Notes under the pieces: generated by a model
What the model was told of the DNA's origin: nothing
What the model saw: the letters and a program-made list of their open reading frames with translations, nothing else
The model's database searches: none
Made by a program: the position numbers and the translations under genes
In this document: positions 1 to 64,000 of the stretch, one piece after another
Layout of the letters: each line of letters starts with the position of its first letter
Position numbering within the stretch: the stretch's first letter is position 1
DNA from: Pyropia yezoensis
Taxonomy: Eukaryota; Rhodophyta; Bangiophyceae; Bangiales; Bangiaceae
Direction of reading: 5' to 3'
NCBI GenBank assembly: GCA_009829735.1
Contig: CM020618.1
Span: 21,499,346 to 21,563,345, forward strand
Length of the DNA stretch: 64,000 nucleotides

Positions 1-1112
1 CGGCCGACGCAGACGCCAACGAGCCGCCGCCGCCCCCCCCCGCCCCTGCCACCGGTCGCCTTGGCCGCGTTGGCCGCCGCGGGGGGGCTCATCATGCCGC
101 GCGGGTGACCGCGAGGGCGCGGCGCCCCGCCGTAATACCCCGCCGCCGTGCGCACGGCATTGGCTTTGGCGCCGTGGCGGCAGCGGGAGCGGCAGGAGCG
201 ACGGCAGCAGGAGGATCTCGGCAGAGCTGCGAGGGTGGTGGTGGGCAAGGAGCTGGCCACCATCATCTCGGGCACCTGCGGTGGGGGTGAGGGCGCGGCG
301 TCGAACCGGGCGGCCAGCCAGGCGGCCAGCCAGGCGGCCAGCCAGGCGGCCAGCCGCGCTGTGTCCCGCCGGGCTGGCGGGCGAGCCTCTGCTGTCGCCG
401 ACGAGCCCGCGCAGGGCGGCGGCCTCCTCCTGCTGGACTGTGTCGCCCGTGGGGGGAGGGGGGGTGGCGGGGCGGCCAACGCCGCACCTGGTTCCCTCCG
501 ACTCGCCGCCAGCCTCCCCCCCGCCTCGCGCCTCCTTCCGCGCGGCTTGCGAGGGCCTGTGCATGGCTGGAGGCCAGCTACAGGCCGGGGGGAGGGGGGG
601 TTGGTGGTGCTGGTGCTGGCGGCGATGGTGGCAGCAAGCCCGGGACCGTCACGGCTCGCCGCCGCGCGTGCAGCCGTGCGGGCGAGCGACCGAGCAAGTG
701 AGCAAGCGAGCGTGCGAGCGTGCGTGTGTCGCGGAGAGAGGTGGCGGTGGGGCTTGCTGACTGGCTGTTTGTTAGGTACCGCCTTCAACCGGGCGGCCAT
801 GCTGGACAACGTTCCCCGTCGGGTAGAGCGTCTGCCCAGGGCCAGGGTGGTGGGCGCCACGCTGTCTCGGAAGGTGGTGTCCTTTTTCCACTCCTCCGCG
901 TCAGGGCTGTCCTTGGGGGCCTGCGCCTGCACGACCGGAAACTTTACCGAGCTTCTGCGGGAGGCGGCGGTGGAGGCGCGGGGGGGGGGGGTCGGGGACG
1001 GGGGGGAGGCATGGGGCGGTCTTGGGTGCGAGGACTGGCGCGGGGTATGAAAGTCGTCGCGTGGGCCGGGCTCCTGTACGGGTATGCGCCGGTGAGACGG
1101 GGCAAGGCACGC
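1..1112. other. Left flank, no gene recognised
   Basis: GC-rich sequence outside the large inverted-repeat element. Several open frames cross it on both strands, but they read as Ala/Ser/Arg or Gly/Pro low complexity and show no domain I recognise. The only clear structure is the short tandem repeat at 309-356 and a GAGC/GTGC-rich stretch around 660-730. Confidence 0.5.
309..356. repeat. 12-bp tandem repeat, four copies
   Basis: Four head-to-tail copies of a 12-bp unit, GGCGGCCAGCCA, with the last copy diverging at its end. In one frame it encodes an Ala-Ala-Ser-Gln repeat. It looks like simple-sequence expansion and no function is implied. Confidence 0.85.
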
Positions 1113-1290
1113 GTGTAATGGTAATTGATACAACTACCGACGCCTCCACCGACTGCCACGTCCGTCGCCTCCATCTCCACCGACTGCCACGTCCCGGGTG
1201 GCCGGTGCACGCATAATGATTGTGCGGGGACCCGGCCGGGTGGGGATCCGGCCAGCCGGGTCCGCGAAAGACTTTGCCGTGGACGGCTCC
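1113..1290 (+). repeat. Left terminal inverted repeat with subterminal motifs
   Basis: The core at 1182-1290 (109 bp) is the reverse complement of 18421-18529 with five mismatches. Two copies of the motif GACTGCCACGTCC, at 1151-1163 and 1182-1194, lie at the outer side. Outside the core, the stretch from about 1113 (TAATGG, then CCGACGCC) aligns loosely with the additional repeat unit of the right end. Repeated subterminal motifs of this kind are typical transposase-binding sites in TIR transposons, and that role is inferred here. Inward, the TIR gives way to a C-rich leader. Confidence 0.85.
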
Positions 1291-1442
1291 CCCCCGCATG
1301 CGGCCGCGAGCGGGGAATCCGCGCGGTGTCGCAATGCGCCCATCCCACCGTGCGCGCCGCCTCCTCCCTCTGGGGAGGGGGGCGCCCGCCCGCACCGCCG
1401 GTGCGGTTTTTCCAGCCGTGCCGGTGCCGCTGTTGGCGCGTC

Positions 1443-1485
<43 letters not shown>

Positions 1486-3441
1486 GCCCCCCCAGCCCCC
1501 CTCCCCCGCGCTGCCCCCCCCCCCCCCCCCCCCCCCCCTCCCCCCCCGTCGGCGGCACGGGCGTCGCCGCTGGCTGCGCCATCCCCCCAGCCCACCCCTC
1601 GCGACCACCCACCTTCCTGTTTCTCCTCCCCTCCTGACGGGTGGGGACACCCAAAAGCCCACTTTCAGCTCAAACTCCTTTGCCATGACGTATTCAGAGA
1701 CCCCCTCCCGGCAGCGACGCGCTTCCTTCCGCCGCCCCCATCCCAGCGGAAGCCCAGGCAATCGCAGGCCGCAGCCCCCCCCCCCCCCCCCCCCCCCGGG
1801 TAGCCCACACGAGCAGCCGCCACAGCCGGCACAGCCACCTGGAAAAGTCAACTGCCGCTCCTCAGCAGCCGCCGCCACCCACGCGCCCATACCGCGCACA
1901 AACGCCACCAGCCCGCTATCGGCTGCCACAGAAGGATGCACATAGTCAGCGACCACGATGGTGTCCCCTAGGTCCCCGCTACCGCTGCCATGGTCGCCCG
2001 CGCCAAAGCCAATGCCTGCGCGGAGCCCACCACCTCTGCCACCGCCGCCGACATCGCCGCCGCCGCCGCCGCCGGCCATGCCAGGTAGGCTTGCCAGGCC
2101 TGAGATGGGACCCGCCAGGAAGCCTCACGGGAAGCCCCCTGGGGAGGCGGTCCAGAACCCCCCCGGGAAGCCGACAGGAAACACAGCCGGGAGTCCAGGG
2201 GCGAGTCCGGCAGGGAAGCCACTGGGAGAGCCCGCCGGCGACCCCGGGGGGAGCTCTCCCCGCATAGCTTCCATCGCCGCCGCCATCCCCATCCGAGGGT
2301 CGGCGCGCCACGCGGCAAGCGCAGCCCGTGCCGCCGCCGCCGCAGCGGGAGTAGCACTTCGTGACGCAGCTGTGGCGGCTGCCGCCGCTGCTGCAGCCGC
2401 CGCCAGCGTTGTGGACGTTGACAGCGACGGCATGGGCGGCAGGGGGGGGCAGCTGTGGCATTGGGGGAAAGCGCGGCGGCAGCTGAGGCGTGGGCGGGAA
2501 GGGCGGCAGCGCTTGGCAGGCGACCAGGCGCCGGGCATCGCAGCTGCATCCGGGCGCCGCAGCCGGCGAGGGCCAGCGCAGCGGGTCTCACACCATGTCC
2601 TTGACAGACGGCCGATTTGACAGGCAACGCGGCTTGTGCGGCCCGTTGCACGTACGACTGTCAACACCAAATGGCCCGTCGGCGAAACTGGTACATATTC
2701 GCTTGTCATATCATTCACGAGGACCGTCACGACAAAGGCGTAGCTCAAAAAGTGGATTAAATTGAACCGACGGTGCACGCGTTGGACGGGCCGCACCGTC
2801 CTGGTGGGAAACCATTCTTTCCATTTTGTATATCCAACTGGCGCGTGCCTGCGGATTCCACACACACACACTGGCAGCGCACGTGCCCCGCTTGCTGTCA
2901 CCTGCGCCGGCAGCAACAAACGCACGAACCCGAGGGCTTCTGACGTGGCACGACCCCGCCCGCCCCCCTCCCCCCACCCCCCCCCTTCCTGTGCGTATGC
3001 GCCGAGGCACGCGGCTTTTCGTCCTCGCCCCGCTCCCCTCTTCAGGGGGGTGCTTCCTGCCACCATCGGCGGGACGTCCCCCCCCCCCCCCCCCCCTGCT
3101 CTAATTCTCGTGTCTGGGCCGCGGTCGTGTCGCGGGATCGAGACGCGACCCATTTCACTGCCACTGGCCCAATCTCCCCTATTCACACACCCTCCCCGCC
3201 CCCTCCCCCCTTCGCGCACCGCCCTCCCCACCCCCCCCGCATCCATCTGTCGACCCCCCGACGCCGCCTCCCGGGTTGCCTTTCTTTTTCAACCCTCTTT
3301 GCCCCAGCCCCCGCGGACAAACAACCTCCCCGCTCCCCCCCCCCCCCCCCCCCGCCAACGACGCCGGCCTCCGTCACCCCCCGCGCGGCACGGACGACCG
3401 AGTGCCCTTGTTTTACGCTGGGCTCTGCGCCGGGGTCAGGT
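1291..3441. other. Long C-rich leader between left TIR and first gene
   Basis: About 2.1 kb without a gene I can support. It contains mononucleotide C runs, including 39 C at 1445-1483 and others near 1516-1537, 1778-1797 and 3080-3096. It also has a Gly-Lys-Pro-coding stretch around 2100-2250 and an AT-richer patch at about 2690-2830 (including TTAAATTGAACC near 2756) that could hold a promoter. Both strands carry open frames of 150-390 codons, but their products are Pro/Ala/Gly-biased and unrecognised. The C-tracts just before 3442 resemble the pyrimidine-rich leaders before other start codons in this window. Confidence 0.4.
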
Positions 3442-4007
3442 ATGGAGTGTTCTGACCCCCCGCCATCCCCTCCGCCATCCGTTGGGGCGGCCAGTCCGCC
3501 CCTCGCGGACGACATGGACGTCGAGGACAACGGCCGGGAGGCCACACCGTCGCTGAGCTATGACGACGCTCTGCTGGACTTTGGCGACCTCGACGGTCGT
3601 GACGACTCGACTTCGGTACCGGTACCGCCGTTGACGCAGCCGCAGCCCGGTGGGGTGGACGAGCCGGAGCAGGACGGGATCAGCAGCTCCTGTTTGGGCG
3701 GCGACGACAGAGCCGGTACCGTCCAAGGGGACGAACGTCCGGGGAATCCCCCGGATGATCGTCCGCCACCGTGGCGGATCACGGACGGGCCCGACGCCGC
3801 GCCCGCCGACGGCCCTATATCCCCGTTTTGCACGGTTCAAGAGTCGGTGTCCCTTCGAGACATTGACATGCTTGGCGAGGGTGTGCGCGCGTCGCGGGCC
3901 TACGTCATCGGCTTGTACTACGAACAGTTTAAGCAGACGGGCTACTGCTGGGTAACAGGCTCCCTACGCGTGTGCGAACAAGGCGGGGATGACTTCGATA
4001 AGGAACC

Positions 4008-4044
<37 letters not shown>

Positions 4045-6260
4045 CAACGCCAAAAACGGTACTGGCTCATTGATGGTTACCACCGGTTTACTGCCTTGAT
4101 GCGTCACCTGAACGAGCGTCACCCACTCTCACGAGCGTCGGAGCTCTTTGCTGTCGTATCCCGTCGTGACGGGCGGCCACTGTCCAGGACGGACATTATC
4201 GGCCTGGGCGGCGCCGCCAACTTTGTCACGGTGCGCACAGAGCCGATGAGTGCGCGTGACCAGCTCACCTGGGCCATTGGGTGGGTGACGGCGCCCAACG
4301 ACGCCACACTGGCCAGCGCGTACCACTGCATCACACCGGGCATGCCGCCAGCGGACCTGGCGAAAGCTGTTGGCTCGCTCATCAAGGAAGCACGCTCGCA
4401 TGGGGCGGTGCCCCGTAGCATCACAACACAAAAGGAGTTGGGAGACGAGTCCCTGCGTAAGCTGCTCAGCTTGGGTGCCGCTGCCGTGACAGAGCGCGAG
4501 TCCATCGAGCACATTGTCACCAAGCTGCAGGAGGAAGCCGCCGCCAAGGACAGGAACGGAGCCGCCGGGGGTGCTGCTGCGGCTCGCTTTCGTGAGCCCC
4601 GCGGTGTGCGACGTCGTGCCGCGCGTGTCGCCGGCGGCCCTGTCAGTGGCGAGGACGACAACGACGACGATGAAGACGACGACGACTGTTACGATTCCGA
4701 CGATCACGATGGCGTCGACGGCGTCGATGGCGGTTCACGTGACTGTGGCAAGGGACCCGCCCGTGACGGCCGAGGCAAGCTACTGCGCCAGCGCGCGAAC
4801 AGGACGCTCGCGTTTTGGGCACTTGGGTCCATCCCGTTCCTCCATCTTCCCGGAGTGCCGCCAGCTGAGAGGAACTCTGCACGTGTGCTGATGGTCGATA
4901 CGTCTTGGGCGTGGTCCGCGGGGTTCACAGCAGACGGCCACATGAACCGTCTGACTCGGGGCGCGGACAGCCCGTTTTTCTGGTGCGTATTGATTTTCAT
5001 CATGCACGTCATCAACACGGTCACCGCTGAGCGCTTGTATCGGATCACCCGTGGTGGATTGGAGCAGCATAAGCAGCACGAGCCACACACCACGGGGAAG
5101 GGGGAGGGGGGGGATGGGCGCGTGCAGCCTGCGACGGTCGCCAAGGTGCAGACGACCTCGGCGACGGCGGAGGCAAAGTCGTTTCCTGCACGCCACGCAC
5201 AACTCGCCCTCGACGACAAGGCGGCGTCGGCGTTGCAAGTGCTGCAGCAGCGCCGGCTGGGCCGCTCGCGGACGCTTCGGCACGAGTTGATCGGCGTTTT
5301 CGTACGCCACTACACGTGCGAAGAAATGATGGCCACGGTGGAGAGAGTAAACAAGGTCACTGGCCAGCGCAAGACTGTCATACAACACGGAGGCGGGAGG
5401 GATGGTGCCCAAGTTCGTCATCGGCCGTTTATGACTGTCCACTTTGCTGCGTGGGCCAAGGACTTTGACGCGTTTGTCAAGACAGAGCCGCCGCCACCAC
5501 CACCGCCGCCGCCGACGAGCACAATTGCAGAGGACATTGTGGCGACCGCTGCCGCTGCGGCCGCTGCCACAGCAACTGCAGGCAAGGTGCGGCCGGTACA
5601 GCAGCAGCAGCCCCAGGTCACAGTCATTCCCGCTGTGAATGCTGACGTCGGCGGCAACAAGAGGGCCGCCAATGACACCCAGCGGTACGACGGCGATGCC
5701 AGAGATCGTGACGAGGCGGACTGTGGCGGTGGTGGACACGACAAGAGCCACGGCTCCGGCGACGCCGCGGCCTCGCGGTCGGACTGTTTTGAGACGCCCG
5801 TGGAGACGGTGCGGCGGCCGCTCGTTCCCGCCGTTTTGACGCAGGTAGACGACCAGTTTCGGTCATCACCGTCCTCACCGCCGGCGGCCCAGTCGCCGAC
5901 ACGGGCTCTGTCGGCCAAACCGCCGGAGGCACCTGCAAATCCCGAGGATGCACCCGCAGCACCAGCAGCAGCACCGGCAGCAGCACCGGCAGCAGCACCG
6001 GCAGCAGCACCTACAACCGTACCGGAGGCAACAACAGCAACAGCATCATCGCGTGCAGCCGAGACAGAAGCCAGGGGAACAGCTGCGAGCGCCTTGGCGG
6101 GTACTGCGGCAGCGGCTACGGCTGCTGCTGCCGATTCCGGTGCCAGTGCCGGTGCAGGTGCCCGTTCTGGTCCGGCGAGTGAGGGTGCTGGGTCTGATGC
6201 AGGCGCCCGTTCTGGTCCGGCGAGTGAGGGAGCTGGTTCTGATGCAGGTGTGCGCGCAGC

Positions 6261-6303
<43 letters not shown>

Positions 6304-7899
6304 CCCGAACCAGCACCTGCAGCACCAACACCAGCAGCACCACAACCAAAACCGGCAGCACCCGCACCAGCAGCACCCGCACCAGGAGCACCCGCACCAG
6401 CAGCACCCGCACCAGCAGCGCCGGCAGCGCCGTCAGCAGCCGTCGCAGAAGTCACGGATACAGCAGCGAGCGCTTTGGCGGCTGCTGCGGCTGCGGCTGA
6501 GGCTGCCGGTTCCGGTCCCCGTGCAGGTGCTCGTGCCGCTGCCGCTGCCGCCGCAGCTGCGGCTGCCGCTGCCGCTGCCGCTGCCGCTGCTGCGGGTGGT
6601 AGTGGTGGGTCGGCGGATGGCTCGACGTCGGCCACCCCATTTCGGAGGCGCCACGCCCGCAGCGCCGCCAATCGGGCGACGCGACAAGCGTCCGTGGCTG
6701 AGGCGGCACACGGCGGCGGTGGTGGGTCCAGACCACTGACCAAGAAGAAAGCGCGCTCCAACCGTGCGCGCCGCCCTCAGGCCAAGGCGACCGCCAACGC
6801 GGCCGACAAGAGCGACGGGGAGTCCAAGCGCACGCCGCGCGGATCCAGCAAGGCCACGCGTGGCGCGGGCAAGAACCAAGTGGGTGGAAGCCCCGAAGAA
6901 GCAGGGCGTGCTGCTCCCTCGGGCGGCGGTGGGGTAGACCCTTCGACGCGGCCGTACACCGATACGGTGCCGCCAGTGGCGGCCTCCCGAGCACTCGACG
7001 CTACTGCGAGGCGGGCGGCGCTTGGTTGCCCTCTACCACCGCCGCGCTTGGCGGTGGCTGCTACTGGTGCTGCTGCTGCTGACGAGGAAGAGCAGGAGGA
7101 CGCGCGCGTGGCGCCACCGCCGGCGCCGCGGGGAGAGGTACTGCCTCCATTTGCGGCGCTGTTGCCGCTGGAGCACCAGGCGCGGGACCTTCTGGAGCTG
7201 GGCGTCTGGTACGACGCGGACGCCCGGGCGAAGGCGTACATGGTCAACGCGGGCGCACGGGTTGCGCTGGGCGCCAAGGCCGACACAAACGTCATGTCGT
7301 CGGGCTGGCCCGAGGAAGTCTTGTCCATTTTGGAGACGACGGCCGCGTCAGTGCTTGCGACCGAGCTTTTTGAGCGCGGCTGGGCGATTCTCCAGGGCGC
7401 CACCGCCGTAGGTATGCCTGTCATGCACATGGCCGACGACGACGGCGGGGGCGGCGGTGGGGGTGGCGGCGGTATCCATGCGGCGGCGGGGCAGCCCTCG
7501 CAGCTGCAAGCCCGCCCTAGGGCGGAGTCGGGCACGGGGACGGCGGGACGGGTGTTGAGCGTTGTGGACGCGACGCTGCACGAGCTCATGCGCAGGTTTC
7601 CTGGGGAGGCAGAGCTGGCGAGACGGGCCAAGCAGGAGCAGCGGCGGGGTGCCAGTGCAAGGCGCAGTCGGAAGGGCGACACTGGTCGCGTCGCTGCTGG
7701 GGGTCGCGGTACTGTTGCGGGTGATACACCCCCCGGTGCAGACGACGGGCGGCTGCACGTGGATGACCTGTGGTCGCCCATCATCAACACCAACATTGAT
7801 TCGCTGGACCGCAAGTTCACGAGCAAAGGGCAAGGCCGGCTATCCGTAGGGGTGGACGCGCTCTGCAGCTCAGACGACAACGAGCGTCACAGCCTGTAA
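3442..7899 (+). CDS. ParB-like domain protein with N-terminal part of a 2OG dioxygenase; ends at an in-frame TAA
   Basis: This predicted 1485-residue protein starts at ATG 3442, just after a C-rich leader; the frame is open further upstream but only through Pro-rich sequence. Residues about 130-330 look like a ParB/sulfiredoxin-type domain: the signature IDGYHR (residues 210-215) matches the D-G-x-H-R box of ParB-like proteins, which bind and sometimes cut DNA and, in phages and bacteria, are often linked to DNA methylases. An acidic stretch follows (about 395-430). The segment at about 640-1180 is Pro/Ala/Ser low complexity with a 45-bp tandem repeat. Near residue 1310 the string FERGWAIL resembles the N-terminal helix of 2OG-Fe(II) dioxygenases. 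The frame stops at TAA 7897-7899 and continues, same frame, into the catalytic core downstream, so this is probably the first half of one broken gene. ParB call moderate; nuclease activity not shown. Confidence 0.6.
6160..6249 (+). repeat. 45-bp coding tandem repeat, two copies
   Basis: Two adjacent 45-bp units, at 6160-6204 and 6205-6249, encode the 15-residue unit ARSGPASEGAGSDAG with minor changes, inside the low-complexity linker of the ParB-like protein. This is a recent in-frame duplication. Confidence 0.85.
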
Positions 7900-7926
7900 C
7901 TGTGCAAGTTGGCGGCCGATGTGGGT

Positions 7927-10380
7927 ATGGTGGCCCTGGCGTACAAGGTCCTTCGCGGCCTTCAGAGGGTTGAAGCGGCACGCCGCGAGCACTCGCAGCT
8001 GCCCTACGCCCGGCCCGGTCGGAACCTGATTCCCGCCACGTCCACGCGGCCCGTCCCCGGGCCTACCGAGCAGCACTTTGTCGGCAGCCGAGACGACGCA
8101 CTGCCACCGCTTCGCGTTCGTGCTCCTCGGACGGGCTCTAGGGTGCTGCTGACGACTGCCGGCGCAGTGCCACAGGTCCCGCACGTGGACTTGCCCGTTT
8201 GGTCGTCCGCCGAGTGTCGACAGCGTCGTCGCGGTGGCGGCGGCGGTGGTGGGCCGGGCGGGAGCGAGCGTCGCAAGGGCTCCTCCTCGCACGGGGCGCT
8301 TGGTGCCAGCGGCACTATGGACGATGATGGCAAATACGCCGATGACGACGAGGACACTGGCATTGACGTGCAGGTGGTCTCTGATCCTGTGTACGAGATG
8401 CCTCTGACGAGAAGTTTTTTTGCTCTTGCGTCTGGGGCAGACGCGTTTTCTCTGCGCGTCTGGCCGGGAAGCGTGCTGGCCCTGCAGCGGGAAGCCGACG
8501 AACCCACCTTACGCGACCAATTGGTAATGCCCATGACGTTGGTCGTGCCGCCCAACTCTTTCATCATTGTTCGCAGTGAACTTGTGCACGGCGGCACAGG
8601 CGCCAAGGATGACGTGTGGCGAGCGCACAAGGCCCTCGCGGAAGTGAGTTACCCGCGCAGCATCCGCCTCCACATGTACCTGCAGCACGAGGACGACCCG
8701 CTGTACGACGCAGTGTTTCTGCCTCTACGTGCAGGCGTGTTTCTCTCCCCCGAAGACGTGGCAGCCCGCCGCCGTCTCCGTGAGCGCGGCCGATGCACCG
8801 ACTGCGGCCAGCGTGTCCCCGAAAACAAGGATGGCGACGGTGACGGCGACGGTGACGGCGACGGTGACGGCGACAGCGGCAGCGACAGCGGCAGCGACAG
8901 CGGCAGCGACAGCGGCAGTGGCGTCAGCAGCGACAGCGACAGCAACAGGGGCAGCAACAGGGGCAGCCGCAGCGGCAGTGGCGTCAGCAGCGACAGCGAC
9001 AGCAACAGGGGCAGCAACAGGGGCAGCCGCAGCGGCAGCGGCAGCGGCAGCGACAACGACAGCATCAGGGGCGGCGCCAGCCGCAGCGGCAGCGGCAGCG
9101 ACAGCGACAGCAACAGGGGCGGCGGCAGCGGCAGTCGCAGCGGCAGTGACAGCGACGGCGGCAGTGACGGCGGCAGTGGCGTCCGCAGCGACAGCGACAG
9201 CGACAGCGGCAGCGGCAGCGGCAGCGACAGCGGCAGCGGCAGCGACGGTGGCAGTGACAGCGACAGTGACGCCGACAGTGACGGCGACGACGGCAGCAAC
9301 AGTGACAGCGTAAGCAAGTACGTCCTCGGCGCCGCTGACGGAACAGGCGGGCGTGTCGGCGACAGGAGTCCTGGCGCCCAACGTGTTACCTCAGCTGTTG
9401 GTCGCGCCAAGGGCAAGGGGCGAACAGCAGCGCCGCCGCAATCATCCCGCGCCGTCAGCGGCGGCGGTGGCCGCGGCGGCGGCGGCGGCGGCGGTAGAGC
9501 CAGAAACAGCAGCCAGCCGTCCGTCGAGGTGCCGTCGAGTGTAGCACGGCGGCGGACCCCACGGCCCGGGCCCGAGGCCCGCGCACTGGATAGCTCAACG
9601 ACACCCCGGCGAGCAGCAACGTCCACGTCTGTGCCCGGGACGACGCCGGCAACGGGGCCACCGCAGCGTCCCGGACTCCCCGGACGACGGCCTTCGCCGG
9701 CATCCGCCCTCACGCCTTCAACTAGAACACCTTCGCGACCACCACAAAGCCGACGGGGTGCCACAAAGCCACCGAGTCGTGCACCGCCGCTGGACGCCGC
9801 CGCACTCTCTGCGAGCCTTGCCGCCAGAATTGCCGCCGACCGTGACAGAGTTGGGCGTCGCCCCCCTCCTCTTGCTCAGAGGCACCCGCCTGGTAGTGGC
9901 GGAGGTCCCTGTGGCAGCCGCGGCGGCGGCGGCGGTGGCGGCGGCGGCGGCGGCCGCGGTGGTAGCTCCCGCTCCGATGGTGGTGGCACCGGCCCGGCGA
10001 CTAGAGTCGCTCGTCTGGCGTCTGGAGGTGTCAGTCACGGTAGCGTGCGTGCCAGTGCCGGTCGTGGCCGCGGCGGTGGAGGCAGCGGTGCGACTAGCCT
10101 GGCCGGTCGCCCTGGGCATGGTGCCAGATTGCGACCCGGCGTCCGGGGGGACGGCCTCGACAAAGGGGAAGGCCGCAGCGCGAGTGCTGGTGGCGACAGT
10201 GCCCGAGGAGGTGGTGGTCGCCGCACCGAGGATGGTGGTCGACGACTCGGTGGTGGTAGTGGCGGAAGGAAGCGCCCACGTGAGGACGATGAGACGGACG
10301 GGGACACGGGGCGGCCTCTGTCACGGACCGGCTCCGGCCGGCCGGCGGATGGAGGTCCTTCCAAGAGGCGCCCGATTTGA
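7927..10380 (+). CDS. 2-oxoglutarate/Fe(II)-dependent dioxygenase core with Ser/Asp/Gly-rich tail
   Basis: This continues in the frame of the preceding ORF after the TAA; the first in-frame ATG is 7927, giving 817 residues. The double-stranded beta-helix iron site is visible. The H-x-D motif is in PQVPHVDLPV (His codon 8182-8184, Asp 8188-8190). The distal His is in LVHGGTG (8587-8589), and the 2OG-binding Arg is in SIRLHMYL (8665-8667), the usual order and spacing. Family knowledge: such enzymes oxidise many substrates, and TET/JBP and AlkB members act on nucleic acid bases. Its place beside a DNA methyltransferase and ParB-like domain makes a modified DNA base a reasonable guess, not a demonstrated one. 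From about 8820 the protein is Ser/Asp/Gly repeats, then a Gly/Pro/Arg-rich tail that may bind nucleic acid. A freestanding protein from 7927 would keep all iron ligands but lose the N-terminal helix. Confidence 0.65.
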   Translation: MVALAYKVLRGLQRVEAARREHSQLPYARPGRNLIPATSTRPVPGPTEQHFVGSRDDALPPLRVRAPRTGSRVLLTTAGAVPQVPHVDLPVWSSAECRQRRRGGGGGGGPGGSERRKGSSSHGALGASGTMDDDGKYADDDEDTGIDVQVVSDPVYEMPLTRSFFALASGADAFSLRVWPGSVLALQREADEPTLRDQLVMPMTLVVPPNSFIIVRSELVHGGTGAKDDVWRAHKALAEVSYPRSIRLHMYLQHEDDPLYDAVFLPLRAGVFLSPEDVAARRRLRERGRCTDCGQRVPENKDGDGDGDGDGDGDGDSGSDSGSDSGSDSGSGVSSDSDSNRGSNRGSRSGSGVSSDSDSNRGSNRGSRSGSGSGSDNDSIRGGASRSGSGSDSDSNRGGGSGSRSGSDSDGGSDGGSGVRSDSDSDSGSGSGSDSGSGSDGGSDSDSDADSDGDDGSNSDSVSKYVLGAADGTGGRVGDRSPGAQRVTSAVGRAKGKGRTAAPPQSSRAVSGGGGRGGGGGGGRARNSSQPSVEVPSSVARRRTPRPGPEARALDSSTTPRRAATSTSVPGTTPATGPPQRPGLPGRRPSPASALTPSTRTPSRPPQSRRGATKPPSRAPPLDAAALSASLAARIAADRDRVGRRPPPLAQRHPPGSGGGPCGSRGGGGGGGGGGGRGGSSRSDGGGTGPATRVARLASGGVSHGSVRASAGRGRGGGGSGATSLAGRPGHGARLRPGVRGDGLDKGEGRSASAGGDSARGGGGRRTEDGGRRLGGGSGGRKRPREDDETDGDTGRPLSRTGSGRPADGGPSKRRPI
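8830..9310 (+). repeat. Ser/Asp/Gly-coding repeat tract with two 60-bp units
   Basis: A 6-bp-based array of GACAGC/GGCAGC-type codons encodes an SD/SG-rich acidic region. Inside it a 60-bp unit is duplicated exactly or nearly so, at 8911-8970 and 8971-9030. Expect polymorphic length. It lies just downstream of the dioxygenase core and should be disordered in the protein. Confidence 0.85.
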
Positions 10381-10895
10381 AAAAGGCGACCGCATGGGCC
10401 TCAGGCGGTCGCGCAGGGAGTGTGTCTGTTGACATGTGGGATGCCAGGGGAAGCTAGTTTGTGTGGCAGTGGTGGTCGTGGGGAGTGGGGCTGTTTTCTG
10501 TTTTGCATTTGTTTGTTTCCTGTGTTTGAACTACGGTGCGGGGGGATGACGGGGGGGTGTGTGGGTGGCAGGGTCGCCGAGGGCGCAAACCTGGAAACAT
10601 CACACAGCTGCTCTGTACGTACTCGTCGGTTTCAATTCCCATTCAGTACACATATGGATATCTTTTTAGATACAGTGACGCCGCACAGGATAGATATCGA
10701 CTGACAAGTGCATTCCGTTTTGAATGTATGAACTTGCGGCCACACAGAAGCGCGCCAACTGTCGGTCGACCCCGACACTCTGTCTGTGGGTGGCTGCGGT
10801 GCACACGACCCACCGCACTGCGACGCGGAACTTGCCGCGATCGTTTGCGGAGCTTCACCCGCGCCGTTGCTCCGAGTGCAAGCCCGGCTGCCCGC
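10381..10895. promoter_or_regulatory. Spacer between the two element genes, probable promoter
   Basis: About 510 bp separate the dioxygenase stop from the preferred ATG of the methyltransferase gene. The segment at about 10620-10740 is clearly AT-richer than its surroundings and contains ACATATGGATATC and TTTTTAGATACAG, plausible core-promoter sequence. The methyltransferase frame is open from 10536, but the part upstream of 10896 has no recognisable protein character. No terminator signal was identified. Confidence 0.35.
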
Positions 10896-11212
10896 ATGGC
10901 CGACCTTTTGCCACCCTCGTGGCTCGTCCTCAGCGTCACGCGCATCGTCACCGCTTGTGCTGAGGCCGTGGTGGACGCCGCCGGTGATGGGGCGGACGCC
11001 TTCGCCGCTGACACCGCCGCCACTGCAATTGGAGGCGCCACCGCCACCGGGACCGAACGCGGTGCCGGCGGCAAGAGGTCTGGGCCTGTGGAGGATCGTG
11101 GCAACCAGCCCGCTACCGCGGCGAGGCGCCCGAAAAAGCGGCGCGCCGGGGCGCCAAACGCTGTCCGAGACGATGAGCGGCGCGGGACAACCGGCGGCGG
11201 CGGCGGCGGCGT

Positions 11213-11251
<39 letters not shown>

Positions 11252-14200
11252 GCTGGACTTTCAGGGCGGATGTGGTTGCCGGCCTTCCCCTACTGCATGC
11301 ATGGACGTGCACGACGCATATCCCGCCCGCGCTATCACTGTCGGCCTCGCCGCGTTGCGCGACCAGTTTGTGCTGGACAAGGTGCGCATTGAGAAGTTGG
11401 ACAATCCCGACGGCAATGGGGGCGGCCCGGTAGCTGCTGCTGTGCGGTCAGCGTGTGGCGGTGAAAACAGTACGGCTCCGGGAGTGGCCGCACCCCGTCC
11501 GGCCGATGCGACACTCGAGGACGCGACGTGGCCGGCGGTCAAGCTTTGGGCCATCACGCTCACGCGCCCCCCTCCTCGGCACGCCGTCCAAGGCCAGCAG
11601 CAGCACCATCAGCAGCAGCGGCCGCCCCTCTCGTGGTCCGATTGGCCTCCTGAGGCCGAAAATGCGGTTGCCGGTACGTCCCCGACGTCGGGCCGCGTGC
11701 TCCACACGCCGCTGACGTGGTGGATGGAGGGTTCCCACATCAAACGCATGTACAGTGCGGTGTGGGTCCTGAAGCGGTTTGTGTCTTTGCCCCCGCTCGG
11801 CGGCGGGGGCGGCGGGGACGCGCGCGGGCGGCGTCCCCGCCCGTCATCCGCGTGGCGCCGCGTGCTCGCCCTCCGCTCCGGGCGTGTGGACGTGTCACCG
11901 CCGTCGCGGCCGACGCCGCAGTTGCAGTCGCCGACGCGACGGCCACTGCCACCGCCGCTGCACGAAGAAGAGACCCGCGGTCTGCCCGGCTGTGTCGTCC
12001 ACATGACAGACGCCAACCACGACGACGACAAACTACGACAGACAAACGTTGCTGTTGTTGATTGTACGTCGGGCGACCCGTCGGTTGACGTCCGGGTGTG
12101 GCAAGCGGTCCTTGACGTTGGGACGCTGAGAGAAGCTGCCCTGGACGTGGCCGCCCAGGCCGCGAGCTTACGTCATCGAGACGCATGTGCCAGGCACGTG
12201 GCTGGCTGCGGGCATGGGGAGGAAGTTTCGCGTACCGCGGCGTACGCAGCCGCTGCGGAAAGCGCCGCGTGCCAAGCCAGGCAAGAGACAAACACAGCCG
12301 GTCAGGAACAAACCACAAGAAGCGCCGCGCCGCCCGTTCTGCATCAACCTGGTCCTGGACAGGGTCGGCATGTGCCACACTCGACCAGTCGGCACCACGA
12401 GTCTTTTGTGACGTCGCAGCGCTCGCGCTTGGCGTCGCCGCAGCCGTTGCCACTGCCCGGCCGGCCGGGGTGGCAGACCGCTCGCCGGGGCGCTGCGCGG
12501 GGCCTGCAGCAAGTGGACGTGCTGACGCCAGACAAGCGGTTTCTTATAGCCATTCTGGAGGGCGCCCTCGGCACCACCGCCTTTGAACGCGGCTGTGGTG
12601 CCGTTGATGGCGGCATGTGTGCTGGCAGCGCCAGCGACTCTGCCGCCGAACGCCAGCCCTGTTGTTGTGAGCGACGGCAGGCTGCTGCCGAGATGGAGCC
12701 TTTCGAGCTCCTACTGTGGCTCTCCTCGCTGCACCCGCTTGTCGCCGCCGACGCGGAAGAGCGGCGGCGGCTTGCACCACAGCGGCAGCAGCCAACAACA
12801 CTACCGTTCCGCCCCGCGCGCCCGTCATCGACACCGACCCGCAAGCTGCAAGGCACACTTCCACCACCAATCGCCGAGCCTGCGGTACACAGCGACGGGC
12901 GCAGGAAGGCCTTTTCGTCATGGTGGGCCTGCGCGTCCGCTGCTGCGGCTGCCGGAGCTGAGCCTCCACCACATGGGCGAAAGCGTCCTCGTTCCGCCGT
13001 TGGGGGTACGGGCGTTCCATGCAGCCCTGAACAGGGTGCTGACGACGCGTGCGCTGCGCACCGGGAGGGGCTCGCCTTGTTGGCACTCAGCGCCACCGTT
13101 CGATGTGCTGTGACCGCCGTCGTGCGCTCCTGGGATGCCGTCGCAAGGCGCATCGGCTTTGAAAGCATCGAGAACTGCCTCGCCCCGTACCTCTTGTGGC
13201 ACTCACGGTCGTGTGCGTTTACGACGCTGTCAGAACCGCAAGGTACTGCCGGCGTTTTCGCGCCCGCTGCGCATCGGTTTGACATTTCCCACGGGCTCCC
13301 CCCCCCAACTTCCAGGGCCGACAGGGACGGGACTCCCGTCTGTACAGAGGCACTGCACCGCACCGGCGTCGCGGATGCACAGCTCCGCATGGCTGCTGCT
13401 CATTTTGTCTACCACATGGGGGAGGTGACGAAGCCCGAGCGACTCGCCGACGCGGCAGCCGCTCTGTTGGGAACAACTGCAATGCAGCAGCCGCAGCGGG
13501 GCCAGCCGCAGCGAGGACAGCATCTGCAAGCGCCTTCCCGCCCAGCCACCGCCACGGCGGCGGTTGCTCCACCACCGGCGTCGGCTGCGTCGGCGGTTGA
13601 CGCGCTTCCTGCTGCCGTCAATGGGGAAACAAAGCCGGGCTATTTGACAGCCGCTGCTTTTGTGGGCAGAGGACTGGCAGCACGCTGTCCGTGGGAGGTG
13701 GTGGGGGTGCCCCCAGTGCTAAACCCGACCGTCCGAGGCCTAACCGGCTTTCGGCCCGTCGTCGTCGATGCCGCAGGGGCAGCAGCGATGGGCACCATCC
13801 CGCCCGCGACGCCGGCCACCGCGGAGGAGGGGGGGGCGGGGGGGGGGGGGGGCGCCCCCGGGAGGATGCGTGCTTGTCGCGTAGAGGACGCAGGCGCCCG
13901 TGTGAGCCTGGTGAACCGCGCTCTTGCGCGCGACGCAGGCATCGCCGCAGCGCGTGCGGCGTTGGCTGCGGACATACACCGGGGTGGCACGCCTGTCGCT
14001 GCTGCTGCTGTTGCAACACACGCCGCTCCCCGTGTGTGTGACGACGAGGACGACGGCGGCGGCGTGGGTGGTGGGCGTGCCACGCCTGTCAATGCCGCTG
14101 GGGGGCAAGGCCAGCCAGGACCGCGAGCAGCACAAGCAGAACGAAAAGCACCGGCAGCAGCGTTCAGGGCGCAGCCGGCAGCACCATCGCCTGTACCATC

Positions 14201-17200
14201 AGCAGCACCAACAGCGCCGGCCAGACGAGCGGCGTCCGTAGCCGGGGGGTCACCAGTGCTCCCTCCGCCAGTGCCTGGCACCGAGGGCGGCTCTGCGGCT
14301 GCGTTGGGGAGTTGCAGGCCTGTCACCAACGACGTCCCGTTGGCCCGTCACATCCGCACTGTGCAGACGGCCATGCGTGCCATTGTGCAAACGCATGTGT
14401 GCGACGTGAGGGACCTCGACAACACCCACAGCGCCGCCAACGAGGGTGCCGGCAGCAGCAGCAGCAGCAGCAGCAGCCGCATCGGAGGATGTGATGCTTG
14501 CCGCATTGGCCCCGACCTGCGTGGCGCTGTTCAGCTCGTGCTGTCCGACCCCCCTTACAACACCCGCCGTCTACATGCAATGCCGAACTCTCATTACGAC
14601 AACCTGTCGGAGGACGTGCTGAAGAAGACCGCGTCGCGGATACACGACTGGGTTCGTCCTGGTGGGCACGTGCTACTATTTTGCAGCCCGATGCAGTTCC
14701 CGCTGTGGGTGACGCATCTGAGCGAGTTGGAGGACCCACTCCCGCCGACGGATGGTGACAAGGCAGCAGCCGTAGCTGCAGCTCCCGGCAGTGGGGAGGA
14801 ACCAGTGTCGGGGGGTCAACGTGCGGCTGCTGCTGAGGCAGGGGCTGCAACGGGTGCTGCCCCTGATGCGCCCGACGGTGCGGTCGCCGCTACGACCACA
14901 GGTCCGCCAAGGACGACCGACCGCTCAGCTGCCGGTAGCGGCGGGGGTCGTGACCCCAACCGTGGCAGTGGCGGTGGCGGGCGGGGCGGCTGGGAACCTT
15001 CTGTTGGAGAACCACGGCAGCGAAAACGACGACGGCGAGCTACACCCGCTTTTCAGGTGGAATCGTGCCCCATGTTGGCCGTTCTGGCGCCGAACGCGTG
15101 GGCACCGACAAGAAGGTCGTCGACGATGATGACCAACCGGTCCCAGTACGTGCTCCACGCGACCAGGAACGGAGCGCCCGCCGCGGCTGCCTGTCGGGCT
15201 GTTAATTACCGCACGTTCAACGCCGTCCCGTCGCGCTTCCCCGCGCACCACAACGTCATTGACAACGTGGTTCCCCTGCGGGATGTCGAGGTCCTTCGCT
15301 GGACGCCGGGGCTGAGAGAGTTGGTTGGTAAGCCGCAGCAGCAGGAGCAGCGGCAGAGCACCGGGCGGCGGGACGCCGACGGCGGGAGCGGGGGCGGCGG
15401 CGACAGCGGCAATGAGAATACGGACAGAGACGTGGACAATACGCCGTGCGGCTGCGACGACGGGGCCGACGACGACGGAGAAGTGCCTGACCCCAACGAT
15501 AATGTTGGCGACGACGACGATATGGATAGCGACGTTGCCGACGGCTCCGACACGGAGGGCGGCGACCAGGACGACACGGACGATGACGGCGACGACGACG
15601 ACGACGGAAGCGACGTCAACTGGAGTCTGGGCCCTCAAAGACGCACGAAGCGCGGAGCACGCCCCCCGGAACGGGGAGGCGGTGCCGGTCGAGGCAGCGC
15701 GCGTGCACGTGCACGTGCGGGTGGTGGTGGTGCTGCCCCCACCGCGTCGGCGGGGGCGTCGGGGGGTGCTCCCGACGACGTCCCGCCTCGCGCTGGCCGA
15801 CGCGTGGGTACTCGGCGTGCGTTGGACGACGGTGCTCCGTCCAAGCTGGCCAAGCCGCGCTGCCCGCCGCATCCCACCTCCTCTGTGCAGCAGCGTCAGG
15901 AGGAGCTGCAGCCGCAGCAGCGGCAGACGTCACCATTGCGTCCTCCTTTTCGCCCCGCTCACCACAAGACACGCCCGCGCGCCCTTGCGCCACGCGTCCG
16001 AAGCGAGCAGAAGTCTGTCCTCTTCCTGTCCGAGTTGATCATGCGAATGTCCAATGCGGACGACCTCGTCCTCGACATGTTTGCGGGCACGTGCTCCACC
16101 GCGATGGCCGCGATCAGGATGCCCAGCGGCCAGCATCGGCGCGTTGTTTGTGCCGACAGCGACCCGGCCGTCATTGCAGCGTCGCAGCCACGCCTGTTCC
16201 GAGAGTTTGTCGACCAGGTTGTTAGTGGCGGCTTCCGGTCGTGCCCCGACGTTACTGCAGAAGTGGTGCACGCTGCGCGAGAGGTGCTGGCAGCCAATGA
16301 GGCCGCCGCCGTCGCTGCGACAGGTGCTGCAGAAGGTGCTGGGGACCTGGTCGTGGCCAAGACCGCCCCGCTGCTGCTGGCGCCGTCCTTTCAAACGACA
16401 GCCGCTGCCTGGGCGCGCGTGCCCGGCCAGCCGTGCTTCACGGCCCTGCCAGCACACATGCTCCTCCTGCTTGCCAACCGGTGGGCCGCACAAAATGATA
16501 ACGAGCGAAGGGCGGGGTACCACACGCACCCCCGCGCGCCTGTGCGCGGAGCTGAGGTCGGCGGAGTGGTCATTGGACTCGGCGGGTGTAGCGTGGGAGA
16601 CTGGCCTCCTGACCTCGTTGCTCGCCTTGCGGTGGAGGACCACGAGCTGATGCTGGCTGTGGAGGCCGCTCACTACGGCGTCGTTGTCGCACATTCCCGC
16701 GTTGCGGGAGGCACCGCCGGGAGCGGCTTGTTTGCTGGACGCCGGTTCCGAAAAGGCGATACGATTTGCCCGTTCTACGGCGCGCTGACCACATGTAACC
16801 TGGCCAAACGTGGTATGACAAGGACCGACCGGTACGCGTCGCCGACACTGGGGGCCTTGGGACCTACGTCCAAGGCGTTTTCCGAGAACGCCGTCAAGGT
16901 CCATATTCGATCTGAAGGAAGCATGGAAGGAGACGAAGGGCAGCGGGGGACAACGGGGCGACTCCGAATGGGACAACAGCGACAGCAGCAGCAGCACCCG
17001 GGCGGCCCGCAGCAGCAAAAGCAGCAACACGAGCGTGACGGCGTGGAAGCGCAAGAGGAGCAGGGCCGAGCTCGGGAGGAGCTGGGCGAAGAAATCGTCG
17101 ACGAGGACGAGGACCGGCCGCTCCGTGCGCGCAAGAGCCGGGTACACTATGGCTCCGCTGTCGCCGCCTCGGCGACTTTCGCGTACATGATTCCCGCTGC

Positions 17201-17993
17201 CTGGTGAGTGGCGGGCCTGGTCAATGACGGGCGCCGGCAGACACGGCTGGAGCAGCAAGTTGGGGCAGCCACGGCCAAGAGCTTCTTGGCCGTGCAGCAC
17301 GCTCCCGAGGCGGCGGCGTTTTTGCCTCCTGCCGGGCGACCACCGGGCGGTGTTACACGCAAGGGTGCTGCGAGTGTTGCTGTAGATTCCACTGCTGCTG
17401 CTGCTGTTGGTGCTGCCAGTGACTCCTCTGCAGTTGTTGCGGGTGCTGCTTTGGGCGGCCAGGATTTCAATGTCGAAATGAGTGTCAGGTGTCCCGGCGC
17501 TCACGGCCAAGACCCGACTCTGTCGGAGCTTGTGGAGCCGGGGGTCGTCGCCCTTGTCGCCACGCGGGACATAGGCCAGGGGGAGGAACTGCGTACTGAT
17601 TACGGTACGTCCTACCGGTGGTTGACCACGGACATCAGACAAGCCATGTACGACGGCGACCGCGCTGGCGCATCGGTCCGCGACGGCGGCAGCGGCAGCA
17701 GCACGAGCCGCCGGCGGGGCAGTGCAACAAGGCAGACCACTGTTCGCCACACAAATGCGGACAGAAACCGGGAGCGGACCGAAGCCGACAACCGTCGCAG
17801 CACGCCCCACACGTTTGCGCCCATTCACGAAAGAGGCCGCGGCCCGGCCACGGGTGCAGCCCCGCCGGCTCACCGACCGAGCGTCGGGGGCCTTTATTCC
17901 CGGCCACCACACCCAGTGGCCACGCATGCTCACCCGTACTGTCACCGCTGCCGGGGCAGTGGCTTGGGCGTTGCGGGCACCAAGTGGCGCTGA
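10896..17993 (+). CDS. Beta-class DPPY DNA methyltransferase fused to a SET domain
   Basis: The start at ATG 10896 (MADLLPPSWL...) is chosen over the upstream open frame from 10536. Residues 1-1150 are not recognised, with Gly/Ala-rich stretches. Motif IV, SDPPYNTR (Asp 1218), precedes the SAM-binding motif I, LDMFAGTCST (Asp 1727), followed by VVCADSD. The order IV then I is the beta class of bacterial/phage amino-methyltransferases; DPPY favours adenine-N6 over cytosine-N4. About 500 residues, partly acidic, separate the motifs, where the target-recognition domain would lie. From about residue 1930 a SET domain begins with GSGLFAGRRFRKGD...PFYG and ends with NVEM and LVATRDIGQGEELRTDYG (about 17470-17610). 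TGA 17205-17207 interrupts it, but GTGAGT at 17204 is a strong 5' splice site, and a 216-nt intron to 17419 would restore the frame. The canonical SET NHSC box is not visible. Ends at TGA 17991-17993. Confidence 0.75.
17204..17419 (+). other. Candidate intron inside the SET coding region
   Basis: The sequence TG|GTGAGT at 17204 is a near-ideal 5' splice site. The AG at 17418-17419 follows a TGCTGCTGTTGGTGCTGCC stretch and gives an excised length of 216 nt, a multiple of three. It removes the only stop codon in the SET frame. Other AGs would also do, so the 3' end is uncertain. The alternative is a plain nonsense mutation. Confidence 0.45.
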
Positions 17994-18420
17994 ATGGCGG
18001 TACCGGCGGCGCGCGGTGGGGCCTATGACGGGTGCTGGGACGGACATGCGGAGAGGGGGGTTAGGGCTGAGTGTGGAATTGTGGGGGGGGAGGGCAGGGG
18101 AAGCGGCGCGTCGCGTACGTGGGGCAGCTCCGTTCAGTGCCACACGACCTCATTCCCAACGGGAGCTCGCTTTGAGCTGCAATGACAAACGCGATGGGAG
18201 CGGGGCTTGACACGGGGAGCGGGGCTGGGCAGGGTGGTGAGGGAGGGGTGGCGGGAGGGGTGGGGGGAGGGGGGGTGAGGGGAAGGGGGGGGCAGGGGGG
18301 GCCCGTCTGCAAGCCGAAACGTCTGCCGACACTTCCTCGTGGACGGTGGGGCGGGGGGGGGGGGGGGGGGGGGGGGGGCGGGACCCGACCTTGTCCACGT
18401 CCGCGGGCAAGCGCAGGGGG
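17994..18420. other. Spacer between MT-SET gene and right TIR
   Basis: Contains no supported gene. It is strongly G-rich on the + strand, with repeated GGGGTGG-type sequence at 18220-18300 and a 26-G run at 18353-18378. This mirrors the C-rich tract just inside the left TIR, so both element ends carry a C/G homopolymer block next to the inverted repeat. Confidence 0.5.
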
Positions 18421-18640
18421 GGAGCCGCCCACGGCAAAGTCTTTCGCGGACGCGGGTGGCCGGATCCCCACCCGGCCGGGTCGCCGCACAATCATTAGGC
18501 GTGCACCGGCCACCCGGGACGTGGCAGTCAGCGACGAACGTGGCAGTCCGCGGTGGCGTCGGGTCGCCGCATATCCATTATGCGAGCACCGGCCACCTGG
18601 GACGTGGCAGTCGGTGGTGGCCACTGTAATTAAAAGAAGG
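18421..18640 (-). repeat. Right terminal inverted repeat with extra repeat unit
   Basis: The core at 18421-18529 is the reverse complement of 1182-1290 with five mismatches in 109 bp. Outside it a second, diverged copy of the GACTGCCACGT...GGCCGGTGC...TAATG unit is present, so the right end has three GACTGCCACGT motifs (read on the - strand) against two on the left. This asymmetry in subterminal motif number is a feature of several eukaryotic DNA transposon groups. Confidence 0.85.
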
Positions 18641-19252
18641 AACATTAAATACAACAATCGATAACAAAGCGCGTTAAAATACAACAATCGATGCTTACCA
18701 TGACGCACCCGCACGGCCTGACTGCCCCCCCCCCCCCCACCCCGCTCTATCCCTAGGCCCCCCCTTCAGCCGCACCGCTCACATTGATTGTCCTGGCCGA
18801 CCCAGGCCGCGGTGCAACGCACCTGCAGCCGCGCCACAGCCGTGCACGTGTGGTGTGTGGGCCTGCATGGGGCGCGCACGCCGTGTGCTGGGGGGACTTC
18901 AGAGGAGGGGGGGGGGGGGGGGGGGGGGAGGGGAGCTTGGAAGGACGCGCTGCCTGACGGTTTGGAAGCACACTGCCAAGACGGCCGACGGCTGAGCAGA
19001 GCGCTATGTGGTACGACTGTGCTCCGGAAAGGGAACCAACTACCACACTGGCTATGTGTTACGACTGTGCTCCGGGAAGGGAACCAACTACCAGACTGGG
19101 TGCGTGCGTCGCGGCGAGGGCGCCAAATGGACTTCGACTCTCAACACACAGTCAGCAGGTGTCTATGGACAAGAAGAAAATCATGCATACCTCCTACTGG
19201 TCTGGGTATGGGTGCCGCCAACCCCACACCCCTGCGAGGGCTGGTCGCGCCG
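18641..19252. other. Right flank of the element; short repeats only
   Basis: Immediately outside the TIR the sequence becomes AT-rich, and a 15-bp unit AATACAACAATCGAT occurs twice, at about 18646-18691. A C run (about 18726-18737) and a G run (about 18908-18927) follow. A 48-bp tandem duplication with few differences begins at 19003 and ends near 19098; its copies share TACGACTGTGCTCCGG. No gene is supported. The stretch is downstream of the Ulp1-like gene, which is transcribed toward it. Confidence 0.6.
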
Positions 19253-21814
19253 TCAACAGTAGAGCTTTCCAATGAGCAGATCAAGGGCCATTCGCAGCCG
19301 GAGATTGGCGAGTGCCTCTGCGCCAACGACGGGTGGGATGGGGACTCCCAGGCTCAAGCAGTCCGCAAAGAGGAGCATGAAAACGCCACAGCTGCTGCCA
19401 TCGGTCTGGTAGGGTAGGCCCCGACGGACGACGATGCCGTCCCAGCAGGTTTCGTCTGCGACGCGTGCCGCCTCCGCTGCCGCGCGCGTCGCGGCAGCCG
19501 CAGCGCCAGCGCGCGCGTCCCCACCGTCGCAGCCGTCGTCGCAGCCGTCGAGCCGCGCGTCCGCCACATTCGATTTCGCCGCCGCCGCCGCCGCCACCAC
19601 AGCGACCTCGTCCCTGTACCACTGGCACAAAACAGAGAGCACTCCGGGTCGTACGTGCCGTGACCGGAAAGAGTTGAAAAACCGTACGCACCTGCGCACA
19701 GGGTTGATTTGTGCGAGGCACCAGTGGTTGCCGCCCTCGTGGATGGGCACCAGTATGGAGTGTAGTGCACAGACGTCCACCCCAGCCCCGCGCGTCCACC
19801 TCGATACACGCGCATGGTCACCTCGAACGACCGACTGCTGGTGGTCCGTCGCTGCCCCGTGGGGGTCCCCGCCGGTCAGCGTCGTGAAAAAGAAGGTGCC
19901 CCAACAGTGGGACTGTGCTGGGTCCAGTCGCCGCTTGGGGATGGGCTCCTCGACCGCCGCGGCGTCGCCCGCAGCAGCGACACTCGGGCCTGCAGCATGC
20001 GGTTCCTTGTTCATCTTGCCGTCGCCGTGTGCAGGATGTGTGGCCACCTCAGTCCCGTCCGACATCAAAAAGGCCACCCGGTCTTCGCATGCCTCCGGCC
20101 CCGTCGTAGGTGTCGCTTCCCCGGTCTCTCGCGGCGGCTGGCTTCCTTCCTGTGCCACCGGAGGAGCGTGGACGGGCTTGACTTGCCCCGCTGCGTCACC
20201 GACGCCGCCGCGAGCTTCCTGTCCAGCGTGCTCAGATGCGCCCCCAGGCGACCCGAGTCGCCCGCCCCGGCGACCCGTGTCAGGACCCCTCACGGTCGCG
20301 ACCTTGTCCTTTGTCGACGATGACGACGCGTCGCCCCGTCTAACGCGAGTATTCATCAACCCAACGTACGCGTTGATGACATTGTCGTTGAGCCACATGG
20401 CGGTATCGGAGAGCCGTCGCAAATCGCCCGCCGTGATGTCCGTCATCGAGCCGTGCACGCCAGGCACTTGAAAAAGCACCGTCTCACTTTGTCGACCGGT
20501 CGGCAGCCCTTTGATGAACGCCACACAGTCCGGTGGCAGGGGCTCCAAAGACAGGGCGCCAACGCGAGCAGTCGCTCCTACCGGAAGCTTTGGTGGTCCA
20601 CGAGGCGCCCTCTTCTTCGGCTGCACCGGCTGGTTGAGTTCCTCAGGGGCCTTCGCATCGGCGGCAGTGTCCGCCGTGGTGGTGGGGGTGGCGGCGGCCG
20701 CAGTCGTTCCCGCATCGTCCACATGTGCGGACCCAGAACCGTTCGTTCCTTCGCCCACTAGCGGAAACCGCACCGCGCGTTGCAGTGCGTGCCGGTCCCA
20801 CCTCCACACGCGCTGCCGCGGAAGGGGCCGCACGCCCACCTCCGATGCACCGCCGCCTGGGACAGCACGCTGGCCCATGACAAACGGTGCCACCTCGTAC
20901 GCGATGGCCGGCTCCAAGTGGACCTCGTCCTGCTGCCCCTGCTGTTCTTGGCGCTGCTGCTGCTGCTGCGGCTGGCTCTGGTCCTCTTTCGCACCGGAAT
21001 CTGCGCGATATGCCCGACCTGGGGCCTCCGCCGGTACCAGCGATGGTGGTGCCGTGAACCCGTCTATAGCCGCACCTTGCACGACGCCCAACAAGAAGCG
21101 CTCTTCCACAGAGCGCTTGGACGGCGCACACGCCAACACTTGTGCCACTCGGCGTGCCACTACGACGGCCCGCGCTGCGCGCTTTGACGCCTCACTCGCT
21201 GGTTGGCCTGCCACGCGCTCCTCGACAAGCAGCCCTCCCGCCGGGCCTCCACCCCCCATGTGGCGCCGACCACGAGCGGCGCTGGCGACGACGCCGGCGC
21301 CGGTGGCGGTGGCGGTGGCTGCGGCGGTGGCTGCGGCGTCCGCGGCATGAACCGAACAGCCAACAGCGGCAGAACGGGCCACAGCAATCGCCGCGGCAGC
21401 GCTGGGGTGCAAGACCCCCAAAAGGGGAAGTGGCGCACGGCCCTTGTCCGTTTGGTCGCCCGCACGCCTACCCCCCGCCTGGGGCCCACACAGCTGGGTT
21501 TGCCGGCGTTGACGCGGCGGCTGTTCGGAACGGGAGCTGGCGGACCGCCCACTGGACCGCCCACTGTCCGCGCCATCGCCGCCGGCATCACCTTCGCCGT
21601 CGCCGCCGCCGTCGCCGTCGCCCCCGACGCTGGCTACGTTATCCGTCGCCGTCGCCTGTGCACGAGAGCGCTTTCTACCCGCCACCGCGCTGTCGGTCGC
21701 ACAGGGAGCGCCCTCTGTGGCAGGGTCCGTCGGTGGCCCGGCCGCCGTTTGGGCGGCTGACGTTTGCGCCGCAGGTGCAGCCGTCGAGGGTGACCCCGTC
21801 ATCCTTGCCGCCAC
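19253..21814 (-). CDS. C48 (Ulp1/SENP-like) cysteine protease
   Basis: This 853-residue protein reads leftward from ATG 21814 to TGA 19253. The C-terminal third is a Ulp1-type protease: a substrate-groove segment beginning SDTAMWLNDNVINAYVGLM, the catalytic His in GGNHWCLAQIN (codon 19724-19726), the following beta strand RFFNSF, and the Gln and Cys in QTDGSSCGVF (Cys codon 19388-19390). Family members remove SUMO-like modifiers, and copies are frequently captured by eukaryotic DNA transposons. The residue normally Asp in the catalytic triad (the YYDS position) is Asn here (codon 19673-19675), which may lower activity. The N-terminal half is Ala/Gly/Arg-rich and unrecognised. It lies just outside the right TIR of the large element and points toward it; whether it is host, cargo of another element or a former part of the big element cannot be decided from sequence. 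Confidence 0.8.
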   Translation of the reverse strand: MAARMTGSPSTAAPAAQTSAAQTAAGPPTDPATEGAPCATDSAVAGRKRSRAQATATDNVASVGGDGDGGGDGEGDAGGDGADSGRSSGRSASSRSEQPPRQRRQTQLCGPQAGGRRAGDQTDKGRAPLPLLGVLHPSAAAAIAVARSAAVGCSVHAADAAATAAATATATGAGVVASAARGRRHMGGGGPAGGLLVEERVAGQPASEASKRAARAVVVARRVAQVLACAPSKRSVEERFLLGVVQGAAIDGFTAPPSLVPAEAPGRAYRADSGAKEDQSQPQQQQQRQEQQGQQDEVHLEPAIAYEVAPFVMGQRAVPGGGASEVGVRPLPRQRVWRWDRHALQRAVRFPLVGEGTNGSGSAHVDDAGTTAAAATPTTTADTAADAKAPEELNQPVQPKKRAPRGPPKLPVGATARVGALSLEPLPPDCVAFIKGLPTGRQSETVLFQVPGVHGSMTDITAGDLRRLSDTAMWLNDNVINAYVGLMNTRVRRGDASSSSTKDKVATVRGPDTGRRGGRLGSPGGASEHAGQEARGGVGDAAGQVKPVHAPPVAQEGSQPPRETGEATPTTGPEACEDRVAFLMSDGTEVATHPAHGDGKMNKEPHAAGPSVAAAGDAAAVEEPIPKRRLDPAQSHCWGTFFFTTLTGGDPHGAATDHQQSVVRGDHARVSRWTRGAGVDVCALHSILVPIHEGGNHWCLAQINPVRRCVRFFNSFRSRHVRPGVLSVLCQWYRDEVAVVAAAAAAKSNVADARLDGCDDGCDGGDARAGAAAAATRAAAEAARVADETCWDGIVVRRGLPYQTDGSSCGVFMLLFADCLSLGVPIPPVVGAEALANLRLRMALDLLIGKLYC

Positions 21815-22724
21815 TCCCGCCGCCGCCGCAGACGGCCGTTGTGGCGCCGGTACGAGGGACCGGTCAGTAGTTGATGGTAGATGAAGGGGGGGGGGGGGGG
21901 GGTGGGGGGGGGGTGCACGGCAGCCGCCACTGCCTTAGCCGGCGCCACAACAGCAGCCGGCCACCGCCGCCCCCACCGCCGCCGCCGCCGCCGTGGGCGG
22001 CGCACGTGCAAGCAGAGGACGGTGGGGACCCTCTCGGGAGAGGGGGGGGGGGGGGGGGGTGGAAGGGAAGCAGCCACGCACGGGAGCCAACGATGGCGAC
22101 TGGAGCGACGGCACGGTGCGTGGAGCCGAGTGCACAGGGCGGCCGAATGGTATGTGTGCACGTCTGTACGCGGCCGCGGCCGCGACGCCGGGCGTGGCAG
22201 GGTCTGGAAGTTTTTTTCGCCCTGGGCTCCCCCCCCGCACGATGTGCCACGTACCTGAGTGCTCCTTGCAACGCTCCGTTTTTGTCGTCGCTCACATTTC
22301 GCAGCAGTTGAAACTTTCAAAAAAATGAATTGCAAGCTTTGTAAAGCATGGCTGTCTGGCGTAGATTTAGAGGGTAACCGTATCTATTTTTGCGAGTGAC
22401 TCGTGCCCTGCCTTTGGGAGAGAATCGACGGCCAGGGCCCCCGCCCACCACAGCCAATCGCCGCGACGCGCGAAATTTGGGCCGCACGCCATGTCGGCAT
22501 ACAGCGGGACGCCTGTGCCGCACGCTCCCCCGACCCTCCGACTCACAATCGCTGTCGGGCGGTCACGCACAGGGCGGCCAGGCACGCCCGCACGCTCGCC
22601 ACTCTGCTTCTGTGTTGCCCGTGCTGCGTGCCCTGGCCTTGCATGCCCCTACCCTCAAGGCAAACCGACGCGCTGCTCGACGGCGGAGCTGTCCCTCCCG
22701 CGCACGTCGCCCGCCCGCCGGACA
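21815..22724. promoter_or_regulatory. Divergent promoter region
   Basis: About 900 bp separate the heads of the Ulp1-like gene (-) and the 1746-residue gene (+). Poly-G stretches at about 21887-21911 and 22041-22059 read as C-tracts in the leader of the leftward gene, the arrangement seen before other start codons here. The region 22300-22400 is AT-rich (TTTCAAAAAAATGAATTGC and TATCTATTTTTGCGAG) and is the best place for core promoters. No gene was seen. Confidence 0.45.
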
Positions 22725-25700
22725 ATGGGGAAACGTAGCCGCCCTCGTTTGGCACGTGCAGGCGGCGGCAGCAGCGGCAGCGGGGCGGGGAGCAGCCTCA
22801 GGGGGGGCGCCGTGCCCTCGGCGCCTGCCTCAACAGCGAGGGCGACGGCCGCCCCGGCGGTGCCGTCGATGCCGGTGCCGGTGGTGCCGGCGGTGACGCC
22901 CGTGGTGGCGCCGCCGGTACCGGTGGTGGCGGCGGTCACGCCCGTGGTGGCGCCGCCGGTACAAGTGCCGCCGGTGCCGGTGGTGGCGCCGGTGCCGGCG
23001 GTGGCGGTGCCGGCAGGGATGCCCGTGGCGGCGCCGGCGCCGGTGGTGGCGGTGCCGGCCGTGATGCCTGTGATGACGCCGGCGCCGGCGGCGGTGCCGG
23101 TGGTGCCGGGGGTGGCGCCCGTGGTGGTGCCGGCCGCGGTGCCGGGGGTGGCGCCCCTGGTGGTGCCGGCGGCAGTGCCCAGGGTGGCGCCGGCCGCGGT
23201 GCCGGGGGTGGCGCCCGTGGTGGTGGTGGCGGCGGCGGCGGCGGCGGCGGGGGGCGCTGACGCACCGGCGCCCGGAGGGGGCGTGGCAGACGGCGCCGCC
23301 GCGGGCAGCGGCGCGGCTCCCGCCGCTGGCGCGGGCGTGCTGCCGGTGCCGGTCGCGGCCTTTCCGCCGCTGGAGCCACCCGCCAATCGGCCAATGCGCG
23401 CCCACAACGCGATTGAGTGTGACCTGCGGTGGGTCATGCTGTCCATGGGGGGGGGGCCCCTGCCACCGCCGGCGGAGAAGGCGGCCCCGGGGGAGGCTGG
23501 CCACGTGTTGACCCAGACGGAGAGAAACAAGCGGCGCGTCCTACGTCGACGCGCGTGGGTGGAGCGCAGCCTGCCGCTCGTCGCCGCCCGCCTGCAGCGC
23601 CTGTATGCCGCTCGAGACGGGCGCGCCTGGGCGGCGCACGCCTACCTGCAGGAAAACAAGCGGACGTTGGCGGCCACAGCGGTGCGGCTCGGCGTCCGAC
23701 CGCTCCCGCCACCGCCGCCGCCAGACGCCCCGCCCTCTGGCGTGCCACGCGCAGCAGCAGTGCCGGCGGCGGGCGACCTGGCAACGGCAGCGGCCGCGGC
23801 CGCGGCAGGGGCAAGGGCGGCGGCGGTGCCGGCGGCGGCGGCGGCGGCAGCGGGGGCAGGGGCGTCGGCGGTGCCGGCGGCGGCGGCGGCGGCAGCGGGG
23901 GCAGGGGCGTCGGCGGTGCCGGCAGCGGCGGCGGCGCGCGACCTGGCAACGGCGGCGGCCGCGGCCGCGGCAGGGGCAGGGGCGGCGGCGGTGCAGGCGG
24001 CGGCGGCGGCGGCAGCGGGGGCAGGGGCGTCGGCGGTGCCGGCAGCGGCGGCGGCGGGCGACCTGGCAGCGGCGGCGGCGGGCGACCTGGCAGCGGCGGC
24101 GGCGGGCGACCTGGCAGCGGCGGCGGCCGCGGCAGGGGCAGGGGCGGCGGCAGTGCCGGCGGCGGCGGCAGCGGGGGCAGGGGCGTCGGCGGTCCCGGCG
24201 GCGGCGGCGTCGGCGGTGCCGGCGGCGGCGGCGGCGGGCGACCTGGCAGCGGCGGCGGCCGCGGCAGGGGCAGGGGCAGGGGCGGCGGCGGTGCCGGCGG
24301 CGGCGGTGGTCGGTGCAGTCTATGGCGCCTCTGCCGCACGTCCGCCCGACTTGAGCGCGGCCGCGACGGGATCAGCGGCGGCTGCAGAAGTGTCGGCGAC
24401 GACGGCGGCCGAGGTTGTCGTGGTTTATGAGGTTGTCGCCGGTGCGGTCCATGGCGACACCTTGGCTGGTGTACCGCGTGCGGGCACTGCCGCGGGCCTG
24501 GCGCCAACGGGGACCGAGCGTGAGCCGACGCTGCGCGCACCGAGAGCCCGTCGCCTTCGGCCACGGGCGCACGGCAGAGCGATAACTGCGGCAGCAGCAG
24601 CAGCAGCAGCACCGTCAGCCTCGGCGGCGGCAATGGCGGAGACGGTGGCTGTGTCTGTAGCGGCCGTGTCGGCAGCGGCGAACCACGCTTACGCTGTGGG
24701 CATCGAGACCGCCGCCGCGGCGCCGATTGACAAGGAGGCGCCAGTGTCGGCAACGGCGGCGTCAGGGTCGGCCGTCTCCACCGACGCGGTGACGACCGGG
24801 AGCGCCACCGACACGGCTCCGCCCGCCGCCAAAGATGCGTCGGTGACCGAGATGGCTGCCATGGCGGGTGTGACACGCACGGCGGACGACGGTACCAGTC
24901 CCGGTGCCACAGTACAGCCAGGTACGAGCACCGCAGCGGCGGCAGCGTTGCCCGCGTCCTCGGTGCCGCCAGTGCCTCCGCAACTCGTGGCAGCCGCCGC
25001 GGCGGTGGAACCCGATGAAGAACCCCCCGCTCCCGGTGGTGAGAGTGGTACCGCTCGTACTGGAGGCGTCGACAATACGTCCATGGATATTTTGCGCCCC
25101 GCCGCATTGTCGTCGCCGCGACACTCCTCTCGGCGACAGCCGACGGCGACAGCAAACACGCCGCAGCCAGCAGGGGACTGCCAGCCGCAGGCGCGCGACC
25201 GCCAGCAGCCACAAGAGCAGCCGCTGGGGCGCGTCGCAGAGCCAGACGACGAGGAGGACGTCTTGGTTGGGGGCGTACCTTTGGCCGTTGCTTGGCAAGC
25301 GGAGCTGCTCAGGGTGGCGCGACTCGAAAGCAGCGCGGCCTTCGAGCGTGATAGAGAGCGCATGGTACGTCAGTGGCCGTCCGCGCGCGCACTCCTCTGT
25401 GGTGTACCAAACCCGTACTCCTCCTGTAGTGGTAGCCCACCGGCCGTGGCAACCGACATCGAGCCAGCTGCGGCCGCACGAGGCCCACCTTCCGCATCGT
25501 GCACCACGACGGCACCGGCTCCGGTGGCGTCGGCCACAGAAGCTGCCACAGTCGCTGCGGACGGGTCGGCATTATCGACCGGCGACGCGGCCCTCGGCGT
25601 GCCAACCCCTTCCCGGGACGTGGCCGAGGCGGCAGCCGCGGGGGCGGCGGCGGCGGTGACAGCCTCTGTGGGGTCACCCGACGTGGCGGCGGCGGCCGTT

Positions 25701-27965
25701 GCGGCACGTACAGAGGGTGTGGGAGCGGCGGCGGCGGTGACCGCGCCGGCGGGCGCGGCGGCGGCGGCGGCGGGGGCGGCGGCGGCGGCGCCGGGGGCGG
25801 CGACGGGAAAGTTGCACCCCACAGTTCCAGCGGCTGCGGCGCCGGCAGCGGTGGCAGGAGCCACCGGGTCGGGCGACGACGAAGACAATGATGATGCCGA
25901 CAAGCCAGCTGCGGGGCTCGCTCGGCCCGACTCGGCGTCATGTGTGGCTATGCCGGTACTGGTGGCAGGCAATGCGGCTACGGCAGCCGCAGACGCACCA
26001 CCGCGACACTGTGGCGCTGTGCCAACGGTGGCGGCCGCACTGTTTTCCAACGACGCAGCGGCCAAACGCATCACGTGTGCTTCCTCCGTGGCCTGTGAGG
26101 GGTCGGCGGTGGCGGCGGCATGCACGTCGGCAGCGTCGGGGGGCGGCCATGCGGATGATGCGCTTGCAGATGCCGCACCGCTCGACGAAACGGCGGGTTC
26201 GAAAGCCGCTGCCGCGTCGGCCGAGACCGCGGCGGCGGCCGCATTGGCGACCGCGGCTGTGGAGGTGGACAACGGGTGGGCAGCCGCCGTTGTGGCGGCA
26301 CGGCGCAAATGGACGCCCGCGGCTGCTGGTGCACCGACGGCGACCGCCGCGGCGACGACCGCCAATGCGGCAGGGGGAAGAGGCGTGGCCCCAGAGTCTT
26401 TGGTCGACACCGGCGCCGCTGCAGCGGCCATACCAGAGGCACGGCGCAACGCCACGTCCACCGCGAGGACGGTGGTGGACGCCCCCGCGGCTGAACCGGC
26501 GTCGGTGGTCGCGCCCGACGCCGTGGCCAACGCGACGGCCCCGGTCGCCGCCGCACCTGCCTCTGCGGCTACTAGACTTGCACCGGGTGGCAGTGGCGGT
26601 CGCGGCGCACGAAAGCGCATGGTCTACATTTTTCCGCCTACGCCGCTGCTGCGTCCGCCCCACGGGCACGCGGTGCATCAGCGAGTGGCGCCTCGCCAGC
26701 ACAACCAGCACCACGGGCAAGGGCAACAGCCAAGCCCGGGGCGACGCGAACAGGACAGTGTCGGCCGCTTGGGCAGCGTCCCTGCAGACTACCGAGGGCG
26801 TATTGTTGGAAGGGCCAACGGCGGCGACGGCGGCGGCGGCGGCGACAGCAGTCGCGGAGCAGACAGAGCTGTCATCACTTCCAGCCGGACAGGCATCCCC
26901 CGAGCTGTGGGGTACACGGACGAAAATTCTAGCCACGGGGATGCGACGCCATCGGGTGTGGTGGGGGAGGGAGGCGGGGCCGCCGGCTGTACGAGTGGCG
27001 GCCGTGCCGCCGGCGCTCACGCTCCTCGCTCCTCGTCCCGAACGTACCGCAGCGGCAGTGGCGGCGGCGGCCGTGGCGGTACCGTGCTGACGTGCCGGCC
27101 ATCGTGCTGTATGTGCCTGGGCGGCCTCACGCCCGTCCTCCAGCGCGGCGCCCCCCCGCCAGACGTCAACTGGTTTGCAGCCATGGACTGCCCTGCCGAC
27201 CAGCGTCTCCGCGTGCCTCCCTGTACAACGCCACGGGTGGAGCACCCGTTTGTCATGACGGGACTGTCCGAGAACGTGCCTGTCTGGGAGAGCCTGCCCG
27301 ACCACGTTTGCGCGCTGGTCAGCTCCACGCTGGATGTGGACGGGCTGCTGGCGCTCATCGCGCTGGACGCTGACAACTTTTCCTGTCTGTTGAGAGAGCT
27401 GCCAGAGGGACTTTCCCCTGCTTTTGGCGTGCTGGTGGCGGTCAAGGCAAGGGGCGTGGCCAGCCTGTTTGGCAAGCGTGCCCTTGAAGGGGACGTTCTC
27501 CTCCCACGCCCGCTGCTCCGCCTAGCGGAGGGGGGCCGCCTAGGCTGGACTTTTGCGACCGACGACAAGAACGCGGCGGACATTGCCCTCGCCGTCGCCG
27601 TCGGCCGGCTCGACGCGCTGCTCGACTCGAGGGCGCGCATCTGGTTTGTGTCTGGCGACAGGGGCCTGTCAGCCAACTCGAGGGGATCCCTTGCGGGCGG
27701 CGACCGCGTGCGGTTTTGCAACCGGCACATCCATTCCGAGCGCGACGAGCTGATGCGCGTGCTGGCGGGCATGGTCGTCCGCCCCACTCGCCCGCCGCCG
27801 CCAGCCCGCAGTTGCGCGCTGCTGCTGCCGGCGGCCCAGCCCCAGACTCGCCCCCGCCGCGCTCTGGATCCGTTCGTCTTTTGGACGAATGTGGCTGCTG
27901 AGGAGGAGGAGGCAAGACAAAAAAAGGTGGCCCGCGGGGCTGCCTGGTACGACCGCGCGCTCTAG
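22725..27965 (+). CDS. Large Ala/Pro-rich protein with unrecognised globular C-terminus
   Basis: The frame is open from 22491, but the ATG at 22725 (MGKRSRPRL) after the promoter region is the better start, giving 1746 residues. Residues 30-200 are Val/Pro/Ala repeats. A basic, helical block at about 220-330 (with QTERNKRRVLRRRAWVERSL) looks globular. Next come long poly-Ala/Gly expansions (about 23750-24330) and Ala/Pro-rich linkers. The last 290 residues (from about 27090) have normal composition, with a Cys cluster TCRPSCCMC, a segment WESLPDHVCALVSSTL that faintly recalls an F-box, and hydrophobic helices; I recognise no family. Ends at TAG 27963-27965, facing the - strand gene downstream. 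Its GCG-triplet arrays should be unstable. Function unknown; it may be mobile-element cargo, since the surroundings are transposon-rich. Confidence 0.55.
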   Translation: MGKRSRPRLARAGGGSSGSGAGSSLRGGAVPSAPASTARATAAPAVPSMPVPVVPAVTPVVAPPVPVVAAVTPVVAPPVQVPPVPVVAPVPAVAVPAGMPVAAPAPVVAVPAVMPVMTPAPAAVPVVPGVAPVVVPAAVPGVAPLVVPAAVPRVAPAAVPGVAPVVVVAAAAAAAGGADAPAPGGGVADGAAAGSGAAPAAGAGVLPVPVAAFPPLEPPANRPMRAHNAIECDLRWVMLSMGGGPLPPPAEKAAPGEAGHVLTQTERNKRRVLRRRAWVERSLPLVAARLQRLYAARDGRAWAAHAYLQENKRTLAATAVRLGVRPLPPPPPPDAPPSGVPRAAAVPAAGDLATAAAAAAAGARAAAVPAAAAAAAGAGASAVPAAAAAAAGAGASAVPAAAAARDLATAAAAAAAGAGAAAVQAAAAAAAGAGASAVPAAAAAGDLAAAAAGDLAAAAAGDLAAAAAAAGAGAAAVPAAAAAGAGASAVPAAAASAVPAAAAAGDLAAAAAAAGAGAGAAAVPAAAVVGAVYGASAARPPDLSAAATGSAAAAEVSATTAAEVVVVYEVVAGAVHGDTLAGVPRAGTAAGLAPTGTEREPTLRAPRARRLRPRAHGRAITAAAAAAAAPSASAAAMAETVAVSVAAVSAAANHAYAVGIETAAAAPIDKEAPVSATAASGSAVSTDAVTTGSATDTAPPAAKDASVTEMAAMAGVTRTADDGTSPGATVQPGTSTAAAAALPASSVPPVPPQLVAAAAAVEPDEEPPAPGGESGTARTGGVDNTSMDILRPAALSSPRHSSRRQPTATANTPQPAGDCQPQARDRQQPQEQPLGRVAEPDDEEDVLVGGVPLAVAWQAELLRVARLESSAAFERDRERMVRQWPSARALLCGVPNPYSSCSGSPPAVATDIEPAAAARGPPSASCTTTAPAPVASATEAATVAADGSALSTGDAALGVPTPSRDVAEAAAAGAAAAVTASVGSPDVAAAAVAARTEGVGAAAAVTAPAGAAAAAAGAAAAAPGAATGKLHPTVPAAAAPAAVAGATGSGDDEDNDDADKPAAGLARPDSASCVAMPVLVAGNAATAAADAPPRHCGAVPTVAAALFSNDAAAKRITCASSVACEGSAVAAACTSAASGGGHADDALADAAPLDETAGSKAAAASAETAAAAALATAAVEVDNGWAAAVVAARRKWTPAAAGAPTATAAATTANAAGGRGVAPESLVDTGAAAAAIPEARRNATSTARTVVDAPAAEPASVVAPDAVANATAPVAAAPASAATRLAPGGSGGRGARKRMVYIFPPTPLLRPPHGHAVHQRVAPRQHNQHHGQGQQPSPGRREQDSVGRLGSVPADYRGRIVGRANGGDGGGGGDSSRGADRAVITSSRTGIPRAVGYTDENSSHGDATPSGVVGEGGGAAGCTSGGRAAGAHAPRSSSRTYRSGSGGGGRGGTVLTCRPSCCMCLGGLTPVLQRGAPPPDVNWFAAMDCPADQRLRVPPCTTPRVEHPFVMTGLSENVPVWESLPDHVCALVSSTLDVDGLLALIALDADNFSCLLRELPEGLSPAFGVLVAVKARGVASLFGKRALEGDVLLPRPLLRLAEGGRLGWTFATDDKNAADIALAVAVGRLDALLDSRARIWFVSGDRGLSANSRGSLAGGDRVRFCNRHIHSERDELMRVLAGMVVRPTRPPPPARSCALLLPAAQPQTRPRRALDPFVFWTNVAAEEEEARQKKVARGAAWYDRAL

Positions 27966-28302
27966 ACGCCCGGGGGCGCTTCGTTGCTGGCTAATGGGGC
28001 TGTGGGGCCACTCAACCCCCCACACCTTTGCCCCCATGAGCGGGTGAAGAGTGGGGTGGGGTGTGTCCCCTTTTCGCTGACACTGAAGGGGGGGGGGGGG
28101 GGGGGGGGGGGTGCTGTTCATGTGTACACACAGGTGTGGGACGGAATCGTACGAACAAACGGTAGCCATGCATACACACACAAAGCTACGAAGGGAAGCC
28201 AGGATGGAAAAAAAAAAAATAGCTGTAGAGAGACAATACAAAGCCGACGCCAGCCGGTGGCCAAGCCCCCCATCATCGACTGCCTGGCTCCGGGGCTGTC
28301 GG
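27966..28302. other. Convergent intergenic spacer
   Basis: This short spacer lies between two converging genes. It contains a 24-G run at 28088-28111, a short A run at 28208-28219 and CATACACACACAAAG-type sequence near 28171. Nothing else is recognised. Confidence 0.5.
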
Positions 28303-29373
28303 CTAGTTGACACCCCCCCTCCCACCCGATCCATCCCCGCGCCCGTCGGATTCATTCGACCCCCGGAGGGAGTCGTAGTCGTCGTCCCGCTGCCGTGCAG
28401 CGCACACACGGGCGAATGAATCGTGGAGCTCCTCGTTCCGGCGCGTCTCCTGTGCCAACTGGTCAGACACCGTCTGCAGACTCCTTTGGGATGTGAGAAG
28501 CTTCTCAGACATGCCGGCCAACGTGCTGAGCGCCTGAGTGATGACGGGTGTGGTGGGGTCGGACTCCCGGGACACGCGCACGGGACCTACCTCCGTGGAT
28601 GGTCCGCCAGTGGACGCCACGTTGGGCACGTCAGTACGCAGCAGTGCTGCCAAGTTGTTGGTCACGAGCAGCAGGTGCTGCACCTTTGCGGCTTCCTCTG
28701 CCACCCGGCGGTTGAGGTCCTCCATCGCCCCACGACGCGCGCCCAAGCGTCTGCGACGAAGAAGTTGACTCTTTGTCACTCTGCCTGCGGGGTCATCCCC
28801 TTCGGGGGCACTGCCAGCCTCTTTTTCCGGTAGGAAAAACCCGATGCGCGTCATCACTTGCGGGTTCCTAGAAAGGGGTGCGTCGTCGCGTACGGCGCCC
28901 GCCCCACCTGCCTCCCCCTCCTCCTCGTCATCGACGGCGACAGAGCGCGGGGGCAGCTGTGCCGGCACCGCACGCGATCCCCCGTCCGATGCGCCGCCCG
29001 ATGCGGCCGCCTCGGCGTCGGTGGCCCTCTCGCCTGCGCCCTTGGCCGCCGAATCTGATGGCGCAAGCTTTCCGCGTGTCGTAGACGCCCGGGAGGCCGC
29101 GCGCCGCAGAAGATCTAGCACTGCGTCCTTGACAGCCGTCGAAAGGTCGAACCGTCCCGGGTTCCTCAGCTCGACTTTACGTCGGGTCCTCGCCGGACCT
29201 GCCCCGCTGCCGTCGTGCGCCAGACCATGGGCCTCGAGTGCCAGGCGCCGAAAAGACGCCACGGCTTCATCAGCAACGTCAAAGACAGTGCGGAGTACAT
29301 CTGGGTGTACATCACGCGCGACGGCCAGCCGGGCCTTGGCGGCCGAGACGCGGCGCGCAGCGCGCCGAGGCAT
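28303..29373 (-). CDS. Small coiled-coil protein, unknown function
   Basis: Reading leftward from ATG 29373 (MPRRAARRVS) gives 356 residues; the frame is open to 29457 but that extension is unconvincing. The N-terminal 110 residues are basic and helical (VHPDVLRTVFDVADEAVASF). A disordered acidic linker follows. Residues about 215-340 contain two amphipathic helical runs suggesting coiled coils: AMEDLNRRVAEEAAKVQHLL and EKLLTSQRSLQTVSDQLAQE. The tail is Arg/Asp/Gly-rich. No enzyme motif was seen. The upstream end touches the 29502-29654 palindrome, so its promoter may lie in repeat sequence. It could be a structural or DNA-binding protein of a mobile element; that is a guess from context only. 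Confidence 0.5.
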   Translation of the reverse strand: MPRRAARRVSAAKARLAVARDVHPDVLRTVFDVADEAVASFRRLALEAHGLAHDGSGAGPARTRRKVELRNPGRFDLSTAVKDAVLDLLRRAASRASTTRGKLAPSDSAAKGAGERATDAEAAASGGASDGGSRAVPAQLPPRSVAVDDEEEGEAGGAGAVRDDAPLSRNPQVMTRIGFFLPEKEAGSAPEGDDPAGRVTKSQLLRRRRLGARRGAMEDLNRRVAEEAAKVQHLLLVTNNLAALLRTDVPNVASTGGPSTEVGPVRVSRESDPTTPVITQALSTLAGMSEKLLTSQRSLQTVSDQLAQETRRNEELHDSFARVCAARQRDDDYDSLRGSNESDGRGDGSGGRGGVN

Positions 29374-29501
29374 GTCTGCGTAGCAGGGCCCGCCGCCGCC
29401 GCCGACGACCACACACCGGCAAACGGCGCGTCCAGGCAACGTTTGCCAGTTGCACACGAGCCAGCAGCCGCAGTGCGCCCGAGCACGGGCTTGACGTCTC
29501 A

Positions 29502-29654
29502 GCGCAGTGGGTCTAAGACCGAGTACCTACATTTCCGTACAAGATGGCCTTTACGGCCTCTGTGGGGGAGTCGGCTTCTGTAAGCAGGCCCTCACGACCC
29601 CCTGAGGGCCGTCTTGCACGGAAATGTAGGTACTCGGTTTTAGACCCACTGCGC
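29502..29654. repeat. Palindromic pair of 46-bp inverted repeats (Tc1/mariner-type TIR family)
   Basis: The left arm, 29502-29547, is the reverse complement of the right arm, 29609-29654, at 43 of 46 positions, with a 61-bp centre. The centre holds a smaller inverted repeat, GGCCCTCA / TGAGGGCC (about 29587-29610). The arms share GCGCAG...TCTAAAACCG...TTTCCGTGCA with the repeats at 39640 and 40260, where a Tc1/mariner transposase tail overlaps one copy, so these are probably TIRs of the same family. Either a very short MITE or two abutting element ends would explain the structure. Confidence 0.8.
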
Positions 29655-30059
29655 AGGGCCGTCACAGGAAATGCGAATCAGAACAAAGCGATATATTCCG
29701 TCCTAAATAGCCACGGGTGTGTCCCGCCATGTGTCCGGTGGTCTACGCCAGGACGAAAATCCGGTAGTCTATGAGGTTTTGATTCTGCAGGCTTGTCCGG
29801 CGAGTAGTCTTATTGTCACTTCCTGTGACGACCGACGGCGGTCTATATGCATAATACCGGATACACCGCGTTTCCCAGTCCATTGATCGATTGGAGTAGG
29901 GGTTACACAAACTCCGCGCTTTTTCAGATGTCCGCGGACACGGGGTTTGCTCTACGATTTAGCCGTCTGCCGATCTTACGAACGATTCTCCATTGTAGGC
30001 CCACAGCTCACACCCGTGCCACGAACCCTTCCCCCCCCCCCCCCCCCCCCCCTAAAGGA
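29655..30059. promoter_or_regulatory. AT-richer intergenic region upstream of the repeat array
   Basis: This is markedly less GC-rich than the rest. It contains TCTATATGCATAATACC at about 29842, a TATA-like sequence, and ends in a 22-C run at 30031-30052. It could include the promoter of the rightward helicase transcription unit, about 2.2 kb upstream of that gene's ATG. No gene is supported. Confidence 0.3.
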
Positions 30060-30139
30060 ACCGCCCCCTCCTAATGAATCGCCCCTCCTAATGAATCGCC
30101 CCTCCTAATGAACCGCCCCCTCCTAATGAACCGCCCCTC
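30060..30139. repeat. 17/18-bp tandem repeat, four copies
   Basis: Four copies of a unit of the form CGCCCCTCCTAATGAAT or CGCCCCTCCTAATGAAC, ending in CGCCCCTCA. Regularly spaced AATGA cores in C-rich DNA could be protein-binding sites. They lie directly after the 22-C run. Confidence 0.85.
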
Positions 30140-30256
30140 ACTCTGTACATAATGAGGGACCTTTCCCGGCACGATAGATCTTGGGGGCGACGACCGCTAA
30201 GGGATGTGCTGAAAAGTCTTGTGGCTTTTCCGCAAACTGCCAGTGTGTAATACGCA

Positions 30257-30286
30257 GGACAAAAATCGTCGGGACAAAAATCGTCG
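30257..30286. repeat. 15-bp direct repeat, two copies
   Basis: GGACAAAAATCGTCG occurs twice in tandem. Short and exact; possibly a binding site. It lies just upstream of the alternating purine-pyrimidine block. Confidence 0.85.
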
Positions 30287-30299
30287 TTTCCCGGGGCGC

Positions 30300-30422
30300 A
30301 CGTCTCGCGGACGTGCGCGCGCGAATGCATGCGCGCATGCGCGCGAGCGCCCTCGCTCATGCGTGCGCCCGGACCGTGCGCGTGTATCCTCGGGCATGCG
30401 CGCGCGCATGCGTGCACGCGCG
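30300..30422. repeat. Alternating purine-pyrimidine, palindromic CG/GC-rich block
   Basis: Contains long runs of GCGCGC and GCATGC steps, including the self-complementary GCATGCGCGCATGC near 30329 and a second similar run near 30398-30420. Such sequence is prone to Z-DNA or cruciform formation; any function is conjecture. Confidence 0.6.
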
Positions 30423-30445
30423 GCCCCCACCCCCCACCGCCCTCT

Positions 30446-30548
30446 CCACGGTGTGCCGCGCCCTCCCCACGGTGTGCCGCGCCCTCCCCACGGTGTGCCG
30501 CGCCCTCTCCCCCATTCCCGACCACCCTCCCCACGATGTGCCGCGCCC
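30446..30548. repeat. 21-bp tandem repeat
   Basis: Three head-to-tail copies of CACGGTGTGCCGCGCCCTCCC begin at about 30446, with a fourth diverged copy (CACGATGTGCCGCGCCC) near 30531 after a short gap. They lie immediately before the first 340-bp unit. Confidence 0.85.
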
Positions 30549-30599
30549 CCTGCCTTCCCCCACCCCTCCCCCCCCCCACACCCCCCACACCCCCCGCAG

Positions 30600-32004
30600 C
30601 TGGTGACGGCCAAGGCGGCGGGTGGTGTGGCGGTGGCGGCGACCGGACTGGTGGGTTTGTTGGGGGGGGGGGGGGGGGGCGTGAGGAGGGGGGGAGAGTG
30701 TGGGAGGGGTGGGGTGAGGATCGGCGGCCGGCCGGGGGGGAGCACGGGCGCGGCGGCTCTGTTGGGAGAGGGGGGCGGGTCGCGCCAGCACCGGCGGCGC
30801 GGTTTCTTTAAACCGCGCCGCCGCCGCTGCTGGTGGGCCGCCCCTGAGCCGCGCCCCCACCCCACGGCCGCTGGTTCTCTGCCGTGCCTTTTTCCCCTCT
30901 TTCCCCCCCCCCCCCCCTCCCCCACCCCCCCCCCCCGCAGGTGGTGACGGCCAAGGCGGCGGGTGGTGTGGCGGTGGCGGCGACTGGACTGGTGCGTTTG
31001 TTGTGGGGGGGGGGGGGGGCGTGAGGAGGGGGGAGAGTGTGGGAGGGGTGGGGTGAGGATCGGCGGCCGGCCGGGGGGGAGCACGGGCGCGGCGGCTCTG
31101 TTGGGAGAGGGGGGCGGGTCGCGCCAGCACCGGCGGCGCGGTTTCTTTAAACCGCGCCGCCGCCGCTGCTGGTGGGCCGCCCCTGAGCCGCGCCCCCACC
31201 CCACGACCGCTGGTTCTCTGCCGTGCCTTTTTCCCCTCTTTCCCCCCCCCCCCCCCACCCCCACCCCCCCCCCCTGCAGGTGGTGACGGCCAAGGCGGCG
31301 GGTGGTGTGGCGGTGGCGGCGACCGGACCGGTGCGTTTGTTGTGGGGGGGGCGTGAGGAGGGGGGGGGGCGTGAGGAGGAGGGGAGAGTGTGGGAGGGGC
31401 GGCGGTGGGGGATCGGCGGCCGGTCGGGGGGGAGCACGGGCGCGGCGGCTCTGTTGGGAGAGGGGGGCGGGTCGCGCCAGCACCGGCGGCGCGGTTTCTT
31501 TAACCCGCGCCGCCGCCGCTGCTGGTGGGCCGCCCCTGAGCCGCGCCCCCACCCCACGGCCGCTGGTTCTCTGCCGTGCCTTTTTCCCCTCTTTCCCCCC
31601 CCCCCCCCCCTCCCCCACCCCCCGCAGGTCGTAGCGGCCAAGGCGGCGGGTGGTGTGGCGGTGGCGGCGACCGGACCGGTGCGTTTGTTGTGGGGGGGGC
31701 GTGAGGAGGGGGGGGGGCGTGAGGAGGAGTGGGGGAGAGTGTGGGAGGGGCGGCGGTGGGGGATCGGCGGCCGGCCGGGTGGGAGCACGGGCGCGGCGGC
31801 TCTGTTGCGAGAGGGGGGCGGGTCGCGCCAGCACCGGCGGCGCGGTTTCTTCAAGCCGCGCCGCCGCCGCTGCTGGTGGGCCGCCCCCGAGCCGCGCCCC
31901 CACACCCACGGCCGCTGGTCCTTCCCCTCGCTCCTCATTCACCCCTTCCCCCGCCCGCCCCCCCCACAGGTGGTGGCCCAGACGTTGGGAGGTGGCGGCT
32001 GCTG
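30600..32004 (+). repeat. ~340-bp tandem repeats, each with a splice-flanked 51-nt block and a hairpin
   Basis: Four units begin at 30600, 30941, 31280 and 31628 (spacing 341, 339, 348), and a diverged fifth starts at 31970. Each unit opens with a C-tract ending in GCAG, then a 51-nt block that keeps 17 codons open (V-V-T-A-K-A-A-G-G-V-A-V-A-A-T-G-P/L, or close), then GTGGGT or GTGCGT. That is the layout of a duplicated micro-exon. In the middle, a hairpin has 13-bp GGCGGCGCGGTTT arms and a CTTT loop (30793-30822 in unit 1). Unit 4 has lost one A but keeps a G-T pair; unit 3 has a single mismatch. The array lies directly upstream of the helicase gene. It could supply alternative N-terminal exons, or be a satellite that mimics them. 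Confidence 0.75.
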
Positions 32005-32069
32005 GTGCGTCTGGCGGCACAGCCCGCAGGTAGGGGGCGGCAACGAGGCCGGTGGGGCCGCTGGCGGCG

Positions 32070-35000
32070 ATGGCGGTCACACCACCGGCGGCCGAGCCGG
32101 TGGCTGACCCGGCGGCCGAGTCGGCAGCAGAATCGGTCGCGTCGCCGGTGGTCGTGCCCGCCGCGTCGGCGTCGGAGGTGGCTGACCCGGTGACCGGGCC
32201 GGTGGATGTGGCGGGTGCAGTGCCGACGGTCGTGGCTGCGGCGGCTCCCGCCGAGCCGCCGCCCGCGTCGGCGGGCATGTCAAGGGCGGCGTCGGCCGAG
32301 GCGTCGGCGGTCTCGCCGGCCGAGCCGGCCGTCGCGGTGTCGGGCACGTCGACGGCGGAGGCGTCGGCGGGCAAGTGGACGGTGCCGGCGGACGCGGTGG
32401 CGGTCGCGGTGCCCGTCGTGTCGGCGGGCGCGGTGCCCGGGACGATGGCCGCGTCGGCCGCGCCAGCGGGCGCGGTGCCCGTCGTGTCGGCGGGCGCGGT
32501 GCCCGGGACGATGGCCGCGTCGGCCGCGCCAGCGGGTGCGGTGCCGTCCGCGCCTGCGGGTGCGGTGCCGTCCGCGCCTGCGGGTGCGGGTGCGGTGTCG
32601 GGCACGTCGGCGGGCGCGGTGCCCGGGACGATGGCCGCGTCGGGGGCGCCAGCGGCTATGGCGCCGTCCGCGCCAGCGGGGGTGCTGTCTGTCGTGTCGG
32701 CGGGCGCGGTACCAGGGACGATGGCCGCGTCTGCAACTGAGCCGTTGGCGCGGCAGCAAGAGGTGCCCGTCGACGACGACGGAATCGTACCGGTGCGAAC
32801 GGGCCGGTGTGCACCCACAATGGCGGACGAGCCGGTGGTGGAGATGCTGGACATCACAGGCTCTGAGGTGGGGCCAGCGGTAACGGGGACGGCTGTGGCG
32901 GTTGGCACCGACCAGTCAGGGGTTGCGGTGGCCAGGCGGGCACACAACACGGGTGCCCTCGGACTGGTGCATGAGTGCGACGCCCTCTTTGCTCGCGTCG
33001 GCCCTCGGGAGACGACCCAGGCCGACGCCCTGTGTGTGATCCAGGCCACGTCGACGCTTCTTCGTACGGACCAAGGTGTGCAGGTTGCCCAGGCCGCTGT
33101 TGCCCACCTGTCCCACTTGTATCTGCCACACGCAGGCGACCCGGTCGTGGCACGAGAGATGGCAACCGCCGTTCGACATGCCCTTCGCGGCCCGGGTTTG
33201 GCAAGCCTGCCTCGCGACAACCTCGAGGCACTCGTGGACATGTTTGTCCTCCCCGTCATGGTTCCTGACGTGTGGCGGGCAAAAACAACGATCCACCGCC
33301 TGGCGGTGCGGGCGGCGGCGGGGGCGGCGCCCACACAGATGCTGGTGACCGGCCGGTCTGGGCGGAAGCGGCTGCGTCTCACCGCCCCTGGTGGCCCTGC
33401 CGTCCCGGCCTTGGGCGGTCCTGGGGGCCCTGCGGGTCCGGCTGCGATGCCGTCTTCCCGTTCTTTGGCGTTGACCCCCCCCCGCGCGGACTTTCGACAC
33501 CCTAGGGCGGACGAGCCGCCGGCGACGCTTCCCCGGCAAGAGTCGCATGTTGTAGCGCACGCTGGCAGTGGTGGTGGCCAGGAGCTCGCCCACTTCAGCC
33601 GCGAGACGGTCGTTGCCGTCGGCGCCGTCTGCTCGAAATGGCTGCGCGAGCACGGGCCGCTGGTCGATTCTCCTTCCTGGCCGGAACAAGTGCGGTTTTT
33701 CCGTACCGCCTGGTCCACGGGCGTCTGGCCACCCGAGGCCCAGCGCTTCCTGCTCGACGCATGTGCGACAGACACTGCCACCGTGCATCAGGCGGTGCTA
33801 GCGGGCAAGGGTGGTACCGGAGCGCCCCAGCAGCCGCTAAAACTGCACACCCGCCTGTGGTCGCATCTGGTCGAGTCGGTCTTCGTACCCGCCGTCGTGG
33901 AGCGGGGTGGCGGTGACGACGAGCCTGTCCCGGCCGGTGCGGGCAGCCCTGACGACGTTGCCCTGCTGATGTCCATGCCAGGGACGCTGGCAATGTTGCC
34001 GACGGACTTCTTCGATGCTTTTGAAGAAGTCAAGGCGTGGAGAACGGCCATATGTGACATGGCGGCTTTGCTCTTCCCAACCGTTCTGGGACACCCGGGC
34101 GCTGCTGCTGCTGCCGCCCCGGCTGCGGCCCTGCTTTCACGTTTTGCGAGGGTCACTGCCTCGGACACTGGCGTCGGGTGGCTGGTGGCGCCCAGCTCAA
34201 AGTTCCGACTGTCCGCCCGGGACGTCATCCGTCGCCTAGCCGGTGTGGTGGGTGAGCGGGGGGGCGGTCGGTCTGATTCGTGGTCCGTCATGGACCTGTT
34301 GAATGGGTGCTCACCCGTCCTTCCCGACGGGGGGGGGCGCGGTGACTCCGCCTGCGAGACCACCAGCGCTGCCGCCCCGGGTCCGCCTTGTGGTGGTCCG
34401 CGACCTTTTGACGCCCTGCGCGTCATCCAAAACGCCCGGCACTTGCTGGGTGTTAGTGCGCGCACTGCTCGTGCGGCTCGGCACTGGAACGGCATCCCCC
34501 TGCAGCTGTTTGCCGTAAGTACGGAGTTTGTGCGGGGCGGCCGACAGGTGCTGACGGACGTGAGCGCGGGGCCCCCGGCTGCGGCTGTGGGCTCTCAAGG
34601 CGATTCGGACAAAATGTCAGAGGGTGGGGCGCTCGCCCGTGTCCTGCACCTGCTCATGCGGCTGGGCATCCACCGAGACGTGTCGGAAGCACGGAGTGTC
34701 ATCCTCTACGCGCTCGTCGGGTGCCTCGCCCGATTCGCCGATCCCGCTGGGTGCTCCACCCATTTTGACATCTTGGACGCGGGACACATCGCCCCCGTTG
34801 TCAACGAGTGGGTTGACTCGCTGCCGAGCCTTTGGCAGGTTGCCGTCGGAAACGACGAGGCGGCGCGGACGCGATACAGCTGGGTGTACTATGCGGCCAT
34901 TTACAACCTGGGGAGTATGCCGCTTGCGTCTGGTGTGCGGGCATCTCGGAGGGCGCTGGCCAACGCAGCAATTGCCTGGTTGGCGTCCCCCTCGGGTATG

Positions 35001-38000
35001 TCGCCCTGGACCGGACGAGATTGCGAGAATACCTCCCAGGCCCTGCACAAGCTGAGGAGTTTGCTCTGTCCGCCTGCCAAGCCTGGCAAGCGGGTCAGCC
35101 CCCTGGTCGAGCAACTTCGTCAGCGCATCGACGAATTACTCGGCGGGTCTGCTGCGCCAGACGACACTGAGGCGGGGGCTGCTGCGCCAGACGACGCAGG
35201 GGCGGGGGCTGCGCCTGCCGATGAGGTAGGTGCCGGGTCAGGTGCCGACCAAGATGGGCGGCCTCCCCCAGCGCCCGATGCGACCATGGCGATTCCGTCC
35301 GGTGACGGTGACCCCGACGGCATTACCATTGGCGACGACGCGGGGGGCGAAGTCGAGTTTGTGTGCTACCTACCCGCAGTGGCGGTCCCAGACAATGTGT
35401 TGGCTGCGCAGGCAGTTTCCCCTGTCTACAATGCGGAACCCTGCAACGTCATTGTGTTCATTGACGACGACGATGACTGGAATGACGCAGAGAACAATGA
35501 CGTGACTGTCGTCAGTGTCGCGCGGGTGGTCCGGGCCGGCCAACTGGTCGGGCAGCGGCGTACGTCCTCCGCCACTGGGGCGGCCCCCCGTGTGGCAGTG
35601 GCTCAGAGTGCTGCCACCTCTGTCGCGACTGTAGCTGCCACCTCCTCCGCGACGGCAGCCGTCCCAGGCGGGCCCTCTACGCCCGAGGTTGCTGTTACCG
35701 CTGCTGCTCCCGATGCTCCATCGGCGGCGGGTATGGCCACAGGCGCGGCGGATGCTGTGGCTGTGGGTGCTCCTGGCGTTGGTGGGGCTCCTGCGGGCAC
35801 GGCGGCCGTGGCCGACGCGGGTGTTGGCGGAGGTGCACCTGCTGAACCTGGTACTGCTGCAGCAACCGACACCGCGGGGGTGGCTGCGGTGGGCACGGCA
35901 GTGGCTCGGGGGGAGGAGCCCTCTCCCGCTTTGCCTGCAGTTGCAGACGCGGGGGCGGCTGTTGTTGGAGGTGATACTGCCGGCGTAGGAGGCCCTTGTA
36001 TCGGTTCCCCGGGTGGTGGGGGGGACGCGGCTCCCACTGCAGCACCTCTGCCCGCGGCGGCGGCGGCGGCGGCGGCGGGGGGTGATGCCAGCCAGGCCAG
36101 TCCTCCCACACTGTGTGGAGCGGATGGTGATCGGGTGGCGCTCGGTCAGCTGACGCTCTGTACGTCCGAGTCTGGGTGGACGGGTGTCCCAACCCACCTG
36201 CGCCCGTCCCCGTTGTACGCAAGAGGACCTGGGGGCCGCTGGCAGGCCATCGTTGTCGCCACCTTGTGCCAGCTAGCCGCCCGCGGTACAGAGGCGGTGG
36301 CGCAGTCTATCGAAGGGAGCAACAAGGGCCATGGCGGCGGCGGCGGACGCAGTGGGCGCGTGACCACGTCGTCATTGTGCTCCCGCTTTGGCGTGGCTCG
36401 CATCGACGCGCCCATCACCCTGTCATCGCCGCAGGTGGGGGGCTCCATCTTGGACGACCCGCGGGCGTGTCGCATGTGGAACGTGCTCGTGCGTATGCCC
36501 GCCCCCCGGGGTGGTCCCCCCGGTGGGGGCGGCCGCCCTACCGGGGGATCCGCTGGGCGCCACCACCGCCGCCACAAGGACCGCGGGGGAGAGTGTCAAG
36601 TGGACCCCACAGACGCCACCCCGGGTGATTTGTGTGCCTTTTGGGTACCGGAACCCGTCGGCTCGGTGTGCAGCACCCCCGTGGACGCCGTGTTTATTGG
36701 CCGCTGCGAGGACAAGGAGGGGCAACCCGGCGGGGGGGTTGGTGGCCCACCGCCCGCGGGGGCAGGCCAGTGGTGGGTGGACAAGACGCCTGGCCCGGGG
36801 CTGGACGAGGGGGACGATGACGCCGGCACGGCGCGCCACGGTGGCGCATCCAGTCCCCCCCGGCGGTGGTGGTTTGCGGTGCGTCGTTCAGACGTGCTGC
36901 GGATGCTCCATCGCCGGACGGCAAACGTGGTCGTCACCCTGTCTCACAGTATCCTGTCGGACAGCCGCGAGTTTGGCGGCCTCGGCCACTGGGACCTTCT
37001 TCCGCCAGTCATGCAGAGGGCGCTCGCCATCCACGCAACGCCTCCGCGCGGGGGACAGCAGGTGGTACCTGTACCGGCACCGGGGCCTCCCCCCCTGCAG
37101 AGTGCGCCTCCACGCTACGCCCACCTGGACGAGTTCCAGTGGCGCGCAGTCGATTGCATGCGCCGGGGGCTGTTGTCGGACGAGTGTGACGTGCAGCTGG
37201 TGACGGGCCCCCCCGGGACCGGCAAGACACGCGCCATTGTCTCCATGGTGGACATGGTACTTGGGACCCTGCCAGACGGGCGGGTCCTGCTGACGTCGCG
37301 CACCAACACGGCGTGCGACGAGCTGTTGGACGCAGTGCACGAGTTGTTCTGTCCGTCGGGGGCTGCCAGTCGACACGGCGTCGCGAAACCCGATGCCGTG
37401 ACGCTCCTCCGTGTGGGTGAACCCCCTCCGGATGGCCACCGTGCCAAGACAACGCACATTGACGCCGTGGTGGACGAGCGCCTTCCTGTCGCCTACCCGT
37501 CCGTGACAGCCGCGGTGGAACGGGCGAGGGCACGGGTGGCCGATGTGGGCCGCCGTGTGGATCGTTCCCGCGCCCAGGGTGCAGAGCCGGGCGCGGGTGG
37601 GTCAGAAGTCCTCCTCGAGGAATGTGCCGATGCGGAGCAAGCCCTGGAGGCTGCCTTGCGTCGCCAGCAGCGTGCGGAACGGGAGCTCCGCAAGCGCATC
37701 GTGGGCGGCGCGTCCGTCATTGTCACAACCACGTCAACGTCGACGGGGGCGCTCGTGGGGGGTCAAGGCTTTGACGCCATTATCATTGACGAGGGTGCGG
37801 CAACAAGCGTCCCTGCGTCTGTCGCCGCCATTGTTCGTGCCAAGCGGGCGGGGCGTGCGGGTGGCTCGTCAGATGAAGAAGAGGACGGTCATCCGGCAGA
37901 GCGGACCAAGTGCATTGTCCTTGTTGGCGACAATGCCCAGCTGAGGCCGAGCGCCGGCATGGAGTACAGGGGCGAGACACGGCCGATGGCATCCAGCGTT

Positions 38001-38795
38001 TTTGAGCGGCTCGCCAGGTTTCTGTCCGCTTGCGTCATCCTCTCCGTGCAGTACCGCATGCGGCCGCTGTTATGGTCCCTCCTCCGACAAGTCTTTTACC
38101 GGCACATTGGCGTATGGTCGGACGGGCGTGGGCCCAAGGCCCGCCATGAGGAGGGGTTTGGAACACCCGCGTGGCTAAACCATCCGGGACAGCCTATTCG
38201 CTTTGGAGGGCTGCAAGTGACAGACACCTCCCGCCTGCCGGCCGACGATCGGGCGCACAAGACGGGTTTCACCACCACCCCCAACAACAAGAGCCTGATT
38301 AACGTTGCAGAGCTTCGGTTGGTCGAGATGGCTCTTACGGATCTACTGCGGGCGTGGGCGACGTCCAGCGGTGCTACCGAGCTCAAGGTGATGCTCATCA
38401 CCCCGTACACTGCGCAGCGGAACAAGCTGAATGAGGTGGTGCAGTCGATGAGAGACAGCAGGCGGCTGCCCCGCAGACCATGTGCCGACGTCAGGGTGTC
38501 CACCGTGGATGGCTGCCAAGGCGCTTCTGTGGACTGCGTCATACTCTCCCTCGTGCGGTCAGAGCCTGGGGCGCCACCCGGCGGGAGCACCGACTTTTTG
38601 TCCGACGAGCGGCGCGTGAACGTCATGATGTCGCGGGCACAGAGCCATCTCCACGTGATTGGTGACATGGACTACCTTTCAAGCTCTGGGGGTGTGTGGA
38701 AGAGCTGGTGGGACAACGTGCGCCGTAGGTGGAGCCGTCCAGATCGACGGGACCGCGAGCACATCAACATTGTGGCTCCCGACAGGGTGTACTAG
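32070..38795 (+). CDS. Sen1/Upf1-like superfamily 1 helicase with long N-terminal extension
   Basis: First ATG is 32070; the frame is open back to about 32034, right after the AG of the upstream repeat array, so upstream exons are possible. The product is 2241 residues. Residues 1-240 are Ala/Pro/Val repeats (units of GAVPGTMAASAAPA). A large globular region follows (about 260-1060) that I do not recognise, then another Ala-rich linker and a region that may be the accessory beta-barrel. The helicase core follows: Walker A GPPGTGKT (Lys 1719), motif II IIIDEGAA (Asp 1907), motif III LVGDNAQLRP, motif IV LITPYTAQ, motif V STVDGCQGASVD, motif VI RRVNVMMSRA. Sen1/senataxin and Upf1 relatives unwind RNA or RNA-DNA hybrids in termination and decay. 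Odd points: GDNAQLR replaces the usual GDxxQLP, and QGAS replaces QGxE. Ends at TAG; a G run follows at 38829-38855. Confidence 0.8.
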   Translation: MAVTPPAAEPVADPAAESAAESVASPVVVPAASASEVADPVTGPVDVAGAVPTVVAAAAPAEPPPASAGMSRAASAEASAVSPAEPAVAVSGTSTAEASAGKWTVPADAVAVAVPVVSAGAVPGTMAASAAPAGAVPVVSAGAVPGTMAASAAPAGAVPSAPAGAVPSAPAGAGAVSGTSAGAVPGTMAASGAPAAMAPSAPAGVLSVVSAGAVPGTMAASATEPLARQQEVPVDDDGIVPVRTGRCAPTMADEPVVEMLDITGSEVGPAVTGTAVAVGTDQSGVAVARRAHNTGALGLVHECDALFARVGPRETTQADALCVIQATSTLLRTDQGVQVAQAAVAHLSHLYLPHAGDPVVAREMATAVRHALRGPGLASLPRDNLEALVDMFVLPVMVPDVWRAKTTIHRLAVRAAAGAAPTQMLVTGRSGRKRLRLTAPGGPAVPALGGPGGPAGPAAMPSSRSLALTPPRADFRHPRADEPPATLPRQESHVVAHAGSGGGQELAHFSRETVVAVGAVCSKWLREHGPLVDSPSWPEQVRFFRTAWSTGVWPPEAQRFLLDACATDTATVHQAVLAGKGGTGAPQQPLKLHTRLWSHLVESVFVPAVVERGGGDDEPVPAGAGSPDDVALLMSMPGTLAMLPTDFFDAFEEVKAWRTAICDMAALLFPTVLGHPGAAAAAAPAAALLSRFARVTASDTGVGWLVAPSSKFRLSARDVIRRLAGVVGERGGGRSDSWSVMDLLNGCSPVLPDGGGRGDSACETTSAAAPGPPCGGPRPFDALRVIQNARHLLGVSARTARAARHWNGIPLQLFAVSTEFVRGGRQVLTDVSAGPPAAAVGSQGDSDKMSEGGALARVLHLLMRLGIHRDVSEARSVILYALVGCLARFADPAGCSTHFDILDAGHIAPVVNEWVDSLPSLWQVAVGNDEAARTRYSWVYYAAIYNLGSMPLASGVRASRRALANAAIAWLASPSGMSPWTGRDCENTSQALHKLRSLLCPPAKPGKRVSPLVEQLRQRIDELLGGSAAPDDTEAGAAAPDDAGAGAAPADEVGAGSGADQDGRPPPAPDATMAIPSGDGDPDGITIGDDAGGEVEFVCYLPAVAVPDNVLAAQAVSPVYNAEPCNVIVFIDDDDDWNDAENNDVTVVSVARVVRAGQLVGQRRTSSATGAAPRVAVAQSAATSVATVAATSSATAAVPGGPSTPEVAVTAAAPDAPSAAGMATGAADAVAVGAPGVGGAPAGTAAVADAGVGGGAPAEPGTAAATDTAGVAAVGTAVARGEEPSPALPAVADAGAAVVGGDTAGVGGPCIGSPGGGGDAAPTAAPLPAAAAAAAAGGDASQASPPTLCGADGDRVALGQLTLCTSESGWTGVPTHLRPSPLYARGPGGRWQAIVVATLCQLAARGTEAVAQSIEGSNKGHGGGGGRSGRVTTSSLCSRFGVARIDAPITLSSPQVGGSILDDPRACRMWNVLVRMPAPRGGPPGGGGRPTGGSAGRHHRRHKDRGGECQVDPTDATPGDLCAFWVPEPVGSVCSTPVDAVFIGRCEDKEGQPGGGVGGPPPAGAGQWWVDKTPGPGLDEGDDDAGTARHGGASSPPRRWWFAVRRSDVLRMLHRRTANVVVTLSHSILSDSREFGGLGHWDLLPPVMQRALAIHATPPRGGQQVVPVPAPGPPPLQSAPPRYAHLDEFQWRAVDCMRRGLLSDECDVQLVTGPPGTGKTRAIVSMVDMVLGTLPDGRVLLTSRTNTACDELLDAVHELFCPSGAASRHGVAKPDAVTLLRVGEPPPDGHRAKTTHIDAVVDERLPVAYPSVTAAVERARARVADVGRRVDRSRAQGAEPGAGGSEVLLEECADAEQALEAALRRQQRAERELRKRIVGGASVIVTTTSTSTGALVGGQGFDAIIIDEGAATSVPASVAAIVRAKRAGRAGGSSDEEEDGHPAERTKCIVLVGDNAQLRPSAGMEYRGETRPMASSVFERLARFLSACVILSVQYRMRPLLWSLLRQVFYRHIGVWSDGRGPKARHEEGFGTPAWLNHPGQPIRFGGLQVTDTSRLPADDRAHKTGFTTTPNNKSLINVAELRLVEMALTDLLRAWATSSGATELKVMLITPYTAQRNKLNEVVQSMRDSRRLPRRPCADVRVSTVDGCQGASVDCVILSLVRSEPGAPPGGSTDFLSDERRVNVMMSRAQSHLHVIGDMDYLSSSGGVWKSWWDNVRRRWSRPDRRDREHINIVAPDRVY

Positions 38796-38959
38796 TCGGG
38801 AGTATCTTTTGTTTCTGGGGGGGAAAGTGGGGGGGGGGGGGGGGGGGGGGGGGGGCTGTACGGCACCCCCTCTTTTTTATGCTTTGAAGGTGTCGCTTTT
38901 CATGTGGTGGTCGGTTGTTCCCCAGTGTTGTTCCCAACTGCTGTCGTTGATGTTTTGAG

Positions 38960-39654
38960 TTGCGTGACCAGTTGGACAAAGGCTCATATGGCAAGGTCGC
39001 GCCCAAGTGCCACAGCACCGTCCGTGTATGTGAGCCCACAGCTCAGCGCCCAGGACTCCGCCGTGGTCGGCAGGCTCGATGGCGGGCTCATCGCGTCGCT
39101 CGCTCTCTGTCCGACGGTGAGCGCGCGGGGTCATCACTGGCCTCCTCCAACAGAAGAGGTCCTTCCGGGCCATCGGTACGGATTTGGGGCGCTCCAAGAG
39201 CACCATCGCCTACGCAGCTATGGGCCATCCGCACGGCGTCCGCCCGCGCCAGGGTGGACAAGCGGGGTCGCCCCAAGGTTTTGACGGACCGTGAGCTCTG
39301 TAACGTCAAGCGGGCGCTTGACACCGACGGGTTTGACTCTGTGGCATCCCTGAAGGAGATGGTGAATACCACGCGCACCCAAGCGACGGGAGGGCCCGAG
39401 AAGGGACCAGTGTCAGTCTCCGCTGTCCGCAGGGCCGTCTGGAGCTTGGGTTTTCACTCCAGGGGGAAGCGGCCAAGAAGCCCTTCCTGTCTGCCAAGAA
39501 CGTCGCCAAGCGCCTTGTGTGGGCCACAGCGCACCGCGGCTGGATGGCTCTGCGCGACGGGTGGGACGCCATTCCTGCTTTGTTTTTCAAGTCTCTCGTG
39601 GAGTCGATGCCCTGTCGTGTGGGGGGTGTGATAGCCGCTGCGCAGCGGATCTAA
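38960..39654 (+). pseudogene. Tc1/mariner transposase, frameshifted and internally deleted
   Basis: Pieces of a Tc1/mariner transposase lie in two frames. A helix-turn-helix (SFRAIGTDLGRSKSTIAYAA, about 39160-39220) is in one frame. The linker VDKRGRPKVLTDREL to VRRAVWSLGFHSRG (39250-39465) is in another. Back in the first frame, KKPFLSAKNVAKRLVWATAH (from 39475) is the conserved segment just before the catalytic domain. After it the sequence jumps to GWDAIPALFFKSLVESMPCR, the C-terminal end of such proteins, with TAA at 39652-39654. The whole DDE/D region (about 150-200 residues) is missing. The stop codon overlaps the inverted repeat starting at 39640, as expected for a compact element. Two frameshifts and the deletion make it inactive. 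Confidence 0.8.
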
Positions 39655-40298
39655 AACCGTGTATCTTATTTTCCGTGCATCGGGCCCAAACAGGCGGGCA
39701 GTGGATTGCAGGGGGGCGCCCAGGGGCCCCGTAAAGCCCGATTTCCGCGTGCAAGAGCGCACACGGCCGCGTTGTGATCGTGCTTCCTACTCTTTTTTTT
39801 TTTTTTTTTCTCTCCTCGACGACCGTCATCAGGACGGCAGGGCCTACATTCCCACGGCCTGTGTGCGTCTCGCCAGAGGGGCGTGCCGCGGGGCGCACAA
39901 CAAGGCGACCGTGACCCGAGAGTACGTGTCTATGCAGCAATATCCACGTTTCATGACGTGCCCGAATGGTGTCAGTCGCTGGTGCTGCACTGCTGCACTG
40001 CTGTGCAGGCTTCCTCACGTGACCGCGCAATGCAATGCATGCGACGGGCACGGCATTCACGTGTTTGTGAATGTTGCTGCAGGCACACGGTGTTTTGCGC
40101 GACCAGGGCCGCACGTCAAATTGTGCATGCCCTGCAGCGTTCTACATGATGCCAAGGCGTGCACCGCTGACAATGTGAAATTTTACGGCTTTGCAGAAGC
40201 GGCGACGCCCGGGCCCGCGGGGCCTGCAAACAGGCATTCGACAGTGCGCGCACGTGCCGGCACGGAAAAAAAGATACGCGGTTTAAGACCCGCTACGC
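39640..40298. mobile_element. Inverted-repeat pair of the same TIR family, 575-bp interior
   Basis: The arm at 39640-39678 matches the reverse complement of 40260-40298 at about 34 of 39 positions and shares GCGCAG...TCTAAAACCG...TTTTCCGTGC with the palindrome at 29502. The left arm is also the 3' end of the Tc1/mariner relic. The interior contains a T-run (about 39790-39810) and an open frame whose product is Cys-rich (CNACDGHG, CMPCS) but not recognised. Either the pair bounds a small non-autonomous element, or two elements lie back to back with host sequence between them. Confidence 0.6.
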
Positions 40299-40560
40299 TG
40301 GGGGTGCTAGCACGAGGTATTGTCTATTGTCCAGCCCAGGGCCTGGATTTGAATTTGATGGGTGGCCTGTTGTCAAATCGATCCGTACGAATCTCGTTTT
40401 TCTCCGTACGGATAATATTGGGATAATATTGGGTACCGACTGTAGGTAACGCTCTTCGGATCTTTGTAGACATTGTTCGCCAGAGCTGACGTCTCGCGTT
40501 TGGTGCATAACGGAACGAGCTGGGCGGTCATATAGTTGTTCCTTTGTGTCAGCGCGTGAA
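40299..40560. other. AT-richer spacer
   Basis: Between the inverted repeat and the next open frame. Contains TACGGATAATATTGGGATAATATTGGG (a 13-bp ATAATATTGGG-type duplication near 40411-40433) and no gene. Possibly promoter sequence or element debris. Confidence 0.4.
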
Positions 40561-41204
40561 TTAGTGTGTTCCGATTGCGTCATGGTGGGGGGGGAAACCA
40601 TAAAGAGAGGGCGACGGGCGGGGGAGGGGGGGCGAATTGAATTTCGATATCTGAGATCCCCGACCTCCGGCTGACACTGACGCGGATCGAACGGGAGGGG
40701 AGGGGATTTGGGCGGCGGCGCGAGATGATGTTGAATTGGACGGTGACGGGGGTGTCCGGGGATGGGTGCTCTCATCCGTCGGCCGCACGTTCAGCCACAG
40801 GCAGGTCCGGTCAGTCGCTTCCCTCGGCGCCCCCCGGGTCTGACGAGAGCCGTAGGTCCACGCGGCCCGCTCGGTGTCGTGTGCTGGTGACAGGCCATTT
40901 GGAGGCACCGCGCGGTGAGCTCGCAGCATGGCAATGCCGTCTGTGGCGGTGGGTTTGAAGGTACACGACTGCCCCCCCTCCCCCCCCACCAAGACGTCCA
41001 GGATGACATTTTTCCCAAACGGTGCTGGTAATGCATTGCAAACGGAGGGGGCCTGCTGGAAGCACCAAAAGGCTGGGTGCCCGCGTCCCAACACGCCGCC
41101 CCACATGCACCGTGGCGAGCAGGCAGTGCCGAGGGTGGGTTCAATTGCAGTGTTGTTATTGTCCCGCAGCACGGTGGCGGTCACTCTCCCAATACGTGCC
41201 GTCG

Positions 41205-41242
<38 letters not shown>

Positions 41243-41256
41243 CGCTCGCTCGCCAT
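40561..41256 (-). CDS. Hypothetical protein, unrecognised
   Basis: A 231-residue frame reads leftward. The apparent N-terminus is poly-Pro, encoded by the complement of the 35-G run at 41208-41242, so the true start may lie after it. The middle (about residues 20-150) has ordinary composition, with several Cys and Trp (for example RCMWGGVLGRGHPAFWCFQQ), unlike the low-complexity shadows elsewhere. No family is recognised, and it may be a fragment of a mobile-element protein. Whether it is translated is doubtful. Confidence 0.25.
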
Positions 41257-41850
41257 GGTTGGGCGAGCCGCACGGATGCTGGCGTGTCAGTCGGCTCAAA
41301 TGCCGCAGTGCATGCGGTGCACTCCGTCCCGCACCCACCGTCGTGCTACTGGCGGCTGCCATGAGCACAGCGTCTGTGCGCGGTCTGCAATTGGGCCGCC
41401 AACCCCATCACCACCACCGCCGCCGCCACACCACCACCGCCACCGCGAGCCCCTCTACCACCACCGCCGCCGCGCCACAGGACACTCTCACGGCAGCCAC
41501 CGTCGGCCACGGGTGCCTCGGCGATGAGACGGATCTTTAATTTCCGGGGCGGTGAGCTCAGGCCACGCGACAGCCCACAGGGGCACGTGGCGGTGCGAGC
41601 ATCCTCCGCTCTGCCCCCTGCCCGAGAGGTAGCGTCGGTTGGGGGGTGGCGGGGGGCGGGCGGCGGGGGAGAGAGGAGGGGGGCGGGGGGGGGGGCGGGG
41701 GGGGGGGGGGCGGGGGGGGGGGGGGCGGGGGGGGGTTGGGAGGACCTGGACCGCCGGCATCCTGACGGCCCGTGTAGCCCATCGCCAGCGTCTACAGCAC
41801 GCGCACGGCAGCGGGTGAGGACCCCGGCCCGGATGGTGCCTTGCCAGACG

Positions 41851-41858
41851 ATAAATAG
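41851..41858 (+). promoter_or_regulatory. TATA-like box upstream of the Fanzor gene
   Basis: ATAAATAG lies 165 bp before the preferred Fanzor ATG (42016) in otherwise very GC-rich DNA. The spacing leaves room for the C-tract leader at about 41929-42001. It is the best TATA-like element near this gene; not proven. Confidence 0.35.
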
Positions 41859-42015
41859 GGCGGTAGGTGGTGCCCCGTGGTTCCCCATCTTTGCCGACCC
41901 CATCAGCCACCGTCGACAATCCCCCCCCCCCCCCCCCCTCCCAGTCGTTCCCACACACACATCCCGCTCTTCCGCCTCCACCCCCCCCCCCCCCCCCCCC
42001 CGCCCCGGATTCACG

Positions 42016-45000
42016 ATGAACGATGATGACGACGGCAGCGACCAAGACATTGGCGTCGACGGGCTGGACGGCGACACCACCTCAGACGAGGAGTGGGACC
42101 CGGCGCAAGAGCAGGCGTACGTTCAAGACGCACGCAACGTGGTGACGCTCAAGCGGGCGGTGCTCGCCGCCAACCTGAGCCGCCTGCAGGGCGTGTCTGC
42201 ACCCCACGGGGGCGACGCGGCCTCGTCGGCCGACTGGTCTGCCGCCGTCGCGCAGTTGCAGCAGGCGGCCAAGGAAGAGGAGGCGGCGGGCCCCCTCGAC
42301 GGCGCCGGCGAGGACCTCGTCGCGGCCATCACAGGCGCGGCACAGGCGGTCAGCGTGTACTGTGGTGGTCGGGCGGCGCCAAGCGAGGCCGAGGTGGAGC
42401 TCGCCGCACGCGCCAAGACGGCCGCTGGGCTGATTGGCGTGGCCGCCGCGGGCTTGCCCCGGCGCGAGGCTGCCACTGACGCACCGCCCGCCCGCAAGGG
42501 GCGGACGCAAAAGTGTAGCGGATGTGGCGAGCCCGGGCACAAGGTCACCTCTTGCAAGGCCCCGGCTGGTGCAGGGCCGGCGGCCGCTGCCGCCGCCGCT
42601 GCCGCTACCGCTGCCGCCGCCGTCCCGGCGGCGGCGGCGGCGGCCGCGTCCAAGTGTCGCGACTGCCTGGGAGGGGGCCACAGCAGCGGGGACGCCGCCT
42701 GCCCGGTGCAGCGGCACTGTGGGGGCGCTCCAGCGGCCTACGACCGCGGCGTCGACCCCGACTGCAAGGACCCGCTTCAGAGCACTGGACGGCAGACGCG
42801 GGCGTGTACCGTGCCGGTGGGCGTCCTGGCAAGGGCGGTGTTTGGGGACGACAAGGACGACGCAGACACGCGCGCGGCGGTGGAGACGGCGCTGCAAGCA
42901 GAGCTGGAGGACCTCTCTGGGGCGGCTACCAAGCTCCGCTTCCTCATGCTCCGCGTCCTCGACGTGGCATTGCGGCGCCTGGTGTCGACCGTCGCGGACG
43001 CAGCCGCCGACGACGCCGACTGGACGGGGGCCGTGCCCGCAAACTGGGCGCCCGTCTGGCTGTGGTTGGCCTGCGCCTGCGGCTGCGAGGGTGTGTCTGG
43101 CAGTCCCCTGCAGACGGGCACCATGTGTGCGGGCTGTGGCAAGGGGCGGGCCAACACGCGGATGGCGCGCGCCCGCTCTGTGGTGACAACGAGCCACCCG
43201 CTGCTGGCAGAGGCGCTCTCCTACGCCCTGACGCAGGTGATGGCCGTCACGGCAGCTGCGTGCGACCGGTATCTTCCGGCGAGCAACAACACGGCACGAT
43301 GGGAGCCCGTCGCCACCATCGTGGCCACCCACGCCGGGTGGTGTGTGGACGCGGCGTGTCGCAAGCTGGGCGCCAAGGCGGCCAAGGACGCGCTGGCCAC
43401 CCCCCCCGCTGCCACGGCTGCTCCAGCGGGCGGCTCTGCCTGGGACACGGAGCGGCGGCTGACGCGGTGGGCGGCCGCGTGCTTCCGCGCGGGGACCGCG
43501 GACAGGGCAACGCCGGGCCGGCGGGGCCTCGACGGCGTCCCCCAGCACCTGGTCCAGGCGCTGGCGCAACGGGTGGCCGTCATGCGGGCGGCCATGCCAC
43601 CCTCTGTGGCGGGCCTCTTTCCAGCAACGCCTGTGAAGAAGCGCCGCTGGTGGGCGTACGTGCCGTTTCTCCTCCACGTCCTGAATGTGGGTGTGGGGAG
43701 CCCGTACGCCCTCATCCCTGGCGCCCGAACGATGCTCCACGGGCACGGCACGCTGGTGCCGGACAAGATGCTCGCCCTGTTGCGGGCAGTTTCGGCCGCC
43801 ACTGGCGTAGGGGTGCGTGGCCACCCCAGTCTTCGGGCATGGCCAGAGCTGCGAACGGGCGGTGCAGCGGTGCTGGCCGCCATGGCTGGTGTCGGTGGCC
43901 GCGCCAACCGGGCCGCCTCCCAGCTGTCTACCGACGGCGTGGCGGTAACGTTTTTTCTGTCTCGACCCGACACGGCCGCAGAGGCCGAGGCGCGGGCGGT
44001 GGCCTGGGCCAAGAAGCTGGACGGCGGTGGACGTGCGCGGGACCGCGGCGGCAAAGGCTTTGCGTCCCGGGCGGGGGTACTGACGCAGCTCGAGCGGGCT
44101 GGCCTGCCGTTGGCGCGCGTCCGGTGGCTCCAGATGGTCGGCGGAGACCCGGGACGGTCTGCCGTACTGTCGGCAGCACCGGGTGAGCGCGTGGCGACGG
44201 CAGACCTCCCAGCCCGCCCCGCCGTAGCCGCGATGCGCGCCTCGTGGTCCCGCCACATGGGCTTGGACGCGCTCAACCGGGCGGCCGTGGCGCTCCTGCG
44301 TGGGGCGGGCGTCCAAGACGGGGTGGCGGCAGCCGCAACCGTGCCCGACGGCCACCCACCGGGGGGGTCTAGGAAGCGGGCGGCGGCGGGCGCCCCGGCT
44401 GCAGGGGCGGGAACAGGGGGGGGCCGTTCCAAGCGACAAGCGCGGCGGTCGTCGCCCGACGGGAGCCACGATGATGCGGCGGCGGTGGCCCCGGCGGCGG
44501 CGGGTGCGACGACGCCCCCTGAGGCAAGGACCTACCAGACGGCGAGCCCCGGCGGTGGCCACGGGCGCGTGCGGCGTGGGCCGCAGGCGTCCATCCGACG
44601 GGCCCGCCGCACCCAGCTCGCCACCTCGGTGCGGCGTGTGCTGCGTCGCACGCGCCTGTCCCGGTGGACTGTGCCCCGTCACGAGGCGGAAAAGGTGGCA
44701 CGGTGGCTGGTGGACCGCACTGCCGCGGCGGGCAACAGTGCCAGCGGCACCACCCCAGACGCGCCGCTGCTGGACCGGGTGGACGCGCTGCCCCGGCGCA
44801 AGGGGTGTCGTCGACTGGCACCCGTCCCCGGCCTTCGCTACAGCCTGAGTGCCGCCCACTTTCGGGAGGCCAGCGGCGGTAACTTTTTGGCCCGTGCGTG
44901 GAAGCAGTGGCGGGCACGCAGCGGTACTGCGGCGGGACCGGTGGCGGTGGCGGTGGCGGTGGCGGGACTGGTGGCGGCGGCGGCGGGTGACGGAGGCGGC

Positions 45001-46221
45001 GTCGCTGGCCACCTACCACCCGTCGACTTGGCAGCAGCACACGGCACGATGCGTACCGGCGACGACAGCAAGCACCTGCATGCAACGCTCGAGTGGGCCG
45101 CCCGTCGCGACACGGCCGCGTACGGCCAGCGATTTGGCGCGCAAGCCACGCGACACCTGCAGGCGGCGCGTGTGCGCAAGGCCATCCAACGCGGCCGCTT
45201 TGCTGCCTCGGTGGCGCGGGACCTGACCGGCGGCCTCCTTCGCCAGGTCCGTGGCGGCGGCGCGGTCGTCGTGGCCATGGGCACCGCGCGCGTGCGCGGG
45301 GGGGACGCCTGGCTCCGCCGCCACCTCCGACGGCTGTGCTGATTTGTCGACCAGGACGAGTTCAACACGAGCAAGGCGTGCTCAGAGTGTCACGACAAGA
45401 TGGTGCTCATCTACCCGACGGGCAACTCCCCCCCCAAGATTCCAAGAGAGCTGAATGGGCCGCCGGCCGGCCCTCTGCCGTCGACACGGCGTGTGCGGAT
45501 GGCGGCTGGGTCGCGTCGGGGGCGGCCAAAGCGGGCCCTCCCCTCTGCTACCCTTGTGACGCGCCGAGGGCCAGACCCCGACGCCTACCGGGAGGCCGTC
45601 CGAGCCACTGCCCGTGCTGCTGCTGTGGCGCGGCGCGCGGCCGCGCTGGCCGCCTGTGCCGTCGAGGACCGCGCCGTCTATGCCGACCCGAGGCGGCTGA
45701 GCGAGTGGGCGGCCAAGGGCTGCTACACGTGCTCTCTCGCGGCCCCACAAGGCCCCGGTCACCCAGCGCCACACCCGCCCGTCATTCGCAATCGGGACGA
45801 CGTTGCGGCCCGCAATATGGCGTGGGTGGCCGCTCGTCGTCTCACGGGTACCAACGTATGGCCTTTCAAGCGCCCGTTTGGTATGAGGTGGGCCTGGACG
45901 ACCAAGCGTCCTCCCAGTGGTGTTCCCGTCCCGCCTGTGCGTCGCACTCGTGCGACTACGCGGGTCGATGTATGGCCCGTACTGGCTGCGGTGGACACTG
46001 TCGGCGACGGTGGGGGTGGCGGTGGCGGTGGCGGTGGCGGTGGCGGTGGCGGTAGGGGGGTTGTCGACGGCGACGCGACGGCGGCGTCCTGTACGACGCG
46101 ACGCGGTGCTCCTGGTGGGGAACAGGTGGCGGCGGCCGGCAGTGCCATGGACGGGGTACGTCGGGCGGAGACGGGGGCGACAGGCGCGCCCCGTGGTCTG
46201 GTGGACACTGCAAGACGCTAA
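42016..46221 (+). pseudogene. Fanzor (eukaryotic TnpB-like RNA-guided nuclease) interrupted by one UGA
   Basis: ATG 42016 (MNDDDDGSD) follows a C-tract leader. Residues 167-180 form a CCHC zinc knuckle (CSGCGEPGHKVTSC), with a variant at about 214-229 and another Cys cluster near 355-380. The RuvC-like nuclease has its first Asp in STDGVAV (Asp 640). The frame meets TGA at 45340-45342 (codon 1109) and continues unchanged: DEFNTSKACSEC supplies the RuvC-II Glu (1115) and the first zinc pair (1122, 1125), GCYTC the second pair (1236, 1239), and NRDDVAARNM the third acidic residue (Asp 1261), ending at TAA 46219. DE(F/Y)xTSKxC plus NRDxxAARNM is diagnostic of Fanzor proteins, which carry a relocated RuvC-II Glu. 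Without readthrough the product lacks two catalytic residues and the zinc ribbon. A stop from a single base change is the simplest explanation. Low-complexity insertions make it longer than usual. Confidence 0.85.
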
Positions 46222-47395
46222 GACAGCGCACATCTTGCCCGTGACCCTCACCTACCACGGGGTGCGTCAGCCGCCCCCTTTTTCGCCGACGAGCTAATTA
46301 TGGGTAATTGTCGGCCGTTCACTAGTAGGTTAGACGCCGGCTTTTCCCGGGGACCTTTCCCAGGATGGGTCGGATTTTTCCCGGAGGGTTTAACCGATAG
46401 TTAGCACCTGCCCCTCGGAGCGCTGGTGCGTCGACCCGGCGTGCTCCCCAAGCCGTCACTCACCTATGGGGGGAACACGGGCCAGCCCCCCCGCGCCGGG
46501 CGGCCTTCTCCCCCAGTCGCGCCCTGGCGCAGCGTGAAGCACGCCATGGGGGGAAGGCGACCTCGCCACCGCCCTGATTGGCACCGTCCCGGCGCATGGC
46601 GCCGGTTTTGCTCCATGGTAGCTGCCGCGCTGGCGTGGCAGCTCCACCTGTCGTCCTTCCGCGGACGGTTTTTCGCCGCCCCGGCCGGCGGGCATGGTCG
46701 GGCGGCTTCACGCCTGCTGCCGCGTCCGAGGCGCAACGCGGAGAGCGCTAGGGGCCATTGGGCGTCTGACGGTGCCAGCGGCGGCTGGCGTCGCCAGCGC
46801 AGACCATTCTTGGCAGCCGACGCCACCGAGCCCAACGGCTTGGCGCCTGAACCACGGCACGGACCCTCTCCATCGATTCAGAGAGGATCCCAAGACATAC
46901 CTCGCCGCCTCGGGGAGTGCGGGGGACGCTGCAGCAACGGGCCGTGCTGCACATGGGCGCTCGTCGTTGACTGAGCACCTGTTGACCTTCTTGCAAGGAC
47001 CACGGCTGCTGGTGTGAGCGGCCTTTGGCACTGGTTGTGGTATGCGAGGCGGGGGGAGAGCCGACGTCTTACCGCTGGTGCGGATAGCTCTGGGGACAGG
47101 ACTCGCCAATGCTGGCGGCATGGGTGTCTACAAGAGCGCGGTGGCGGAAAAGGGGGCGTTGGGCGTTCGAAGTGACTCGCAGCCCTGTAGTGCACACTGA
47201 CGTCTTCCATTTCGATGATGTGGTAGTCTTGTTCCTCGAGTCCGCTGTATGCCGCTGGCGGCTCGCCGAGCTCCCACCCCCACCCCGCCATCTCTCCCCC
47301 CCACCTCTCCCCCACCCCCACCCCCACCCGTTCATCTTCTTCCCCCTCTTGTGCCCTGCACCCCCCACCCTCCCATTCCCTCCCCCCGCCTGGCC
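46222..47395. other. 3' flank of the Fanzor gene; candidate guide-RNA/element end, otherwise unassigned
   Basis: The first 200 bp after the Fanzor stop (to about 46420) are AT-richer, with repeated motifs: TTTTCCCGG, CTTTCCCAGG and TTTTTCCCGGAGGG within 46338-46392, and TAATTATGGGTAATTG at about 46295. In TnpB/Fanzor loci the guide RNA and element end lie 3' of the nuclease gene, so this is where to look; no structure was proved. The rest, to 47395, has open frames on both strands with ordinary-looking patches (for example YSGLEEQDYHIIEMEDVSV on the - strand near 47200), but no recognised gene. It ends in a C-rich tract (47270-47395) that lies downstream of the CAP gene. Confidence 0.35.
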
Positions 47396-48100
47396 CTACG
47401 GATATTTTGCGTACAGGCAGGTCGCCCAAAAGCTCGCCCCAGTATCCCACACCGCACAGCCCGTGTGGGTCCAGCGGGCGTCAAACATGTTGCGGTTGTG
47501 CACGGGCGACGCAATCCAGTTGTCCACCAGCCGCTTGGCCGTCTTTGCCGGCCGCGGGGAGCGGAAGGTCGTCCACGCCACATTCTCTGCAATCCCCACC
47601 GCCCGCCACTTGATCATGAGCGGCCGCAGGGACTGGTGGTAGAGCCGCCCCGCAGAGGCCATGGCCTGAGAGTGGGGGCGCGCGTCACGGACAATCACGC
47701 CCCGCGCGCGGACGCGCGGCAGGCCCCGCTTGACCCGCTCCCGATTGATCAGCCGCACCACGTACTTGGTGACGCCCCCGTCAATCCGCCGGGACACCGC
47801 GTCGAGGGTGCCCGCCGCCGCGGGGGCGGCCGCGCGGTCGACCTTGCCGGTGACAGTGGCGTCATGTGCCGCCGCCGCCTCGTCGGCGAGCCGCACGGTG
47901 GCGGCAGCGGCGCCCGCTGCCTCCGTCCCGGCCGCCGCCGCGGCAGCGTCGTTTGCCCACAGTGAGGCGGGGGGGGCGGTGGCGGGCGGCGCCTGTGGCA
48001 GGGTGCCCGTGGCAGTGGCGGCAGCGGCGGCGGCCAGGGCGGCCACCGCAACGGCCACCGCGGCGGCCAGGGTGGTGATGGTGGGGGTGGTGCGGCCCAT
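47396..48100 (-). CDS. Secreted CAP/SCP (PR-1-like) domain protein
   Basis: Reading leftward from ATG 48100 gives 234 residues ending at TAG 47396. The longer upstream frame (to 48808) is low complexity and is not used. The start MGRTTPTITTLAAAVAVAVA gives a positively charged then hydrophobic, Ala-rich leader, a good signal peptide. An Ala/Pro linker follows, then a compact CAP domain from about residue 110. The motif residues are visible: His in RPHSQAMASAG, Glu in GIAENVAWTTF, and the tail SPVHNRNM...HTGCAVW, matching the CAP pattern W..SP.HR..ml....G. The short single-domain form resembles bacterial YkwD-like and plant PR-1 proteins. Members act outside the cell, often binding sterols or lipids or modifying cell walls; the role here is unknown. 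Probably a host gene. Confidence 0.75.
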   Translation of the reverse strand: MGRTTPTITTLAAAVAVAVAALAAAAAATATGTLPQAPPATAPPASLWANDAAAAAAGTEAAGAAAATVRLADEAAAAHDATVTGKVDRAAAPAAAGTLDAVSRRIDGGVTKYVVRLINRERVKRGLPRVRARGVIVRDARPHSQAMASAGRLYHQSLRPLMIKWRAVGIAENVAWTTFRSPRPAKTAKRLVDNWIASPVHNRNMFDARWTHTGCAVWDTGASFWATCLYAKYP

Positions 48101-48515
48101 CTTAGGGCGCCCCCGCCAAGGGCGACAAACGCCGCAGCGGTGGCTGCGGTGGCGAGTGATGGCGGTGGTGGCGTCCTTGGCGGCAGTGTCCTTGGGGGGG
48201 ATAAGGAAGGGGGACAATGAGTGAGAAGCCGCGGCTGGGGCGGTGGCTGCGCTAACGCCGAGTCGATCCACGTTGACGTGTCGCCGGTCTGCCCTCTTGA
48301 ACCCCGCCGTGGCGTCTGCCGTCCCGGCCCAGTGCGGAATGGACTGGCCAACAGACTCCACACCCCCTGCAGGGGGCGGGCCTGCTGGGGCGCTGGCTAG
48401 CCCTCCCACCAATCCCGCCGCGTTGGCGCGTGAATCCCCAGGAGCGAGCGGCAACGGCCGCCACCGCCACCCCCCCGCCCCCACCCCTCGAGAGGGTTTC
48501 TCCACCGACTCTGCC

Positions 48516-48546
<31 letters not shown>

Positions 48547-49362
48547 AGCACCCTCGCGCACCCGTGTTGCCAATGGGCGTGACAGGGTGACACACTGGTT
48601 GCCACCTGGGAGCCATCAAAGGGCGGTGCACTCTCCACAGAGAGGATGTTTGATCGGGCCAGAGCGGGAGATCAGCCAGCTGCCACAGGTCCTTTGCTTC
48701 ACGCACCGAGTGGGGGGGGACGCGGTCAGCCTCTGCGCGCCCACTCCCCCCCAAAGGCCTCCCACCCGGATCGGCAACGTGACGCTCCCTCGATCCATTC
48801 ACGGTCACTGTGCTCCATTAAAAGGCACGAGAGCGATTTGACAAGGCGCGGGGCTACCGGACTGCGTTGCTGCGGCCTGCGAGACCCGCGCGTTATGGGC
48901 GCTGGGTGGGGTGGCGCGTCCGCTGGCCTGCCGACCCTTGGCCTGCCGACCCTGCGGCCACCTTCACGGTAGAGGCGCGGGTGTCACTCGAGTGGCGTCG
49001 AAACGGAGTCGGGTTTGGAGATCAGGTACAGTATCTACGCATTTGGAGAAGCGCTGGCCACAACACCTTAGCCAGGCATGTGCGAAGCACTCGCGTGAGC
49101 GCGGGCAGCGTCCTGACCTCTACAGTCATTATTCGACTATATGAAGGGGGGCTAGGGGTTAAATCGGAATGTCATTTACAGCGGATTCGCAACGAGTGCG
49201 TGGACTGACAAACACCGCCGGGCGTCGCAGCAGTGTCGACCGATCAAATTACACGCTCGCAAGAAATCCGCGTCATCGGGTGAGGCGAGCAGGGCGCACC
49301 AGTCAGGCGCACAAGTTGCTTCCTACGCACGACCAGTCACAACCACAATAGCACGAAGGAAT
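48101..49362. other. Upstream region of the CAP gene and spacer
   Basis: Contains no supported gene. A 30-C run lies at 48517-48546. The stretch 48830-49360 is less GC-rich, with no recognisable features. The CAP promoter (leftward) should lie within the first few hundred bases. Confidence 0.45.
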
Positions 49363-49806
49363 CTACTCCTCGCACTCGTCCTCCCCCTCCCCTAGCGCCA
49401 TGTCGACCGTCTCATCCAACGCCTCCACATCATCCTCCGCAGCAAACCACTGCTCAACAGCAACGGAGCGCTCATTGTCAGACACACCCTCAAAATCGTC
49501 CCACAAGCGGCTGCTAGCCATCAAAGCTACCACCTCAGAAACGTCAGTGTGGACGTTATCCGCCACAGGTACGACCCCGTGCAGCTGCCGGCGCACTTCA
49601 GCGGCTGCCTCGTCCGGCAAGACCTCTGCAGTGAGCCAGCAGTTAGCCAGCTGCACCGCAGTGACCTTCTCCCACTCCTCAGCGATAATCTTGGCGGCGT
49701 CCCTCCGGATGGTGTTGGTCGGCGGCGACGTCAGCCAGAGGGATGAGCCGAATCGGTGAGGCGCGCCCACGGTCAGTCCTGCGCAACGCATAAAATTATG
49801 GAGCAA
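49363..49806 (-). pseudogene. C-terminal fragment of a pogo/Tigger (CENP-B-like) transposase
   Basis: This 147-residue open frame reads leftward. The segment RDAAKIIAEEWEKVTAVQLA followed by NCW matches the C-terminal helix after the catalytic core in CENP-B/jerky/Tigger-type DDE proteins (pattern: A..I..aW..V....I.nCw). The rest is acidic and ends in GEGEDECEE, like the acidic tails of that group. The DDE core is not present upstream in any frame I could see, so it is a remnant. Call from one motif; moderate. Confidence 0.4.
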
Positions 49807-50424
49807 CTCTCTGGAAAACAGGAATCGCCCTCGGGCGAGGAAGCTTGATTATGTGACCCTGTCATATAATCGAGCCGCATATAACCGAATAATGACTGTA
49901 CTTCGGGTGGTCAGTGTGAGCACTTGAAATTTGTCCAGATCGATTTGAATGTGACTTGGTTATTTAATTGCATTCGGTATTTCCGAAACCGATAGGGTAC
50001 GCATCCCATTTTCCTCTAGCCTGCAAGGTCCTTGCGGCTGTCAGAAGCCCGTCGTGGGGCAACGAGCCGACACTCGCTAGCCCGGGACGGTCGGGCCGGC
50101 CGCTCGTTTGCAGCTCTCTCCATCACGGACGTCCAGCTGCCCGTCAGCTGGCCAGCGCTGCTGCCGTCGTCCCCTTCCACGGCCAGACTCGCCGCCATCC
50201 GTTCCTGTGGTGTGGCGAGTGCCCCGCCGCGGAGAAGTGCCCGGCAGCGACGGTCGTTGCCGCCGCTGGGTGGCATCTCGCCGCTCCCTATTGTGCGTTG
50301 TCTGTTGTTGCACGTCGCGCTGACCCTCAAGACGACTCCGACCGCTCCGCGCGGCTACTCTCTGAGCCTCGCACGGACCCCTCCCCCCCCCCCTGTGTGG
50401 GGAGTGTACTGTACGCGGGCAGCC
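49807..50424. promoter_or_regulatory. Promoter and leader of the CSB-like gene
   Basis: The stretch 49850-50000 is AT-rich (ATGTGACTTGGTTATTTAATTGC). It is followed by a GC-rich leader with a C-tract at about 50384-50396 ending 30 bp before ATG 50425. The ATG context (CAGCCATGGCG) is good for eukaryotic initiation. The reading frame is open upstream through 50032, but the extension lacks conserved character. Confidence 0.5.
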
Positions 50425-53400
50425 ATGGCGTCCCCCCCCACCCCCCCACCCCGCCCCCCACTACCTCTGGGGACTCCTGCGGCAGCGGCGACGGCGGAGC
50501 TGGCCGCCGCCGGAATCGATGCAGACGTGCGGGCGGTGGACGAGGTGGAGGCGGTCGTCGTCTCCCGTCTGACCGCCGACGCCGCGGCCGCGGCGGCGGC
50601 CGATGCGACCGCCGCGCGGGAAGCGGCGGTGGCCGCACAGCGGGCGGCCGAGGAGGACCTCGCCCGCGCCGAGGAGGCGGTCGACGCGGGGCGCAGCAAG
50701 GGCGCGGCGGGCCTCGCGGCGGCGCGGCGGCGACTGGCGGCGGCCGATGCCCGGCTCGACGCCCTCGACGATGCGGCCGCGGCGCGGGCAGAGCTGGACG
50801 CAGAGGCGACCGCAGAGGCAGCAGAGGGGGCGGCGGCGACAGCGGCGGCGGCGGCGGCCGAGCCGAAGGACGTCTCGGGTGTGCCCCTGCCGCCAACGGG
50901 CGCGGCGGGGGAGCCGCTCCAGGCGGCGGGGGAGAGCCGCCGCGAGTTCCTCATCCGCACGGGGGCGCTGACCCCCTTTGGGGGTGGGGGGGGGGAGCCG
51001 ACGCGCCGCCGCACGGGGGGGGGGGAGCCGCCCGCCAAGCGCCCGCGACGGGCGCCCGTTGTCGTGGAGTCTGATGGGGAGGAGGAGGAGGAGGGGGGCG
51101 AGAGGGCGACCGCGACGGCTGGTGGGGGCGTACCGGCAGACGCGGCGGCAGATGTGGCTGTTCCGGGGCGGCCCTCGTCGCGTGGAGGATCGCCCGAGGG
51201 CGACAGAGGGGTCGGCGGCCCGGGGAGCTCGATGGCGCAAGCGCGACGGCCAAAGCGACGGAGTGAGAGTGATGAGGACGATGGGAGTGACGGCGTCGAT
51301 GGGGACGGGTCGACGTACGCACCCAGCGACGACGAGGCACCGTCTGATGATGGGGAGGAGGAGGAGGGGGGGGGGCGAGCCGAGGCGCAGCGACCCCTGG
51401 ACCGCCGGCGGGGTGCGTCATCGACTCGAGCGGTGGCCTCAAGCGGCGTTGGCGGCAGTCTGGCGGCCGCAGACAACCACTCTCCTGGCCCTGATGGTGC
51501 CGTCGAGGACGGGGAGGATGCAGACGAAGAGGAGGTGGTCTTTTCCGGTGGGTTCCGCGTCCCTGCGTCACTCTACGACCGGCTGTTTGAGTACCAGCGA
51601 ACAGGGCTACAGTGGCTGTGGGAGCTCCACTGCCAACAGTGCGGCGGCATCATTGGTGACGAGATGGGCCTTGGGAAGACCATTCAGGCAGTGGCCTTCT
51701 TGGCCGCGTTACGGTACTCGGGGAAGCTTGACGGTCCGACGTTGGTCATCGCGCCAGCCACGCTGCTGCAGCAGTGGAAGCGCGAATTCACCACCTGGGC
51801 GCCGGGCCTTCGCACCCACATCCTTCACAGCAGCGCAATGGGCGACCAGACGGCGGCGGCGGCCGCCGCCCCCTCTCGGCGGACGGGCGGTGGCAAGGGA
51901 CCCAAAAAGCGCAAGGCGTTGTCTGCTGCCTCAGCTGCGGGTGCAGCCGCGGCGCGCAGCGACGCGGGCGTTGCCGCTCTCCTCCGCGCCGTGCGGCGGC
52001 CTTCAAACGCGCCCGGCGTGCTGCTCACTAGCTACGAGCAGGTGCGACGACACCAGAAGGCGCTGCTGCGCGTAGACTGGGAGTATGTGATTGCGGACGA
52101 GGGCCACAAGCTCCGCAACCCCGACGCGGAGATAACGCTCGTGTGCAAGCAGCTGGACACCCCCCGGCGGCTCATTCTGTCGGGCTCACCAATGCAGAAC
52201 CGGCTCAAGGAGCTGTGGTCGCTGTTTGACTTTGTCTTTCCAGGCAAGCTCGGCACCCTCCCCGCCTTTGAGGCCCAGTTCTCCGTGCCCATAGCCATTG
52301 GTGGCTACGCGTCTGCGTCGCGCTCCCAAATCCACACCGCCTACCGTTGTGCGAGCGTCCTACGCGACCTACTATCGCCGTACCTGCTGCGGCGGCTCAA
52401 GCGCGATGTGGCCCTGCAGCTGCCGTCCAAGGCCGAGCACGTCCTCTTTTGTAAGTTGGACCCTCCCCAACGCGCGGCATACGAGGTGTTCATCCACTCG
52501 CGGCTAGTGGACGAGGTTCTGAATGGGCGGCTCAACCTGTTGGCCGCCGTCACGACGCTGCGAAAGATCTGTAACCACCCAGACATGCTCTCTGCTGAGG
52601 AGTCGCCGGACGTGGGCGGTGATGTCGACATGCTACCGCCCGAGCGACCGGGGCGGGGTCGGGGAGCAAAAGCCGGAGGCGGTTCGGGACAGCTGGGCGG
52701 GGGCAACGGGAGCTGGAAGATCGGCACTGTGTCTGACGAGGTCATTGAGGCGGCCGGCACTCGGCCACCGGCGGCTGAGGATTATGGGGACTGGCGGCGA
52801 TCGGGCAAGATGCGGGTGGTTGTGCAAGTCCTCACCGCGTGGGCGGCGGGCGGACACCGGGCGCTGATCTTTTCGCAGACCCGCACGATGCTGGACCTCC
52901 TTGAGCGCTACATGGTGGAAGCCGGCTACGAGTACCGCCGGATGGACGGGGAGACGTCTATTGGCCGGCGGATGGCCCTCATTGACGAGTTTAACACGGA
53001 CCGCTCCGTGTTTGTCTTCCTCTTGACCACCCGTGTCGGTGGGCTGGGCGTCAACCTCACCGGTGCCGACCGGGTGCTGCTGTTTGACCCCGACTGGAAT
53101 CCGTCGACAGACGTACAGGCGCGCGAGCGGGCTTGGCGGGTAGGTCAGACGCGACCCGTCACGGTGTACCGGCTCATCACGTCGGGCACAATTGAAGAGA
53201 AGATGCTGCACCGGCAGATCTTCAAGACCTTTCTTGCCGACAAGGTGCTGCGGGACCCCAAGCAGCGCCGCTTTTTCAAGCGCAAGCACCTGCGGGATCT
53301 GTTTTCGCTTGCCCCCGAAGGCGACGTTGGCACCGAGACGGGCGACCTCTTCACGGGCGCCGCCGCGAATGAGGCTGTGGCCGCACCGCCCGAGGCAGTG

Positions 53401-54456
53401 TCGATGGGGGGCCCTGCGGGCGCTGGCAGCTCAGCCGTCGACGGGCCCGACGGGCGGGGTCAGGTTCCTGACTCGCCCACAGGGGCCGGCGCCGCTGCTG
53501 CTGCCGACAACGGGCATCCCGGTGGGGCAGGTGCCAACCCGCCCGCGGCTGGCGATGGGAGCGGCAGCGGCGGCGGCGGGGATGCCAAGCTGCTCCACTC
53601 CCTTTTTGACGCCTCTGCTGGTGGCCTACACAGCACCATGGACCACGACGCGCTGGTCGAGTCGGGCACTGCAGGCGTGGACGTGGAGGTGATGGAACAC
53701 GAGGCTGCCCGCGTGGCGGCTGCTGCAGTCGCTGCTGTCCGCGCGTCGGGTGCTGCTCGTCGGGCGGTGGGCGTGGCGGTACCAACCTGGACGGGGCGGT
53801 CGGGGCTGGCGGGCCTCCCCGATCGGGCATCGTTGGGGAGGGCTTTGGGGGGCGGGGGGGGCGCTGCTCCGTGGAGAGGCGCCGCCCCCCCGGGCGCCGC
53901 CACAGCCGGGCCCGCCGGCAGTGGCGCTGGCGTCGGCCTTGGCGGCGCTGCGGCCGCTGTTGCTGCAGCCGCTGTGCGCGGGGGAGGCCTGGTGGGTGGC
54001 GCAGGCGGGCGTGCTGCTACGCCCGTCTTTGCTCCCGCTGTGCCGCCTGGCGCGTCGGCGCCCGCGTCGTCGTCGGCGCTGCTCGCACGAATGCGTGACC
54101 GCGCCGGTGACGCGGTTGCCGCCGGGGTGGTTGCTGCCAACGGCGGCGGCGGCGACGGCGGCGGTAGCGGCGGCGATGGCGGTGGCGGCGGCAGTAGCAA
54201 CGGAGGGGGCGGGAGCGGGGGCGCCAGTGAGGACGGCGGGGTGGCTACCGCCCGGTCGATTGTGGCGTTTCTCCGCGCCGCCGGCGGGGCGGCGCCATCG
54301 GCGGCGGTGGTGGCCCACTTTCGCTCGGCCGTGGGCGACTCGGTGCGGCAGATGAGCATCTTCAAGGCTACCCTCAAGGCCGTCGCGGTGCTGCGCAAGC
54401 CCCCGGGGGGGGCCGTGCCCGTCTGGCGCCTGCGCTCCACGTACGAGGCGGATTGA
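50425..54456 (+). CDS. CSB/ERCC6-like SNF2 DNA-dependent ATPase
   Basis: This 1343-residue protein starts at ATG 50425. Residues 1-150 are Ala-rich and helical; an acidic, disordered region follows. The SNF2 core runs from about 375 to 940. Seen directly: YQRTGLQWLWELHCQQCGGI, motif I GDEMGLGKTIQ (Lys 418), the DEAH-type box ADEGHKLRN (Asp 558), LSGSPMQN, KICNHPD, IFSQTRTMLDLLE, GLGVNLTGAD and motif VI ARERAWRVGQTRPV. The last 75 residues (SIVAFLRAAGG...MSIFKATLKAVAVL) match the winged-helix tail typical of CSB. CSB/ERCC6/Rad26 remodels stalled RNA polymerase II in transcription-coupled repair. A low-complexity insertion splits the first lobe (about 475-520), and Gly/Ala-rich repeats precede the C-terminal domain (about 1150-1270). 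Length is close to human CSB. A housekeeping gene, convergent with the N-acetyltransferase gene. Confidence 0.9.
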   Translation: MASPPTPPPRPPLPLGTPAAAATAELAAAGIDADVRAVDEVEAVVVSRLTADAAAAAAADATAAREAAVAAQRAAEEDLARAEEAVDAGRSKGAAGLAAARRRLAAADARLDALDDAAAARAELDAEATAEAAEGAAATAAAAAAEPKDVSGVPLPPTGAAGEPLQAAGESRREFLIRTGALTPFGGGGGEPTRRRTGGGEPPAKRPRRAPVVVESDGEEEEEGGERATATAGGGVPADAAADVAVPGRPSSRGGSPEGDRGVGGPGSSMAQARRPKRRSESDEDDGSDGVDGDGSTYAPSDDEAPSDDGEEEEGGGRAEAQRPLDRRRGASSTRAVASSGVGGSLAAADNHSPGPDGAVEDGEDADEEEVVFSGGFRVPASLYDRLFEYQRTGLQWLWELHCQQCGGIIGDEMGLGKTIQAVAFLAALRYSGKLDGPTLVIAPATLLQQWKREFTTWAPGLRTHILHSSAMGDQTAAAAAAPSRRTGGGKGPKKRKALSAASAAGAAAARSDAGVAALLRAVRRPSNAPGVLLTSYEQVRRHQKALLRVDWEYVIADEGHKLRNPDAEITLVCKQLDTPRRLILSGSPMQNRLKELWSLFDFVFPGKLGTLPAFEAQFSVPIAIGGYASASRSQIHTAYRCASVLRDLLSPYLLRRLKRDVALQLPSKAEHVLFCKLDPPQRAAYEVFIHSRLVDEVLNGRLNLLAAVTTLRKICNHPDMLSAEESPDVGGDVDMLPPERPGRGRGAKAGGGSGQLGGGNGSWKIGTVSDEVIEAAGTRPPAAEDYGDWRRSGKMRVVVQVLTAWAAGGHRALIFSQTRTMLDLLERYMVEAGYEYRRMDGETSIGRRMALIDEFNTDRSVFVFLLTTRVGGLGVNLTGADRVLLFDPDWNPSTDVQARERAWRVGQTRPVTVYRLITSGTIEEKMLHRQIFKTFLADKVLRDPKQRRFFKRKHLRDLFSLAPEGDVGTETGDLFTGAAANEAVAAPPEAVSMGGPAGAGSSAVDGPDGRGQVPDSPTGAGAAAAADNGHPGGAGANPPAAGDGSGSGGGGDAKLLHSLFDASAGGLHSTMDHDALVESGTAGVDVEVMEHEAARVAAAAVAAVRASGAARRAVGVAVPTWTGRSGLAGLPDRASLGRALGGGGGAAPWRGAAPPGAATAGPAGSGAGVGLGGAAAAVAAAAVRGGGLVGGAGGRAATPVFAPAVPPGASAPASSSALLARMRDRAGDAVAAGVVAANGGGGDGGGSGGDGGGGGSSNGGGGSGGASEDGGVATARSIVAFLRAAGGAAPSAAVVAHFRSAVGDSVRQMSIFKATLKAVAVLRKPPGGAVPVWRLRSTYEAD

Positions 54457-55428
54457 GGGGTGCGGCCGCCTGTCACGGCCGCGCAGACGGCGGCACAGAC
54501 GGGCGGGCGAGCGGGCGAGCAGGCGGGGCCGACCCCCCATACCACCGCAGGGGCGCTCTCCTGGTTTGGGGACCCCCGCGACGCTATCCTCTTTTTTGGT
54601 GTTCGGGCGGTGACGACCCGGCGGCGTGACGGGGTGTGGCGTCGGGCCGCAGACGCCGCCGCCCCAGGCGCCCGTCCCCCTCCCCCACTTTGGGACCCCA
54701 GCTCACGCTGAGACCGTCACGCCGCCCGCTCGCGAGTTGCAACCCACCCCCACCCGTACGCCGCGGCCGTCGGCCGTCGGCGGCTGCAAGCCACAGCGTC
54801 GATGGGGCGGTCGAGGCAGGGGCCAACCCCGTGGGGTGGATGGTGCAGAGGATGAGGGGGAACGAGGGGAGAGGGGGAGGCGGGGAGAAAAGAGAGGATG
54901 ATGCCCCGCCACGCCCATGCCCCTCCCTCCCAAGTCACCGTGAATGGGATGATGAGCGCTGCCAGCAGATCCCTCTCTTGCCTGCCTCGCCCTGTCCCGC
55001 GTGCCTTGTCTCCGCGCCCTTGCTTGGGCGCCATGCGCCGCGGCGTGGGCGGCCCCCACGCCACCCCGCGCCTCACCTCTCTCTACATCCCACCACCCTC
55101 CTACACACACTCCTCCGACGCAACTCAACTTGATGCCACCCCCCCACGCCCTTCCCCGCCCCCCCCCCACGCCGCACCCGGCCATACCAGAGTGTGGCGT
55201 GCACTTCGGCCGCGGCGAACAAGTGTGTAGTGGACGTACGCCACACATCTGCTGACCACCACCGCAACCTCGTAGCCTGCTCGTGAAAGAGATAGGACGG
55301 CTCAGGTCGACGACCGGTGAGTGAGCGGACGTTTTGCATTCCCCTCCCCTGCCATCGCCGCAGACACTGCCACAAGGTGCCGCCCCGCCCAGCCCCCGCC
55401 CCCAGCCGCCATCATCGTCGCCACCGCC
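54457..55428. other. Convergent intergenic region
   Basis: About 970 bp lie between two genes that face each other. GC-rich with C-tracts around 55140-55165 and 55465. Open frames are Pro/Arg/Ala-biased and unrecognised. It must hold both 3' ends, but I see no clear polyadenylation signal. Confidence 0.5.
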
Positions 55429-57081
55429 TCACCCTTGACCGGCTGCACCCCCCCTACCCTCTACCCCCCCCCCCCCCCCCGCCGCGCGGTCCGCCATGAG
55501 GGACCAAAAGACGCCAGCCCCCCCCGCCCCCCCCCCCTCCCCTCCCTCCACCGCCGGCAGCGGGGCGGCACGCGCCAGCCGCGCCGTCGCGGCGGGCTCC
55601 TCCAGGCGCACCCCAAACGTTGCGTCCACGGCGGCCGCCCAGGCCGCCTCGTCCCCCCCCACCTCGGTGGTGCGGGTGATCACGGTGCCACCGCCACCAC
55701 CCCCACCCCCACCGCTGCTGCCGTCGCCGTCGCCGCCGCCCGTGCGGCCACCGCCGTCTGGGTCACCCCCAACGGGCGCGGGGGTGTAGGTGACGACCTT
55801 GAGCCGCCTGTCGACGAGCACCACGTGGGAGCGCCCGCCGTCGGCCAGCAGCGTAAGGAGGCGGTGCTTGCGGAACGCCGACGCCGGGTGGAACTGAAAG
55901 TAGTCGCGCGCGCCGTCCATGTCGGCCAGCCGAGCCACCGCCGCCCCCGCGTCGGTGACGTAGTAGGACGTCCACGCGGCTGGGTCGGTGGGGGGAGCGG
56001 CGGTGGCCGCCGCATCGCCGCCGCCGCCGTCAACGGCGACCCCGCGCGGCGTCCCAACGTCGGCCGCCGCGTACTGCACCAGCCGGTAGGTGCCCGCCGC
56101 CCCCGCCGCCGCCACCGCCGCCAGTGCCGGGTCAGCGTCGAGGCCGGCGACCCGCCACCAGGTGCCGTCGGGCTGCGCGATCGCCCCGCGCCGCTCCTCC
56201 GCGTCGGCCGCCCAGCCCCCCGCCGCCGTGCGGAGCGGCAGGGGGTAGGCAAACGACCGCCCGTTGCCCCCATCCACCAGGTAGGTACCCCCACCGGGGC
56301 CCGGCACGCCCACCTCCATCACCAGGTGCCGCGGGGGTACCGCCGGGGCCACCCGCCGGGCGGCCGCCGCGCCGCCCCCCCCACCGTTCCCGCCTCGGTC
56401 GGCGGTGGGGAGGGGGTCAAAGAGGGCGGCGGCGGCCCCCCGCTCCCGCTGCAGTATCCACCCCGGCCGGGGGGTGACCCGGTAGCCGAGGTGCGTACAC
56501 GCCGCGCCGAGCACCGCATTGTGCTCGAGGCACCACCCCCCCCGCGGGGTGGTGACGAGCTTGGCCCACGCTGCGTCGAGGGTGTTGGCCACCGGCCGTG
56601 TGCCGTCGGCAGCCAGCACCGACAGGTTTTCAAACGGCAGCGCCGCAAGGTGCGCGGCGTGGAGGCGGCAGAGGGTGGCGGCGGTGGGAGGGGGGGGGGG
56701 GCGGGGGGGGGGCGGCACGGCGCCGCCGGGGGGGGGGACGGGGGGCCCAGCCCGATGCGGGCCAGGTAGCCGCCGAGGAGGGTGGCGGCCGGGAGCGCCG
56801 ACGGCGAAAAGGCGGCCAGCGCCGCCGCGCCGGCGGGCGTGGCGGCAGAGGCCACCAGCGGGGGGGGGCGGGGGGCGCCTGCCCGACGACGGGGCCGCCG
56901 CCCGGGCGGGGGGCGGGGGCGGGGGCGCCCGCCGCCGCCGCCGCGCCGGCACCCCCGGCGGAGGCGGCGGCCATGGTCGGCCCGCCGGCCGCCGCGGCGG
57001 CCTCGCCGCGCCGCGGGGCTGCCCGACCGTGGCGGCGGCGGCGGCGGCCGCCGGCCGCCGGCGGCGGTCCGCCCCGAACAC
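55429..57081 (-). CDS. Arylamine N-acetyltransferase (NAT family)
   Basis: Reading leftward to the stop at 55429, the catalytic triad is plain: Cys in RGGWCLEHN (codon 56530-56532), His in RHLVMEVG (56328-56330), Asp in YLVDGGNG (56272-56274). Upstream, LHAAHLAALPFENLSVL is the conserved segment before the Cys. Family enzymes move acetyl or other acyl groups from CoA to arylamines or similar acceptors. The expected N-terminal helix, YLARIGL, is present but in another - strand frame (about 56748-56771), separated by G/C homopolymers at 56689-56745. So an intron or a homopolymer indel lies there and the true start is upstream, possibly near 57212; the frame upstream of 56700 in this entry is probably not coding. 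Low-complexity insertions between Cys and His and in the C-terminal half lengthen it beyond the usual 280 residues. Confidence 0.8.
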   Translation of the reverse strand: MFGADRRRRPAAAAAAATVGQPRGAARPPRRPAGRPWPPPPPGVPARRRRRAPPPPPPARAAAPSSGRRPPPPPAGGLCRHARRRGGAGRLFAVGAPGRHPPRRLPGPHRAGPPVPPPGGAVPPPPRPPPPPTAATLCRLHAAHLAALPFENLSVLAADGTRPVANTLDAAWAKLVTTPRGGWCLEHNAVLGAACTHLGYRVTPRPGWILQRERGAAAALFDPLPTADRGGNGGGGGAAAARRVAPAVPPRHLVMEVGVPGPGGGTYLVDGGNGRSFAYPLPLRTAAGGWAADAEERRGAIAQPDGTWWRVAGLDADPALAAVAAAGAAGTYRLVQYAAADVGTPRGVAVDGGGGDAAATAAPPTDPAAWTSYYVTDAGAAVARLADMDGARDYFQFHPASAFRKHRLLTLLADGGRSHVVLVDRRLKVVTYTPAPVGGDPDGGGRTGGGDGDGSSGGGGGGGGGTVITRTTEVGGDEAAWAAAVDATFGVRLEEPAATARLARAAPLPAVEGGEGGGAGGAGVFWSLMADRAAGGGGGVEGRGGAAGQG

Positions 57082-57212
57082 GCGGCCGGGTGCACCCGGC
57101 GAGCGCCGGCGGGCCGGCGGCGGGGAAGAGCGCCGGCGGGGATGCCGCCCAGGGGGGCACCAGCGCCGCTACCATGAACACCGCCGCGCAGCAGCACGGG
57201 GTGGGGAGCCAC

Positions 57213-59852
57213 CGTCGTAGGGGGGGGGGGGGAGGGCGTGCCGGTGCCGCCGCCAGGGCGCGCGCCGACCGCCGTAGAGAGGGGAGCACCAGCGTCCAGC
57301 TCAAGTCTGATCCCTGGTGGCGACCAGCCGAGGAACGCTTCCTTGCCGGGAAGGGTATGTAGCTTGGGCTATGGGTAGGTAGGTCGCAGCTATGCCCACG
57401 AACGCCAGAAGGGTTGTTCCGCACCACGCCTGTCTCCTCCCGACCGCCGAATAGCTATGCTGGAACGTCGCGCCAACGGTTCACCGAACGCGCACAGAAT
57501 TGACTAGATTTTTCCGAAGACTAGTGGTCAAGGACAATGGTTTCTCTAAACCTATACATAGGTATACACTTTTTCCTTCCCTTGCAGGCTCTCGTCCTTG
57601 CTTTATTCTTTTTTCCATACATACGAGTGCCGCGGGTGAGGGGGAGCGGCACAACGAGGCAGGCCACGCACGTCGCCGCTTGGTCCTGGGACGCCCCCCC
57701 GCCGCGGTGTACCCCCGCAGAAGGCTGTTGCGGCCGACGAGAAGGGTACTCCCGAGAAGGGTGCTCCCGACAAAGCCTCCACAGCGACGTTGCCGCTGCC
57801 GCTACCTGCTACAGCCGCTGCGGCTCGACAAATCGCCTTGCGCTTGCAAGGCGACCAAGGCTGCGCCGCTGAACGGCTTCGCCCGCATAGGGCAGCGTCG
57901 CCCGCGCCTGTGAATCGACGCCGGTCTGGGCGGGCAGCCGTGGCAGCACCATGGGGCGTGGCTGGAGGAGTGTCTAAGGTACTCACACGTAAAGGACACG
58001 TGAAAGAGGAGAACATGGTTGCCGCCCTTTAGCGTCCCCTCCCCCCCCCCTTCCCTTTTTCTTCCTGTCGCCCTCGCCGTCACGCGCTTGGCCTGCGGAT
58101 CGTCGCTCCGGTAAATGTCCATGGGGTCTGGCATGTCGCAACAGCTGTCCACCGCAGCCCCTCTTTATATCGATGGCGGCAAGCGCGGCAGCGGCTGCGG
58201 CGCCGCCCGCGGGTCCCACCACCCGGTGGTAGGCGGTGGGGGCGGCCGCAACGACGCAGACACCGCCCCTGTAGCGGTGGCACCCGTACGTCACGGCGGC
58301 GGCTGCAGCCGCCGCTGTGGCACCGCCCACGTGGCGGCGCTAGCCCGACCCCACAGCGACAGTGGCGGTGGCGGCGTGCGCGCCCACCACCACTCACCGC
58401 CAGCCGCCGCCGCTGCCCTCACTGGCCACTGCTGCTGCCGTGTCAAGAAGAGCCACATGGCGTGTCTTGCACGAAAGAATGACGCACTTCCCCCGGCCGG
58501 CCAGGTCCCAGGTGCCTCCCTGCGTCCCTCTGAGGTTTTTTCTTTGTGTATGTAGCGTGGGGGGTTGAGCGGGAGGCTCAACCCCCGTTCTCACCCACAG
58601 GACACACAGACAGCGCGCTCTGGTCGCCGACGCCTCCGCTTCTAAAGGCCTACCCTTGTCACCCCTTGAGCCAGGAAGCATGTCCACACTCCCACTACCC
58701 CCCTCGGTGGTGGCGGCCACCACCAGCTGCGTCTGCGCCCTTCACAGGGTCACGGCGTCCACAGAGGGGAGGCGGCGCGAGTTTGGATGCAGGGCTGGGG
58801 GGAGGGGGTGGGGGGGGGGTGTGGGTCGATGCTGGACTGGCCCCCGGCTCGTGGGGATGCGACGGGGAGGGGCGGACGGCGGCGGCGGCGACGGCGGTGG
58901 CGGCGGCGGCGACGGCGGCGGCTGACGCAGCGGCAGCGTCAGCGGCGGCCGGCAGCGGTGGCGGTGGGGGGCGCAGGGGGCGGCGGCGGCCCAGCCGCAA
59001 CGACCTGGCGGGAGCGGTGGCCGCCGCGTCTGCCGGCCGGGACCGCCAGCGCCACCGCCAGTGGAGCGGCGGCGGTGCGGAGAAACAAAAAAAAAAAAAA
59101 TAGAAAAAAAAGAAGAAAAAGGGGAGGGGGGGGCACCACCGCGGGGGGCGGCGGTGCGCGCCGCCTCGGGCGACAAGAGCGGGGGTGCCCAGCGCCGCGG
59201 CCAGCCCGCAGACCCCCCCCCCCCCTCCCCTCTCCCTTGCCCCCCCGACGGCGTGGGTGGTACGGGCGGTGCGGGGGGGTGACGGGCCGCCCGTCGCCCG
59301 TCACTGGCGGTGGGCGGGGCGGGAAGCCGCAGGGCTGCGGGGGCAGATAGAGGGGGTCCGGGCGGGGTGGGTGGCGGCGGCTCGGTAGCTAGCTCCCTTG
59401 CCACTGCGACGGTAGCGACACCCGCCGCCGCCACCCGGAAAGTACCTAGCGTCGGGGCGGTGGCGGCACCCGCCGTGGCCCCGGCGCGCGTCGCGGCGCG
59501 CGCGTGCGTGGCGCTGACGGCTTGGGCGGGGTGCCAGTTATTGCAGGGGGGAGGGGGGGGAGGGGGGGAGGGGGGGGAGGGGGGGGAGGGGGGGGAGGGG
59601 GGGAACGCGCGCAGTGGGAATTGGGGAGGAGGTCGGGGGAGGGTGGTCGTGGGTGGGCGGGCGGCTGACGCCTGCCCATTGCGGGCAGGCCTCTTCTGTT
59701 TTGTATTGACCGATGCCTTGATCGCGGTCGCGGTGACGCCGTCAGCGGGCGGGGACACGGGGGTGGGAATTGACATTGGGCGCGGCCGTCAGCCCGGCCG
59801 CCGCACGCCGTCCCCGCCACTAGTTCCCTGCCCCGCTACCCCGCCCTTCCCC

Positions 59853-59908
<56 letters not shown>

Positions 59909-60888
59909 TTCCCTTGCCCGCACGTGTGGCACGCACCACACCCCCACCGGCACCGCCGGTCAGTCGCCTGCCCCCGCCGTCGCTGCTGCGTTTGGGACAC
60001 CCCCCGCCCCCAACGCTGCCCGGGTTGGCGGCGACGGGGCGGAGGGGGGCAATTCCGCTCACGACGGTCGGTGGAGCTGAGGGACGGACGTGGGGGCAGG
60101 GTTGGCAATGTCCCCCCCCCCCCCCCCCTTCCCGCCCTTGATCTCCGGTAGCGCACGATGACGGGGTAGCGTTTTGGCGGCTCGCCGGCGGGGGCGGGTC
60201 GGCTGCCGGTGGGGTGAGGGAGGGGGGCGGGGGGTGGAGGCGGCGGGGCGGGGGCAGTGCGCCATGGACGCCGCGTACTGCACCAGGCGGGGGGGGGGGG
60301 GGGGGGGGACGGCCCCCTCCCCCCACCCAATTCCGCCTTGTGCTTTTCGTGCCGCCGCTGACGGCGGGCGGTGGGCCTGGGGGGGAAGGCAGAGCGGCGG
60401 CGCCGGGTGCCCCCGCCCCGCACACGGCTGACAGGTGGTAGCGCCATCGCTGGCGGGCGTGGTGGGATGGGGTGGCGGCGGGGCGGCCGCCAGGGGGGGC
60501 CCCCCGTGGGTCGCCGTGGCGACCTCGACGGCCGGCACCGCCGGTGGGGCAGCCGCCCCTCTTGGTCGCGCACCGCCCCCCCCCCGCTGCCACTGTCGCG
60601 CTGGCCGCCCTAGTGACCGACGTGTGCACCGTCGGCACCGAACGCCGGCGCGTCTGGTCTGACCTCGACAAGCCCCACACCTTCCCCCCCCTTTTTGTGG
60701 CCGACGCCTCGTCGACGACATTGGCGTCCCCGTCGGCCACACGCGGCCGTCTTTGTCGGGACGCCCGTCTCCCCTCGCCCCTTCTCCCTGCAGGTCTTTC
60801 TCCGCCCCGGCGTTGCGTCCCTTGTCGCCCGCCACACAGGGCGCCGCCACTGGGCGGGTGGCGCTCCCCGCCCTGTTGGGCGGCTGGT
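57213..60888. other. Long GC-rich intergenic region
   Basis: About 3.7 kb lie between the divergent NAT gene and membrane-protein gene. The stretch 57360-57640 is less GC-rich and may hold the NAT promoter. A long A-rich patch lies at 59084-59124, G-rich (GGGGGGA)n at 59548-59605, and a 55-C run at 59854-59908, the longest in the window. Some + strand patches read protein-like (59690-59790, containing FCFVLTDALIAVAV; and 60613-60700, containing VTDVCTVGTERRRVWSDLDK), and TTCTCCCTGCAG at 60782-60793 looks like a 3' splice site. They could be upstream exons of the next gene, but I cannot join them with confidence. No RNA gene was seen. Confidence 0.35.
59854..59908. repeat. 55-nt poly-C tract
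   Basis: An uninterrupted run of C, the longest homopolymer here. Such runs are prone to length error in sequencing and to slippage in vivo; on the other strand it is a poly-G able to form quadruplexes. Confidence 0.9.
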
Positions 60889-63216
60889 ATGGACGAGGCT
60901 GACGGGGACGACGCGCGGCGGGTGCCCCCACCTGCCGCTGTCGTGCCGTCGGCCGACGGCGGGGCGGCCGCCGCGCCGCCCCCCCGGCGCATCCCCACCC
61001 GCCTGGCCCCGCGGCCACGCCCACCGCCGGCAGTGACGGCGGCCGACCTCCTCTCCCCCGCCGCGTCGGTGTCTTCCTTTCTCGGCGAGGACTGGGCGGG
61101 GCCGTCCACCGTCGACGCCGACACCCTGCTGTCGCCGCCGCCGAGAAGCGGCGTGGTCGTGGCCACCGCGCTGGACGACGGGTCCGCCTCGGGGGAGCTG
61201 ATGCTGCTGACGTCACCGCCCCGGTGGGACCACTTTGGTGGCGGCAGCAACAGTAGCAGCGCCGGCGGGGGGGGGGGCGGGGGGGGCGGGGGCGGAGGGG
61301 CAGGCGGCTTGGGCGCGTCCCCCTCGACGCGGCGAGGGCTCCTCTCTTATTCCCGCTCCCACCTGTCGCAAGATGACCTCATTCCCCGCAACAGCGACAC
61401 GGTGGTGGTGTTTGTGTCGCCCCGAGTGTCAGGCATGGCGGGGGCGGAAGGGAGTGGCGCGGCGGCGGGGTCGCTGGTCGGCTTTCGGGACGACGCGGAG
61501 CCGCGGGTGCCGTCGTTTGGGTCCTCCCCGCCCGGCGGGGGGGCCACCTGCTGCACGCCCGGCCGGGTGGCGTCCCCGCTCTTTTCCGGGCGCTTCTCGT
61601 CCTTCACGGGGCTCCTCAACCTGGCGTCCCCGTCGGGGGCGTCGTGGGTGCCCGCCGGGGTGGTGGCGGCGGCTGGCGCTGCAGACGACACCCCGCCGCG
61701 CGTTGCCGTCGCCACCGCCGCCGGCGCGTCACCGTCGGCGATACCGCCAAGACAGCAGGCCGCGCCGCCTCGCCGGCCAGCCTCCCCGGCCGCTGCCACA
61801 CCACGGGGCAGTGGTGGCGGCTTTGCGACCGGTGATGGTTGCGGCGGGGACTTAACGGGCCGCCTCAGCCGCACGCCCCTGTCCCCACGGAGGGGCGTGC
61901 CATGGGTGCTCCTGGCGGTCATCCTTGCGGCGGACACGGCCGGGTCATCCCTGGCGGCCATTCCCCGGTCGGTGGCCACGGTCGGCGTTACTTTCACCGT
62001 GGCGCTGCTCGTGGGCCTTGCCATGACCGCCGTGATGACGGGCTATCTCCTCACCACCCTCCTGTCGGCGCACCCGCACGTGCGGTCCCTGCCGGCGCTG
62101 CTGGGGTCAGCGCTTGGCCGCCACACGGAGGTAGCCGCCACGGTGGCGGTGGCGGCGGCACTCGCCGCGTCCGTGGCGGGGGGGGTGGTGGACCAGGCGG
62201 CGGCGTGGCAGGTCCTCGTCGCCGGCGCACCGCGGGCGTCGTGTGGGGGCGTCGCCGCCCTGGCCGGTGCCGCGGTGGTGGCAGTCGCCGCCGCCGCGGC
62301 CGCCACCACCTTCCCGGGCTGTTTGGCCGTGTCGGCCATATGCCTCGCCGCCACCGTTGGCCTGCTCCCCGTTGTCTGGTCTGCGCTCGCCGCGTCGGCG
62401 CCGTCCACCTGGCTCGGCCCCGTCGTGCTGCCCGAACCGCCCGGCGGGGTGGTGGGCGCCGTCTTTGGCGCCCGCACCGACCGGGTGCTGGCCGTGGCGG
62501 CAACGCTGTCGGGGCTCTTTGCCCCGCACCTGGCGAGCGTGCAGCTGGGGGCGATTGCGGGGAGCCCCGCCAGCTGGTTCCGCGCGCTCGCCGCCTCCCA
62601 GGCGGCCCTGCTGGTGGTGGGGGTGGCCCACGCGGCGGGCACCGCGGTGGCCCTGCCGCCGTGGGCAACAGACGCGGTTGTGGACGGCAGCCACACGCCG
62701 CTGGCGAGTCTGCTCGCTCCGCTCGTGGCGGGCCGCCCCACCGTACGGGTGGTGGTGGGGCTGGCCGCCGCAACCGCCGCGGCGGCGGGGTCCACCCTGC
62801 GGCTGCTGGTGCTGGGGCGGCTCCTGTGGCTCGCGGCGGGGTCCGCGGGGCGGCTGGCAAAGCCGTGGGGGGCTCGCCTTGGTCGTAGGGGTCGCGACCG
62901 CGCTCCCGCCTCTGGGGGTGAGGCCGCCGCATTGGCGGCGGCGGCGGCGGCGGCGGCAGCGGCTGGCGCGGACTCCCCCCCGAAAAAGGCGTATGCGGGT
63001 GCTGTCGCCGTTGTGGCTCACCCCCCACCAATGGCCTTGTTTGTGGTGGCCCCCACCCCCCCCCCTCGGGTGGCGTATCCCGAGGGTTGGGCCGACGCGG
63101 CGGTGACGTCCCCCCTGGTGGCGGGCGCCCATGCCGTCCCCCCGTTTGGGCCGGCCGCCCCCAGCGGCATGCATCGACCAATGGTGTGGCCGTTGGGGGG
63201 CGGCCCAGACCTGTCG

Positions 63217-63247
<31 letters not shown>

Positions 63248-63680
63248 CGGGCGGCCGCGGCGCCTATCGCGCTGTCGACTGCATGGACGGCTGCTGGGCG
63301 GTGGACAGTGACGGGGAGGCCGACGGGCGGTATGGCGGCGGGGTCCCCGCCGGAGCGGCGGCCGCGCCCCCCGACCTCCCCCCCCCTCACGGCCACCGCT
63401 GGGGGCGGCGGCGGCGGCGGCGGCGGTGCGGGGGTGCCACCATCTCTCCCCCCCTCACCGGTGCGCCCCCCCCCCCCGGCTGGCCGCCCGGCTGGGCAGC
63501 CTCGTCGCGGCGGTGGCGCCCTTGGCGGCCGTGGCCGCCACGGTGTTTGCGCCCGCCGCCGCGTCGCCGGCGGTGCTGGCCGCCGCGACGGCTGCCGCGT
63601 TTGCGCTCTCCGCCACGGCCCTGTCGCTGGCTGCGGCCGCCGCCGCGGACCGGCGGCGCGGCGGCGGTGGCGGCGGCGTT

Positions 63681-63715
<35 letters not shown>

Positions 63716-64000
63716 CGGTGTCGGCGGCTGCGGTGTCGGCGGCGGCTTGGGTCCCCGCGTCGGCGGCGGCTTGGGTCCCCGCGTCGGCGGCGGCTGGCGG
63801 GCGGCGGCGGGCGCCGCCGCCGCGGCGGCCGCAACGGTCACGGGCGCGGCGGTGGTGGCGGCCGCCGCCGCCGCGGGCCGCCGCGCCGCCGCGGCGGTTG
63901 TACCCGCGCTGGGCACGTGCGTGCGATGACTGGGGGGGCGAGGGATGGCAGCGCGCGTGGCCAGACGAGCGGGGGGGGCGGGTGGACTTTGTACAGAGGG
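60889..64000 (+). CDS. Multi-pass membrane protein, possible amino-acid-transporter type
   Basis: ATG 60889 (MDEADGDDARRVPPP) opens a frame with no stop up to the window edge. Residues 1-320 are Pro/Ser/Gly-rich and soluble, with a poly-Gly stretch. From about 61890 hydrophobic segments appear in succession: VPWVLLAVILAADTAGSSLA, TFTVALLVGLAMTAVMTGYL, then at least five or six more to about 62830. The first two recall the start of AAAP/SLC38-type carriers (a GxG...P...G pattern) but the match is weak, so substrate is unknown. An Asp/Ser run (SDSDSDSDSD, about 63220) marks a cytosolic loop. After the C run at 63467-63478 the hydrophobic reading moves to another frame (LGSLVAAVAPLAAVAATVFA), which ends at TGA 63927-63929. 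So the real gene probably ends at 63929 after an indel or splice, rather than running off the window. Confidence 0.6.

Follow-up and report, generated by a model that had tools for sequence, protein, structure and literature searches.

Probable giant DNA transposons without terminal inverted repeats, with methyltransferase-SET cargo and a Fanzor-like right end, in Pyropia yezoensis

Genes at the locus

The window, i.e., the whole stretch of 64,000 nucleotides analysed here, is occupied from base 1 to base 46402 (forward strand) by part of a giant element, as follows from its left-end and right-end junctions and from the pairing of its ends. The gene at 10536 to 17993 (forward strand) is, judged by Pfam, NCBIfam and PHROGs profiles and by comparison of copies, a DPPY amino-methyltransferase fused to SET. 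Its DPPY motif comes first and its SAM motif later, which is the beta order of the N6/N4 type. In the window the gene is interrupted by a stop at 17205-17207, a codon that is open in all five other copies aligned there, and copy E reads through the gene. The N6_N4_Mtase profile (PF01555) is matched above its cut-off in the window (2.1e-8) and in open copy E (1.1e-8), and phrog_67 is matched in two stretches (1.8e-10). The CcrM and PRK11524 models match weakly, below cut-off (0.002 and 0.0004), and RsrI in the PDB reaches 0.46 only. SET (PF00856) scores 25.6 bits (1.8e-5) in a 400-residue piece of copy E, above the cut-off of 22.4; it scores 22.2 bits against the same cut-off in a longer piece of copy E, and the window fragment stays below it with 15.3 bits (0.028). 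The initial annotation had placed a DNA amino-methyltransferase and a SET domain in one element, and this is upheld by copy E, where both profiles exceed their Pfam cut-offs. The methyltransferase block is present at 16 or 17 loci.

To the left lies a gene at 3127 to 10380 (forward strand), delineated by its translations and coding score. Its stop at 7897-7899 in the window copy is an open codon in 6/6 other copies, and the coding score continues across it. Its product contains DGYHRF, which we take to be a ParB-like motif, and HVD ... H ... R, which we take to be that of a 2OG-dioxygenase. The Pfam, NCBIfam and PHROGs profiles gave no ParB or 2OG-Fe(II) dioxygenase match, and modelling of the 2OG region with AlphaFold (pLDDT 38) gave no usable structure. 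The earlier assignment of this gene as ParB-like/2OG therefore survives in its motifs and not in its profiles, and both identities are motif-level only.

Four further genes follow. A Ulp1-like (C48) protease is encoded on the reverse strand at 19253 to 21814 (Pfam Peptidase_C48 3.5e-15, above cut-off). An Ala-rich protein at 22491 to 27965 (forward) has a weakly PIN-like C-terminus; PIN_11 stays below cut-off both at 0.028 and at the 0.002 obtained with the C-terminal piece. A 384-residue protein at 28303 to 29457 (reverse), recognized by its codon score, has no match in Pfam or PHROGs. A large protein at 32052 to 38795 (forward) ends in an IGHMBP2/UPF1-type SF1 helicase (AAA_12 6.3e-34; TIGR00376 3.5e-40, below that model's cut-off). 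The helicase has 57 candidate places in the genome, of which 40 were scored, at 93-100% identity; a phage collection returned two weak helicase matches. At 39254 to 39609 (forward) there is a broken fragment of a Tc1/mariner transposase (HTH_Tnp_Tc3_2 3.7e-5, below cut-off), across which the alignment with copy C is continuous, so that this region is also present in C. A 20-kb query covering 21000-40900 bears little on copy number, as 2 of its 3648 candidates were scored.

The rightmost gene, at 41524 to 46206 (forward), is Fanzor/TnpB-like by its zinc-finger/RD motif. In the part of PMC3627910 that describes it, the motif reads D-X(125,275)-[TS][TS]XX-C4 finger-X(5,50)-RD. It is whole in copy C, where the gene is open; in the window copy its D precedes a stop at 45340-45342. 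In the motif scan the zinc-finger spacing was widened after the gene had been seen, to at most 130 residues between distant CxxC pairs. PF07282 falls at the expected place with scores of 0.014-0.097, below cut-off; a genome scan with PF07282 gave no match at this gene, nor did NCBIfam, and a structure model of the C-terminus was unusable. The gene is a putative Fanzor, a member of an RNA-guided nuclease family. PDB sequence searches with this gene returned mostly glycine-rich linkers.

All seven copies read carry stops in some scanned frame. By segment, pN/pS between the window and the copies ranges from 0.35 to 1.57, which gives weak support for constraint on the cargo.

Inverted repeats inside a longer unit

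The initial annotation described a TIR transposon of 17.5 kb, bounded by 1113 and 18650 and containing two genes. The inverted pair that suggested it exists: 1167-1295 and 18416-18544 are 91% complementary over 129 nt, a second, shorter inverted match lies at 18560-18617, and several loci have inverted pairs at a distance of about 17-22 kb. A search for further pairs, then, does find them, yet what it finds is an internal dispersed repeat in 6/6 copies compared. The supposed left TIR (1114 to 1547, forward) is a dispersed intergenic repeat with 45 matches, from 40 scored of 159 candidates, many of them direct repeats a few kb apart; each of copies A to F has one to four of them at its left, in direct orientation. 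The supposed right TIR (18416 to 18617, reverse) consists of two inverted copies of the dispersed repeat, 83 bp apart, and is internal in all six copies compared, which are six of the seven paired loci noted in the 107-Mb genome. In each of these six, homology to the window extends beyond 18650, and in copy C, the sole copy fetched further, it runs to 46403.

On the left side, window bases 1 to 1113 (forward strand) are element sequence retained in this copy. Bases 1-820 have 36 matches from 34 candidates and bases 899-1113 have 27 from 26, with 899-1116 matched by copies D and E. A deletion junction lies at 1113/1114: bases 899-1113 originate from a more leftward part of the element, and the window lacks a stretch to the left of the base equivalent to 1114 that 14 further repeat-unit copies have in common. 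The left repeat thus adjoins an internal deletion junction, and neither repeat is a terminus. Because homology continues beyond its bounds, the 17.5-kb TIR transposon is refuted and retains next to no credibility. The unit spans window coordinates -1801 to 46402, and inside it lie also the Ulp1-like, PIN-like, helicase and Fanzor/TnpB-like genes. An LTR or a satellite as source of the repeat was rejected, as the repeat units are internal to the longer unit; left ends placed at 1114 and later at 899 were both dropped when further copies extended leftwards. The case shows that an internal inverted repeat can pass for transposon ends.

Ends and spread of the unit

The element at this locus comprises 48,204 bp (C1:21497544-21545747, about 48.2 kb), from 1.8 kb to the left of the window (coordinate -1801) to window base 46402. 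It starts with AGTTA (left end AGTTATCC...) and terminates in TTTAACCGATAGTT (right end ...TTTAACCGATAGTT), and it has no terminal inverted repeats. The right end (46204 to 46402, forward) is conserved at 96-100% in 40/40 scored places, the window included, out of 101 first-look candidates. For the left end, 40 of 106 first-look candidate places were scored, and 27 of these reach query base 1 or 2. Among 23 right junctions read, 20 have exact AACCGATAGTT and every flank is different; among 13 left junctions, 11 have AGTTA, with differing flanks. AGTT accordingly stands at 11/13 left and 20/23 right ends read.

The two ends belong together. A right end on the same strand lies 14-121 kb downstream of 21 of the 40 tabulated left ends, when searched for within 130 kb (controls, 1/40 and 1/40), and 28/40 helicase copies are followed 5.6-24 kb downstream by a listed right end (controls, 0/40 and 0/40). 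The list used for pairing has 51 right ends. It draws on exact matches to TTTAACCGATAGTTA, of which the genome has 30 (control, 0): 19 are right ends already tabulated, three more (copy C, n7 and n8) were read as right ends, and the remaining eight are counted as such on 15 bases alone. An inverted copy of the right end as a left TIR was rejected, since the matches examined, the 19 tabulated and the three read, are right ends. Paired units are mostly 45-65 kb long. A 9-kb piece within a 14-kb end pair yielded no transposase, as it held what was read as a nested Ty3-type retroelement and a masked stretch.

From the occurrence of many copies with the same ends and unrelated flanks it follows that the unit moves as a whole. 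The giant element is mobile DNA that has spread through the 107-Mb genome as one unit; in this respect the initial annotation, which had proposed mobile DNA, agrees with the roughly 100 first-look candidate places per end and the unrelated flanks at the loci read. Segmental duplication of a host gene cluster would explain large blocks that are 93-99% identical, but not the combination of common ends and unrelated flanks seen at 23 right and 11 left junctions, and it is scarcely tenable.

Seven left junctions that are truncated or variant were read. Four of them have another left sequence in common, from which it follows that the left end exists in more than one version; a duplication (12 bp) is seen at one of the seven, the left-truncated copy n6. 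A search with joined flanks at nine junctions recovered no empty site; it returned the flanks of the elements themselves, repeated copies of two right flanks and a single left-flank paralogue (n7, C2:12259587, 87%), which extends just beyond AGTT. The right end folds with a z value of -1.9, and 6/200 shuffles fold as well; it may hold a candidate guide RNA of the Fanzor-like gene. A subterminal inverted match of about 20 bp lies 22 bp inside the left terminus and 6 bp inside the right one, and is reached by 12/5000 shuffles.

Mode of movement and role of the cargo

These observations are probably best explained by a family of TIR-less giant DNA transposons, for the most part 45-65 kb long where paired, with methyltransferase-SET cargo and a Fanzor-like right end. 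Such a family, with about 100 first-look candidate places per end in 107 Mb, would extend what is known of giant transposons as well as of Fanzors. By analogy with the Helitron2-type Fanzor elements of Chlamydomonas, which its ends recall without meeting all features and which are presumably far smaller, the element might move in a one-ended, rolling-circle-like manner, with the right end as its fixed end. Such movement would use a Rep or another transposase; the Pfam scan, which took in the main ORFs of the window and those given for the left part of copies D and E, found no RepHel, recombinase or intact transposase for the unit.

According to the portion of PMC3627910 that concerns them, the Fanzor1 elements CRe-1, 2 and 3 of Chlamydomonas reinhardtii belong to the Helitron2 group and insert after TTTT, and the inverted repeats of Helitron2 are placed asymmetrically, at 0-2 bp from one terminus and at 20-30 bp from the opposite one. 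Compared by description, the CRe elements and the giant element have in common a Fanzor gene (Fanzor-like here), the lack of TIRs, internal deletions, one end nearly always intact and the other often truncated, and a duplication at a truncated copy; the giant element differs by many more genes and another end geometry (PMC3627910). It is conceivable but doubtful that the giant element is a Helitron2/Helentron in the strict sense, namely a giant derivative that lacks autonomy and depends for its mobility on an autonomous Rep-helicase element at another place in the genome. The Fanzor-like gene near one end, the missing TIRs, the foldable ends, the subterminal inverted match, the truncated left ends and the 12-bp duplication at a truncated copy are all in accordance with it, but the inverted match lies 22 and 6 bp inside the ends rather than 0-2 and 20-30, TTTT precedes none of the 11 complete left junctions, Rep was not found in the ORFs scanned, and the helicase matches IGHMBP2/UPF1-type families, not Pif1.

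If AGTT at both ends were instead a crossover core, the element would be driven by a recombinase in the manner of Cryptons or Starships. The frequency of AGTT at the ends read, the mostly absent target duplication and the large cargo speak for this, but the Pfam scans of the main proteins show no (tyrosine) recombinase domain and the nine joined-flank searches no empty site with an AGTT target, which makes it unlikely. Starships of fungi and Teratorn of medaka are known giant transposons with cargo. They share with the giant element a size of at least tens of kb, a large number of genes and mobility as a unit, and are classed by a tyrosine recombinase and a piggyBac-like part, respectively, neither of which was found here.

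The element is reminiscent of large algal viruses in its size, its multi-gene content and its Ulp1-like protease, SET and methyltransferase genes. Descent from an endogenised large DNA virus or a Polinton-like virus is nevertheless very improbable, as the Pfam matches of the ORFs scanned include no capsid, packaging ATPase or DNA polymerase, and single-protein scans of viral_contigs (2OG, methyltransferase, helicase) gave no close relatives.

A more far-reaching proposal, speculative and on balance improbable, is that of a new superfamily in which a Fanzor gene and its guide RNA would constitute the fixed end, with the RNA-guided nuclease helping to retain or home a cargo of 50 kb, whose DNA- and histone-modifying enzymes would shield the element from silencing.

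For the giant transposon itself, the methyltransferase, SET and ParB-like/2OG proteins may modify DNA and chromatin on the element, and evasion of silencing by such element-borne marks is plausible. The family offers a concrete system for asking if transposons escape silencing via DNA amino-methylation and histone methylation. In the portion of PMC12730594 on DNA transposons that carry TET/JBP or SET, the modifying enzyme is likewise discussed as counteracting silencing. The giant element resembles these in being a transposon with a DNA- or chromatin-modifying enzyme; according to PMC12730594 they are members of established transposase superfamilies such as Harbinger and MuDR, whereas the giant element has SET joined to an amino-methyltransferase and showed no intact transposase in the ORFs scanned. 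An element-borne DNA methyltransferase is also described, in the relevant part of PMC5890265, for retrotransposons, whose enzyme is a C5-cytosine methyltransferase, in contrast to the N6/N4-type enzyme of this giant DNA element.

Extent and ends of the element

The initial annotation described a 17.5-kb element bounded by terminal inverted repeats at 1113..18650. The inverted pair is indeed present (1167-1295 and 18416-18544, 129 nt, 91%), and its role as termini fails, since in 6/6 fetched copies homology extends beyond 18650. When six of the seven loci noted as inverted pairs were compared with a query ending at 21,000, all six aligned with the window from 1114 through 18650 to at least 19347, with long blocks at 93-97%, and when one of them, copy C, was extended by 40 kb, its alignment reached 46403, with some stretches at 85-90%. 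The left-repeat region has 45 matches in its own genome (best 40 of 159 candidates scored), frequently as direct repeats on one strand with a few kb between them, and the right repeat has 52 (best 40 of 101 candidates scored). A 48-bp unit occurs twice in tandem at 19003-19098 (94%), immediately downstream of the Ulp1 ORF.

On the left, a deletion has its junction at window base 1114: copies D and E have 899-1116 joined to several kb absent from the window copy, and the sequence left of 899 is common to eight copies, the window included. Homology of the copies extends leftward to the first base of the window, and that with D stops at C1:21497544 (window -1801), with 10 kb further left examined. 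Among the best 40 scored of 106 candidate places for this left end, 27 reach query base 1 or 2, and 11 of 13 left junctions read in one set begin AGTTA next to unrelated flanks, the two exceptions being n6, which lacks nine bases, and p8, which lacks about 24. Copies t1, p10, C and t3 (loci C3:14722740, C1:13798690, C3:19639660 and C3:25780410) have one alternative left-end sequence in common, which is either a second left-end version or a common insertion.

On the right, the window and copy C diverge beyond 46402. For the terminal 200 bp there are 101 candidate places; the best 40 scored, among them the window, align over 198-200 bp at 96-100%. Of 23 right junctions read, 20 end in the exact terminal AACCGATAGTT, while E, p9 and n5 have a single-base difference within the last few bases; the flanks are all different, with an 8-base word common to A and E.

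The element at the window locus is 48,204 bp long. When 40 left ends were paired with 51 right ends (40 scored and 11 from an exact match to the end sequence, 8 of these 11 unread), a same-strand right end was found at most 130 kb downstream of 21/40 left ends, at spacings from 14 to 121 kb (45-66 kb in 14 of the 21), with opposite-strand and upstream ends as controls giving 1/40 each. Similarly, of the helicase copies (best 40 of 57 candidate places scored), 28 of 40 have a listed right end 5.6-24 kb downstream of them, at a distance of 7-10 kb in most cases, with 0 in both controls.

Cargo genes

Codon scoring of the element gives few strong coding stretches: the ParB-like/2OG gene, the methyltransferase-SET gene, the Ulp1 gene (C48, 3.5e-15), an Ala-rich protein weakly matching PIN, a protein of 384 aa of no known type, a large protein whose C-terminus matches IGHMBP2-like SF1 helicase profiles, and the right-end gene. 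The original grouping into a ParB-like/2OG gene and a methyltransferase/SET gene was correct, in that the interrupting stops are confined to the window copy and copy E reads through: the codon at 7897-7899 is open in 6/6 other copies and that at 17205-17207 in 5/5. Copy E is open from the methyltransferase (N6_N4_Mtase, 1.1e-8) into SET (1.8e-5). In the methyltransferase, DPPY precedes the SAM motif; both parts match PHROG DNA methyltransferases (1.8e-10), and the matches to CcrM (0.002) and RsrI (0.46) are weak. The ParB-like and 2OG assignments are motif-based, and no protein library searched supports them.

For the methyltransferase stretch, 18 candidates gave 18 matches, corresponding to 16 or 17 loci because some matches are split, and among the ends listed 6/18 rows are flanked by both ends, 6/18 by one and 6/18 by none. 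From this follows that the methyltransferase/SET block is limited to a minority of element copies, through loss or gain.

Near the left end, copies D and E encode, in leftward orientation, a sequence related to the ParB-like N-terminus, with GYCW...NGYRRF (L039:2753-3505 and L040:1039-1878); its L040 copy has no Pfam match. A duplicated family of unknown proteins, without convincing Pfam match, lies in the element's left part (L028:7300-8097, L031:1389-2063, L039:1-654) and is absent from the window copy. Left of the element, an ORF (L061:1430-2998) presumably resembles a vanadium haloperoxidase relative. Other copies of the element contain nested pieces that we take, from their motifs, to be Ty3- and copia-like retroelements (L062 and L082).

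The Fanzor-like gene at the right end

The C-terminus of the right-end gene reads NTSKACSECH ... GCYTC ... RNRD, and the Fanzor/TnpB motif is described in PMC3627910. When the C4 spacing was allowed up to 130, the window had one occurrence of the motif, lacking the upstream D (this residue sits before a stop), and there was one complete occurrence in copy C, where the reading frame is open at the position of the stop just upstream of the motif in the window copy. The scan took 26 fetched loci including C, and those other than C stop short of the gene and serve as background only; the motif was absent from 20 mononucleotide shuffles. Comparison with Pfam PF07282 gave 0.014-0.097, NCBIfam gave no match, and a genome-wide PF07282 scan had no match at the gene. 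In view of these mixed motif and profile results the gene is called Fanzor-like, an assignment in which we have good confidence. Because guide RNAs in such systems derive from the transposon end, according to PMC10432273, the right end of the element is a candidate guide-RNA region.

Mobility, age and surroundings

An intact transposase was not recognised. At 39254-39609, in a stretch also present in copy C, there is a broken Tc1/mariner piece that is probably an old nested insertion. A 20-bp inverted match lies 22 bp inside the left end and 6 bp inside the right, with a score reached by 12/5000 shuffles. The Fanzor1 elements CRe-1/2/3 of Chlamydomonas, which PMC3627910 describes as Helitron2, have intact 3' ends and often truncated 5' ends, insert after TTTT, and make no duplication when complete at the 5' end, while most others duplicate about 7-19 bp. 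The left-truncated copy n6 has a 12-bp direct repeat, AGTTACAGGGTG, which resembles the duplications so described at 5'-truncated CRe copies; six other truncated or variant left junctions have no duplication of at least 9 bp. In contrast to the TTTT target reported there for CRe, 0/11 complete left junctions here have this feature. The likeness to these Helitron2 elements is suggestive, short of membership.

In each of the six compared copies at least one scanned segment contains a stop, at scattered positions, and the window copy has three; some of these stops may fall in introns. The dS values are 0.01-0.06 in nearly all segments, with the exception of a short stretch in copy B (0.24), and pN/pS per segment is 0.35-1.57. 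The spread of the family would be fairly recent, the copies that were read are decaying, and selection on the cargo genes is weakly indicated.

Among the top results in open-licence PubMed Central papers there was no giant Fanzor-ended element with methyltransferase and SET; SET genes in HarbingerS/MuDR transposons and TET/JBP in fungal transposons are already published (PMC12730594). The GC content of the window, 0.70, and the style of the sequence would perhaps fit an algal host. To the right of the element, 47396-57081 holds host genes for a CAP-domain protein (9.4e-10), an SNF2/CSB-like helicase (8.2e-82) and an arylamine N-acetyltransferase-like protein (2.4e-22).
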